A DNA stretch of 46,755 nt from Microcaldota archaeon (GCA_021810375.1 JAJZJB010000003.1:1-46755), one strand, 5' to 3'. Counted from the first letter of the stretch, positions 1-46,755 are shown. The notes: generated from the letters alone by a model not told the origin. Numbers and translations: made by a program.

Positions 1-70
1 ATTTCCTGTGTCTCTACAGATACCTACTTAAATAGCGTCATCTTCCTCAATCACTAATAATTATCCTATT

Positions 71-101
71 GATGATTAATGATATAATATTATTAAACAT
101 C
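71..101. promoter_or_regulatory. Imperfect inverted repeat (13-bp arms, 11/13 complementary, 5-nt spacer) upstream of the NikR-like gene
   Basis: GATGATTAATGAT-ataat-ATTATTAAACATC; right arm reverse complement is GATGTTTAATAAT. Confidence 0.55.
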
Positions 102-171
102 ATGTATAAAGTTAGTAACTATAAGACCAAGGCTTATTAATCTTTTATGGGCAGTTTACTAATGGTCTAAA

Positions 172-561
172 ATGGAAATACTCAGCATTTCGATGGACAG
201 GACTGAGCTAAAGCGCCTTGAGGAGGTACAGAAGAAGCTTGGCTTCAAGAGTAGGTCTAAGATGCTTAGGAGCGCGCTCGAGAGCCTCGCAAAGGAGTAT
301 GACAGCGTGAATTCGCTTAAGGGGAACGTAGAGAGCGTTTTCGTGCTGACATACGCAGATACAAAGAAGGACAACGTTTCAGACGTATTGCACAGGTTCG
401 AGGACAACATTAAATCGGAGATGCATCACCACCATGCTGGAACCTGCATTGACATACTTAACCTGGAGACAACGGCGCAGGTAACAAGGAATTTCTTCGG
501 CGCGGTGAAAAGCTGCAAGGACATCAATACCGTTACCTATTCCATAGTAAGCGAGAAATAG
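172..561 (+). CDS. nikR: NikR-like ribbon-helix-helix metal-responsive regulator
   Basis: N-terminal RHH (SISMDRTELKRLEEVQKKLGFKSRSKMLRSAL) and C-terminal ACT-like domain with His/Cys metal motif MHHHHAGTC. Confidence 0.85.
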   Translation: MEILSISMDRTELKRLEEVQKKLGFKSRSKMLRSALESLAKEYDSVNSLKGNVESVFVLTYADTKKDNVSDVLHRFEDNIKSEMHHHHAGTCIDILNLETTAQVTRNFFGAVKSCKDINTVTYSIVSEK

Positions 562-562
562 C

Positions 563-1636
563 CTATTCCCTTGCAAGCACCTTGTAAGCATCCCTAATGG
601 CTCTTTCAGTGGTATCCCACGAGATGCAGCCGTCGGTTATCGAGACGCCATACCTAAGGCTCTTTGGGTTCCCGGAAAAGTCCTGCCTCCCTTCGTATAT
701 GTTCGATTCGAGCATCAGTCCCACGATGCCTCGGTTTCCCCCGGCTATCTGCCTTACCAGGTTATCCAGTATCTCCGGTTGCCTCCTATAATCCTTGTTT
801 GAGTTGCCATGGCTGCAATCCACAACCAGGCGCATTGGCAAGCCTGCATGTTTCAGGAGCCCGAGGGCCTTTCCAACGCTCTTCCTGCCATAGTTCGGGC
901 CAGAGTCCCCGCCCCTCAACACTATATGCGCGTTACTGTTTCCAAATGTGTTAACCATTGCCGCCTTTCCTTTTTCATCAATTCCAAAGAACCATTGCGG
1001 CTGCCGTGCTGCTATTACTGCATTTACAGCCGTTTTCACGTCCCCATAAGTGTTGTTCTTGAACCCTACCGGCATGGAAAGCCCGGATGCCATCTGCCTG
1101 TGTGTTGGCGATTCCACTGTCCTCGCTCCTATTGCGGCCCAAGATACCAGGTCGCCTATGTACTGCGGTACAAAAGGCTCCAGAAACTCCGTGGCTGAGG
1201 GCAACCCTATATTGGCATTGTGCATAAGGATCCTCCTTGCCAGCCTTAAACCCTCATCCGTATGCTGCATTCCGTCCAGGTAAGGCTCGTTTATAAGTCC
1301 CTTCCACCCAACACTGGTCCTGGGCTTCTCGAAATAAACACGCTGAACAAAAAAGAATATGTCATCTAGTTCCCTGCTCAGTGTTTTGAGCCTGGCAGCA
1401 AAGTCCTTGTGTTCTTCTAAATCCCTGCTCGAGCAAGGTCCCACTATCATGAGCACCCTCCGATCCCTACCTGAAAGTATCCGCCTCACAGCACCCCTTC
1501 CATCCTCGACTGTCCTGCGAGCTCCTGCAGTGATTCTAAGCCCATCCTCCCTCTTCATCTCGAACGGGCTTATCAGGCCATTGTACTCTGCAATGTTGCT
1601 ATCCACCAGCCTGCGCACCCTTGTCCTAGTTACCAT
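563..1636 (-). CDS. aroG: 3-deoxy-7-phosphoheptulonate (DAHP) synthase, class I-alpha (E. coli AroF/G/H type)
   Basis: MIVGPCSSRD, FEKPRTSVGWKGLINEP, GFKNNT, HIVLRGG, VDCSHGNSNKD, GLMLESN, SITDGCISW. Confidence 0.93.
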   Translation of the reverse strand: MVTRTRVRRLVDSNIAEYNGLISPFEMKREDGLRITAGARRTVEDGRGAVRRILSGRDRRVLMIVGPCSSRDLEEHKDFAARLKTLSRELDDIFFFVQRVYFEKPRTSVGWKGLINEPYLDGMQHTDEGLRLARRILMHNANIGLPSATEFLEPFVPQYIGDLVSWAAIGARTVESPTHRQMASGLSMPVGFKNNTYGDVKTAVNAVIAARQPQWFFGIDEKGKAAMVNTFGNSNAHIVLRGGDSGPNYGRKSVGKALGLLKHAGLPMRLVVDCSHGNSNKDYRRQPEILDNLVRQIAGGNRGIVGLMLESNIYEGRQDFSGNPKSLRYGVSITDGCISWDTTERAIRDAYKVLARE

Positions 1637-1678
1637 AAGCTAAACCTACAAGATTGATAAATATGTTTATGGTTCACC

Positions 1679-1692
1679 ACGTATATATACGT
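1679..1692. promoter_or_regulatory. 14-bp perfect palindrome in the divergent aroG/Lrp intergenic region
   Basis: ACGTATATATACGT; a second palindrome TAATATATTA lies at 1728-1737. Confidence 0.5.
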
Positions 1693-1753
1693 TATTGAAT
1701 AAAAGTCAACAAATAAGCAATATTTATTAATATATTAGAATAATATTCAAATC

Positions 1754-2206
1754 ATGAAAAACCTTAGGCCAGGCATAATAGAGCTGTTAAAGAAAGGCAG
1801 CTGCACCCCAAGGATATCGGATCTTGCGTCAAAACTGCACTCCAAGTCGACAACCGTGCACTATAATGTGAAACAGATGGAGCACGACGGTACAATAAAG
1901 TCCTACAAGGCCGTATTCGACTACAACAAGATCGGCGAAGGGTTCTGTACTTATGTGCTGATAAGCCTTGGCAAACAGGAATACAAGAGCCCCGAGGTAG
2001 TGGCCGGAGAGCTGGCAAAATATGGCAACATAGAGAGCGTAGACATCGTGACCGGGCAATGGGAGATAATAATCAAGGTAAGGACAAAGGACATAGCGGA
2101 ATATTACGAATTCGCAAAAAAGGTCCTATCGCTGCATGGAATAGAAAAAACCCATACCCTGAATTCAATGCACCAGGTCAAGACGGAATTCATGACCATG
2201 GGATAG
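1754..2206 (+). CDS. Lrp/AsnC family transcriptional regulator
   Basis: N-terminal HTH (RISDLASKLHSKSTTVHYNVKQMEHDGTIKSYKAV) and RAM-like ligand domain (VDIVTGQWEIIIKVRTKDI). Confidence 0.85.
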   Translation: MKNLRPGIIELLKKGSCTPRISDLASKLHSKSTTVHYNVKQMEHDGTIKSYKAVFDYNKIGEGFCTYVLISLGKQEYKSPEVVAGELAKYGNIESVDIVTGQWEIIIKVRTKDIAEYYEFAKKVLSLHGIEKTHTLNSMHQVKTEFMTMG

Positions 2207-2207
2207 T

Positions 2208-3107
2208 CTACTGCGCCTTCTTTTTCTTCTTTCCACCGAAATTGCCCTTGGGCTTTGGTATCTTCAACCCCGGGAACATACTCATAAGTGTCTCAGGGCT
2301 CACTTCCAGGTCAAGCTTAAGGTTGCTAAGCATTACGCTGAATAGGTATGTCTTTGCCGCGTTTCCCAATTCCTTGTCGCCTTTGCATGAGGACTCGATT
2401 TCCTTCATAGCCTCAGCTTCGCCAAGAGCGTTTGTTATCTTCTCCAGGTTTGCGGCGCTTTTCCTCATGGTCCCCATGAAGTTTGTTGCATAGGCTTCCA
2501 GCACATCCGTATCAATTCCCAGTATCTGCGCAGCCTTCCTGTCCGTTGCCATGCGTATCGATGAAAGGTGCGCAGCGACCTCCTCCGGCTTAGTATCCTT
2601 GGTTATCGACATCTTCTTTACCGAGACCCAGTCTCCATACTTAGCCATGAAGACAATCCCGTCGGATTGCAGCCCGGAGCCCTGCTTCCACACGGCTTTT
2701 CCTGAAAACGGTTTGCTGCTGCTCCTTATGTAATGGTCAAGGCCCATCTTTTCCAGGGCGCTCCTCAGTATGTATGCCTTTGCGAAGGGCTTGAGCTCTT
2801 CCCTGGCACCAGAGGCTCTGTTGACAATCTCCTCAACCTCTGGCGAACCCAGAGCCTTGTATATCCCAACAAGTTCCTTGTAGCTGCCTTTTGGCAGCTT
2901 GCTAGTAATCTTCTCAGAATAAGCGTCTATAGCTTTTATATCGATTCCAAGGATCTGAAATGCCCTCTTGTCCACGTCTTCCCTTATGGAAATGAGGAAC
3001 AAGGCTATGTCCTTCGGGTTTGTCGATGGTGTTACCACAAGGCTCCTTGAAACTACCCAGCCATTGTACCTGGCCATGAAGTCTAGGGAATCCCCGGTCT
3101 CCGCCAT
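2208..3107 (-). CDS. Archaeal protein with two tandem homologous domains (DUF2666-like)
   Basis: Internal duplication: DFMARYNGWVVSRSLVVTPSTNPKDIALFLISIREDVDKRAFQILGID / VFMAKYGDWVSVKKMSITKDTKPEEVAAHLSSIRMATDRKAAQILGID. Confidence 0.65.
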   Translation of the reverse strand: MAETGDSLDFMARYNGWVVSRSLVVTPSTNPKDIALFLISIREDVDKRAFQILGIDIKAIDAYSEKITSKLPKGSYKELVGIYKALGSPEVEEIVNRASGAREELKPFAKAYILRSALEKMGLDHYIRSSSKPFSGKAVWKQGSGLQSDGIVFMAKYGDWVSVKKMSITKDTKPEEVAAHLSSIRMATDRKAAQILGIDTDVLEAYATNFMGTMRKSAANLEKITNALGEAEAMKEIESSCKGDKELGNAAKTYLFSVMLSNLKLDLEVSPETLMSMFPGLKIPKPKGNFGGKKKKKAQ

Positions 3108-3119
3108 CGCAAGACCCGG

Positions 3120-3356
3120 TTATGCCGTTGCAGTTGCTTCAACGTAATAGCCGGAGGCCTTCTCGCGCACCACGCGCTTGACCATTCCCTTGTTTCCAAG
3201 AGCGACGAGCGCATTGGTTACCATGCTCTTCGGCCTGTTGCATTTCTTGGCTATGTCGTCGGCAGTTTTCTTCTTGTCCTCCTTAGTGGCTCCAAGCTCC
3301 TGCATTGCCTGGACGACCAGCTTCTCTATAGGTGATAACTCTTCCATTCGATTCAC
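3120..3356 (-). CDS. Small winged-helix DNA-binding protein
   Basis: KTADDIAKKCNRPKSMVTNALVALGNKGMVKRVVREKASGYYV wHTH signature. Confidence 0.65.
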   Translation of the reverse strand: MNRMEELSPIEKLVVQAMQELGATKEDKKKTADDIAKKCNRPKSMVTNALVALGNKGMVKRVVREKASGYYVEATATA

Positions 3357-3374
3357 TCAATTCAAACTTTAAGA

Positions 3375-3527
3375 TCACTTCTTGACGCGCTTCTCCTTCC
3401 TCTTCGGCCTGAGGTACTTGTAGCCGCACTTCCTGCACTTCTGCGCCGACATTATGTTCCTTGACTTGCATCTTCTGCAGATCATTACGTTCGCCAGATT
3501 TTCATCGGCCAATGAGAATTTTCCCAT
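3375..3527 (-). CDS. rpl40e: Large-subunit ribosomal protein L40e (50 aa; absent from the ORF track)
   Basis: Manual translation: MGKFSLADENLANVMICRRCKSRNIMSAQKCRKCGYKYLRPKRKEKRVKK*; four-Cys zinc finger typical of eL40. Confidence 0.9.
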   Translation of the reverse strand: MGKFSLADENLANVMICRRCKSRNIMSAQKCRKCGYKYLRPKRKEKRVKK

Positions 3528-3625
3528 GAATAAGCACCATACTTTTTCAGAATAACCGTTAAGAATTGCCTATCTCTATTGGCTGGCAATATTTATAAGA
3601 ATTTGCTTATGCGGCATAAGGCTCC

Positions 3626-4111
3626 TTACTGCCCGAGAGCCAGCCTTTCCAGCTCGGCCACTGCGTCGCCTATGTCATAATGGATATGGCCTCCGGAAAG
3701 CTCTATAGCAGTTTCCACCTGCAGGTTTGCCTTGCATGCCCCGGCATCTGCTGTAGCCCTGAAGTCGCCCCTATACCCAACCACCTTCTTTCCGCTCGCA
3801 TACCCGTAACCTATCTCAATAGACGTGCCACTATCCACATCTGTGCCATCAAGTATCGCGAAGATGAATCCAGAGCCATCAATCTTGGCGAAATTGTCCG
3901 TGCCTATGCCTATCGCTTCGTTGTGCGACATTGCTTCCATCGAATTGCGCAATTCTGTGTTAGTCTTGCCCATCACTTGATCGAATGGGTTTATGACCTC
4001 GAAACCTGCAGATGCAAGTTTAGGCACAACAACCTCGGCAAGCCAGAGCCTCCCAGCATCAGAGAAACCTGACGGGTTTGCGATGTAAACTACTGGTTTT
4101 CTGCTGTTCAT
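3626..4111 (-). CDS. Nucleoside 2-deoxyribosyltransferase-like protein
   Basis: VYIANPSGFSDAGRLW, DVDSGTSIEIGYGYASGKKVVGYRGDFR, NLQVETAI. Confidence 0.85.
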   Translation of the reverse strand: MNSRKPVVYIANPSGFSDAGRLWLAEVVVPKLASAGFEVINPFDQVMGKTNTELRNSMEAMSHNEAIGIGTDNFAKIDGSGFIFAILDGTDVDSGTSIEIGYGYASGKKVVGYRGDFRATADAGACKANLQVETAIELSGGHIHYDIGDAVAELERLALGQ

Positions 4112-4136
4112 GGTTTGTGCCCAATCCCACTGCGTT

Positions 4137-5483
4137 TCAATGCCTCAGTATCCTGTCCATGTGCGGCATGCCGATATCATCCCTGAAATGAAGGTTGTTG
4201 TCCTCTACCTGTATTTCAGACATGGCAGCGTATGCCCTCTCCCTTGCGCCATTCGTGTTCCAGTCCTCTGCAACCACATAGAAGAGCCTTCCGCCATTGG
4301 CATAATATCTGCCATTCTCGATCTTCACTCCTGCCCCGAATATAGTGACGCCATCAACCTTGGCTGCCCTGTCAAGCCCTACGATCTCCTTGCCAATTGC
4401 CTTGCTGTAGTCTTCAGGGTAGCCCCTGGCTGCAGCCGTGACTGCGACCCTTGCCTTTCCATCATTGGCTATCCTGTGGGATGTTATCTCCCCGCGCGCA
4501 ACACCCATGTTGAGTCTGAAATAATCATCAATTATTCCCGGAACCACCACCTGCGCTTCTGGTTCTCCCCATCTTGCATTCCATTCAAGTACGTAGAGCC
4601 TTAGTTCTCCGTCCTTATGTACAAGCATGCCTCCCATGTAAAGCACTCCATTGTACTTCCTGCCTTCTTTCTTGAGGCATCTTATCGCGCGGTCAAAGAG
4701 TATCGTGGTGTATTCCTCGATTGCAGGCGTGATTGCCGAATGCGGGGTGCTGGCTCCCATGCCGCCTGTATTGCTGCCTCTCTCCCCACTCTCAGCTTTG
4801 TTGTAATCCTGCGCAAATCCTAGCAATTGCACATCACGCCCATCACTCATAGCGAACGCTGAGAATTCCTCCCCTGTGATCATGCCATCGCCTGTGAGCC
4901 ATTCCTCTATAACTACTTTCTTGTGTAAAGGGGACTTGGTCCAACCAAGCTTTTTTATTGCAATCCTGGCCTCTTCTATGGTTAGGGCTCCTATCGAGCC
5001 GCTTCCTCCCATCAATCCATCGGCTTTTATGAACAGGGGCCTGAATGCCCTGGTGTCCACATACCTCATAGCTGGCGGTATGCCCACGGCTATGTAAAAC
5101 TCTGGCTGGGGTATCATGTGCCTCTTGCCAAATTCCCTTGCAAAGGCCTTGCTCCATTCTATTTCCCCCGCGCGCATGCCTGGCCCTACGGTAGCTACCC
5201 CATTGGCCCGTAGTGCATCCGCCAGTCCTGCCCTAACCGCCTTTGAACTGGATACATCGGCTAGCGCGACATTGCGGCTTCTACACAGGTCCGCTATCTC
5301 ATTGACATCGGTTGTCCTGAGCATAGGATATGTCTCAACGGGTTTCTCCTTGCCCTGCGCCATCATGTCGTTTCCAGGTATGGCAATGATCCTGTCAACA
5401 TCCGGGCTCTGGAGATACTTGCTAGCAAGCACTGCTCCCCTGCCTCCTTTGTCTATCACTGCCACAATATTTTCCCTGGGCAT
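4137..5483 (-). CDS. purD: Phosphoribosylamine-glycine ligase (GAR synthetase)
   Basis: ATP-grasp; GPGMRAGEIEWSKAFAREFGKRHMIPQPEF, SNTGGMGASTPHSAITP, NARWGEPEAQVV. Confidence 0.93.
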   Translation of the reverse strand: MPRENIVAVIDKGGRGAVLASKYLQSPDVDRIIAIPGNDMMAQGKEKPVETYPMLRTTDVNEIADLCRSRNVALADVSSSKAVRAGLADALRANGVATVGPGMRAGEIEWSKAFAREFGKRHMIPQPEFYIAVGIPPAMRYVDTRAFRPLFIKADGLMGGSGSIGALTIEEARIAIKKLGWTKSPLHKKVVIEEWLTGDGMITGEEFSAFAMSDGRDVQLLGFAQDYNKAESGERGSNTGGMGASTPHSAITPAIEEYTTILFDRAIRCLKKEGRKYNGVLYMGGMLVHKDGELRLYVLEWNARWGEPEAQVVVPGIIDDYFRLNMGVARGEITSHRIANDGKARVAVTAAARGYPEDYSKAIGKEIVGLDRAAKVDGVTIFGAGVKIENGRYYANGGRLFYVVAEDWNTNGARERAYAAMSEIQVEDNNLHFRDDIGMPHMDRILRH

Positions 5484-5697
5484 AGAAGAATCAATACCAT
5501 TTGGATTCCTGCTTTAATAAATTACCGTAAACCTTGTTCAGCATTATTATGCATTGCGCAGACTGCATTGCAGCCTATGCCAACGTTAAATTGGCCTTCG
5601 CCCGGATAAATGCATACGATGGGGCAAAGTTTATAATGGCTTGCCGGGATATATATAGTAACTATTTTCCTCAAAATTGTGAAAAAAGGCACTTAAC

Positions 5698-7854
5698 ATG
5701 GCAAACGGAGTGGAATTGACTGTAGCAGATGCATTGGTGACAGATTCTGGCAGGAGCATAGCCAGGATAGACGCCAGGTCGAGAAAGATCCTTGATGTCG
5801 TGTCTGGGGACATAATAGAGATAAAGGGAAAACTGAAGACCACTGCCGCTACCGTGTGGCAGGCGCACCCTAGCGACGAAGGGCTCGGATTCATAAGGAT
5901 TGACGGTTATCTCAGGCAGAATGTTGGCGCAGGCATAGGTGACAAGGTATTCATATCCAAGGCCACCGTAAAGGATGCTGAAAGGATAGTCCTTGCACCG
6001 CCCCCAAGCCAGAAGCCGCCGCTCTCTCCAGACTTCTCTGAATATGCAAAGAGAAGGCTTGAGAACAGGCCGCTTGTGAAGGGCGATTCCGTGCCAATAC
6101 CGATGTTCGGGCTAGTGTTCAATTTTCTGGTCATACAGGTGGTTCCGCACGGAGTGGTCAGGGTCACCAAGGACACGCACTTCATAGTGAAGGACGAGCC
6201 GGTATCCGAATCGCTGGTAAAGATAGGAGATGTTCATTACGAAGATATCGGCGGGCTTGATGATGTGAAGCAGAAGATAAGGGAAATGGTAGAGCTGCCA
6301 ATAAGGTATCCGGAACTCTTCGAGCGCCTTGGCATAGAACCTCCACGCGGAGTGCTTCTCTATGGCCCTCCAGGGACTGGAAAGACCCTGCTCGCAAAGG
6401 CTGTCGCTAACGAGAGCGATGCAAATTTCATAGCGGTCTCGGGGCCAGAGCTTGTGTCTAAATTTGTAGGCGAGAGCGAGGAGAAGCTCAGGGAAATATT
6501 CAAGGATGCAAACGAGAAGGCTCCGACAATCATATTCATGGATGAGATCGATGCGATAGCGCCCAAGAGGGAGGAAGCTACCAACGAGGTAGAGCGCAGA
6601 ATGGTCTCGCAGCTGCTAACCCTTATGGACGGAATGCCGCACCGCGGCCAGGTGATAGTGCTTGCCGCTACAAACAGGCCGGATGCCATAGAAGCAGCGT
6701 TGAGAAGGCCTGGCAGATTCGACAGGGAGATAGAAATCGGAGTGCCTAGCCGCAATGCGAGAAAGGAGATACTTCAGATACACACAAGGAACATGCCCAT
6801 AGCAAAGGATGTGAGCGTGGATGAATTGGCCAACATAACGCACGGATACACCGGCGCTGACCTTAATGCCCTTGTCAGGGAAGCGGCTATGTCGACGCTT
6901 AGGAGCATACTCCCGAAAATAATAGACAAGCAGTCAATCCCTTCCGAGATCCTGCTCAATCTGACAGTCACCCGCGAAGACTTCATGAGCGCCATGAAGA
7001 ACATACAACCAAGCGCACTCAGGGAAGTCTTTGTGGAAAGGCCAAATGTGCATTGGACTGACATCGGCGGCCTGGACCACATACGCGAGGAGATAAAGGA
7101 AGCAGTCGAGCTGCCGCTAAAGAATCCAGAGCAGTTTAAGAAGATGGGCATACGCCCCATCAAGGGCATGCTGCTGGTCGGGCCTCCAGGGACTGGAAAG
7201 ACCCTGCTTGCCAAGGCCGTTGCTACTGAGAGGGAAGCCAACTTCATATCAATAAAAGGGCCCGAGATACTAAGCAAGTATGTAGGGGAGAGCGAGAAGA
7301 CCATACGCGAGATATTCAGGAAGGCAAGGCTTGCCGCTCCGTGCATAATATTCATCGACGAGATAGACGCAATAGCGCTACCCAGAAGCGAGTACTCAGC
7401 AGACTCGCATGTCAGCGAGAGAGTTGTAGATACGCTGCTCACAGAGATGGACGGGTTGCAGGAGACTAAGGACGTTGTGATATTGGCAGCTACAAATAAC
7501 CCGGAGAAGGTTGACTACGCGCTTCTCAGGCCTGGAAGGTTCGACAAGATAATCGAGATACCAATGCCTGACGAGAATGCAAGGATCAAGATATTCGAGA
7601 TACATACCAAGAGGATGCCTCTGGACAAGAGCGTAGTCCTATCGGAATTCGCAAGACTTACGGAGAACTACACGAGTGCTGAGATCGAGAACATCTGCAG
7701 GGAAGCCGGAATGAATGCGATAAGGAACAAGCGCGATGTGGTTAATAAGGAGGACTTCATGAAGGCAATGCAGGACGTCAGGCCTACAGTACCCAAGGAG
7801 CTTGCGGAGCGCATCAAGAGGTTCAAGGAAGAGCCAGAATCAATGTACCGCTGA
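5698..7854 (+). CDS. cdc48: CDC48/p97 (VAT-like) AAA+ ATPase with N domain and two AAA domains
   Basis: Two Walker A GPPGTGKT, Walker B IIFMDEIDAI/IIFIDEIDAI, and CDC48 N domain. Confidence 0.97.
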   Translation: MANGVELTVADALVTDSGRSIARIDARSRKILDVVSGDIIEIKGKLKTTAATVWQAHPSDEGLGFIRIDGYLRQNVGAGIGDKVFISKATVKDAERIVLAPPPSQKPPLSPDFSEYAKRRLENRPLVKGDSVPIPMFGLVFNFLVIQVVPHGVVRVTKDTHFIVKDEPVSESLVKIGDVHYEDIGGLDDVKQKIREMVELPIRYPELFERLGIEPPRGVLLYGPPGTGKTLLAKAVANESDANFIAVSGPELVSKFVGESEEKLREIFKDANEKAPTIIFMDEIDAIAPKREEATNEVERRMVSQLLTLMDGMPHRGQVIVLAATNRPDAIEAALRRPGRFDREIEIGVPSRNARKEILQIHTRNMPIAKDVSVDELANITHGYTGADLNALVREAAMSTLRSILPKIIDKQSIPSEILLNLTVTREDFMSAMKNIQPSALREVFVERPNVHWTDIGGLDHIREEIKEAVELPLKNPEQFKKMGIRPIKGMLLVGPPGTGKTLLAKAVATEREANFISIKGPEILSKYVGESEKTIREIFRKARLAAPCIIFIDEIDAIALPRSEYSADSHVSERVVDTLLTEMDGLQETKDVVILAATNNPEKVDYALLRPGRFDKIIEIPMPDENARIKIFEIHTKRMPLDKSVVLSEFARLTENYTSAEIENICREAGMNAIRNKRDVVNKEDFMKAMQDVRPTVPKELAERIKRFKEEPESMYR

Positions 7855-7866
7855 TCGAGTGATTTT

Positions 7867-8256
7867 ATGAAGATTGTATATTCTGACAAGAAGAGTGGAA
7901 AGACCGCACAGGCAGAAGTGCCAAAGGAATTCGAGGCAATGGTGGTGGGAAGGAAGATAGGGGAGCAGATAGAAGGATCAACGATAAAGTTTGACGGAAT
8001 GAAGCTGCAGATAACAGGGCTGACTGATAATACCGGTTCGCCTTCCAGGAGGGAAATCGACGGGACAAGGAAAGCCAGGCCGCTCCTGAGCAACGCCCCG
8101 GGCATAAGGGGAGCAAAGAAGGGATACAGGGCAAGGCGCCTGATAAGGGGGAACACAGTGAGCACAGACACATCGCAGATCAATACTGTGATAGTGGAGA
8201 TGGGCACGCATACTCTAGAACAGCTCTTCAAACCAAAGGAGAAGAAGGCAGAATAG
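7867..8256 (+). CDS. rps6e: Small-subunit ribosomal protein S6e
   Basis: DNTGSPSRREIDGTRKARPLLSNAPGIRGAKKGYRARRLIRGNTVSTDTSQIN. Confidence 0.93.
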   Translation: MKIVYSDKKSGKTAQAEVPKEFEAMVVGRKIGEQIEGSTIKFDGMKLQITGLTDNTGSPSRREIDGTRKARPLLSNAPGIRGAKKGYRARRLIRGNTVSTDTSQINTVIVEMGTHTLEQLFKPKEKKAE

Positions 8257-8270
8257 CCAGCTTATCATAA

Positions 8271-8402
8271 GGCAATGCCCAGAAGCAGACAAAGAGCATC
8301 CTTTGCGTGATACTGTTATTGCATTACGCAGAGGAAGCCCACACGCCCGTCTGCGTGAGAATGCCACAGGAGGCAAAGAGGACTGCATTGGAATCGAAGT
8401 CC
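8271..8402 (+). ncRNA. Candidate structured RNA with three successive hairpins (strand and class uncertain)
   Basis: Stems CTTTGCGTGAT(8301-8311)/ATTACGCAGAG(8323-8333), CACGC(8342-8346)/GCGTG(8353-8357), GGACT(8380-8384)/AGTCC(8398-8402); outer CAATGC/GCATTG possible. Confidence 0.3.
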
Positions 8403-8500
8403 GGGAGTAGCTAGATTCTAACGCTAAAAACAGCTATAATTAAATACTTATAGAGCAAGATAAATACCGTTCTGCCTAACTTTATTTGAGACTGGATCTT

Positions 8501-9709
8501 ATGCTGAAACAAAGCGAATTGAACATAGGGACACTTGGCCATGTAGACCACGGAAAGACAACTCTCACAGCTGCGCTCACGCACCAGTGGACTGACAAGC
8601 ACAGCGAGAGCGTAAAGAGGAGCATGACTATAAAGTTGGGATATGCCGATACTATAATAAGGAGGTGCAAGGATGCGGGGCTATACCCGTTTACCACAGA
8701 TGCCAAATGCCCGGGCGGCGCCACCCCAGAAGAAGTCCGCAGGATATCACTCCTTGATTCCCCGGGCCACGAGACTCTAATGGCTACGGCAATAGCCGGG
8801 TCAAACATAATCGATGCCGCGCTCTTCGTGATATCTGCCGCAGAGCCTGCGCCAATGCCGCAGACAAGGGAGCACCTTATGCTTATCAATGCGCTTGGCA
8901 TAAACAATGTCATAATAGTGCAGACAAAGATCGATGTTGTGGGAAAGGAGAGGGCGAAGAAGCATTACGACCAGATACGTAACTTCATAAAAGGGAGCAA
9001 AATCGAGAACGCACCGATAGTCCCGGTGATGGCTAACAAGAACATAAACGTGGATGCCCTGCTTGACGAGATAATGAAGATCAAGGTTCCGGAGAGGGAT
9101 GTTTCTGCTGATCCTATACTCTACGTAGCAAGGTCGTTCGATGTGAACAAGCCCGGAACATCAATAAAGAAACTTGTCGGCGGGGTCATAGGCGGATCAA
9201 TAATACGCGGCAAGTTCAAGGTTGGAGACGAGATAGAGATACGGCCCGGCATAAACATGGCCAAGGATAAGAGCAAGAAGGAGACATTCGAGCCTATAGT
9301 AACCCGCATCGAGAGCCTTTCTGCAGGCTCCGAGGAGCTTGACGAGGCAATACCCGGCGGACTGATAGCAGTAGGCACCAGCATGGACCCTTCACTTACA
9401 AAAGCCGACGGGCTTGTAGGCCAGATAGTCGGCCACAAGGACAAGCTGCCGCAATCAACAAACAGCATAACGATAAATTACAACTCCTTAAACAGGGACG
9501 ACATACCAAAGCAGTCTTTCAGGCCTGATGAGCTGGTGTTGCTAGGCATAGGCACAGGGACAGTGGTTGGCTATATAACGAAAATAAAGAAGAATAAGCT
9601 CGAGATAGGGCTGAAACACACCATCTGTGCGGACAAGTCCGAGAAGATCTCCGTGCTCAGGAACTTCTCGCAAAGATGGAAACTCTCGGGCTACGGCACG
9701 CTTGCATAA
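8501..9709 (+). CDS. eif2g: Translation initiation factor 2 subunit gamma
   Basis: LNIGTLGHVDHGKTTLTAALT, DSPGHETLMATAIAG, VQTKIDVV; start set to the Met preceding LKQSELNIG. Confidence 0.95.
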   Translation: MLKQSELNIGTLGHVDHGKTTLTAALTHQWTDKHSESVKRSMTIKLGYADTIIRRCKDAGLYPFTTDAKCPGGATPEEVRRISLLDSPGHETLMATAIAGSNIIDAALFVISAAEPAPMPQTREHLMLINALGINNVIIVQTKIDVVGKERAKKHYDQIRNFIKGSKIENAPIVPVMANKNINVDALLDEIMKIKVPERDVSADPILYVARSFDVNKPGTSIKKLVGGVIGGSIIRGKFKVGDEIEIRPGINMAKDKSKKETFEPIVTRIESLSAGSEELDEAIPGGLIAVGTSMDPSLTKADGLVGQIVGHKDKLPQSTNSITINYNSLNRDDIPKQSFRPDELVLLGIGTGTVVGYITKIKKNKLEIGLKHTICADKSEKISVLRNFSQRWKLSGYGTLA

Positions 9710-9717
9710 GCCGCATC

Positions 9718-10236
9718 TCAACGCCTGAGAAGCGCTGTTGCGTGTGCCTCTATGCATTCTCCCGCGCCTGCTTCGCCAAGGCCTTCGCCGCTTGTTACGG
9801 TTATGCCCACCCTATCTACCTTGGACTTGAAGCCAAGAATGCCGGAAAGGCTCCCTACCATATTATCCACATGCGTGTCCAGCCTGGGCTGCTTTGCGAT
9901 TATTGCAACAGCCACGTTAACAGGTTTCCATCCGTCCTTCCTTACGATCTTAAGCGCCTCACCAACCATGGCTCTGCTGTCCGCATTGTGCCATCTCATA
10001 TCCGAGTCTGGGAAGTAATGCCCTATGTCGCGTTTCCCCGCGGCGCTGAATATGGCATTCGCCACTGCGTGCAGGACCACATCTCCGTCTGAATGTGCAA
10101 TTGGGCTAAGTTCCACTGAAACTAGCACTCCTGCAAGCATCAACGGTTTGGGCTCCTGCCTATACAGTACTGACACTATCTTTCTGGACTCTATTCTATG
10201 CGAGTCTATGCCATAACCTATCCTTATCTGCCTCAT
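9718..10236 (-). CDS. ispF: 2-C-methyl-D-erythritol 2,4-cyclodiphosphate synthase (IspF) homolog
   Basis: RIGYGIDSHRI, AHSDGDVVLHAVANAIFSAAGKRDIGHYFPDSD, VAIIAKQPRL, TSGEGLGEAGAGECIEAHATALL. Confidence 0.9.
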   Translation of the reverse strand: MRQIRIGYGIDSHRIESRKIVSVLYRQEPKPLMLAGVLVSVELSPIAHSDGDVVLHAVANAIFSAAGKRDIGHYFPDSDMRWHNADSRAMVGEALKIVRKDGWKPVNVAVAIIAKQPRLDTHVDNMVGSLSGILGFKSKVDRVGITVTSGEGLGEAGAGECIEAHATALLRR

Positions 10237-10481
10237 ACCGATCTCCGCAGGCCTGCAAGCCCAACCATCTTTCTATTCTCGTAAAGTACCTGCCCAGAAA
10301 ATAGCCTTATCTGTTCTATAGAATCAAACGGAATCTTCCTCCCAACGAGCTCAATGCGCTCATTGTTTATGCTTATGTATCTGAGAATGCTGCATACGGG
10401 CACTTTTCCGGTCTCCTTGACCCAGACCATCTCGCCTATGTGGTGTATAATCCTCCCGGCATCAACCTTCCTGAACGTCAT
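10233..10481 (-). CDS. Conserved-looking hypothetical small protein
   Basis: 82-aa ORF overlapping ispF start by 4 nt on the same strand. Confidence 0.6.
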   Translation of the reverse strand: MTFRKVDAGRIIHHIGEMVWVKETGKVPVCSILRYISINNERIELVGRKIPFDSIEQIRLFSGQVLYENRKMVGLAGLRRSV

Positions 10482-10534
10482 TGCATCAATAATGTTGTCT
10501 TACTGGTACTCTATAAACTTTGCCTTTGCCTTTC

Positions 10535-11566
10535 TCAATTGAACATCGGCTTTCTGCTGCTCCTGCCTTTCTTGCCCTCCTTGACATTTGAGAATATACG
10601 CAGTCTGCCTGCCGCTTGCTGAAGGTCTTCAACAAACCTTATCCTGTCGCTTTCCTTCTTAAGACCATTGTATCTATTGAAATCGGGGGAAAACCCTGCC
10701 GCATGGATGTGACCGCCGCCATGGAACTTGCCGGCAAGCCTAGAGACGTCGCTTTTTATGCTGCGCATATGACCCCGCCCATCCTTTAAATTTACATATA
10801 TGCCGATGTCCTTGCCAGTCTTCTCGATCAGCTTCATGCACGCGTATGTCTTCTGCACGTGCCCTGCAAAGCCTACGGCCATGTCCTTGCTCAAATATAC
10901 CTTCCTGAGCATCTTTTCAACCTCCCGGTCATTCATCCTCCTGAACCGTCTTGCATCGTCCTTTATCTTCTTGTCGAGGAGCCTGCCTCTAGAAATGACG
11001 TATGCGATGTGCCTCAGCGCCTTTGTACTGTCCTCATGGCTCTTGAGATGGTATGAGGCTATGCTAAGCGCATAATACCCTATGGTCTCGTAATCGCCCT
11101 TCGTCTTCGGCTTTATGTTGAAATCTGAATAGTGCACTATCCTGCAAAAATCTTTCGCGAACCTGCTGTTCACGCCAAGCTCTATCCTGGTTATCTCTGC
11201 ACCGCAATACTTCTCGTTCTCTCCCAGTATTGCCACATCGCACAGCCCAGCCAGCACTCTCTCGGCATTCTCAGACCACGGATGATGGTCAAACCAGAAG
11301 ACCCTGCCATTTCTTGCCTTCACTGACTTGACTATGCGCATGAAATATGGCATGGTCCTATCATTAACTGCAAGATCCGCTATAATGAGCGTAGTCCCAT
11401 CTCCTATGGCATCCTTCACCTCTTTCTCTACCTTAGCCAGGACCTCAAGGCTGTAATCTGCAAAGAACATTCTGCCAAGAGGAATGCCGTACTTCATCCT
11501 TATAAGCGCGGCGCTGCCTACGCCGTCTATATCGGTAGCATGGGTCAGCGATATAACATTCTGCAT
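10535..11566 (-). CDS. DHH/DHHA1 family phosphoesterase (RecJ/nanoRNase-like)
   Basis: THATDIDGVGSAALIR, IIADLAV, FDHHPWS, C-terminal GGGHIHAAGF. Confidence 0.88.
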   Translation of the reverse strand: MQNVISLTHATDIDGVGSAALIRMKYGIPLGRMFFADYSLEVLAKVEKEVKDAIGDGTTLIIADLAVNDRTMPYFMRIVKSVKARNGRVFWFDHHPWSENAERVLAGLCDVAILGENEKYCGAEITRIELGVNSRFAKDFCRIVHYSDFNIKPKTKGDYETIGYYALSIASYHLKSHEDSTKALRHIAYVISRGRLLDKKIKDDARRFRRMNDREVEKMLRKVYLSKDMAVGFAGHVQKTYACMKLIEKTGKDIGIYVNLKDGRGHMRSIKSDVSRLAGKFHGGGHIHAAGFSPDFNRYNGLKKESDRIRFVEDLQQAAGRLRIFSNVKEGKKGRSSRKPMFN

Positions 11567-11647
11567 AAAGGATTGATTATCATCGAGTTAATATTAAGCT
11601 ATCGAACTATTCCTGAGCTTGCACTAAAGGAACAAAAAAGAAAGGAA

Positions 11648-11669
11648 GGCCTGTCCTGGCAGACAGGCC
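11648..11669 (-). terminator. Hairpin followed by a T-rich tract on the minus strand
   Basis: GGCCTGTC-ctggca-GACAGGCC, then minus-strand CTTCCTTTCTTTTTTG. Confidence 0.6.
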
Positions 11670-11676
11670 AGATTCC

Positions 11677-12177
11677 TTATTGTGGAGGTGATATAATAAG
11701 TGTATTGGTCGCCTTGCCAGCATATCTGTAGTAAACCTTGTGACCTAATTGGTGCCTCTCGAGCAAGCCCCGCATATAAAGCCTGTTCAGTCTTGCGCAG
11801 GCACCATTCCTTCCCCTGTACTTCATGAACTCCATGAGATCATCGGCACAGGCCATGCCCTTCGATTGTATGAAGTCAAGCACTGCCGTGTCGATGCCGG
11901 AGAGCGCCACTTCCATCCGTTCCTGCACCTGCTCGGGCTGCTGTTCGCTCATGTATATGCTCTTAACAGCATTGCCCAGCGCTATTATCTTCTCCTTCAT
12001 CTCATCCAACTTCTTGTTTGTCCTTTCCCTCTCCTCTAACATATATCTCAGCAATGCCGTTACACCGTCTGCGTCAGAGTCATGGGATTCTCCTGGAGGC
12101 GTCTCTTTTGAGAGCTCCTCTACCTCGCTTTTAAGGGCATCAAGTTCCTTCATTATTTGTTCCCTATCCTTAGCCAC
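11677..12177 (-). CDS. Coiled-coil protein with C-terminal winged-helix-like domain
   Basis: Heptad-rich N-terminus; C-terminal AVLDFIQSKGMACADDLMEFMKYRGRNGACARLNRLYMRGLLERHQLGHKVYYRY. Confidence 0.7.
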   Translation of the reverse strand: MAKDREQIMKELDALKSEVEELSKETPPGESHDSDADGVTALLRYMLEERERTNKKLDEMKEKIIALGNAVKSIYMSEQQPEQVQERMEVALSGIDTAVLDFIQSKGMACADDLMEFMKYRGRNGACARLNRLYMRGLLERHQLGHKVYYRYAGKATNTLIISPPQ

Positions 12178-12202
12178 ACCACAACCCCATTGCGAAATTT
12201 TT

Positions 12203-12257
12203 ACAGATCATTCAAGATCTGTTCATATATCACGATTGTTTCGTGTTGGTATCACGA
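12203..12257. promoter_or_regulatory. Cluster of inverted and direct repeats upstream of the 11677-12177 gene
   Basis: ACAGATC-N6-GATCTGT (12203-12222), CACGA-N5-TCGTG (12231-12245), ATCACGA repeated at 12229 and 12251. Confidence 0.4.
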
Positions 12258-12450
12258 AAGAATCATGAAGCAATCATGTATGAGAAAATACATATTTATA
12301 AACCTTGCGCTTTAGTGGAATTATCAGGCAATAAAAAAAGCAGAGCAGCTTACCTCGCTACTCCGAGGTCAACTTAACATATGCATATTCTCTAATCAGC
12401 CTTTTAAATACTTTGTTCGTTGATAGATATGTTTTCAATAGGCATAGAAC

Positions 12451-12957
12451 ATGGAGCATATACTGATTCCAAAGGAGAGGGCCAAAGTACTTGACCTGAA
12501 GACACTCAAGGAGCTTCGGAAGAAACTCAAATGCAAGATAGAGATACGCGACGCGAACGAGATTATCTTAACCGGAGAGCCATATGACGAGTATAATGCG
12601 AGGAACGTGGTGCAGGCGTTCGGGAGAGGGTTCACTCTCAATTCTGCATACAAGCTCCTCGACGACACATATTTCTTCAAGTATATAGACCTGAGGGATA
12701 TGTTTAGAAATAAGGAACAGATAAAGAGGTTAAAGGCCCGGATAATAGGAGAATCCGGCAGGTCAAAAGGATATATAGAATCGGTGAGCGAGACCGAAAT
12801 CTCCATATATGGTGACACAATAAGCATAATAGGAAAAGTAGAGGGAATAGGCATAGCAGTGACTGGCATAGAAACGCTCCTTGGCGGCGGCACGCACAAG
12901 AAAGCATATCGCCTGATGGAACAGGCCCGCAGGAAAACCGAGGAAGAGGCAAGATAA
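12451..12957 (+). CDS. KH-domain RNA-binding protein (archaeal Pno1/Dim2/Krr1-like)
   Basis: Two KH modules; RIIGESGRSKGYIESVSETEISIYGDTISIIG; IETLLGGGTHKKAY. Confidence 0.88.
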   Translation: MEHILIPKERAKVLDLKTLKELRKKLKCKIEIRDANEIILTGEPYDEYNARNVVQAFGRGFTLNSAYKLLDDTYFFKYIDLRDMFRNKEQIKRLKARIIGESGRSKGYIESVSETEISIYGDTISIIGKVEGIGIAVTGIETLLGGGTHKKAYRLMEQARRKTEEEAR

Positions 12958-12959
12958 TC

Positions 12960-14585
12960 ATGGCAGAACCACGAGCGACACTAAACGCCGACGAGATCTT
13001 CAAACAGTTCAAGCAGTACTCGATATCCGAATTCTTCAGGAAGAACAGCCAGATGCTTGGGTATTCGGGAAAGGTAAGGTCCCTGACTACTATAGTCCAT
13101 GAATATGTTACGAATTCCCTCGATGCAACAGAGGAGGCCAACATACTTCCGGATATAACTGTCGAGGTAAAACAGGTTGCAGAGGACAAATACCATGTGC
13201 TTGTTGCCGACAACGGACCAGGCATACCCCAGAGCCACATAGGTAAGGCCCTTGCCACGATACTTGCGGGAACCAAGTTCCACAGGTACATACAGCAGAG
13301 GGGCCAGCAGGGCATTGGCGCAACCGGATGCACCCTTTATGCGCAGGTCACTACAGGAAAGCCGATACATGTCAAATCGGGAACTGGAAAGGGTGCGTAC
13401 GAATGTGATCTCTCACTTGACATTAAATCGAACAAGCCCCTTATCGCCAATCTGGAGAAGCTGGACGGGGATTTCCGCGGAACAGTCATCAGCGGCGATT
13501 TCGGAGACGTAAAATACGAGTCCAGCGACCACGGCATATATGAATATCTCAAGAGAACAGCACTCTCCAACCCGCATGCGAGCATAAAGCTGGTGGAGCC
13601 TGACGGCAAGGAAGTGGTTTTTCTAAGATCTGTCCAGGAACTCCCGAAGAAGCCTAAGCAGATAAAACCACACCCACTGGGTATAGGCACAAGCGACCTG
13701 CTCGATGCAGCGCACCTGAGCGAGAACCGAAGACTATCTGCTTTCCTTATCGAGGCATTCTCCAGGGTGACCCAGAACAAGGTCGACGAACTCCATGCTA
13801 TTGCCCCTGAGATCGACATGGCCATGGATCCACACACGCTTGCATGGTCAGATGCGGAGAAGCTGATCAAGGCCATACACCAGATAAAGTGGATTGCACC
13901 GGATCTCGATTCACTCTCAACGATAGGCGAGACCCAGATGGAAGTTGCAACAAAGAACATACTTAATCCGCAGTTCAGCGCAGTTATAGAGCGCAGACCA
14001 AAGGTCTTCAGGGGCGGAATACCTTTTGTAATCGAGTCATGCATAGCATACGGCGGAAATGCCGGTAGAGCAACCGCTGAGGGATCCAAGGGGAGCATAC
14101 TCCGTTTTGCAAACAAGGTGCCGCTGCTCTTCGATGGGTCAAGCTGCGCAATAACTACCGCTGTAAACGGAATAGACTGGAAGAGATATGGCATAAGCAA
14201 GTTCGAGGAGGAGCCAGTCAGCGTAGTGGTCAACGTATCCAGCGTTTACATACCTTATTCAGGAGTGGGCAAACAGGCTATTGCACAGGAAGACGAGATA
14301 ATAGAAGAGATAAAGCTCGCTGTGCAAGACTGCGGTAGAGCCCTCCAGCGCCATATAAGCGGCATAAAGAGCAGGGAACTTAAGGAGACGAGGCTTAATG
14401 CCCTCATGAGATATGTAGACCAAATGTCTACTGACCTGAGCGACGTGACAGGTCAGAACAAGGACCAAATCAAGAAGTCGCTGACCAGGCTCATAGAGAA
14501 TCGGTATAAGGACACCGAAGAGGGGGACCCCGAGCAGAAGGAAAATTCGGAAGCCGATGCCGCCGGCGAAGAGCCGGAGGAATAA
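12960..14585 (+). CDS. top6B: DNA topoisomerase VI subunit B
   Basis: GHKL ATPase: HEYVTNSLDA, VADNGPGIP, QQRGQQGIGATG; transducer domain. Confidence 0.96.
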   Translation: MAEPRATLNADEIFKQFKQYSISEFFRKNSQMLGYSGKVRSLTTIVHEYVTNSLDATEEANILPDITVEVKQVAEDKYHVLVADNGPGIPQSHIGKALATILAGTKFHRYIQQRGQQGIGATGCTLYAQVTTGKPIHVKSGTGKGAYECDLSLDIKSNKPLIANLEKLDGDFRGTVISGDFGDVKYESSDHGIYEYLKRTALSNPHASIKLVEPDGKEVVFLRSVQELPKKPKQIKPHPLGIGTSDLLDAAHLSENRRLSAFLIEAFSRVTQNKVDELHAIAPEIDMAMDPHTLAWSDAEKLIKAIHQIKWIAPDLDSLSTIGETQMEVATKNILNPQFSAVIERRPKVFRGGIPFVIESCIAYGGNAGRATAEGSKGSILRFANKVPLLFDGSSCAITTAVNGIDWKRYGISKFEEEPVSVVVNVSSVYIPYSGVGKQAIAQEDEIIEEIKLAVQDCGRALQRHISGIKSRELKETRLNALMRYVDQMSTDLSDVTGQNKDQIKKSLTRLIENRYKDTEEGDPEQKENSEADAAGEEPEE

Positions 14586-14761
14586 CAAATCGCGCGAATT
14601 TCTCCTCCCAGCATGAGGCATGGCCAGGCCATTACGTGCGGCGAGTATTCGCAATAACGCGAGTCATGCACATTATCCCTACACCTCAATGAGTTATTCG
14701 CTTCCCTATACAACCTAGCCCAAGGCCGTGTATCGGGGCTCCAAGATGCTGTGGCCACATA

Positions 14762-17182
14762 CTATAGGATGAACTGGTCGAGGTTATCCGTGTCTATAAG
14801 TATTATATAAGAATATTCTATGCCCATCTTTAGAAGCTCCGCATCATCACCATACGAGTTATAGAGCCTGCCAACGAAGTCAAGCTTCTGCATCTCAGAA
14901 AGAAATACTACATATACCTTGTAAGCGTTGTTCAGCGCAACATCCTTCATTCCAGATATGGAGGAATATATTATCACATGGGCTTGCGATCCCCTCTTGG
15001 TTATTATCATGTCAATGTGCGGATCTGCATCAAGATCCGTGAAGAGCATCGCATTCTGCACGCAGTAATCCCTTAATTTCCTGAATATTGTCAGATACTC
15101 TATATCGTGGTGCGATTCCGTAATCCACTTGACAGGAGCATAATATCCCCCGCTTGCCACCAGAGCACCCTCGTTTGCCAGTTTGTTTAGCACGGCTGTG
15201 GTGTTCTGCAGGGTTATTGCTATTGGCACGTTCTCATACCGTATGTTCGAGCTGACGCCGTTCTTTACCTCCTCTGCTGTCAACGGCATGTATTTCCACC
15301 TGTATGTGTAGTTTACAGAGTCGAAAATGCCGGTTATTGCATTCCTGTCGGTCTTAAGCTTCACCCTCCTTGCCGGTGGGAAGTTAGGCACGTCTATGAA
15401 GTAATCGTCCTGTGCAGGAGCCTTCAACAGGACGTTTAGAAGGACTACGATGGCTATTGCTATGCCGAATTCTATGTAAAGCGGTGGGATCGATATGCCA
15501 GCTGGCTGAATATAGCCTACCTTATACTCATATGTAGTCCCAAACATGCCAAACGCGAATGTCTTCTGCCCATATTGCTCCACCGCACCGCTTGGTAATG
15601 CATAGATCAGTTTGCCATTCTGCGTTGTCTTTCCATTCTCCGTATATGCGCCGTTCACGCTGACTGTATAAGATATATTGTATAACGGTATATGGTTGCT
15701 GGATACGTTGAATATGAAGGTGTTGTTCTTGAAGTTGAGCGCAACAGGGCTAAAAGTCACATTCGCGACCTGGAAGAGCGTTGCTGTGTATGGCGTTGAA
15801 CTGATGTCCTGCAGTTCTGCTATGTAATAGCCACTTGGAAGCGAGAAATGGGAATACTGCTGCACGCTGAATGGCTTGCTGAAGAAACCAACAGGCAGCG
15901 AGCCAAAGAGGTTCCCGCTCAGGTTGAGTATGCTCAGGTGGAAAGATGTCTGCTGGTCGAGCGCGTTGGAGCTGCTTATCGTTATAGGCACTATCTGTGT
16001 CTCACCTACTATCGGCTGCATGCTTACCAGACCATCAGAAAGGAACTCCGACATGAAAGGTATCTGAGTCTCAACCTGGTATCTGTCATTGCTGATGAAT
16101 ATCTGTGCTACTGAATAGCTGTCCTGATACCGGAGCGCTTCGGATTCGTTTATAGGGTAGCCTGCCTGCTGCTGGAGTGTAAGCACCGGCGCTGTTCCTA
16201 TGGCCGTGGCATTTGTTATATTGTACTTTGCGTATCCGTATGTGAGCCTGTTGAACCAGAACTTCGAGTCTATCATTGTTGCTATGTCATTTGCAAGCGA
16301 GCTGGCGTTGTTCCATCCTGCTGTGGGGTAGTTGCTCAGTGCTATAAGAGTTCCATTTTCTACATTTATCCAGCTTACGTTTCCCTCTTCCTCTATGCCG
16401 CGGTAGAACCTGAAAGTCGGGGATGAAAAATGCAGGTTAAGTTGCATGCTACTGTTTAAGACAGTCTGCCCCGATCGGAAAGGAAGCGTTGCTATGCCAG
16501 AGTAGTTGAGCAAAGCAAGATTTGATTGCGGTGTTACGAATCTGCCTCCCTGAAGCCCTATGGCCCCAGAAAAGTTAGTACCTACATATATGACTGAGTC
16601 TCCTCGTGCGAGTAGACCAAGAAGCGTCTCGTTTCCAGTGAGATCTATGCCTGCAAAGGGCTGGCCCGGCAGCAGGCTACCTGGAATGAGCCCGGTAGCA
16701 AGCACTATTATCGAATTGTCTGGTACAGTACTCAGGTTCTCCAGTGAGACAAGGTTGAAGCTAGTGGCGTTTTCTATCAATCCGTGCTGTCTGAGCGAGA
16801 CCTGCAACGCGTCTTCCAGCGAACTGGTCTGGAAGCACTGTATGCAATAATCAACCGCTCCTATCAGCGAGTCTGCAAGATATACGCGCTCTACAGGTTG
16901 CTTTGAGTACATTGCCAGCGATACGTTCATAGCAGTTGCATTGGAAAGCCTGTAGCTCAGCAATGCATATCCTACGATGTCCTGGGAGTTGTTGTATACG
17001 AGGAGATTATCCCTGGCTATCGAGATATTGCCAGCTATGGTTCCGTTCACCTCCGGAGCGGACTTAAAGTTCAGCCCGCCTATTGAGATCGCGATATATC
17101 CTACCATCAACAGCACTGCGAGTGCTATGACCGCTAGCACAACCACTATTATGCGTATCTTCGATTCCATGTAGGCCCTCAT
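14762..17182 (-). CDS. Large membrane-anchored protein: N-terminal TM, large Asn-rich ectodomain, second TM, about 220-aa C-terminal cytoplasmic domain (T4SS-like cluster)
   Basis: IRIIVVVLAVIALAVLLMVGYIAI TM; many N-x-S/T sequons; second TM YIEFGIAIAIVVLLNVLL followed by a charged soluble domain. Confidence 0.8.
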   Translation of the reverse strand: MRAYMESKIRIIVVVLAVIALAVLLMVGYIAISIGGLNFKSAPEVNGTIAGNISIARDNLLVYNNSQDIVGYALLSYRLSNATAMNVSLAMYSKQPVERVYLADSLIGAVDYCIQCFQTSSLEDALQVSLRQHGLIENATSFNLVSLENLSTVPDNSIIVLATGLIPGSLLPGQPFAGIDLTGNETLLGLLARGDSVIYVGTNFSGAIGLQGGRFVTPQSNLALLNYSGIATLPFRSGQTVLNSSMQLNLHFSSPTFRFYRGIEEEGNVSWINVENGTLIALSNYPTAGWNNASSLANDIATMIDSKFWFNRLTYGYAKYNITNATAIGTAPVLTLQQQAGYPINESEALRYQDSYSVAQIFISNDRYQVETQIPFMSEFLSDGLVSMQPIVGETQIVPITISSSNALDQQTSFHLSILNLSGNLFGSLPVGFFSKPFSVQQYSHFSLPSGYYIAELQDISSTPYTATLFQVANVTFSPVALNFKNNTFIFNVSSNHIPLYNISYTVSVNGAYTENGKTTQNGKLIYALPSGAVEQYGQKTFAFGMFGTTYEYKVGYIQPAGISIPPLYIEFGIAIAIVVLLNVLLKAPAQDDYFIDVPNFPPARRVKLKTDRNAITGIFDSVNYTYRWKYMPLTAEEVKNGVSSNIRYENVPIAITLQNTTAVLNKLANEGALVASGGYYAPVKWITESHHDIEYLTIFRKLRDYCVQNAMLFTDLDADPHIDMIITKRGSQAHVIIYSSISGMKDVALNNAYKVYVVFLSEMQKLDFVGRLYNSYGDDAELLKMGIEYSYIILIDTDNLDQFIL

Positions 17183-17329
17183 TCAAGTGCCCTTGCCCTT
17201 AACAAGGTACTTCTCAAGCAGGGCCTGTACGAACCGTGAAACGGCATTGGACTGGTCGTTCACACGCTTTATGACCCTGTAGGTCTTGACGTACTTGAAC
17301 CTCCTCTTTACTGACACTGAGTACTGCAT
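17183..17329 (-). CDS. Short basic 48-aa ORF coupled to both neighbours (absent from the ORF track)
   Basis: Manual translation: MQYSVSVKRRFKYVKTYRVIKRVNDQSNAVSRFVQALLEKYLVKGKGT*; its TGA abuts the ATG of the 806-aa gene and its ATG lies 1 nt after the upstream stop. Confidence 0.6.
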   Translation of the reverse strand: MQYSVSVKRRFKYVKTYRVIKRVNDQSNAVSRFVQALLEKYLVKGKGT

Positions 17330-17330
17330 G

Positions 17331-18065
17331 TCACTCCTTCAGTTCGAGGTATCCTTGTGACACCATCTTATCAAGTATCTGCTCTACCCTTGGCTGCACT
17401 ATATTGTATGCCTTGGCAAACTCGCCTACATCTATTGTGCTGTTGTGCACTTCTATCCAGTCCATTACCATATTCATAAGCGCTTGATCGGAGTACTTCT
17501 GCAATGCTGCGATGTCTTCCTTCAGCTTCTTGTTCTCCTCGTTAAGCTGGCTTGTCTGAACTGTGAGGTTTCTGTTTGCCGCGCTCAATTCGAGGTTTAG
17601 CCTTTTTAGCTCCCTATACTCGGAAAGCTGCGAATCATACTTGTTGAACAAGCTACTGTAGTTGTCCGAGAGCCCTTTAAGCAGGTCATCCACTACCGAA
17701 TCTACATACTGGTAGAACCTAGTCTCATCTATCTTGAATATGCCAGAAAGTATGGAGAGCATGGATATCATATCTTTTATGACGTATGCCCTCCTCATGC
17801 GGTCGCTCGTGTCTGGTGGGATCGAGTATATGGCTCCTATTGAGTCCTTAGAGATCTCTATCATGTAGAAAAGGTATGGCTTCTTGTTTATGTTCCTGCT
17901 CTCTATTCGCGCAGCAACCAGCTTCCCATCCTCTAACTTAATAGAATAGAAAGGTATCTGCGAGATCCGCGCAAGCGCCTGCTCCAGTGTGCCGTTCAGG
18001 GCTCCACCGAAAGTGACCTCCTCGACTTTCGGGATGGTCACTGTCTCTGCGGTCATGCTCATCAA
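17331..18065 (-). CDS. Coiled-coil cytoplasmic protein of the T4SS-like cluster
   Basis: Long heptad region YSSLFNKYDSQLSEYRELKRLNLELSAANRNLTVQTSQLNEENKKLKEDIAALQ; C-terminal wHTH-like helices. Confidence 0.75.
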   Translation of the reverse strand: MMSMTAETVTIPKVEEVTFGGALNGTLEQALARISQIPFYSIKLEDGKLVAARIESRNINKKPYLFYMIEISKDSIGAIYSIPPDTSDRMRRAYVIKDMISMLSILSGIFKIDETRFYQYVDSVVDDLLKGLSDNYSSLFNKYDSQLSEYRELKRLNLELSAANRNLTVQTSQLNEENKKLKEDIAALQKYSDQALMNMVMDWIEVHNSTIDVGEFAKAYNIVQPRVEQILDKMVSQGYLELKE

Positions 18066-18138
18066 ACCAAGCTATATAGTTATTGAGATAGGAACTTTCT
18101 TATACTTGCCCTATTGCCGCTGAGAGCATGCATGCGCG

Positions 18139-18561
18139 TTATGTGCCGAGGAACCGCCGAGACTTGGTTGTTCCCCGAGCCGCCTTTCCCTTCGCTGTCC
18201 CTCCGTTGCCAAGGTCGAGGGCAGGCATGTAACTAAGCAGGGAGAGCAGATAAAAGAAGGCCAGTATGGCCAGGGTGAGCGCGAAGGTCTTCAAGCTGGG
18301 CCCTGTAAGCAATCCTAATATTACAAATATGATCCCAAGGCCAACGTAGAGCATGCGCCTTCCGGTGAATTTCTTCCTTGCCTTGTTGTACTGCGGCCAG
18401 TCCTCCTTGCACACCACCAGGATATTGTCCCTTGCGTTCCTGGTTATGTTTCTCTTGAACCAGCGCATTGACTCGAGCACCCAGTCGCTCTTCACCCGTA
18501 TTCCCTGCTTCTCCTTGCCGCATATGATGCACACAAAACCTTTGGCTGCCATGATAATCAC
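18139..18561 (-). CDS. Zinc-ribbon plus TM-hairpin membrane protein
   Basis: FVCIICGKEK..VVCKEDW putative metal site; two hydrophobic segments LYVGLGIIFVILGLLTG / FALTLAILAFFYLLSLLSY. Confidence 0.7.
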   Translation of the reverse strand: MIIMAAKGFVCIICGKEKQGIRVKSDWVLESMRWFKRNITRNARDNILVVCKEDWPQYNKARKKFTGRRMLYVGLGIIFVILGLLTGPSLKTFALTLAILAFFYLLSLLSYMPALDLGNGGTAKGKAARGTTKSRRFLGT

Positions 18562-18857
18562 TAATCTACGTTAAGTTCTACCACTTTCCCGTATGTCTCG
18601 CTTATGTTCTGCTCGTCAAGCATGTTGAATATGTCTGTTATCGTAACGTCATCGACGCCTATTCTCCTGAGTATGTTTGACGCATCTGCCGGTCTGACTC
18701 CATACCTCCGCAGCATGCTTACAAAGGCCAGCGCGTTTATGTGCCTGTGCGTCTTGTTGATCTGGTTGAGCATGTCGTCTATGTTCTTGGTGCTGACCTT
18801 GAATGCTGCGAGGACCTGCTCGAGCTTTATCCTGTTGATCACGAATGTGTTTGCCAT
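18561..18857 (-). CDS. 98-aa helical protein, standalone paralog of the C-terminal domain of the adjacent VirB4-like ATPase
   Basis: Alignable by eye with the ATPase C-terminus (see findings). Confidence 0.75.
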   Translation of the reverse strand: MANTFVINRIKLEQVLAAFKVSTKNIDDMLNQINKTHRHINALAFVSMLRRYGVRPADASNILRRIGVDDVTITDIFNMLDEQNISETYGKVVELNVD

Positions 18858-18862
18858 TCAAT

Positions 18863-20365
18863 TCACACGTATGAAAATACCCTGGTTATTGTGGTGTCCA
18901 CCATTTTCATGCTCCTCAGGAAGACCACGACAACTTCCTTGCTCACTCCGCGCTTCATCATGAGCCGCACCAGGTCCCTGACATCCGCTATGCGCTCCTT
19001 CTTGTCAAGGTCATTGAAGATGGATATTATTATATCAGAGCTTATGCCCGACTCTATCATCTTGGAATTAAGGTCTATCCTCTCGAAGTAATACTCTTTC
19101 TGTATGCTTGTGTCTGCAAGTTCTGACTGAGTAAGTATCTCCGAGATATTTATGGTGTAAACGTCTAGCGGCTCTTCGCCGACTATCCTCTCAAGTAGGA
19201 AAACGTCAGGGAACTGTACGGCTGCATGGAATGACATGTCGAAGGCTGCCTGGCCTACCCCGAACTTTCCTATCGCAGATCTCATGAAATTGGAGAAGTT
19301 CAGCGATCCCTGCAGGTAATTCATGAACTTCTCGAACCTGATCCTAAGCATAACCGTGGTGCCTACATTAGAGAATATGGCCTCATTCACGTCGGTAGGG
19401 TTCTGTGATGCTACTATGAGCCCGAATTGGTACTTTCTCCCCTCCCTAACTATCGTTATTGCGTCGCTCCTGTCATCGCTTGCCACTTTCCATGCCTCGT
19501 CTAGCACGACTATTGCCTTCAGGCCCTTGCTGCTGCTCCATCCCTCGGCGCGCATCTTCTCCTTCAACGTCTGAAGTATGAACATGGCCGCCAGGGCCCT
19601 GAATTTCTCGTCAGGCAGGCCTGAGAGGTCCATGTCGACCAGGCCCGAGGAAGCCAGTTTGCCTATATCTATGGTGGATTTCCTTGCGAAATAGTCCTCT
19701 CCTTCCCTAGTGAACTGGCGCAGCCTGTAAAGTGCGTTCTCCAACTCTGCAGGGTACTCGTATGAGCCATCCTGGAGCTTCTCCTCCAGCAATGTTGTGA
19801 CATCCTTCAGCGTAGGCGCATCCCTGCCCGCTTCAGGTACCGAGGAGAGCACGAACCCCGCGTTGACATACGCCTGCTCCATCGCTTCCCCGGTGAGACG
19901 CCTCTGTTCTGGATAATCGCCTATGTCAGTTAGTATATCAAAAGAGTTCATGATCTGCTTTACCCTGTCTATGGGCTTCATTCCTGAGAGATCCATGATG
20001 TTTATGTAGTCGCCTTTTGATAGCGAGATTATTACCCCGCCGCTCTGCTTTACCCAGGCCTTGTACTCTCCTGCCCAGTCAACTATTATGGCATTGGTGT
20101 TCCAGATGTAGCTCGCCCTAATAAGGAAGGTCTTGACAAAAAAGCTCTTTCCTGCGCCTGTGATTCCCACTACGGCAAGATGCGGGTTTGTAAGCGTGGC
20201 AAAGCTCCACGTGAAAGGCACGCCGAATAGTTTCGTGGTGCCTATGAATATCGAGTCCGTAGGGTCATTGAGCAAGTACTCAAAAGGCGGCTCTGGGGGT
20301 CTTGTCAGGAAGACCCTCTTGGCCACCTCGTTGCTCATTATGTTCTGGATCCTTATCAATGACAT
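18863..20365 (-). CDS. VirB4/HerA/CedB-like P-loop ATPase of the T4SS-like cluster
   Basis: Walker A VVGITGAGKSFFVKTFL, NAIIVDWAGEYKAWV, Walker B KAIVVLDEAWKV, SQNPTDVNEAIFSNVGTTVMLRI. Confidence 0.88.
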   Translation of the reverse strand: MSLIRIQNIMSNEVAKRVFLTRPPEPPFEYLLNDPTDSIFIGTTKLFGVPFTWSFATLTNPHLAVVGITGAGKSFFVKTFLIRASYIWNTNAIIVDWAGEYKAWVKQSGGVIISLSKGDYINIMDLSGMKPIDRVKQIMNSFDILTDIGDYPEQRRLTGEAMEQAYVNAGFVLSSVPEAGRDAPTLKDVTTLLEEKLQDGSYEYPAELENALYRLRQFTREGEDYFARKSTIDIGKLASSGLVDMDLSGLPDEKFRALAAMFILQTLKEKMRAEGWSSSKGLKAIVVLDEAWKVASDDRSDAITIVREGRKYQFGLIVASQNPTDVNEAIFSNVGTTVMLRIRFEKFMNYLQGSLNFSNFMRSAIGKFGVGQAAFDMSFHAAVQFPDVFLLERIVGEEPLDVYTINISEILTQSELADTSIQKEYYFERIDLNSKMIESGISSDIIISIFNDLDKKERIADVRDLVRLMMKRGVSKEVVVVFLRSMKMVDTTITRVFSYV

Positions 20366-20382
20366 AATATTCTACCGATAAA

Positions 20383-21213
20383 CTATTTCTGCGTCTGGAA
20401 CATTTTCAGTAATTCAGCTTCCCCCGGTATCCTGTAATCAAAGTCATGGAGGTAATGCACTTCCCTGCCAGTCACCCTGAATATGCTTAAGTCCAGCGCA
20501 TTGAAAAGGGTCTGGAGCTGGTTCAGCTGCAGGCTGACTGCGTCAAGTGCCTCTTTCTCGCTCACGCCTACTGCTGTAGACTCTATATACATTACGACAT
20601 TCAAGGGTCGTTCCCCTGCAGATACCCTGTCCATCCTCTGCTGTATTATCTGCATGCGCCTCTGGAGCGCCTCAAGGCTCATCGTGTTCGGATTGGTGGC
20701 ATTCATCTCCCTAGAAATCTGGAATTCGAGATACCCCCTCTGGCCGTCAAGCTCGTCCCTGTATTTCTGCACATCCTCAGGTATAGTTATAAGATTGAAC
20801 TTGAACGGGAAGTCTATGTTCATTGCTATCCTTTCCCACCTATCCACAGCACCCGATAGGTCCGTCTCATTCTGTTCCGGTTGCTGGGAAGTGAATACGT
20901 ATCCGTACACATTCCCTGTGAGATAACCTGTCGCATAATAGACCCCGTTCGTTACTTTCACTACTGCATCGTTGCCCTCCGAGAGCATTATGCCGTTTGC
21001 AGGTATGATCCTCAGGTGGAACGCCTTCATAATGGCAGGAAAGACAAGGAAGTCAACGTAATTTATGGCTAGTATTATGCCCATGCCGAATATAGTCAGG
21101 ATCACCATTACGTAACCAAGAATCCCATAATCAGTGCTTGTAAGTATAAGTAGCAGGGCTACAAGGGCCGTTGCTGCAAGGTATACAATTGATTCCTCAT
21201 CTACCATTCTCAC
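20383..21213 (-). CDS. N-terminal TM hairpin (VirB3-like) plus soluble domain; paralog of the 21210-22064 product
   Basis: Two N-terminal TMs followed by VYYATGYLTGNVYGY and AVGVSEKEALDAVSLQLNQL. Confidence 0.75.
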   Translation of the reverse strand: MRMVDEESIVYLAATALVALLLILTSTDYGILGYVMVILTIFGMGIILAINYVDFLVFPAIMKAFHLRIIPANGIMLSEGNDAVVKVTNGVYYATGYLTGNVYGYVFTSQQPEQNETDLSGAVDRWERIAMNIDFPFKFNLITIPEDVQKYRDELDGQRGYLEFQISREMNATNPNTMSLEALQRRMQIIQQRMDRVSAGERPLNVVMYIESTAVGVSEKEALDAVSLQLNQLQTLFNALDLSIFRVTGREVHYLHDFDYRIPGEAELLKMFQTQK

Positions 21214-22064
21214 ACCTGTTTCAATCCGCTCCTCACGCTTATCTGCGAGCTCAGGTTTGCTATCGGTATCATCTGTTCCGGTTCAATGAGTTGCAGTATC
21301 TCTTTTCCCGTCGCAAGCGAAGCGCTGATGCCATACGTGGAACTGATTCCTGCCGCTAGTTCGTCCCCTTTGGATATTGCAAGGTTTACTGCTTCCTCCT
21401 CTGAGCTTCCGGTGGCACTCACCATCGCATAAGACATCATCGAGTGCGACTTCGCCCTGCTGACGCTCTCCAGCATGTTCCTCCACATCGTTACTTTCCC
21501 TCTCAGGTGCTCTACCTCTGGAGCCACCTCTTTCTTGGCCGTGCCGCCCCCTTCCTTATTCATGATCTGGTTGTACTTATCCTGCGCCTCGTTTAGCTTT
21601 GCGCGTATCTTTTCTATATATTCGTCTTTGTTGAGCACGTAAAGCTGCGTGCTTATCCTGAACGGTTCCTTTATTATCGAGAGCATCTTGCCAAAGCTTG
21701 TGGCAAAGTCTATCTTTTCCTGGTCCTCCATTTCCGTGCCCGACCTGTATATCGGTATCTTCACAAACACAGTTGCATAGACCAGGTCTCCAACCCGCTT
21801 CATTATCGCAGTGCCTGAAGGCGACATTATATATGGATCTCCGCTATCCAGCACCAATTTCTTTCCCTTCATCTTCCTGAGGGGATCAAAAAGGTACGTG
21901 TAGTAGCGGCTTGCCATCGCTAGTATGTCGCACAGGATTGCTAGAAGCCCCATTATGAACTTCAGTATCCCGAGCCCGGGCCCAGCCGCCACCCCCACTA
22001 ATATGAAGGCAAGTGAGGCAGCCACCAGAGAAATGAACAATATCCACCTGAATTCGAAGGCCAA
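21210..22064 (-). CDS. N-terminal TM hairpin (VirB3-like) plus soluble domain; paralog of the 20383-21213 product
   Basis: Two N-terminal TMs followed by LVYATVFVKIPIYRSG and ATGSSEEEAVNLAISKGDEL; 4-nt overlap with next gene. Confidence 0.75.
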   Translation of the reverse strand: MAFEFRWILFISLVAASLAFILVGVAAGPGLGILKFIMGLLAILCDILAMASRYYTYLFDPLRKMKGKKLVLDSGDPYIMSPSGTAIMKRVGDLVYATVFVKIPIYRSGTEMEDQEKIDFATSFGKMLSIIKEPFRISTQLYVLNKDEYIEKIRAKLNEAQDKYNQIMNKEGGGTAKKEVAPEVEHLRGKVTMWRNMLESVSRAKSHSMMSYAMVSATGSSEEEAVNLAISKGDELAAGISSTYGISASLATGKEILQLIEPEQMIPIANLSSQISVRSGLKQV

Positions 22065-22092
22065 GTCTCCACCATCGCAAGAATATCACGCT

Positions 22093-22180
22093 GTTAAACT
22101 TTATATAGGCATTGCCGCCTCGCTTTAACTGACTCTAATCCAAGGTGCAAACCTGCATTAGCAAACTCTTATATAGCAAG
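22093..22180. promoter_or_regulatory. Divergent promoter region
   Basis: Minus-strand TATATAAAGTTT (about 22096-22107) facing the 22064 gene; plus-strand CTTATATAGC (about 22167-22176) facing the 22205 gene. Confidence 0.5.
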
Positions 22181-22204
22181 GAAACCAAACCGTAAAGGAA
22201 GATT

Positions 22205-23176
22205 ATGACGATAACGGCTTACAGGACCATGCCAGGCAGTGCCTTGAAGACGCTTGCAAGGTCTGCGGCAATTTCAGCTGCAATAGCGCTTGCCCCTGCA
22301 ACGCTTGCATATGCTGCACCAACCTCCCATAACGACGCCGGCTCAAACGTGCCTTCGGCTCCTGCGTGCAAGCCTTCTGCATCAAAAGGCGTGAGCACCG
22401 CCCTATACACGCTTCTGCAGCAGGACAGCAAGACCCTAATACCGAGCAACTCAACTGCAAGCGGCTACGCAATCATAGAAGGCAACCTGCTCTTAGCCAC
22501 TTCATACTACGACTCGCAATCCGGATCACGGTTTGCTCAGGCCAACATCCCTGGGCCTGCAAGCCAGAGAGGATTCATAAACTTCACTGCACATGCAGCC
22601 GCAGGCACTGTGAAAGTGAGCGAATACGGCAATATTGCTACAAACGGCATCTCATGCGACATAAAAGCAGAGTACCCGCAGGCCATTGCAGTGCCAAAAG
22701 GTCGTCCGGCCCTGCAAGCATGCAGCACAAGCGCATCCATAGGCCTTGAACGCAGAATAAGGTATGCATACGCGAAGAGCGCAAGAGATTTTGCGAGCGA
22801 TTATCCAAGCGAGACAAAAGTCGACGGCGTTGTGTCAGGCAACTCTGTAGCTTTCTACAGGCCGCTTCCCGGATTCCTGTCCGTTTTCCCTCCGAACAAG
22901 GCGCGCGCCTTCATGGCCGGGAGCCGGAACCAGCGTGCAAACATGAAGATATATGCGTATTGGAGCTCAGACGAGAAGCTTTCTGCAGTAATGGAGCGCG
23001 GTACGATAGTCATTGGCGGTAAGGCATGCAGCGTCAATTACTCGTACAGGTATCCTGCCAAGTCCAACATACCTGCTGCTGCAGGCACTCTGGGTGCTGT
23101 TGCATTAGTATTCGCATTGTACGTGACGCGCAGGCTTAGGGATCGTGCTACTGCAAGGAAGATCTTCAATACCTAA
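22205..23176 (+). CDS. Secreted or surface protein with N-terminal signal and C-terminal TM anchor; only plus-strand gene inside the cluster
   Basis: AAISAAIALAPATLAYAAP signal-like segment; C-terminal AAAGTLGAVALVFALYVTRRLRDR. Confidence 0.75.
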   Translation: MTITAYRTMPGSALKTLARSAAISAAIALAPATLAYAAPTSHNDAGSNVPSAPACKPSASKGVSTALYTLLQQDSKTLIPSNSTASGYAIIEGNLLLATSYYDSQSGSRFAQANIPGPASQRGFINFTAHAAAGTVKVSEYGNIATNGISCDIKAEYPQAIAVPKGRPALQACSTSASIGLERRIRYAYAKSARDFASDYPSETKVDGVVSGNSVAFYRPLPGFLSVFPPNKARAFMAGSRNQRANMKIYAYWSSDEKLSAVMERGTIVIGGKACSVNYSYRYPAKSNIPAAAGTLGAVALVFALYVTRRLRDRATARKIFNT

Positions 23177-23248
23177 GCTACAGGATGCATTCAATAAGTA
23201 TCCTAACCTGGAGAAGAGGAGCTTACAGAATTTATTTGTGTGAGAATA

Positions 23249-24391
23249 TCAGAGTCCCCTGAGCCTAGATGAAGTCCTTGCCATGCCGCCCAGCAGTTCT
23301 GCTATCTGGGTTATGAAAGCATAAGTCATGGCGCTGATCAGGGCAGGATAGAAGAGAACGGATAGCCAGAAGGCGCCCATTGCGCTGGAAGCAGTGCTAA
23401 TCTCCTCGACAAGAGGAGAAGACGGAGACGCTGAGTTCTGCACTGCATCCTTGCAGCTCGCCGAGCCTGGGGTACACCCGCCATAGCGTCCCAGGGCTCC
23501 TGAAATTGCACTTAATTGCGAGGCCGTGCCTCCCTGCGTTCCTGCTATCTGGGCAAATGCAATGCCAAATAATATCGGCATGAAGAAATAGAATCCTATG
23601 GCTATCGCCATTAGCATTCCGCCGAGATGCCTTGTCGGTATCAACGCCCTGAAGATTACCCCTGGTATAAGGAATACGGGTATTGCGGCATACATCATGA
23701 ATATTATTAGGTAAAATTCCAGGTTAAGGGCCATCAGTCCCGGCACTATGAGCTCTATAAGAGCAGATGCCGGCCAGAAGAATAAGTACACTACCGCGTA
23801 CTTGAAGATCGGCGGGAAGAAGCTGCTCTGGAACTGGCACTTGAATGCTGTTTCAGCAATGCACGTTGAGTACACCTGCGAAGCATAGTAATAATCTACA
23901 GATCCTATCGCATAGAGCTGCGCTACCAGGCCATCTGTCTGGCCTATGGTATAATTTATGTTATTTAAGGCATAGCTGTACGGGTTATAACTGCCCACGA
24001 AGAAGCCCGGCAGCAGCCCGAACATAAGCGCCGCTACGAATGTAAACAGTATTACGATTGTTGCAGTTGCTATGGCTTCATAGAGCTCTCCCATGCCGAA
24101 AATGCGAACACGGTCATTCCTTATGCCTATGCCAATCATTATGATCAGCGCCGCTATCGAGAAAGAGAAGAGCGTGGCCGCTATTGCTATGGGCTCCCAA
24201 TTGCTCCATACCTTTACTGCAGCTGCATTTATGGTGTTGCAATACCACGGCGCAACTACGCTTACTATTGCATTGGCCCCAAGCTTATTTACATTTCCAC
24301 AATATTGCGATATGGGATTTCCTTGCGCTCCTAGTGGCATTGCCACTAAGATGAGAGCAAGTATCATTGCAAGCGCGATCTTATTCATCAT
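23249..24391 (-). CDS. Polytopic membrane protein, VirB6/CedA-like paralog 1
   Basis: Signal peptide, multiple TMs, motifs GELYEAIATATIVILF and FRALIPTRHLGGMLMAIAIGFYFFMPILF. Confidence 0.8.
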   Translation of the reverse strand: MMNKIALAMILALILVAMPLGAQGNPISQYCGNVNKLGANAIVSVVAPWYCNTINAAAVKVWSNWEPIAIAATLFSFSIAALIIMIGIGIRNDRVRIFGMGELYEAIATATIVILFTFVAALMFGLLPGFFVGSYNPYSYALNNINYTIGQTDGLVAQLYAIGSVDYYYASQVYSTCIAETAFKCQFQSSFFPPIFKYAVVYLFFWPASALIELIVPGLMALNLEFYLIIFMMYAAIPVFLIPGVIFRALIPTRHLGGMLMAIAIGFYFFMPILFGIAFAQIAGTQGGTASQLSAISGALGRYGGCTPGSASCKDAVQNSASPSSPLVEEISTASSAMGAFWLSVLFYPALISAMTYAFITQIAELLGGMARTSSRLRGL

Positions 24392-25737
24392 ACCAGCCTC
24401 GTAAGCAGGGAAAGGAAGTCCATGCGCTCCCCTATTGCTGTTGAGAAATCTACTATAAATACGTCAACCACGGTAAGGCTAAGCAACGGAAGGAAAGTAA
24501 GCCCTATGGCCACGAATGCCCCGTATATCGCATATGCCCTGAAGAGCGGTACAATGACCGGGAGCAATGACTGTGCATAAGCCGCATTGCTAAAGTGCCC
24601 CAGGAATAAACTGAAGGTGTTGCTAACCCATGTGGCAATCATATTGACAATGGTCCCTACTACGCTTCCGGCAGGGCAGGTAGCCCCAAAGGCCGCTCCT
24701 ATACCGAATGAGAACTGGCAGAACTGCACCTCGGCCGTGTCCAACGCATGCGTCAAGAATCCAAGTGTTACTGCAGTCATGAGCGGGTATATAATCCCTA
24801 TGCCAAGCGCAAATGCGATTAGCGCACCCCCAAATGTCCTGGTCACTCCAAACGACCTTGCAATAAGCCCTACGGCCATGAGTATGGCGTATATTATCCC
24901 TGAAGCCGAGATGAGCATGAGCTGCACCTGGCTTAATATGAAGAATAGGTAAAGAGAATTCAGTAACGGTACAAAGTAGTGGAATACGGGCTGTATCGGC
25001 ATGAAATTTAAGGGTATCACAAGGCCTATGTTGTAAGAGGCGAAAGAACCCGTATTTATCGGACCTGGGCTGTCTGTATAATCTGGCTCTCCAGATTCTA
25101 CCTGCCCGTCAGACGCCCCTATCCCGCCAACCCCGCCGCCACCCACCACGCTAGGCAAGGTCGCACTGGTTGCCAGCTGTGAAGGGAAGTACAATGTGGC
25201 TGTAGGCGTAAGTGAAACTAGGGAAGCGACATAGAATGTGGATGTTGCGAAATTCTGCACATCCTGGTTGAATTGGTAGGTGTCACAGACCGAGAGGAAA
25301 TAGAGGTTATCGTAGCTTACGGCCGCCTGCCCTGGTGGCGGAGGCTGCGCACTTAGCGTTGTTATGGCATTTCCGCATTCGCTGCTGACAAGGCCTATGC
25401 CGTTCATGGCGCCATATACTGGAAGCGTGGCAACCAGTGCGCCGAAGGCTATGAAGATGAAGATCAGCACCAGAGACGCAAGCTCGTCGTATACCTTTGT
25501 GCGTATCCACGTTCTCATCTGCGTGTTGCCGAATGCTGGGCTTAGCATGTACATCATTGCAAGTATTGCTACGACCAGTATGACACCTATCGCTGCTATG
25601 CCTGCTCCTATGACATACGGTGATGTTATGTCATAGCATATGCCAGTGCAAGATCCTGCCGCTGCAGCCTGCTGCGGCGCATACGCTAATACCGCGAGGG
25701 CAACTATCATCACTATCACGAAGCTCCCTTTTCTCAT
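24388..25737 (-). CDS. Polytopic membrane protein, VirB6/CedA-like paralog 2 (start moved to internal Met MRKGSFVIV)
   Basis: Signal peptide after internal Met; motifs KVYDELASLVLIFIF and ARSFGVTRTFGGALIAFALGIGIIYPL. Confidence 0.78.
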   Translation of the reverse strand: MRKGSFVIVMIVALAVLAYAPQQAAAAGSCTGICYDITSPYVIGAGIAAIGVILVVAILAMMYMLSPAFGNTQMRTWIRTKVYDELASLVLIFIFIAFGALVATLPVYGAMNGIGLVSSECGNAITTLSAQPPPPGQAAVSYDNLYFLSVCDTYQFNQDVQNFATSTFYVASLVSLTPTATLYFPSQLATSATLPSVVGGGGVGGIGASDGQVESGEPDYTDSPGPINTGSFASYNIGLVIPLNFMPIQPVFHYFVPLLNSLYLFFILSQVQLMLISASGIIYAILMAVGLIARSFGVTRTFGGALIAFALGIGIIYPLMTAVTLGFLTHALDTAEVQFCQFSFGIGAAFGATCPAGSVVGTIVNMIATWVSNTFSLFLGHFSNAAYAQSLLPVIVPLFRAYAIYGAFVAIGLTFLPLLSLTVVDVFIVDFSTAIGERMDFLSLLTRLV

Positions 25738-25771
25738 ATGCTTCCTCTCTTTACGGTTACACGTGTAATCA

Positions 25772-27055
25772 TTATAGCACCTTGCCAAGGATCCTGTTGC
25801 TTTGCAGCGAAGGCGCTCCAAGAATATCTCCAAGGAATTCCAGCAGGTCGTACGCTATTATGAATGAAATTATCAGTCCGATCATCTGTAAGACGGCATA
25901 GGCAACCACATTGGTGAAATCTATTACATTCTCGAACATCGTCACTCCGAATGAAGTCTCGCCTATTATCGAAAAGACCGCATCGAGATAGCCTTTTGCA
26001 TCTGAGTAAATGCTGCTCCCAAGATTTCCAATGGCCTGCCCGCTGTTGCAAAGGGACTGGGTTGAAGGGAATGTCCCGGTTCCACCGCACAATGTAATGC
26101 TATTCACGTTTACCTGTGAGAATGCATAGAGGAGCGCAGGCAGGAAGATGTAAAATGAGATGAATAGGGCCAGCATTGACCCTCCGGCAGCACGCGTCCA
26201 CGGGAAGCACCTCAGCACTATGCCCACATAGAAGAATATCGGGAAGAGGAAATATATGACAAACAAGAGTATCACAACCAGCGCACCCATGCTTATTATG
26301 GCGAAAGAAATTGCCTCTTCAGACCATAGGGTTGTCAGCAGTGTCTGGACTCCTGTGAATGGCTTGATTGCGAATCCGAATGCGTTTGGATCAGCGTTGA
26401 CTATGGTGCTAGTAGTGCTTTCCACAAAGAAGAGATAGAGCACAACGCTGATGTAATTATACAAGTTATTATTTATTATGGAATTTTCGTAATTGTTGCA
26501 TACGTTTATGAATAATCCTGGCGAAGCGTTGGATCCAGCTGCGCCAGATGGCGGCGGTGGCAGCACTGAGCTGCTTCCTGCACCCGCAGCAGCAAGATTT
26601 CCGAAGAAGATGGAAGCATTGTTGAATATATAGAATCCACCTACCAGGACAACTATTATTATGATTATGTTCGCGAGTACCTCTACATACTCCCTTCTTA
26701 CATAATCAACCAGCTTGTTAATGCCGAAGGCCCTGCCTATGGCATATAATATGCCATCCAATGCCAGAATAAGAAGGATTATCAGCAGGCCTATGCCTAG
26801 CAAGTAATTGAAGTTTGATCCGTTTGTAAGCCATTGGCTCACGAGCGGCGTGCCGCCGGCGTACGCAGCGCCTTCTTGAAAGAGCGTATTGCAGTTGAAA
26901 ACAGCCTCGGCTATGCCTTTCCCCGGCGCCTCTGCGGGTATTCTCGAGGGGCCTGCGCTTGTGCTTCCAAGGAGCATGGAAACCGGGGATACTGCTCCGG
27001 CTATAGCTACTGCCATCATCAGGAAGGCAACAGCCATATAGCTCTTTTTGTTCAT
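25772..27055 (-). CDS. Polytopic membrane protein, VirB6/CedA-like paralog 3
   Basis: Motifs REYVEVLANIIIIIV and LRCFPWTRAAGGSMLALFISFYIFLPALL. Confidence 0.8.
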   Translation of the reverse strand: MNKKSYMAVAFLMMAVAIAGAVSPVSMLLGSTSAGPSRIPAEAPGKGIAEAVFNCNTLFQEGAAYAGGTPLVSQWLTNGSNFNYLLGIGLLIILLILALDGILYAIGRAFGINKLVDYVRREYVEVLANIIIIIVVLVGGFYIFNNASIFFGNLAAAGAGSSSVLPPPPSGAAGSNASPGLFINVCNNYENSIINNNLYNYISVVLYLFFVESTTSTIVNADPNAFGFAIKPFTGVQTLLTTLWSEEAISFAIISMGALVVILLFVIYFLFPIFFYVGIVLRCFPWTRAAGGSMLALFISFYIFLPALLYAFSQVNVNSITLCGGTGTFPSTQSLCNSGQAIGNLGSSIYSDAKGYLDAVFSIIGETSFGVTMFENVIDFTNVVAYAVLQMIGLIISFIIAYDLLEFLGDILGAPSLQSNRILGKVL

Positions 27056-27064
27056 CTAACCACT

Positions 27065-28717
27065 TTATACGAACCTCCCGAGGCCTATAATGTTTGTGTC
27101 CCCGCCCAACAGTCCAGAGAGTCCTACCACTGCTGATAATGCTATAAGCACGTTTAGTATCGGCACTATGAACCCTGTCACAGCCATAACACCGTAAACG
27201 TGCCAGATGGCTTCGTCTGCAGCGACCATGTTCTGCGGTGTGAAGCAGTTCCAGTTCTGCTGCTGCCCTCCTGTTATTATCGCCGGCAGTATTGGAAGGT
27301 GGGTTGGCGCAGCTCCTTCACCTCCGACTATGCTCCCTATGAAACCTGACAATCCACCTGTCACCACAGACGTACCCGCCCCTAATCCTGGTATTAGGTA
27401 TTCGGATGAATAGAGCATTTCCATGGCGAGCAGGTTGGAGCTGTCCGGATAGCAGCCGTAATAATTGAGCACCTCTGACACCCTGGGGAAATTGAAGAAA
27501 TCTATATTGTACTGTATTGCACTTGCCATGCTTGAGGCTGAGCCTGCGGCCGGCCCCGGACTCGAGAGAGGCAACTCGTTTATTGCCATGTCTGGCAGTG
27601 AGTTGGCTCCTATGAGCTCTATGCAGCTTCCAGGCCCTGTTGTCGTGGCCGGGGTCGGTGTCAGCGTGCTCACTATGCCGCTAGGATTATACTGGCAGAG
27701 CTGGTTGCCATTTGAGAGAGAGGTGTACTCAAACAGGTACATTATAGGGTATATCACCAAAGCAACCATCACCAAGGCAATGACAAGGCCGCCTGCCCTG
27801 CGGGTGTATGAGAACGTCCTGAGCAGGATGCCCGCAGCAAGAAGATATGGCCACCAATAAAGCATTACAAGGATTCCGGTCATTTGCAGGAAGAAAAGGT
27901 AGAATATCAGACTGGCAGTTATTTCTACTGGTGGTAATGACACTCTCTGGTAGTAGTATCCAACGAATGGTGTGTAAGAGTACATTATCTTGAACGCGTC
28001 GTTGCCGTTGAGCGGGTTGGCGCACTGCAGCGCACTAGCCAGCCCTGACGGAGGAGTTGGATACCCGACACAAAATACCGTTAGCGACTTCAGACTCCTC
28101 AGCCATCCGGAGGTGCCTTCAAAATAATACAGCGAATTAAGGTTGCCCAGAGTCTGGTTGGTCATGTTGGCTGAGATTACGTAGGCAGCGGCAAGGCCGT
28201 AATCTAGATTCGTATTTATGTTGTTGCTCTTAGCCGCTTTCTCCACTATGTCGGAGCACACAATGTTTGTCGGGCTTGGCTGCCCGCCTGGATACGTATA
28301 TGTGCTGCTTGTGAACTGGAACTGCGAGTCAGCCAGCGGTGCCGCTGTGCATACATTGCTTATCGCAGTTGGCGATACCACCAGGCTCTTTGTCGAGGTC
28401 AGAGTAGCCCCAAAGACTCCAAGGACCCACACTATCACTATGACTAAGATCGCCGTGCCTACTGCCTGCCAGAATTCAGTTATGGCCATTGTCTTGGCCT
28501 TCTGGTTGTTCAGCACCACGCCTATTAAATAGTACACGCTGGTCAGGGCAAACGAGAGAAGAATGGCAGCGAATACGGCCGGCAGCCAGCTTGTGAATGC
28601 CTGGTAACTGTTTGTAATGCTGGGCACAGGGCTTCCGCTTGCAGAGAGCAGGTTAGAGGCTCCAGCTATGAAGATGAATGCGCCGAGCAATACGAAAGTG
28701 TATTTTATGTGCATCAA
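27065..28717 (-). CDS. Polytopic membrane protein, VirB6/CedA-like paralog 4
   Basis: Motifs TEFWQAVGTAILVIV and LRTFSYTRRAGGLVIALVMVALVIYPIMY. Confidence 0.8.
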   Translation of the reverse strand: MMHIKYTFVLLGAFIFIAGASNLLSASGSPVPSITNSYQAFTSWLPAVFAAILLSFALTSVYYLIGVVLNNQKAKTMAITEFWQAVGTAILVIVIVWVLGVFGATLTSTKSLVVSPTAISNVCTAAPLADSQFQFTSSTYTYPGGQPSPTNIVCSDIVEKAAKSNNINTNLDYGLAAAYVISANMTNQTLGNLNSLYYFEGTSGWLRSLKSLTVFCVGYPTPPSGLASALQCANPLNGNDAFKIMYSYTPFVGYYYQRVSLPPVEITASLIFYLFFLQMTGILVMLYWWPYLLAAGILLRTFSYTRRAGGLVIALVMVALVIYPIMYLFEYTSLSNGNQLCQYNPSGIVSTLTPTPATTTGPGSCIELIGANSLPDMAINELPLSSPGPAAGSASSMASAIQYNIDFFNFPRVSEVLNYYGCYPDSSNLLAMEMLYSSEYLIPGLGAGTSVVTGGLSGFIGSIVGGEGAAPTHLPILPAIITGGQQQNWNCFTPQNMVAADEAIWHVYGVMAVTGFIVPILNVLIALSAVVGLSGLLGGDTNIIGLGRFV

Positions 28718-29919
28718 ACATTACCCCAGAAAGGCCCTGCGCCTAATATGTTGGGGGCAGCATTCAGCGCCTTTGTCAGTCCTTGTGCAAACCCTATAGT
28801 TATCGCTATGTCTAAAGCTACAAGGACAATGCTCTCGAACATATATTCGGCTATCTCATATCCGAACCCAGCTATGATGTCCGGGACATCGAACAGTATC
28901 TTGAGCGAACCAGTTATAATTGAGCCCAGTCCGCCCTGCCCTGAGAATACTCCACTGTAAAACGCCACCGGCACCTGTGTCACCCCGCCGCCAGGGCCGA
29001 CTATGTTGGCTGCGCTGTTTGCAGTAAAGAGAGAACTGACCGGCAGGCTCGCGAATTGGGTGAATTGCACATAGTCTGCGTATGGGTTGCAGTTCTGCGA
29101 AGTGAGTTGCAGCGGGGTTCCAGTCCCGATATAATTGCTGCAATACATCCAGTTAACAACGTAATTGTTCAGGGTTATCGTGATCGGCAGGATGAAATAG
29201 AAGGCTATCGCTATAGCCAAGAAGGAATTTGCTGCCTCCCGTAACCTGGGACCCCCGAAGGGCCATGATCTTATCACTATGGTCAATGGGAGCAGAACGG
29301 TCAGCGCCAGGGCCTGGGTTATTGGGAGTATCAGGTAGAATATGAACAGCACGGCATATGAAGCCACAAGCATTGCTGTATAAGTGCCTGTTATGACTCC
29401 AGTGTAGCCGTAATATACCCCTGTTATGTTATTGCTAAGCTGCACACCTACGTATCCGCCCAGTATCGTAATCTCCTCGCTCTCCACTATCATCTCGAGC
29501 ACGTGAGCTGCAGCCAGGAAGATTGCACTCTCTGAGTATATCTGCCCGAAGATCTGGTTCGATCTCTGGAAGAGGAGGTTGCTGAGGTAGAACTGTGCAA
29601 ATTGCATCGGATCCTGGTAAAGCCCGGTGGTGAGTTCCTGCGTAATCGACTGGCCCGCTTGGCATGATGTATACGCAAGCGCAAGCACTGCTATTATTAT
29701 GAATACTGAAAGTACTGCCTGGAACATCTCTGTCTTGACCGCTCCGCGTAGTTTCTCTCTAGTGGATGCAGGCAGCATGCTTGCAATAGCATATACTCCT
29801 GCGCCGATTACAAGTGCAAGCAGTATCACAATCCCGTTTATGTTCAGCCACGCTCCCTGGTTTATCGCGGCAAAGGTGCAGGCTTGCTGATAAGCAGTTA
29901 TCAGTAATACTATATCCAT
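28714..29919 (-). CDS. Polytopic membrane protein, VirB6/CedA-like paralog 5
   Basis: Motifs TEMFQAVLSVFIIIA and IRSWPFGGPRLREAANSFLAIAIAFYFILPITI. Confidence 0.78.
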   Translation of the reverse strand: MDIVLLITAYQQACTFAAINQGAWLNINGIVILLALVIGAGVYAIASMLPASTREKLRGAVKTEMFQAVLSVFIIIAVLALAYTSCQAGQSITQELTTGLYQDPMQFAQFYLSNLLFQRSNQIFGQIYSESAIFLAAAHVLEMIVESEEITILGGYVGVQLSNNITGVYYGYTGVITGTYTAMLVASYAVLFIFYLILPITQALALTVLLPLTIVIRSWPFGGPRLREAANSFLAIAIAFYFILPITITLNNYVVNWMYCSNYIGTGTPLQLTSQNCNPYADYVQFTQFASLPVSSLFTANSAANIVGPGGGVTQVPVAFYSGVFSGQGGLGSIITGSLKILFDVPDIIAGFGYEIAEYMFESIVLVALDIAITIGFAQGLTKALNAAPNILGAGPFWGNV

Positions 29920-29923
29920 AAAA

Positions 29924-31177
29924 TCATGCCATCTTGAGCTTGCCTCCTAGATGCAGCCTTATCGTGCCTCCGAGCATCTTGGCTATCGAATCCGTCAGCG
30001 GGTATATTATCACAAGGTCAAGTACAAAGAGTATGAGCTGCACTGTGGCATACCATCCTGTGCTTATCAGGCCGTTCATGAAGACATATATGCCGCCGAA
30101 GGAATCCCAGGCATATGCTATTATCTGGGTGAGCGATCCAGTTGATAGGACGGCGCCCAGAGCCCCCATGAATGACGTGCAAATGACAACGCCAAGGTTG
30201 CATGCCTGCGTAGGGCACGAGAGCGTTCCCGTGCCACATGGTGGCGGTATCATGGCAGCCGCCCAGGCTGCTACCGGCTGGTCCAAGAGTACAAGCGTGG
30301 CAGGGAATATTATCGAAGCTGCAACGCCTATTGCTATGAGCGTGCCGCCCATGCCGCGTATGAACGGGAAGGCGCGCATCACAAGCCCCATCGGTATAAA
30401 GACCGAGAGCCCAAGTCCAACAATCAACGGCAGCAGGGTTATCAGGACATCAAGCATAGATGTTACCGGGAAGAGAACAAACTGCACCATATCGAATACT
30501 ATCGACTCGAAGTGCTGGATCACGATGTTTCCGGATTCGAGCATGAAATTCTGGTACGGATTGGCACTGAACCCAGAATTTAGTGAGAAACCTACCCCTA
30601 TGAAAGGTATTGGTATTGGTATGGGCAGGTAAAGCAGCACCGTGGTTCCCTGCGCAAGCCCTATTGCTATTGCAGCCTGGCCTATGAAAGTCCATCCCGG
30701 CAGCATATTCTGTTCTGCGGTGCAGAGGTAACTCTCTGAGCTTGTTATCAGCGAGCCCACGTTGGCAAACAGGGTGCCGCTAGTGGGTGTTGCAGTTGGT
30801 GCAATAGCGATTGCAAGCCCGCTGACTACGGCAAGCACGCCATAAATCGCTATCACCACGAATATGGATTTGGTGAGCTCGTAATACTCTCCCTGCACCC
30901 ATGCGAACATGCCCCGCAGGTTGAATGCTCGCGCTACTATGTATCCTATCGCCACTATGTCGAATGCCAGGTCAAGGGCTATGAGCGAAAGGGCTATTGC
31001 TGTTGCAATGTCTGGCCCTGGTATCGTGCCTGACGCGCTGCCGCCTGGGATAACGGTGGGGCAGACATTCTCATATGTTATGCCACCGCCCCCTGCCGCT
31101 GCGAGTGGCGATGCGCCGACGGCTAGCAGGAGAAGCATGAAAGGAATCAGGAACCTCCGTTTGCCAGCCTGGAGCAT
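29924..31177 (-). CDS. Polytopic membrane protein, VirB6/CedA-like paralog 6
   Basis: Motifs GEYYELTKSIFVVIA and MRAFPFIRGMGGTLIAIGVAASIIFPATL. Confidence 0.8.
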   Translation of the reverse strand: MLQAGKRRFLIPFMLLLLAVGASPLAAAGGGGITYENVCPTVIPGGSASGTIPGPDIATAIALSLIALDLAFDIVAIGYIVARAFNLRGMFAWVQGEYYELTKSIFVVIAIYGVLAVVSGLAIAIAPTATPTSGTLFANVGSLITSSESYLCTAEQNMLPGWTFIGQAAIAIGLAQGTTVLLYLPIPIPIPFIGVGFSLNSGFSANPYQNFMLESGNIVIQHFESIVFDMVQFVLFPVTSMLDVLITLLPLIVGLGLSVFIPMGLVMRAFPFIRGMGGTLIAIGVAASIIFPATLVLLDQPVAAWAAAMIPPPCGTGTLSCPTQACNLGVVICTSFMGALGAVLSTGSLTQIIAYAWDSFGGIYVFMNGLISTGWYATVQLILFVLDLVIIYPLTDSIAKMLGGTIRLHLGGKLKMA

Positions 31178-31218
31178 GTTTTATACGTTAGATTATCAGA
31201 ATATAAAGGTAGCGCAAG

Positions 31219-31950
31219 TCAGTGAGTAAGCAGGGCAAATCTCTTCATGTACGACTCAGACTGCAATATGACAAAGTATGGAAGTATTAGCACGGAAGTG
31301 ATGATCAGTGTGACGTATCCTGCCAGGGCTGTCCCTGCAACCGCTATTGATAATGTATCTACAACAGAGATCGCTGCGGTGAGCAGCACCAGCCAGAGCA
31401 GATAGTACTGCGGTGCGTGAACCACGAGCCTCACGCTGTCACGTATGGCCCTGCCGATCCTTTTATTATCCACTACGATTGCGCTGGGCACATAGAAGAT
31501 CAGGGCGAAGCCGAAGAATCCGAAGAGAGCCGTTGCCAGGGCCTGCGCATTTATCATGTATCCAAGTATGTTAATCGCTATAAGTATAAGCGAATAGACA
31601 AGAAGAACTGCGAAAACTTTTCCTATGTGCCTCTCAATTCCCTGCATCACGCGCTTGCCTACGTTCACATGCGTTTTCCGTGCCTTGACTATCAGGCTTA
31701 TGGCCACTAAGGCAAAGCTCAGGAAGAGAAGCGAGAAGACCATGGCAATCACCACCACTACGAAGCTGAGAAAGTCCGGGGATATGAAGACGCTGGCGCT
31801 CCTCAGGAAAGTGCCTCCCGCAGTCACATACGTGGGCAGAGGCGCGAAGAGCGGTATGGCAAACGCTATTATGAACGGTATGGAGAAGAGAAGCACCAGC
31901 TTCCAGTTCTCCGCATACGTTTCCCACGAATCACTCAATACGTTTCCCAT
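31219..31950 (-). CDS. Six-TM-like integral membrane protein of unknown function (start set at MGNVLSD)
   Basis: Repeated hydrophobic segments; ORF track start at 32022 overlaps the upstream gene by 4 nt, so the longer start is also possible. Confidence 0.7.
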   Translation of the reverse strand: MGNVLSDSWETYAENWKLVLLFSIPFIIAFAIPLFAPLPTYVTAGGTFLRSASVFISPDFLSFVVVVIAMVFSLLFLSFALVAISLIVKARKTHVNVGKRVMQGIERHIGKVFAVLLVYSLILIAINILGYMINAQALATALFGFFGFALIFYVPSAIVVDNKRIGRAIRDSVRLVVHAPQYYLLWLVLLTAAISVVDTLSIAVAGTALAGYVTLIITSVLILPYFVILQSESYMKRFALLTH

Positions 31951-32018
31951 TCCCGCAACACCTTGACAGGCTATAACATCAATATCAAGAATTAAAAAGA
32001 TATTGCACAGGCACCGGT

Positions 32019-33881
32019 TCATCCGCTGCTCTGTACCGGCCGTGTCTCATAGACATACTGACCGCTGTAAAAGATGGCGTGCAGGTAAGTGACCCTTGCG
32101 CTCTCATTGCTACCGTTTATCACGGCCCTAAGCGAATAGCTGCCGCTGCCTGTGAGGTTCAGCCTGTTCAGATTGAGCTTGCACGTGTAATCGGTGCAGC
32201 TTGGCCCAAGGCCAATGAGGCTATCATTGTCTATGCCGTAGAGCGTGTAAACGCTACCGTTTGACGAATAGCCTTGAATATAGAAATACACTGAGCTGTT
32301 CGAAAGGTCGCTATACGAGATGTCCGCCTTGTATACTGTGGAATTGCCTATGAAGGAGATGCTCTGGTTCTCAACGCTCAGGTTGAAATCTCTAGCATAA
32401 GATGCGTTTGAGATATATGCAAACGCGATGGACACGGCAACCACAACGGCCAGCAAGGCGAAGAATAGGTACCTATTCCTGCGCAGGAATCTGGTGGCCA
32501 TGCCGCTTGTCCTGCTTCTTCGAGTCTCAAATGCAATGACGTACACAAGGAAGAAGAAGTAAAACGTGTAGTAAGCCGGAAGCGAATGGAAAACGAAGAA
32601 TAGGGGTATCAGCCCAAACAGCGGTATCAATTCCTTCCTGTTCCAGTAGAGCAGCAGAAGGACCATTGCTACCGAAGACAATGCAACCAAGATACCTGAC
32701 AAGGAGAGTGCCACATGGTAATTGTATATCAGCAACGAAGCGAATGGCGTGCTGTTGAATGGGACTATGTTCCCCAAGGGCTTGAATACGTCATAGAAGA
32801 ATGCATGTGGATTCAAGAATATGAAATAGCCATTTATCGCAGCGAAAACCGCAGCAGCCCCTGCTATGTCGCGCAGGCCCTTCTTCCATCCATAGTTGTT
32901 GAGCGAGTAGATCAGCAGCAATCCTGCCGGAAGCCAGATTTGCTCCTGTATGGATAACGCAAGGCCTATCGGTATGAAGGCATACCTGCTCTCAATCTTC
33001 ATGTATGCTATTAGCATGATGGCGAGCATGATGAATGTTGTTACCGAAGCCGCTGCCGCCAGCGTAAGTGCAAGGAAGGCAATCACCTCCAGCCGGCCTT
33101 GCAATATCTTCCGTCTGTCAAGCACAAAGACCATGGACAGCAGAAGCAGGTCCAGGAAGACGCCTGCCTGTGCGTTGAGGTCTATATGGCCTATATTATA
33201 CCACGTTGGCGGCGAGATGAAGTAGAAAGGCATGAAGGAAACGAAGTACAATGCAGGATAGTCCATGTACCCTACGAACTTGTTGTTAGTTGTGACTACC
33301 CCTCCCACAGTGGTGAAGTTCGCGTAGAGCTGGTTCCCTATAGATGTAGTGTACGGGTTCCCTCCCCTGAGCGTTGTCAACACAGCATTGAATCCAAGCA
33401 GTACCTCGTCTCCGAAACGATACGAAACAATTACATAGAAAAAGATAATCATGGTTATGGCGAAGCCCAGCGCCACAAGCGCGACAGCAGCCCCGCGTTT
33501 CCTCGCCACTAAGTATGCGTATGCGGCAAGCGCGAAGATAAAATATGGCAGGATCAGGAATATTATGTACAGGCCTGTCGACTTAAACATGTTTAATGCC
33601 CCTATCAATTCTGAGGCAAGTATAGTTCCCGAAACGATGAATATGCCAGCAAAAAGCACTACCAGCAGCGCGAACATGAGATGCAGTGCTGCTGCATGGG
33701 TTTCCGGTTTCTCCTTATGCATCACATAGAATGTAGCATATACTGCGAACAGTATCGTGTAAACCACGGCAGGTTCGTAGTAATAGAGGGTGAATGCGAG
33801 GTATTCTGCAATGTATACTGTGTAGAGGATCAGTGCTGCTATGAACTCTAAATAGAATATCCTGCTCCTCCCTCCAGCCAT
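32019..33881 (-). CDS. Polytopic membrane protein, GT-C glycosyltransferase-like, with a C-terminal ectodomain
   Basis: At least 12 hydrophobic segments; RGGNPYTTSI ... MDYPALYFVSFMPFYF resembles the GNPY...YPP loop of GT-C proteins. Confidence 0.55.
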   Translation of the reverse strand: MAGGRSRIFYLEFIAALILYTVYIAEYLAFTLYYYEPAVVYTILFAVYATFYVMHKEKPETHAAALHLMFALLVVLFAGIFIVSGTILASELIGALNMFKSTGLYIIFLILPYFIFALAAYAYLVARKRGAAVALVALGFAITMIIFFYVIVSYRFGDEVLLGFNAVLTTLRGGNPYTTSIGNQLYANFTTVGGVVTTNNKFVGYMDYPALYFVSFMPFYFISPPTWYNIGHIDLNAQAGVFLDLLLLSMVFVLDRRKILQGRLEVIAFLALTLAAAASVTTFIMLAIMLIAYMKIESRYAFIPIGLALSIQEQIWLPAGLLLIYSLNNYGWKKGLRDIAGAAAVFAAINGYFIFLNPHAFFYDVFKPLGNIVPFNSTPFASLLIYNYHVALSLSGILVALSSVAMVLLLLYWNRKELIPLFGLIPLFFVFHSLPAYYTFYFFFLVYVIAFETRRSRTSGMATRFLRRNRYLFFALLAVVVAVSIAFAYISNASYARDFNLSVENQSISFIGNSTVYKADISYSDLSNSSVYFYIQGYSSNGSVYTLYGIDNDSLIGLGPSCTDYTCKLNLNRLNLTGSGSYSLRAVINGSNESARVTYLHAIFYSGQYVYETRPVQSSG

Positions 33882-33931
33882 TGCATCACCAAAGATTCCA
33901 GCTAGGGCTGGGTACGATTAAGAATAAATAA

Positions 33932-33953
33932 GGATGCCGCAAGTGCGGCATCC
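33932..33953 (-). terminator. Strong hairpin directly downstream of the VirB2-like pilin gene
   Basis: GGATGCCGC-AAGT-GCGGCATCC perfect 9-bp stem, then minus-strand TTATTTATTCTT. Confidence 0.7.
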
Positions 33954-33968
33954 ATTTCTTATATAAGA

Positions 33969-34346
33969 TCAGATTATTCCGCAGCTTGTCGGTATCAGGC
34001 TTGAACTTGCGCCTCCGACTCCCGCGATAACGCTGAGCAGCGGTCCTGCAAGTATCACAAGTATAAGGCCTACTACGCCTCCTACTATCATACCCATAGA
34101 CCATCCCTGAAGGTTTCCCCTGAGGTTTCCTGCCGCAGGAAGAAGATGCGCACCTGCATAGAGCGTACCTCCAGCTATGAAGAGCAGGAGCGCCAATATG
34201 CCTATAACCGTTTCTACTGATCCGACTATTCCGCAAAGACTTGCGGATATTGTCGAGCCGGCATTCTGCGCGGCTACAATTGAAGCGAAGAGCGACCCTA
34301 TCACAGCCATAAGATAGAGCAACCTCAAGTGTTTCGATATGTTCAT
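33969..34346 (-). CDS. VirB2/TrbC-like two-TM pilin candidate
   Basis: Signal peptide MNISKHLRLLYLMAVIGSLFASIVAAQ; TM1 VETVIGILALLLFIAGGTLYAGAHLL; short polar loop GNLRGNLQGW; TM2 MGMIVGGVVGLILVILAGPLL. Confidence 0.7.
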   Translation of the reverse strand: MNISKHLRLLYLMAVIGSLFASIVAAQNAGSTISASLCGIVGSVETVIGILALLLFIAGGTLYAGAHLLPAAGNLRGNLQGWSMGMIVGGVVGLILVILAGPLLSVIAGVGGASSSLIPTSCGII

Positions 34347-34385
34347 GTCATCTCGCCTTTATTTCTGATAACTTCTTAGGATATA

Positions 34386-34403
34386 TCCCTTTAAATACCT
34401 TTC
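34386..34403 (-). promoter_or_regulatory. Archaeal promoter (BRE/TATA-like) for the pilin gene
   Basis: Minus strand AGGAAAGGTATTTAAAGGGA about 45 nt before the ATG. Confidence 0.5.
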
Positions 34404-34438
34404 CTATTTCCGTCCGCACGGCTACGCTATACCGTCCG

Positions 34439-35479
34439 TTACTTGAGCGTAGCTATTATCCCGTCTATGATTCCATGGACTCCTATGCCTCCTGTCGACC
34501 TTACTGCCATCCTGTGGCTCAAGACGGGTCTGGCCAGGAACTTTATATCGTCAATGGTAACGCTCTGCCTGCCCTGTATCAGCGCCCTGGCCTTGGCCGC
34601 GCGCATGAAGGCCAGGTCTGCCCTCGGACTGGCTCCCATGACTATATGTATGTCCTTCCTTGTCGCATTGACCACCCTGGCTATGTATGAAGTAACCTCA
34701 TTGGGCATAGTTATGGTCTTGGCCTTTTCTTGCATCTCCAGTATGTCCGGAGTGCTTATTATCTTCTGTATTACTACCTGCTCCTCCCTCTCCTTGAGCC
34801 TCATCATCTCTTCCTCTTCCTCCATGTTCGGGTAGTCCACATCAATCTTGACTATGAACCTGTCTGCGAGAACCTTCGGAAGCTGTTCCGTGCCCTCTAT
34901 CCTGAGCGGGTTCTGCGTTGCGAATGCAGTGAATGGCCTTGGCAGCTGCATGTCCGTGCCTCCGGCAGTCACCATACGCTCCTCAAGCGTCTCAAGGAAT
35001 GCGCTCATGGTCTTCGGCGGCGCCCTGTTCAGTTCATCTACGAGAAGTATATTCGTAAATACCGGACCTTTCTTGAACTGGACCTCGTTCTGGTCGTCAA
35101 CATATGTATAGCCTATTATATCTGTAGGCACAAGGTCCGGGGTTCCCTGGATCCTCTTGAATTCCGCTTGCATTGTATCTGCCATTGTCTTGCACATGGT
35201 CGTCTTTGCTACTCCGGGAACTCCCTCTAGGAGCGCATGTCCGTTCGCCACTACTGTTATGAACATCAATTCTATGGTATCGCTCTTGCCTGCTATGTGT
35301 TTCTTCATCTCAGCAAGCACTTTCTGATACGCTTCGTGTGCATCTACCACTTGAACACCGGATTGAGATTGAGATAGCAAGTTAATAAATGCTAACGCGC
35401 CTGCCGAATATGCTGCGGCACTTGGCATTGCAGTTCCAGAAGGCGCTCGTCTTCCTGTTTCAACAGAGAGCCTCTGCAT
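34439..35479 (-). CDS. MoxR-family AAA+ ATPase
   Basis: ALLEGVPGVAKTTMCKTMA, LLVDELNRAPPKTMSAFLETLEERMVT, FATQNPLRIEGTEQLPKVLADRF. Confidence 0.92.
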   Translation of the reverse strand: MQRLSVETGRRAPSGTAMPSAAAYSAGALAFINLLSQSQSGVQVVDAHEAYQKVLAEMKKHIAGKSDTIELMFITVVANGHALLEGVPGVAKTTMCKTMADTMQAEFKRIQGTPDLVPTDIIGYTYVDDQNEVQFKKGPVFTNILLVDELNRAPPKTMSAFLETLEERMVTAGGTDMQLPRPFTAFATQNPLRIEGTEQLPKVLADRFIVKIDVDYPNMEEEEEMMRLKEREEQVVIQKIISTPDILEMQEKAKTITMPNEVTSYIARVVNATRKDIHIVMGASPRADLAFMRAAKARALIQGRQSVTIDDIKFLARPVLSHRMAVRSTGGIGVHGIIDGIIATLK

Positions 35480-35601
35480 TCACGGCATCTGGATCCTGCC
35501 ACCTTGCAATTCCGTAATATATATGCCTTTTCTGGGTGCGCAAGAGAAAGGCTTAAAAGAAAGAGGCATTACATACATACCTTGTACAAAAGTGGAGGTT
35601 T

Positions 35602-35940
35602 ATGATAGGAAAGGGAAAAAGCGATACTAAGGTAGCCACGTTGCCGGAAGTACTTAAGATACTCGAGCAGAGGAAGAAAGAAGGGGAAACCGGATACGAG
35701 CAGCAGCTCATGGATGAGTATGCCAAGAAGTTCTCCAAGATAGATGAAGGAGACGCGAAGAAGATGATGAAGGAGCTCACTGACCTGGGCCTAGGGGAGA
35801 AGACCTCGGCAAAAGTCATTGAGATAATGCCTAGCGACATAGTCATGCTCAAACAGGTCCTTATTATCGAGAAGAAGTCCATAGAAGAGGAAACAGTCGG
35901 CAAGGCAATGGAAGTAGTCAACAAATACCGTGGCAAGTAG
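35602..35940 (+). CDS. rpoF: DNA-directed RNA polymerase subunit Rpo4/RpoF
   Basis: RPB4-like helical protein; followed by a DUF655 gene as in many archaea. Confidence 0.82.
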   Translation: MIGKGKSDTKVATLPEVLKILEQRKKEGETGYEQQLMDEYAKKFSKIDEGDAKKMMKELTDLGLGEKTSAKVIEIMPSDIVMLKQVLIIEKKSIEEETVGKAMEVVNKYRGK

Positions 35941-35964
35941 CAACTAACAACAAAGGGATGTGGC

Positions 35965-36570
35965 ATGGAAGAGAGAGAGCAGAGACGAGAGGATCTGGAA
36001 GAATACGCGGCAGTGCTGGATTACCTGCCGATAGGGCGGAGCAGCTCAGCAAGGGCCGAGCCGCTTGTGCAGCTCCTTGGGGAGACAAGATTCACGCTAT
36101 TGGAAGCCGTGCCTAAGGGCACAGAGATCAAGGTTGGGGAAACTGTATACATAGGCAAGGGCGATCGCGAAAAGGTCTCGCTTATCAAGAGCAGGTTAAG
36201 TTATGCCGACCTTACGGAAGGCGCGAAGAAGGAACTGCCTATAGCAATATCGGCTATAGTCAAGAAGAATGAGAAGAAGTTCGTTGAGATGTTCAACAAC
36301 GCCGGCGCGCTCAACATAAGGATGCATTCACTCGAACTTCTCCCCAACGTGGGAAAGAAACATCTTGCAGCAATCCTGGATGCAAGAGACGAAAGGCCTT
36401 TTGAGAGCTTTGCAGACATAACTGCCAGGGTATCGTTGCTTCAGGATCCCATAAAGCTGATAGTCGAGAGGGTTATCGTGGAGCTGAAGGGCGAGAGCAG
36501 GTTCTATCTCCTCACCAAGCCCCCTGCCGCAAGCCACGAGCACGAGCATGAACGCGGCGGCAGGTACTGA
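35965..36570 (+). CDS. DUF655 family nucleic-acid-binding protein with HhH domain
   Basis: EEYAAVLDYLPIG, MHSLELLPNVGKKHLAAILDARDERPFESFADI. Confidence 0.85.
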   Translation: MEEREQRREDLEEYAAVLDYLPIGRSSSARAEPLVQLLGETRFTLLEAVPKGTEIKVGETVYIGKGDREKVSLIKSRLSYADLTEGAKKELPIAISAIVKKNEKKFVEMFNNAGALNIRMHSLELLPNVGKKHLAAILDARDERPFESFADITARVSLLQDPIKLIVERVIVELKGESRFYLLTKPPAASHEHEHERGGRY

Positions 36571-36629
36571 CCTGGCGCACAAAAAGAGGTTCAACGCATA
36601 TAAACCTCACAGGGTAATATATCTCCTGC

Positions 36630-36700
36630 GGAGGCATAGTCTAGTGGCAGGACGGCAGATTGACATTCTGCAGACAGGAGTTCAATTCTCCTTGCCTCCA
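36630..36700 (+). tRNA. tRNA-Val (GAC)
   Basis: Acceptor GGAGGCA/TGCCTCC; anticodon stem GCAGA-TTGACAT-TCTGC; T-arm AGGAG-TTCAATT-CTCCT; no encoded CCA. Confidence 0.93.
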
Positions 36701-36756
36701 TACGCATCTGTGTTCAATGTAATAACATTTCAGTTTTATGAAATGACCCGGCTTGC

Positions 36757-37173
36757 TTAAAGAACTTTCAGTAGGTCCATGGTTGATAGTATCTTTACTC
36801 TTCCCTGTTTTCGTATAGGTTTGTCATTCGACCAAATGCCACACGCCTTGCATAATGCAACTGCAAAATATGGCGCATCATTCAGCCTTGGCGATACCTG
36901 TTCTGCCTCATCCTTGAACCTGTTTAATTCCCCCTCTTTTACAATTTCTATACCTGATGCAGACAATAATTCAAGTGCCAGTTCCGCTACCACTTCTTCT
37001 TTTAGACCTGTCTTCTCAGCAAGGAGTTTTCTGTATTTATAGATCTCGTCTAAAATGTATGGTGTGGTGTAAAGCCTTAGTGGCACTGGAGTTCTTGTAA
37101 GTAGAATCCTCCTGGTAGTACTGTCCTTAATGAAGGCTGCAAATATAATATTTGCATCTATCACGAGTTCCAC
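36757..37173 (-). CDS. vapC: PIN-domain ribonuclease toxin (VapC-like)
   Basis: VIDANIIFAAFIKDS, DEIYKY, LNDAPYFAVALCKACGIWSNDKPI acidic residues. Confidence 0.85.
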   Translation of the reverse strand: MELVIDANIIFAAFIKDSTTRRILLTRTPVPLRLYTTPYILDEIYKYRKLLAEKTGLKEEVVAELALELLSASGIEIVKEGELNRFKDEAEQVSPRLNDAPYFAVALCKACGIWSNDKPIRKQGRVKILSTMDLLKVL

Positions 37174-37180
37174 AGGACCA

Positions 37181-37405
37181 CTAGTTTTGTTTCATGCGTG
37201 CCGCAATTCTCCTATTTGCCCTTCTCCCTATGGCTATAGCATCCTTTTCTGTAAGGTTGCTCTTAGCCAGAAGCTTATCCATCTTATCCAGCAGGGTCAA
37301 TTTTTGAATTATCGACTGTCTGGCTACTTCAGACCAGTTTATTTCTGGGTGTTCATCCATCAGTTTCTTCAGCTCTTTAGACACAGATAATGTTAAACTT
37401 GTCAT
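37181..37405 (-). CDS. vapB: RHH antitoxin (VapB-like) paired with the PIN toxin
   Basis: TLSVSKELKKLMDEHPEINWSEVARQSIIQKLTLLD; 7 nt upstream of the toxin gene. Confidence 0.8.
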   Translation of the reverse strand: MTSLTLSVSKELKKLMDEHPEINWSEVARQSIIQKLTLLDKMDKLLAKSNLTEKDAIAIGRRANRRIAARMKQN

Positions 37406-37444
37406 ATGTATCAGATGAATTATGAATGAACAGATACTTATACG

Positions 37445-37489
37445 TTACGTTCATTACGTCTAATATGTCTATTATGTTTATTATGTTTA
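37445..37489. repeat. Five degenerate 9-bp tandem units upstream of vapBC
   Basis: TTACGTTCA/TTACGTCTA/ATATGTCTA/TTATGTTTA/TTATGTTTA. Confidence 0.65.
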
Positions 37490-37698
37490 TATGTGGGCCT
37501 TTCAGTAGCGTATACCATTGTTTTTCCATCCCCATTCACTACGACAGAACCTTGCCTCCATGGAATCTTTCCTTATAAATTGCTAAGCCAATTGGGCGTA
37601 TCCTCCGCGTCGGAGATACCTTTAAATATTCGTTATGCAGAAATATATCTTGCAGATTTTCAGCTACGAATTTTGTTCTAGCCACTGCATGTGATACT

Positions 37699-38268
37699 AT
37701 GAAATTGAGACCTGCAAGATCGGTGAGAGGCATACGCAGCCAGGCGTGGGCCAGATACTCTGTCAAGAAGCCCAGGAAGAACTACATCAAGGCGCTTCCG
37801 CACACAAGTTTATTGGTATTCAAGATGGGCGTAAACAAGCCCACATACGACTTGCTGCTTACTCTGGTCTCAGACCAGCAGGTACAGCTAAGGTCTAACG
37901 CCCTTGAGGCAGCACGCCAGGTTGCCAACAAGTACCTTGAGCGCGAGCTCATAGCAAATTATTTTCTCAAACTGCTTCCGTATCCGCACAATGTGGTGAG
38001 GGAGAAGAAGAGGGCTACCGGTGCAGGAGCAGACCGTATCTCCCAGGGTATGTCCCTTTCGTTCGGAAGCCCATCTTCCGTGGCAGCCAGGGTGCACCGG
38101 GGCCAGACGGTATTCGAGCTCAAGACTATGTCCTCTGCGAAAAATATAGGCAGGGAGGCATTGAGCAGGGCTTCTAAGAAGCTCTCGGGAACCTACAAGA
38201 TAAACCTCGTGCCCTTGCTACAGCAGCAACCGCAGAAGGTCCAGCAGCTCCAGCAGGCGGTAAACTGA
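37699..38268 (+). CDS. rpl10e: Large-subunit ribosomal protein L10e (uL16)
   Basis: RPARSVRGIRSQAWARYS, RSNALEAARQVANKYLE, YPHNVVREKKRATGAGADRISQGM. Confidence 0.92.
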   Translation: MKLRPARSVRGIRSQAWARYSVKKPRKNYIKALPHTSLLVFKMGVNKPTYDLLLTLVSDQQVQLRSNALEAARQVANKYLERELIANYFLKLLPYPHNVVREKKRATGAGADRISQGMSLSFGSPSSVAARVHRGQTVFELKTMSSAKNIGREALSRASKKLSGTYKINLVPLLQQQPQKVQQLQQAVN

Positions 38269-38293
38269 GGGCTCCTTTCCACAGCCATCGGTA

Positions 38294-39763
38294 ATGTTCA
38301 TGGATAAGAAAGAAGGATTGGACGAGATCGTCGAAAGGAGGGACATATACTATCCCGCTTTCGGCATATATGGAGAGATAGCCGGCTTCTACGACTTCGG
38401 GCCCATAGGCCTGAGGATAAGGAAAAGGATAGAGGATGCATGGCGCGCCCTCTTTGTAGAAGAGATAGGCGCTATAGAGATAGAGACTGCAAATCTTCTC
38501 CCGGAGCAGGCGCTCAAGGCAAGCGGCCACGTCTCTGCGTTTACAGATCCTATTGCCACGTGCACCGTTTGCAAGACCCCGTATCGCGTGGATAAGCTGT
38601 TAGAGGAATTCTACGAGAAGAGCGGAGAGAAGAAATCTGCCAGCGAGGTCAAGCGGCTTAATGCTGACCAGATTGCAGAGAGGGCCGGGACAGCAGGGCT
38701 AAAATGTACCAAATGCGGAGGCAAGCTATCTAAGATAGAGAAATTCAACCTGATGTTCAAGACCACCGTGGGCCAGGGGGACGTGACTGCGTACCTCAGA
38801 CCCGAGACCGCGCAGAGTATCTTCCTGGATTTCAAGAACCTTTTCAGGTCGCAGGGCCTCAGGCTTCCGGCAATAATCTCGCAGAAAGGCCGTGCGTACA
38901 GAAATGAGATATCGGCAAGGCAGCAGCTCGTGAGAATGCGCGAGTTCACGCAGATGGATACCGAGATATTCTTCGACGTTCAGGCAGAGCAGGACGACTT
39001 GGGATACATAAGTTCCAGCGAAGTTCTCAAGACAAGGGTAAGGTTCATCTCTGCGGGAGAGGAGAACGAGACCGAGGAATCATTGGAGAACCTGCTGAAA
39101 TCAGGAAGGATACCAAACACCTATTTCGCATATCTTATCTACCTAGAGAAGAGGCTTCTCATGCGCATGGGCATAACCGAGGACAAGTACAGGTTCAGGC
39201 AGCTTGAGAAGGAGGAGCTGCCGCATTACTCCAAGGGAAACGTCGACCTTGAGATATCTACGCATTACGGATACATAGAAGTGGCGGGCAACGCGCACAG
39301 GAGCGATTTCGACCTTTCCAACCACTCTAAATTCTCCGGAGAGGATCTCGGAGTCGTAGGAAACAACGGCAAGGTAATGCCGCAGATCATAGAGGCAACG
39401 CTGGGCATGGACAGGCTCTTCTTCGCCCTTCTAGACAATGCGGTAAGCGATGACGAACGCGGATGGCAGTGGCTGAAGCTTAACGAGCACATGGCCCCGT
39501 ACACGTATGCCATATTTCCGTTGCAGAAGGACGAGAAGATAATTGGGAAGGCCAAGGAACTGCGCAGCAAGCTGGCTGCGAAGGGCATCCAATGCTACTA
39601 CTCTGAGACGGCAAGCATAGGCAAGCGGTACGCCAAGGCCGATGAAATAGGCGTTCCACACTGCATAACCGTCGACTTCCAGACTCTAGAAGACTCTACA
39701 GTAACGGTGAGGGACAGAAACACTACCAAGCAGGACAGGATCGCGCTCAGTGAGATTGCATGA
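38294..39763 (+). CDS. glyS: Glycyl-tRNA synthetase (archaeal/eukaryotic class II)
   Basis: RRDIYYPAFGIYGEIAGFYDFGPIGLRIRKRIEDAW, MFKTTVGQ...AYLRPETAQSIFLDF. Confidence 0.95.
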   Translation: MFMDKKEGLDEIVERRDIYYPAFGIYGEIAGFYDFGPIGLRIRKRIEDAWRALFVEEIGAIEIETANLLPEQALKASGHVSAFTDPIATCTVCKTPYRVDKLLEEFYEKSGEKKSASEVKRLNADQIAERAGTAGLKCTKCGGKLSKIEKFNLMFKTTVGQGDVTAYLRPETAQSIFLDFKNLFRSQGLRLPAIISQKGRAYRNEISARQQLVRMREFTQMDTEIFFDVQAEQDDLGYISSSEVLKTRVRFISAGEENETEESLENLLKSGRIPNTYFAYLIYLEKRLLMRMGITEDKYRFRQLEKEELPHYSKGNVDLEISTHYGYIEVAGNAHRSDFDLSNHSKFSGEDLGVVGNNGKVMPQIIEATLGMDRLFFALLDNAVSDDERGWQWLKLNEHMAPYTYAIFPLQKDEKIIGKAKELRSKLAAKGIQCYYSETASIGKRYAKADEIGVPHCITVDFQTLEDSTVTVRDRNTTKQDRIALSEIA

Positions 39764-40632
39764 TAAGCGTGGAATGTTTTGATCTTGGCCTCAGCGCCAT
39801 GAGCGGACAGCCGCTTGCCTTCTATTCAAATTACAGCAGGGAAGGCAATGCGGAGAAGCTAACGTATTCAACCCCAAAAGGCAGAATCTGCATAATAGCA
39901 TCGAAGAGGAGCAGGAGAACACAGCTTAACTTCACATATTCCGGAAATCATAGCGGGGCCAGCGCGAAGAAGGAGATAACAGAGAGGTTTGCCCTTAACG
40001 AAGACATAACGCGTGTATACAAGAGTATAAACACCGATCCATTCATGGACAATGCGATAACTGAGCTTAATGGACTCAGGGTCACCAGGAATGACCCATG
40101 GGAGACGACACTATGCTTCGTGATCTCCCAGTTCAACAACATAAAGAGGATACGCGGCATAGTGGGCAATCTCAAGCAGGCATTTGGAGAGGAGGCCGAG
40201 TTCGGCAGCAACACTGAGAAGCTCTTCCCAACTCCCGAGGCTCTAGCATCGGCAAGCCTATCCTCGATACGCAAGTGCGGCACAGGCTTCAGGGACAAGT
40301 ACATACAGAGAGTTGCTAGGGAATGCTCAACCAAGGTCAACCTTGAAGAGCTCTATGATCTTGACTACGGGGAAGCCAAGGCAAAGCTGCTACAGCTTGA
40401 CGGCATAGGCGACAAGGTCGCCGACTGCATACTTCTCTTCGGATATGGCAAGCTGGATGCGTTCCCTATAGACACGTGGGTTAAGCGCGTGATTGAGACC
40501 GCGTACTTCAGGGGCAAGAGGAAGAGCATAAAGGAGATACACGAATTCGCTGACAAAAAGTGGCCAGGCCTGCAAGGTTACAGCAACCAATACATTTTCT
40601 GGCATGGCCGCACTAACCGCATAGGCAAGTGA
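39760..40632 (+). CDS. ogg: OGG1-type 8-oxoguanine DNA glycosylase/AP lyase
   Basis: HhH-GPD: LLQLDGIGDKVADCILLFGYGKLDAFPIDTWVKRVI; GLQGYSNQYIFWHGR. Confidence 0.88.
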   Translation: MISVECFDLGLSAMSGQPLAFYSNYSREGNAEKLTYSTPKGRICIIASKRSRRTQLNFTYSGNHSGASAKKEITERFALNEDITRVYKSINTDPFMDNAITELNGLRVTRNDPWETTLCFVISQFNNIKRIRGIVGNLKQAFGEEAEFGSNTEKLFPTPEALASASLSSIRKCGTGFRDKYIQRVARECSTKVNLEELYDLDYGEAKAKLLQLDGIGDKVADCILLFGYGKLDAFPIDTWVKRVIETAYFRGKRKSIKEIHEFADKKWPGLQGYSNQYIFWHGRTNRIGK

Positions 40633-40636
40633 TGGA

Positions 40637-41203
40637 ATGGCAGATGACATAGCAAGAATAGAGAAGAGGATAATCGAACTGGAAGGGCAGATGGACTCGG
40701 TGATGCAGCTCTCGCGCGCCGTTATACGGTTTGCGGGTAAGGCAATAACCGCAATGCATGCAAGGCACGAGAAAGAAGCAGGTGAGTTTCTCTCCAGCAT
40801 GTCCGAATCAATGAAGCGGCTAAAGGCAACCGAGCAGGGGTTTGAGCATTATTCGTTGCCTGCGCACCAGGAGTATACCGAAGCAATGATAGTATACAAC
40901 ATAATAAAGAACGGCAAGGTGCCTCCTATGGGGGAAATAGGCGAGGCAGAGATACCGTACTTGCTAGGGATGATGGATGCCGTTGGCGAGCTAAAGAGGG
41001 AAGCGTTTGAGTCAATGCGCAAGCGTGACCTTGCAACCGCATCAATGTACTACTCGCTCATGCTTGAGATATACGACTCAACTGCGCACTTGCGATTTGC
41101 AGGCGCCCTCGTTCCCGACTTCAGGAAGAAACAGGACACTGCGCGTATACAGATAGAAGGCACCATAAGCGAGCTTGTCTCTCTCGAAGGCAAGGCCAGA
41201 TAA
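40637..41203 (+). CDS. Archaeal translin-family protein
   Basis: All-helical; EFLSSMSESMKRLKATEQGFEHYSLPAHQEYTEAMIVYNII; GDAVGELKRE-type translin motif. Confidence 0.75.
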   Translation: MADDIARIEKRIIELEGQMDSVMQLSRAVIRFAGKAITAMHARHEKEAGEFLSSMSESMKRLKATEQGFEHYSLPAHQEYTEAMIVYNIIKNGKVPPMGEIGEAEIPYLLGMMDAVGELKREAFESMRKRDLATASMYYSLMLEIYDSTAHLRFAGALVPDFRKKQDTARIQIEGTISELVSLEGKAR

Positions 41204-41264
41204 GTGCAAGAAGCTTTATATACTTTACCATCGCAGCTTAATCTGACCTTAGGGGTTGAATAAA

Positions 41265-41846
41265 ATGGGAAACAAAAGAGAATTCAGGTTGCAAAGCGCA
41301 ATGGAATACCTGATGACCTACGGCTGGGCAATCCTCATAATTGCCATAGTCCTGGGAGTCTTGTATTATCTAGGAATCTTTAACGGTGCAGCGTCTCTAG
41401 GAACAAGCTGCATAGCCGTTGCAGGATACTACTGCCAGAATCCTACAATGAATACGGCAGGACAGCTCAGTTTCACGCTGGGCCAGAGCAGCGGCAATCC
41501 GCAGTACAACATAGGGCTCTCATGCGCAGCAACATCCAACAGCGCAGGGCTGCCTTACACGTCTGCATCCGCCAACGCGTTCTATTATCCAGCCACGAAC
41601 GGTCTTGTATCTACCACGGCATTCCCTGGTTATACATCTGCACTGCAGCTGACCTCAGGCCAGCAGCAGGCGATAACTAACCTGCCATGCTTTGGATCTA
41701 CAGGAGCGCTCCTCTCGACAAGCGCAATAGGTGCGACTTTCACCGGCTCGCTATGGTACAACTACACTGCAACCTACGCGGCCCCTGGCGGATCGAACCC
41801 TTGGCTTACCGTGAAGATGGCTACAGTAACAGCAAAGACCGTATAA
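41265..41846 (+). CDS. Surface/pilin-like protein with class III (archaeal type IV) signal peptide
   Basis: KREFRLQSAMEYLMTYGWAILIIAIVLGVLYYL; QxSxEY-like cleavage motif. Confidence 0.85.
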   Translation: MGNKREFRLQSAMEYLMTYGWAILIIAIVLGVLYYLGIFNGAASLGTSCIAVAGYYCQNPTMNTAGQLSFTLGQSSGNPQYNIGLSCAATSNSAGLPYTSASANAFYYPATNGLVSTTAFPGYTSALQLTSGQQQAITNLPCFGSTGALLSTSAIGATFTGSLWYNYTATYAAPGGSNPWLTVKMATVTAKTV

Positions 41847-41866
41847 ACCGCTTTGGTTTTACGGCC

Positions 41867-41890
41867 TTTTCTTTTTTTTCTTTATTTTTA
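41867..41890 (+). terminator. Poly-T terminator after the pilin-like gene
   Basis: CCTTTTCTTTTTTTTCTTTATTTTTA. Confidence 0.65.
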
Positions 41891-42228
41891 TAAACGCATA
41901 GCGTAAGCCCTACGCCGGGCGCAGGCACGGCATGCGATTTTAGTGAGTTCTCAGACATTCTGTAACGGCACCAGTGGCATTTCTACATAAGAGGATGGAA
42001 TACTAAACATATCCTTGCAACTTCCCGCGGCCTTACGTTGGGCATGGGCATAAACGCGCCAATACGCTGCAAATTCATGCGAGGACGACATCCCCCATAG
42101 TCGTTGGAAGATCTCACAGGGCTACCAGTGACGTTGCATGTGACATACTTGCCGATACCAGAAGATACTAAGGGCGTCGTGTATGGCTGATTCTGAAGGA
42201 AACTAAAACAAAAGGACAAGAAATAAAA

Positions 42229-42254
42229 AAGTAAAAAAAAGAAAAGAAGAAAAG
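42229..42254 (-). terminator. Poly-T terminator (minus strand) after the 79-aa gene
   Basis: Plus-strand AAAAAAGTAAAAAAAAGAAAAGAAGAAAAG. Confidence 0.55.
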
Positions 42255-42276
42255 CGTAAGATCAAGACTGAGGAGA

Positions 42277-42516
42277 TTATCTCCTGCGCCTTGCCACTCT
42301 TCCTCTCCTGTTCATCTTTGTCCTGGCAACATAGCCGCTCTTGTCTATGAAGTACAGGTATCCATCCTCCCTCTTCACCCGTTCGGAGCCAACCTTTGAC
42401 TTCCTGCCCCTAGGGTTGTTCTTCATAGGAGTTCTCCATGCGTATCCATCCTTACCAAGGAAATATAGATACCCATCTTCCCTCTCTACTTTTTCGCTTG
42501 TTAGTCTTTCTGCCAT
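42277..42516 (-). CDS. Very basic 79-aa protein with two tandem about 25-aa repeats
   Basis: SEKVEREDGYLYFLGKDGYAWRTPM / SERVKREDGYLYFIDKSGYVARTKM; upstream minus-strand GGATATAAAAAGATTCC promoter. Confidence 0.75.
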   Translation of the reverse strand: MAERLTSEKVEREDGYLYFLGKDGYAWRTPMKNNPRGRKSKVGSERVKREDGYLYFIDKSGYVARTKMNRRGRVARRRR

Positions 42517-42729
42517 TCATTCACCTAACTATGTATACGATAGGAATCTTTTTATATCCTCCCCTCGGCTACCGTCAGCAAATTACATGAACCAAGCAGA
42601 AAATACGTCGACAATCTCCAGAAAAATATGCCATATTTTATCAATCTTGCTCCGCGCCATCTTATTTTACGTCGTAAAAACAAAAACGTTAGTTATAAAT
42701 ATACCCGAACGGAAAGGTATTACTGCAAT

Positions 42730-42804
42730 GGACATGTGGTGTAACTTGGATAGCACGGCGGCTTGCGGAGCCGTAAGTTGCGGGTTCAAATCCCGTCATG
42801 TCCG
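42730..42804 (+). tRNA. tRNA-Arg (GCG)
   Basis: Acceptor GGACATG/CATGTCC; anticodon stem GCGGC-TTGCGGA-GCCGT; T-arm GCGGG-TTCAAAT-CCCGT. Confidence 0.92.
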
Positions 42805-42847
42805 TCCATGCCTTCAGGCGTGTACTTCCAATCCCTGCACACGTCAT

Positions 42848-43684
42848 TCAGGCCCTTAATCTCGCCTTGTTGTTGTCGTTGCCGTGTGTAGTTACGAGGG
42901 TTAGTTTCACGTTTTTCATGAAGTCCTGGATGTGCAGCTGCCCTGCCCAGGATCTCATGAGCTCGTTGTCATGCTGGTCCTGCGCAAGCACACGCACGTC
43001 ATGTATGCCTAGCGCTCCTGTGAAGAGCCTTGCGTCTACTAGTGCCTCTTCAAACGTGCCTACTTGTGAGTAATACGCATTGAATTTGCCTATGGTTGTC
43101 ATGCTGCCATGGCCTTTGTTGAGCCTCTCCGCCATGTCAGAGTACCTTGCAACCGAAGGCCTGGTTATGACAAGCACATGCTCCAGTTCGTTTTCAGTTG
43201 GTATTCCTGACGTGTCTATGGTGTCTGTGGAATAGCCCACACCGCTGCTGCCCATCAGCCTGTCCAGGGCCTTCTTCTGCACATTCTTGTTACCCTTCTC
43301 TATCTGCTCCCTGCTAGTATACCCGTTTTCTATGAACTGGCTTATCTGTGCATCTCCTATGAAATGAGAATCGAGCTCTTTTCCGTGTAGTCTTGCGTCT
43401 TCCTCTACTGCAAGCCTGCCTGCCCATCCGCATCCTTTCGTTACGTCTCTCATATCAGTATGAGTCAGCACTACAACCTGCCTCATTGCACGGTTCTTTT
43501 CCTCAGTGCCGACATGCACCAGTTTCACAAGCGTATCTGCAATGTTGGTCACATCGGCCCCGGCCGTTCGCACAAATGCTGTCTTTCCATCATTGAACTC
43601 GCTGTCCAGATATGCGCTCAGTCTCCTGTCTGAGCATGACACTACAACCCGGCTTGTACCCTCAGGGAGATAAAAATCTGCCAT
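42848..43684 (-). CDS. Divergent beta-carbonic-anhydrase-like protein (start set at MADFYLPEG)
   Basis: VVVSCSDRRLSAYL, FVRTAGADVTNIADTLVKL, VVVLTHTDMRDVTKGCGWAG. Confidence 0.6.
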   Translation of the reverse strand: MADFYLPEGTSRVVVSCSDRRLSAYLDSEFNDGKTAFVRTAGADVTNIADTLVKLVHVGTEEKNRAMRQVVVLTHTDMRDVTKGCGWAGRLAVEEDARLHGKELDSHFIGDAQISQFIENGYTSREQIEKGNKNVQKKALDRLMGSSGVGYSTDTIDTSGIPTENELEHVLVITRPSVARYSDMAERLNKGHGSMTTIGKFNAYYSQVGTFEEALVDARLFTGALGIHDVRVLAQDQHDNELMRSWAGQLHIQDFMKNVKLTLVTTHGNDNNKARLRA

Positions 43685-43740
43685 GGAACTCACAATCCTA
43701 TAGTGCAATCTGCCTTAATAAGATTTATGTTGGATTGCAG

Positions 43741-45411
43741 TCATACTGACTGCTTGTGCACCCCTCTAACAGCCCTGCCTGAAGGATCCACCATCTTTGC
43801 AAAGTCCTCGCTCCACCTCATGGCCCTGGGGGTGGAGCATGCCACCGAGGGGCCTACCGGAACAGTTGATGCCGCTGACCTGCTGTGGAAAAGTTCATCG
43901 AATATGGTCCTATAATAATACTGCTCTTTTGATGTCGGGACCTGCACAGGGAATCTTTCCGCGGCGCTAGCCATCATCTTGTCAGTAACGTGGGCTTCTG
44001 TAAATTTCTTGAGCTGGTCTATCCATCCGTAACCAACGCCGTCAGAGAACTGCTCCTTCTGTCTCCAAAGCACACTCGAATCAGGGAATACTCCCTCAAA
44101 AGACCTCCTTAGCAGGTCCTTCTCAATCCTAGGCCTGCCCATGCTGTCCTTGCACATCTTCTCTTCAGGAGAGATGCCCATAACGTAATCTACGAATATC
44201 TTGTCAAGGAAAGGTACTCTTGTCTCAAGACCCCATGCGGCAGTGGACTTGTTCGCCCTTAGGCAGTCGTACTTGCTGAGGTTGCCAACCTTCTCAACCA
44301 GCTCCTCATGAAACTCTCTGGCATTGGGCGCCTTGTGGAAATAGAGGTAGCCTCCAAAAAGCTCGTCAGATCCTTCTCCAGATAGTACCATCTTTATGCC
44401 CATTGACTTTATTTTCCTTGCCATTAGGTACATTGGTGTTGCCGCCCGTATGGTTGTTGTATCGAAGGTCTCGAGATGCCAGATTACGTCTCTTAGCGCA
44501 TCAATGCCTTCCTGTATGGTAAATATTATTTCATGGTGCACAGTGCCTATCCTTGCAGCCACCTGCCTTGCGTAAGCCATATCTGGAGAGCCTTCAAGTC
44601 CCACCGAGAAGGAATGCAGTCTAGGCCACCACGCCTCTTCGCTGTCTCCTGACTCTACCCTCTGCCTGCTGTACTTGTATGCTGCAAATGCTACTAGTGA
44701 AGAATCAAGCCCGCCTGAAATAAGCACCCCGTAGGGGACATCAGACATAAGCTGCCTGTGCACTGCAGCCTCGAACTGCCTGCGCAGCTCCAGGAGGTCC
44801 GCCTTTGCGCTCGGTATCTCAGTCATCCATCGTCTTTCATACCACTTCACGAACCTGCCATCCTTGCTGTCGTAGTAGTGGCCCGGTGGAAATTCCTGCA
44901 GTTTGTCGCAATACTTGTCGAGCGCCTTCATCTCGCTTGCTATGTGCACCACTCCGTTTCCGTCCCATCCTATGTAAAGTGGTTCTATGCCGATATGATC
45001 TCTTGCCACTAAATAACTACCTTTTGCCTTGTCATAGAGAGCGAACGCGAATATGCCATTCAGTTTGTCAATGAAGGCAGGGCCATACTCTTCATAGAGA
45101 TACAACAGCACTTCGCAGTCAGACTTCGTCTGCCACTTGTGCTCCCTGTTTAATTCCGAGCGCAGCTCCGTGTGGTTGTATATCTCACCATTCACTGCAA
45201 GTACATTGCCATTGGACTTATCGACCAACGGCTGGGCTCCATGCTCTACGTCCACTATGGAAAGCCTCTCGTGTGCGAGGATAGCCTTCTCATCTGCATA
45301 TATGCCGCTCCAGTCCGGCCCGCGATGCCTTATTGTTCTCGCCATTGCCATAGCTCTGCTGCGCATCTCCGTCATATCTTCAAAATCGAATATACCAACT
45401 ATGCCGCACAA
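43741..45411 (-). CDS. asnB: Asparagine synthase (glutamine-hydrolysing), AsnB type
   Basis: CGIVGIFDFED Ntn domain; LISGGLDSSLVAFAA; VLSGEGSDELFGGYLYFHKAPNAREF; start set to TTG immediately before the catalytic Cys. Confidence 0.94.
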   Translation of the reverse strand: MCGIVGIFDFEDMTEMRSRAMAMARTIRHRGPDWSGIYADEKAILAHERLSIVDVEHGAQPLVDKSNGNVLAVNGEIYNHTELRSELNREHKWQTKSDCEVLLYLYEEYGPAFIDKLNGIFAFALYDKAKGSYLVARDHIGIEPLYIGWDGNGVVHIASEMKALDKYCDKLQEFPPGHYYDSKDGRFVKWYERRWMTEIPSAKADLLELRRQFEAAVHRQLMSDVPYGVLISGGLDSSLVAFAAYKYSRQRVESGDSEEAWWPRLHSFSVGLEGSPDMAYARQVAARIGTVHHEIIFTIQEGIDALRDVIWHLETFDTTTIRAATPMYLMARKIKSMGIKMVLSGEGSDELFGGYLYFHKAPNAREFHEELVEKVGNLSKYDCLRANKSTAAWGLETRVPFLDKIFVDYVMGISPEEKMCKDSMGRPRIEKDLLRRSFEGVFPDSSVLWRQKEQFSDGVGYGWIDQLKKFTEAHVTDKMMASAAERFPVQVPTSKEQYYYRTIFDELFHSRSAASTVPVGPSVACSTPRAMRWSEDFAKMVDPSGRAVRGVHKQSV

Positions 45412-45629
45412 TTTCAACGCCTCAACAGCCTTTATCTTTACTGATCCCGTCTATCTTCCGGTTATTCTCCGCATTCCCACAGCCAAGTCTCTATGCTCCT
45501 TTATCTTAACAAGCTTCTGTCTGATGCTCATGGTATTACTTGATTATACCTATTTGCGGCCGTGTATATATGCTTTTCTCCAAAAATGTTATAAAAAATA
45601 CAGATACAATACAAACCCTTAAATATTAC

Positions 45630-45646
45630 ATTGTATAATATACAAT
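45630..45646. promoter_or_regulatory. Palindromic candidate operator abutting the Lrp-family gene start
   Basis: ATTGTATA-A-TATACAAT; upstream TATA-like CTTAAATA (45619-45626); ATG at 45648. Confidence 0.65.
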
Positions 45647-45647
45647 A

Positions 45648-46079
45648 ATGGATGGCACCGATGAAGATCTTATTCAGGTTGTCGACTCTGGTACAATAAA
45701 GTACACCGACATAGCAAGGAAGTTGAAGCTTCCTCTCTCAACTGTGCACTTCAGGCTGAAGAAGCTTGAGAGGGAGAAGGTGATCCTACATTATCGCGCC
45801 GAGATAGACTGGAAGAAAGCAGGCTTCCCAATAGCCGCATACATTTTCGTTAATATAGATGTGGACTTGCTTAAGAAGATCGACAAGAGCCAGGATGACC
45901 TGCTAAAGGAATTCATGTCCATATTCTATGTCAGGGATGGCGCACTCATAACAGGAGACGCAGATATACTGCTTAAAATAATAGCAAAGAGCTCAGAGCA
46001 CCTAAAGGACATACTGCTAAATGCCATAGACTCTAGAGAAGGGGTGGTACGTACGAAGACCATGCTGGTCCTGGGATGA
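45648..46079 (+). CDS. Lrp/AsnC family transcriptional regulator
   Basis: KYTDIARKLKLPLSTVHFRLKKLEREKVILHYRAEIDWKKAGFPIAAYIFVNID; RAM-like GDADILLKI. Confidence 0.88.
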   Translation: MDGTDEDLIQVVDSGTIKYTDIARKLKLPLSTVHFRLKKLEREKVILHYRAEIDWKKAGFPIAAYIFVNIDVDLLKKIDKSQDDLLKEFMSIFYVRDGALITGDADILLKIIAKSSEHLKDILLNAIDSREGVVRTKTMLVLG

Positions 46080-46755
46080 TCAAGGCTCAAGCCTGTTGGA
46101 CATCCTCGGAAATGGTATTGCGTCGCGTATGTGGTCAAGGTTCAGCAGCCACTTTATAAGGCGCTCTGCACCCATGCCGAATCCGGAATGGGGCACTGAG
46201 CCATACTTCCTGAGCTCTATCCACCACTCGTAATTCTTCATGTTGAACTTTATCCCCTTTGCAGCTTCCACTTCATGCATTCTATTCATCAACTCGTCAA
46301 GGCGCCATATCCTCTCGCTGCCACCTACTATCTCTCCGTGCCCATGTGGCGCTTGTAGGTCGGATCCCAAGACAGTCCTCTCATCCTGCGGATTTATTGG
46401 CATGTAAAAAGACTTGAGTTCCTTAGGCCAACTGTGTACGAATACCGGCTTTTCCTCATCCTGGGTAAGCAGCTTTTCTTCCCCAACGCCGAAGTCGTCG
46501 CCCCACTTTAGCTTTGCACCCCTGTCATTGAGTATTGTCAATGCCTCCTCATAAGTTATTCTCTTGAACGGCGGCCTTATCTTAAGCAGATCCTCCTTGT
46601 TCACATTGAGCGATGTAAGTATCTCCTCCTGCTCATTTGCGAGCCTCTTAGCCACGCTTGATATCAGCTCTTCCTGCAGATCCATATTCTCATAGAAGGT
46701 ATAGTGCGCCATTTCGGCCTCAAGATGCCAATACTCCGCCAGGTGTTTGACGGTC
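46080..46755 (-). CDS. asnS: Asparaginyl-tRNA synthetase, C-terminal part (truncated by the window edge)
   Basis: YWHLEAEMAH, ITYEEALTIL, GGSERI, YGSVPHSGFGMGAERLIKWLLNLDHIRDAIPFPR; frame open to position 46755. Confidence 0.88.
   Translation of the reverse strand, partial: TVKHLAEYWHLEAEMAHYTFYENMDLQEELISSVAKRLANEQEEILTSLNVNKEDLLKIRPPFKRITYEEALTILNDRGAKLKWGDDFGVGEEKLLTQDEEKPVFVHSWPKELKSFYMPINPQDERTVLGSDLQAPHGHGEIVGGSERIWRLDELMNRMHEVEAAKGIKFNMKNYEWWIELRKYGSVPHSGFGMGAERLIKWLLNLDHIRDAIPFPRMSNRLEP

Follow-up and report, generated by a model that had tools for sequence, protein, structure and literature searches.

Six consecutive genes for polytopic membrane proteins lie head to tail on the minus strand of a Micrarchaeota contig, and they raise the question whether they are ancient copies of one gene that work together and, if so, what kind of channel six related proteins would form. 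The window, by which we mean the whole stretch of DNA analysed (46,755 nucleotides), is contig C33, chromosomal DNA from a Micrarchaeota MAG that is 64% complete. The six ORFs fill positions 23249-31177, encode proteins of 380-550 aa and are called P1 to P6 here, each name corresponding to a slot in the array:

29924-31177, minus strand: P1 (slot 1), a polytopic VirB6/CedA-like paralogue of 417 aa
28714-29919, minus strand: P2 (slot 2), the most divergent paralogue, 401 aa, with a pilin-like (VirB2-like) N-terminus
27065-28717, minus strand: P3 (slot 3), a paralogue of 550 aa with a large predicted extracellular insert
25772-27055, minus strand: P4 (slot 4), a paralogue of 427 aa
24388-25833, minus strand: P5 (slot 5), a paralogue whose listed start is TTG
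23249-24391, minus strand: P6 (slot 6), a paralogue of 380 aa; of all slots it gives the cleanest clade, and its AF2 model has a pLDDT of 85

From P1 to P6 the intergenic gaps are 4, -4, 9, -62 and -4 nt, and this tight or overlapping spacing makes a single coupled operon likely. Given the overlap of 62 nt, the true start of P5 is probably downstream of the listed TTG.

The earlier note on this DNA had read the six ORFs as divergent paralogues sharing two motifs, one member carrying a degenerate motif B. Profile-profile comparison with hhalign, using 53-65 orthologues per slot, bears out both the ORF positions and the homology. All 15 pairs scored between 81 and 208 with probabilities of 96-99.8%, against 36 or less for reversed-profile controls and 30 or less for the P profiles compared with the other membrane families of the locus, the pilin excepted. 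These two controls led us to reject a chance likeness of motifs among hydrophobic proteins. Both motifs emerged as the core of the family from an alignment of 62 members, motif A with the consensus WAKxExxQxxxS and motif B with the consensus LRxFPxTRxxGGxLIAxAxGxY. In this alignment R248 and R254 of motif B (P6 numbering) do not vary, and conservation reaches 90% or more at G244, G257 and P272. P2, the degenerate member, is indeed the most divergent, yet its HMM-HMM scores place it clearly within the family, and all six proteins keep the full core including motif B, none being reduced to a domain. Hydropathy and AF2 models indicate about five transmembrane helices plus a signal peptide, and basic residues occur in the motif A loop, the motif B loop and the C-terminus, consistent with five TM helices and a cytoplasmic location of both motifs. 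The AF2 models, made for P6 and P2 of the six, show long helices in matching order. At the N-terminus, residues 8-77 of P2 aligned with residues 32-99 of the neighbouring pilin (hhalign score 49, probability 91%); this similarity is weaker in P1 and P5 and absent in P3, P4 and P6.

The genes around the array provide its functional context:

33969-34346, minus strand: VirB2/TrbC-like pilin (PF04956, E 0.0022, below the curated cut-off)
31219-32022, minus strand: M267, a polytopic membrane protein whose gene is conserved on the upstream side of the array
21210-22064, minus strand: PRG284, two TM helices plus a soluble domain; paralogue of PRG276 and candidate split VirB3-VirB4/CedB N-terminal domain
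20383-21213, minus strand: PRG276, built as PRG284; the single PRG of other lineages scores best as PRG276
18863-20365, minus strand: B4, a VirB4/CedB/CedD-like AAA+ ATPase without the roughly 250 N-terminal residues of CedB
18561-18857, minus strand: S98, an apparent free-standing duplicate of the B4 C-terminal domain
18139-18561, minus strand: S140, a small protein with two TM helices, conserved beside B4
17331-18065, minus strand: CC244, a coiled-coil protein conserved beside B4; outside the order it accompanies single-P systems (L192, L216)
14762-17182, minus strand: an 806-aa protein with two TM helices, orthologue of the gene that follows CC244 in distant Micrarchaeota

The best NCBIfam matches of B4 are CedD (3.3e-18) and then CedB (2.6e-17, among the top three), both below the equivalog cut-offs, and its Pfam matches are PF01935/PF12846. 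The gene is present in 134 of the 149 genomes of the order and in 52/52 of the high-quality ones. CedB matches to B4 begin near CedB residue 250, and the part that B4 lacks is about as long as a PRG protein (276 aa); we infer that PRG may be the detached N-terminal domain of VirB4/CedB. One PRG gave no more than a trace match to the CedB N-terminal region (E 0.56). PRG284 and PRG276 matched each other with an hhalign score of 219. Because the main locus of several distant lineages has one PRG and no S98, with an S98-like region inside B4, the doubling of PRG and the detachment of S98 seem to have come later, in a single branch; where the S98 gene is absent, it is the tail of B4 that gives the higher S98 score. 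The six-gene arrays look older and more widespread than either change. The 806-aa protein, for which no Pfam family was found, has orthologues in distant Micrarchaeota (E 1e-36 to 6e-27), where they immediately follow CC244, and is probably a further subunit of the machine. A neighbouring gene, GT620 (32019-33881), was considered as a component and rejected, as it is not beside the array in most loci of the second family. The operon is interrupted between P6 and PRG284 by an oppositely oriented gene for a secreted-looking protein of 323 aa (22205-23176, plus strand), which was found beside no other array among the order-level loci examined.

A census across Micrarchaeota extended the comparison beyond the source genome. 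Six genes were called in 67 of the 70 complete arrays; the two five-gene calls (L059, L140) and the single eight-gene call (L039) were rejected as ORF-overlap or frameshift artefacts, draft frameshifts included. HMMs placed the genes in the order s1-s6 in 65 of the 67 six-gene arrays, and assigned 105/108 proteins from 18 arrays left out of training to their own slot. Within the order, P1 to P6 occur in identical order in the 20-kb loci of two families. Arrays are also found outside it, in Fermentimicrarchaeum, Iainarchaeum and Burarchaeum types and others, where there are often two per genome, often distant from B4; these second arrays also hold six genes. In many families the array does not adjoin B4, and in a single genome, G007, the B4 locus is present with no array next to it. 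G016 was rejected as an array-less genome, its contig ending beside the PRG genes. A P match was absent from three of the 70 phylum genomes searched. We rejected a peculiarity of this one locus or a fault of the assembly, because the 70 complete arrays come from independent genomes. A mobile element was likewise rejected, given the lack of P6 and PRG relatives in viral contigs and the near-universal single occurrence in the order; in the viral-contig scan the combined alignment A4 was too diverse to use. Very large inserts (1346, 1073 and 1143 aa) occur in slots 3 and 5 of some genomes; they are predicted to be extracellular and could serve for contact with the host. The genes concerned are:

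L193, 3775-7815: slot 3, 1346 aa
L193, 8972-12193: slot 5, 1073 aa
L209, from 5691: a further large-insert gene

Phylogenetic trees trace the slots themselves back in time. In a FastTree tree of 158 proteins, slots 6 and 3 each formed a single clade (26/26), slot 2 grouped in 25/26 and slot 5 in 24/25, and slots 1 and 4 were not clean, each being split into an in-order group and another group. An IQ-TREE tree of 81 proteins recovered slot 6 with a UFboot of 90 and the group of single-copy homologues with 87, and it joined slots 1 and 4 of the order (100); many deep nodes were poorly supported. The count may have stayed at six even as a copy of one slot took the place of another. A recent tandem amplification was rejected, since the slots are clades that span the phylum, with the exception of slots 1 and 4, which look mixed within the order. 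The ancient duplication from one ancestor that the earlier note had postulated is strongly upheld by the HMM-HMM scores, the phylum-wide slot clades and the presence of single-copy homologues in the same genomes. The note had also suggested a check of whether all six orthologous slots are conserved in relatives, and the 70 complete arrays with their fixed order show that they are.

Since the genes always number six, keep one order and occupy slots that cannot be exchanged for each other, the best reading of the putative channel architecture is a heteromeric, perhaps heterohexameric, ring, in line with the heteromeric channel that the earlier note had thought possible. The same set of genes could also encode six separate homo-oligomeric channels or pores, one per paralogue, each with its own substrate, pilus or partner and co-transcribed for dosage. 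That every slot is a distinct conserved lineage would fit such an arrangement, as would the great differences among the predicted extracellular inserts (1346 aa in slot 3 and 1073 aa in slot 5 of L193) and the frequent separation of arrays from B4. However, independent channels should be gained and lost singly, yet six genes are found in all 70 complete arrays, second arrays included, and there are only one or a few ATPases to serve six channels. We regard separate channels as unlikely and retain the heteromeric ring.

The nature of the machine is indicated by its likeness to the Ced and Ted systems. Ced of Sulfolobales (CedA/CedE, CedB/CedD and the pilin CedA1) and Ted of Thermoproteales (TedA, TedB and the pilin TedC) are DNA-exchange systems and are chromosomal, like the array. 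CedE is a CedA paralogue with five TM helices (PMC11868833). With E up to 0.01, the CedE model NF053657 gave 28 matches, spread over 25 of 117 Micrarchaeota genomes, the best (1.5e-6) in one genome and all of them far below the equivalog cut-off; among the control genomes it matched Sulfolobus acidocaldarius alone. All 11 matches that could be placed, by hand mapping in the fetched arrays, fell inside P genes, in slots 1, 2, 3, 4 and 6 and mostly at motif B. For P1 to P6 of the source genome no CedE match reached E 0.01. At the level of sequence, the P family thus appears related to CedE and is not CedE itself. The two kinds of system have in common a VirB4/HerA-type ATPase, a polytopic channel protein that matches CedE, two-helix pilins that are probably VirB2-like and a pilin-like channel N-terminus (PMC9905601, PMC11868833), the N-terminus of CedA being reported as similar to its pilin CedA1 (PMC9905601). 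Unlike Ced, which has one channel protein (CedA) or two (CedA and CedE), the array has six paralogues. Its ATPase also differs from those of Ced and Ted in being apart from the N-terminal part, which is seemingly a separate, duplicated membrane protein, and there are extra subunits (S98, S140, CC244 and the 806-aa protein) and a different phylum, Micrarchaeota.

The proposal that the paralogues are VirB6-like is sustained by the CedE matches, the adjoining VirB4/CedB-like ATPase, the candidate VirB2-like pilins and the pilin-like N-terminus of P2. A very improbable alternative is that the machine is not type IV secretion-like and is some other Micrarchaeota envelope complex, serving perhaps export or attachment, which has borrowed a HerA/VirB4-type ATPase. 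Pfam, NCBIfam and PDB sequence searches with P and PRG found no direct family for either, and a PDB fold search with the P6 and P2 models returned nothing significant, the R388 VirB6 chains appearing as noise (8rt9_F, E 0.63; 7o3v_G, E 1.2; TM about 0.2). The Pfam TrbL/VirB6 family (PF04610) had zero matches at E up to 10 in the source genome, and no relaxase was recognised in Pfam scans. These results speak for such a complex, but Ced and Ted likewise have no relaxases (PMC9905601), the P genes take the CedE matches, and the best matches of B4 are CedB and CedD. In addition, the pilin weakly matches TrbC/TrwL (for the L146 pilin, TrwL at E 9e-5, below the curated cut-off), and the minimal operon, pilin-P-PRG-B4, equals the Ced/Ted gene set. 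Side by side with the Ced/Ted-like reading we note that three different VirB2-like pilin genes stand in a row beside PRG-B4 at L146 (7824-9060) and L151 (7626-9017), the arrays being elsewhere; because the three are distinct, the pilin may be heteromeric too.

The minimal operon is itself a companion of the array. Closed or near-closed genomes contain seven P genes, six in the array and one lone copy elsewhere, and the lone copy belongs to a compact pilin-P-PRG-B4 operon seen at eight loci (L225-L230, L183, L192). CC244 accompanies the single-P systems of L192 and L216, and the ATPase of the L192 system matches CedB with E 2.2e-29. This single-gene version would be the homo-oligomeric counterpart of the array in the same genomes.

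Taken together, these data probably describe a chromosomal, Ced/Ted-like translocation machine of the VirB4/VirB6 type with a heteromeric channel made of six obligatory CedA/CedE-like paralogues. A single VirB6/CedA-like channel protein would have given rise to P1 to P6, which would build the machine together with VirB2-like pilins, PRG284 and PRG276 as VirB4-N-terminal-like membrane subunits, and the B4 ATPase. The six P proteins may form one ring, in the simplest case with a single copy of every paralogue, above a hexameric ATPase of the VirB4 type, and the conserved loops A and B would face the cytoplasm and dock on PRG/B4. By analogy with Ced, the cargo may be DNA that the cells exchange with their neighbours or hosts or take up from them, the least certain of these steps. 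The stronger form of the proposal, to which we give slightly less than an even chance, is a phylum-wide obligate heterohexameric VirB6/CedA-like pore, each paralogue present once at a fixed position, on a hexameric VirB4-type motor, MCM2-7-like, plus a homo-oligomeric single-gene version in the same cells. If true, this would show plainly how a homo-oligomeric secretion channel can become an asymmetric complex whose parts are fixed, the single-gene version being retained. It would give the poorly understood and often host-dependent Micrarchaeota a near-universal candidate machine for cell-to-cell transfer, and it makes ring number and subunit roles in VirB6/CedA channels testable.

Six genes need not mean a hexamer, because the VirB6 of R388 is a pentamer under a six-fold VirB4 motor (PMC9259494). 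The inner-membrane complex of R388/VirB (VirB3, VirB4, VirB6) offers an analogous set, namely pilin, VirB6-like protein, VirB3/VirB4-N-like protein and VirB4 ATPase, but its VirB6 is homopentameric and was not matched significantly by the P family in either fold or profile searches. With five-fold symmetry in R388 VirB6 and many conjugative pili (PMC9259494, PMC9905601), a mixed complex of other stoichiometry could be imagined, for instance a pentameric VirB6-like ring of some slots plus a peripheral or pilus-adaptor P protein. P2, the most divergent member and the one with the most pilin-like N-terminus, would be the candidate adaptor. We consider this quite doubtful, as the full core with motif B is present in all six, none has decayed, and the motor of R388 is six-fold (PMC9259494).

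The nearest precedent, by analogy, is the rvh/VirB type IV secretion system of Rickettsiales, which likewise has ancient, vertically inherited VirB6 paralogues in host-dependent organisms, with conservation mainly in a short cytoplasmic-loop region (PMC2653234, PMC7648143). Rickettsiales have four to five VirB6 copies with giant extensions within a full Gram-negative VirB system, and the count varies among genera, whereas the Micrarchaeota arrays have six throughout. No sequence match between the P family and Rickettsiales VirB6 was found in this analysis. A nanohaloarchaeal locus with giant proteins and VirB4 also belongs to a DPANN symbiont, and its VirB4-like ATPase is proposed to act on the host; it has giant Ig-repeat proteins fused to VirB4, and the parts of that report drawn on here do not describe a six-gene channel array (PMC10266531). 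In the literature searched we found no mention of a Micrarchaeota VirB4/VirB6 system. The machine type itself is already known; as far as our searches show, what is new is the fixed sixfold channel set, its conservation throughout the phylum and the presence of a single-gene version alongside it. The source genome also encodes, without P genes beside it, a second HerA/VirB4-like ATPase of 589 aa (L224, at G000:C19:4626-6395), which is 27% identical over the matched part.
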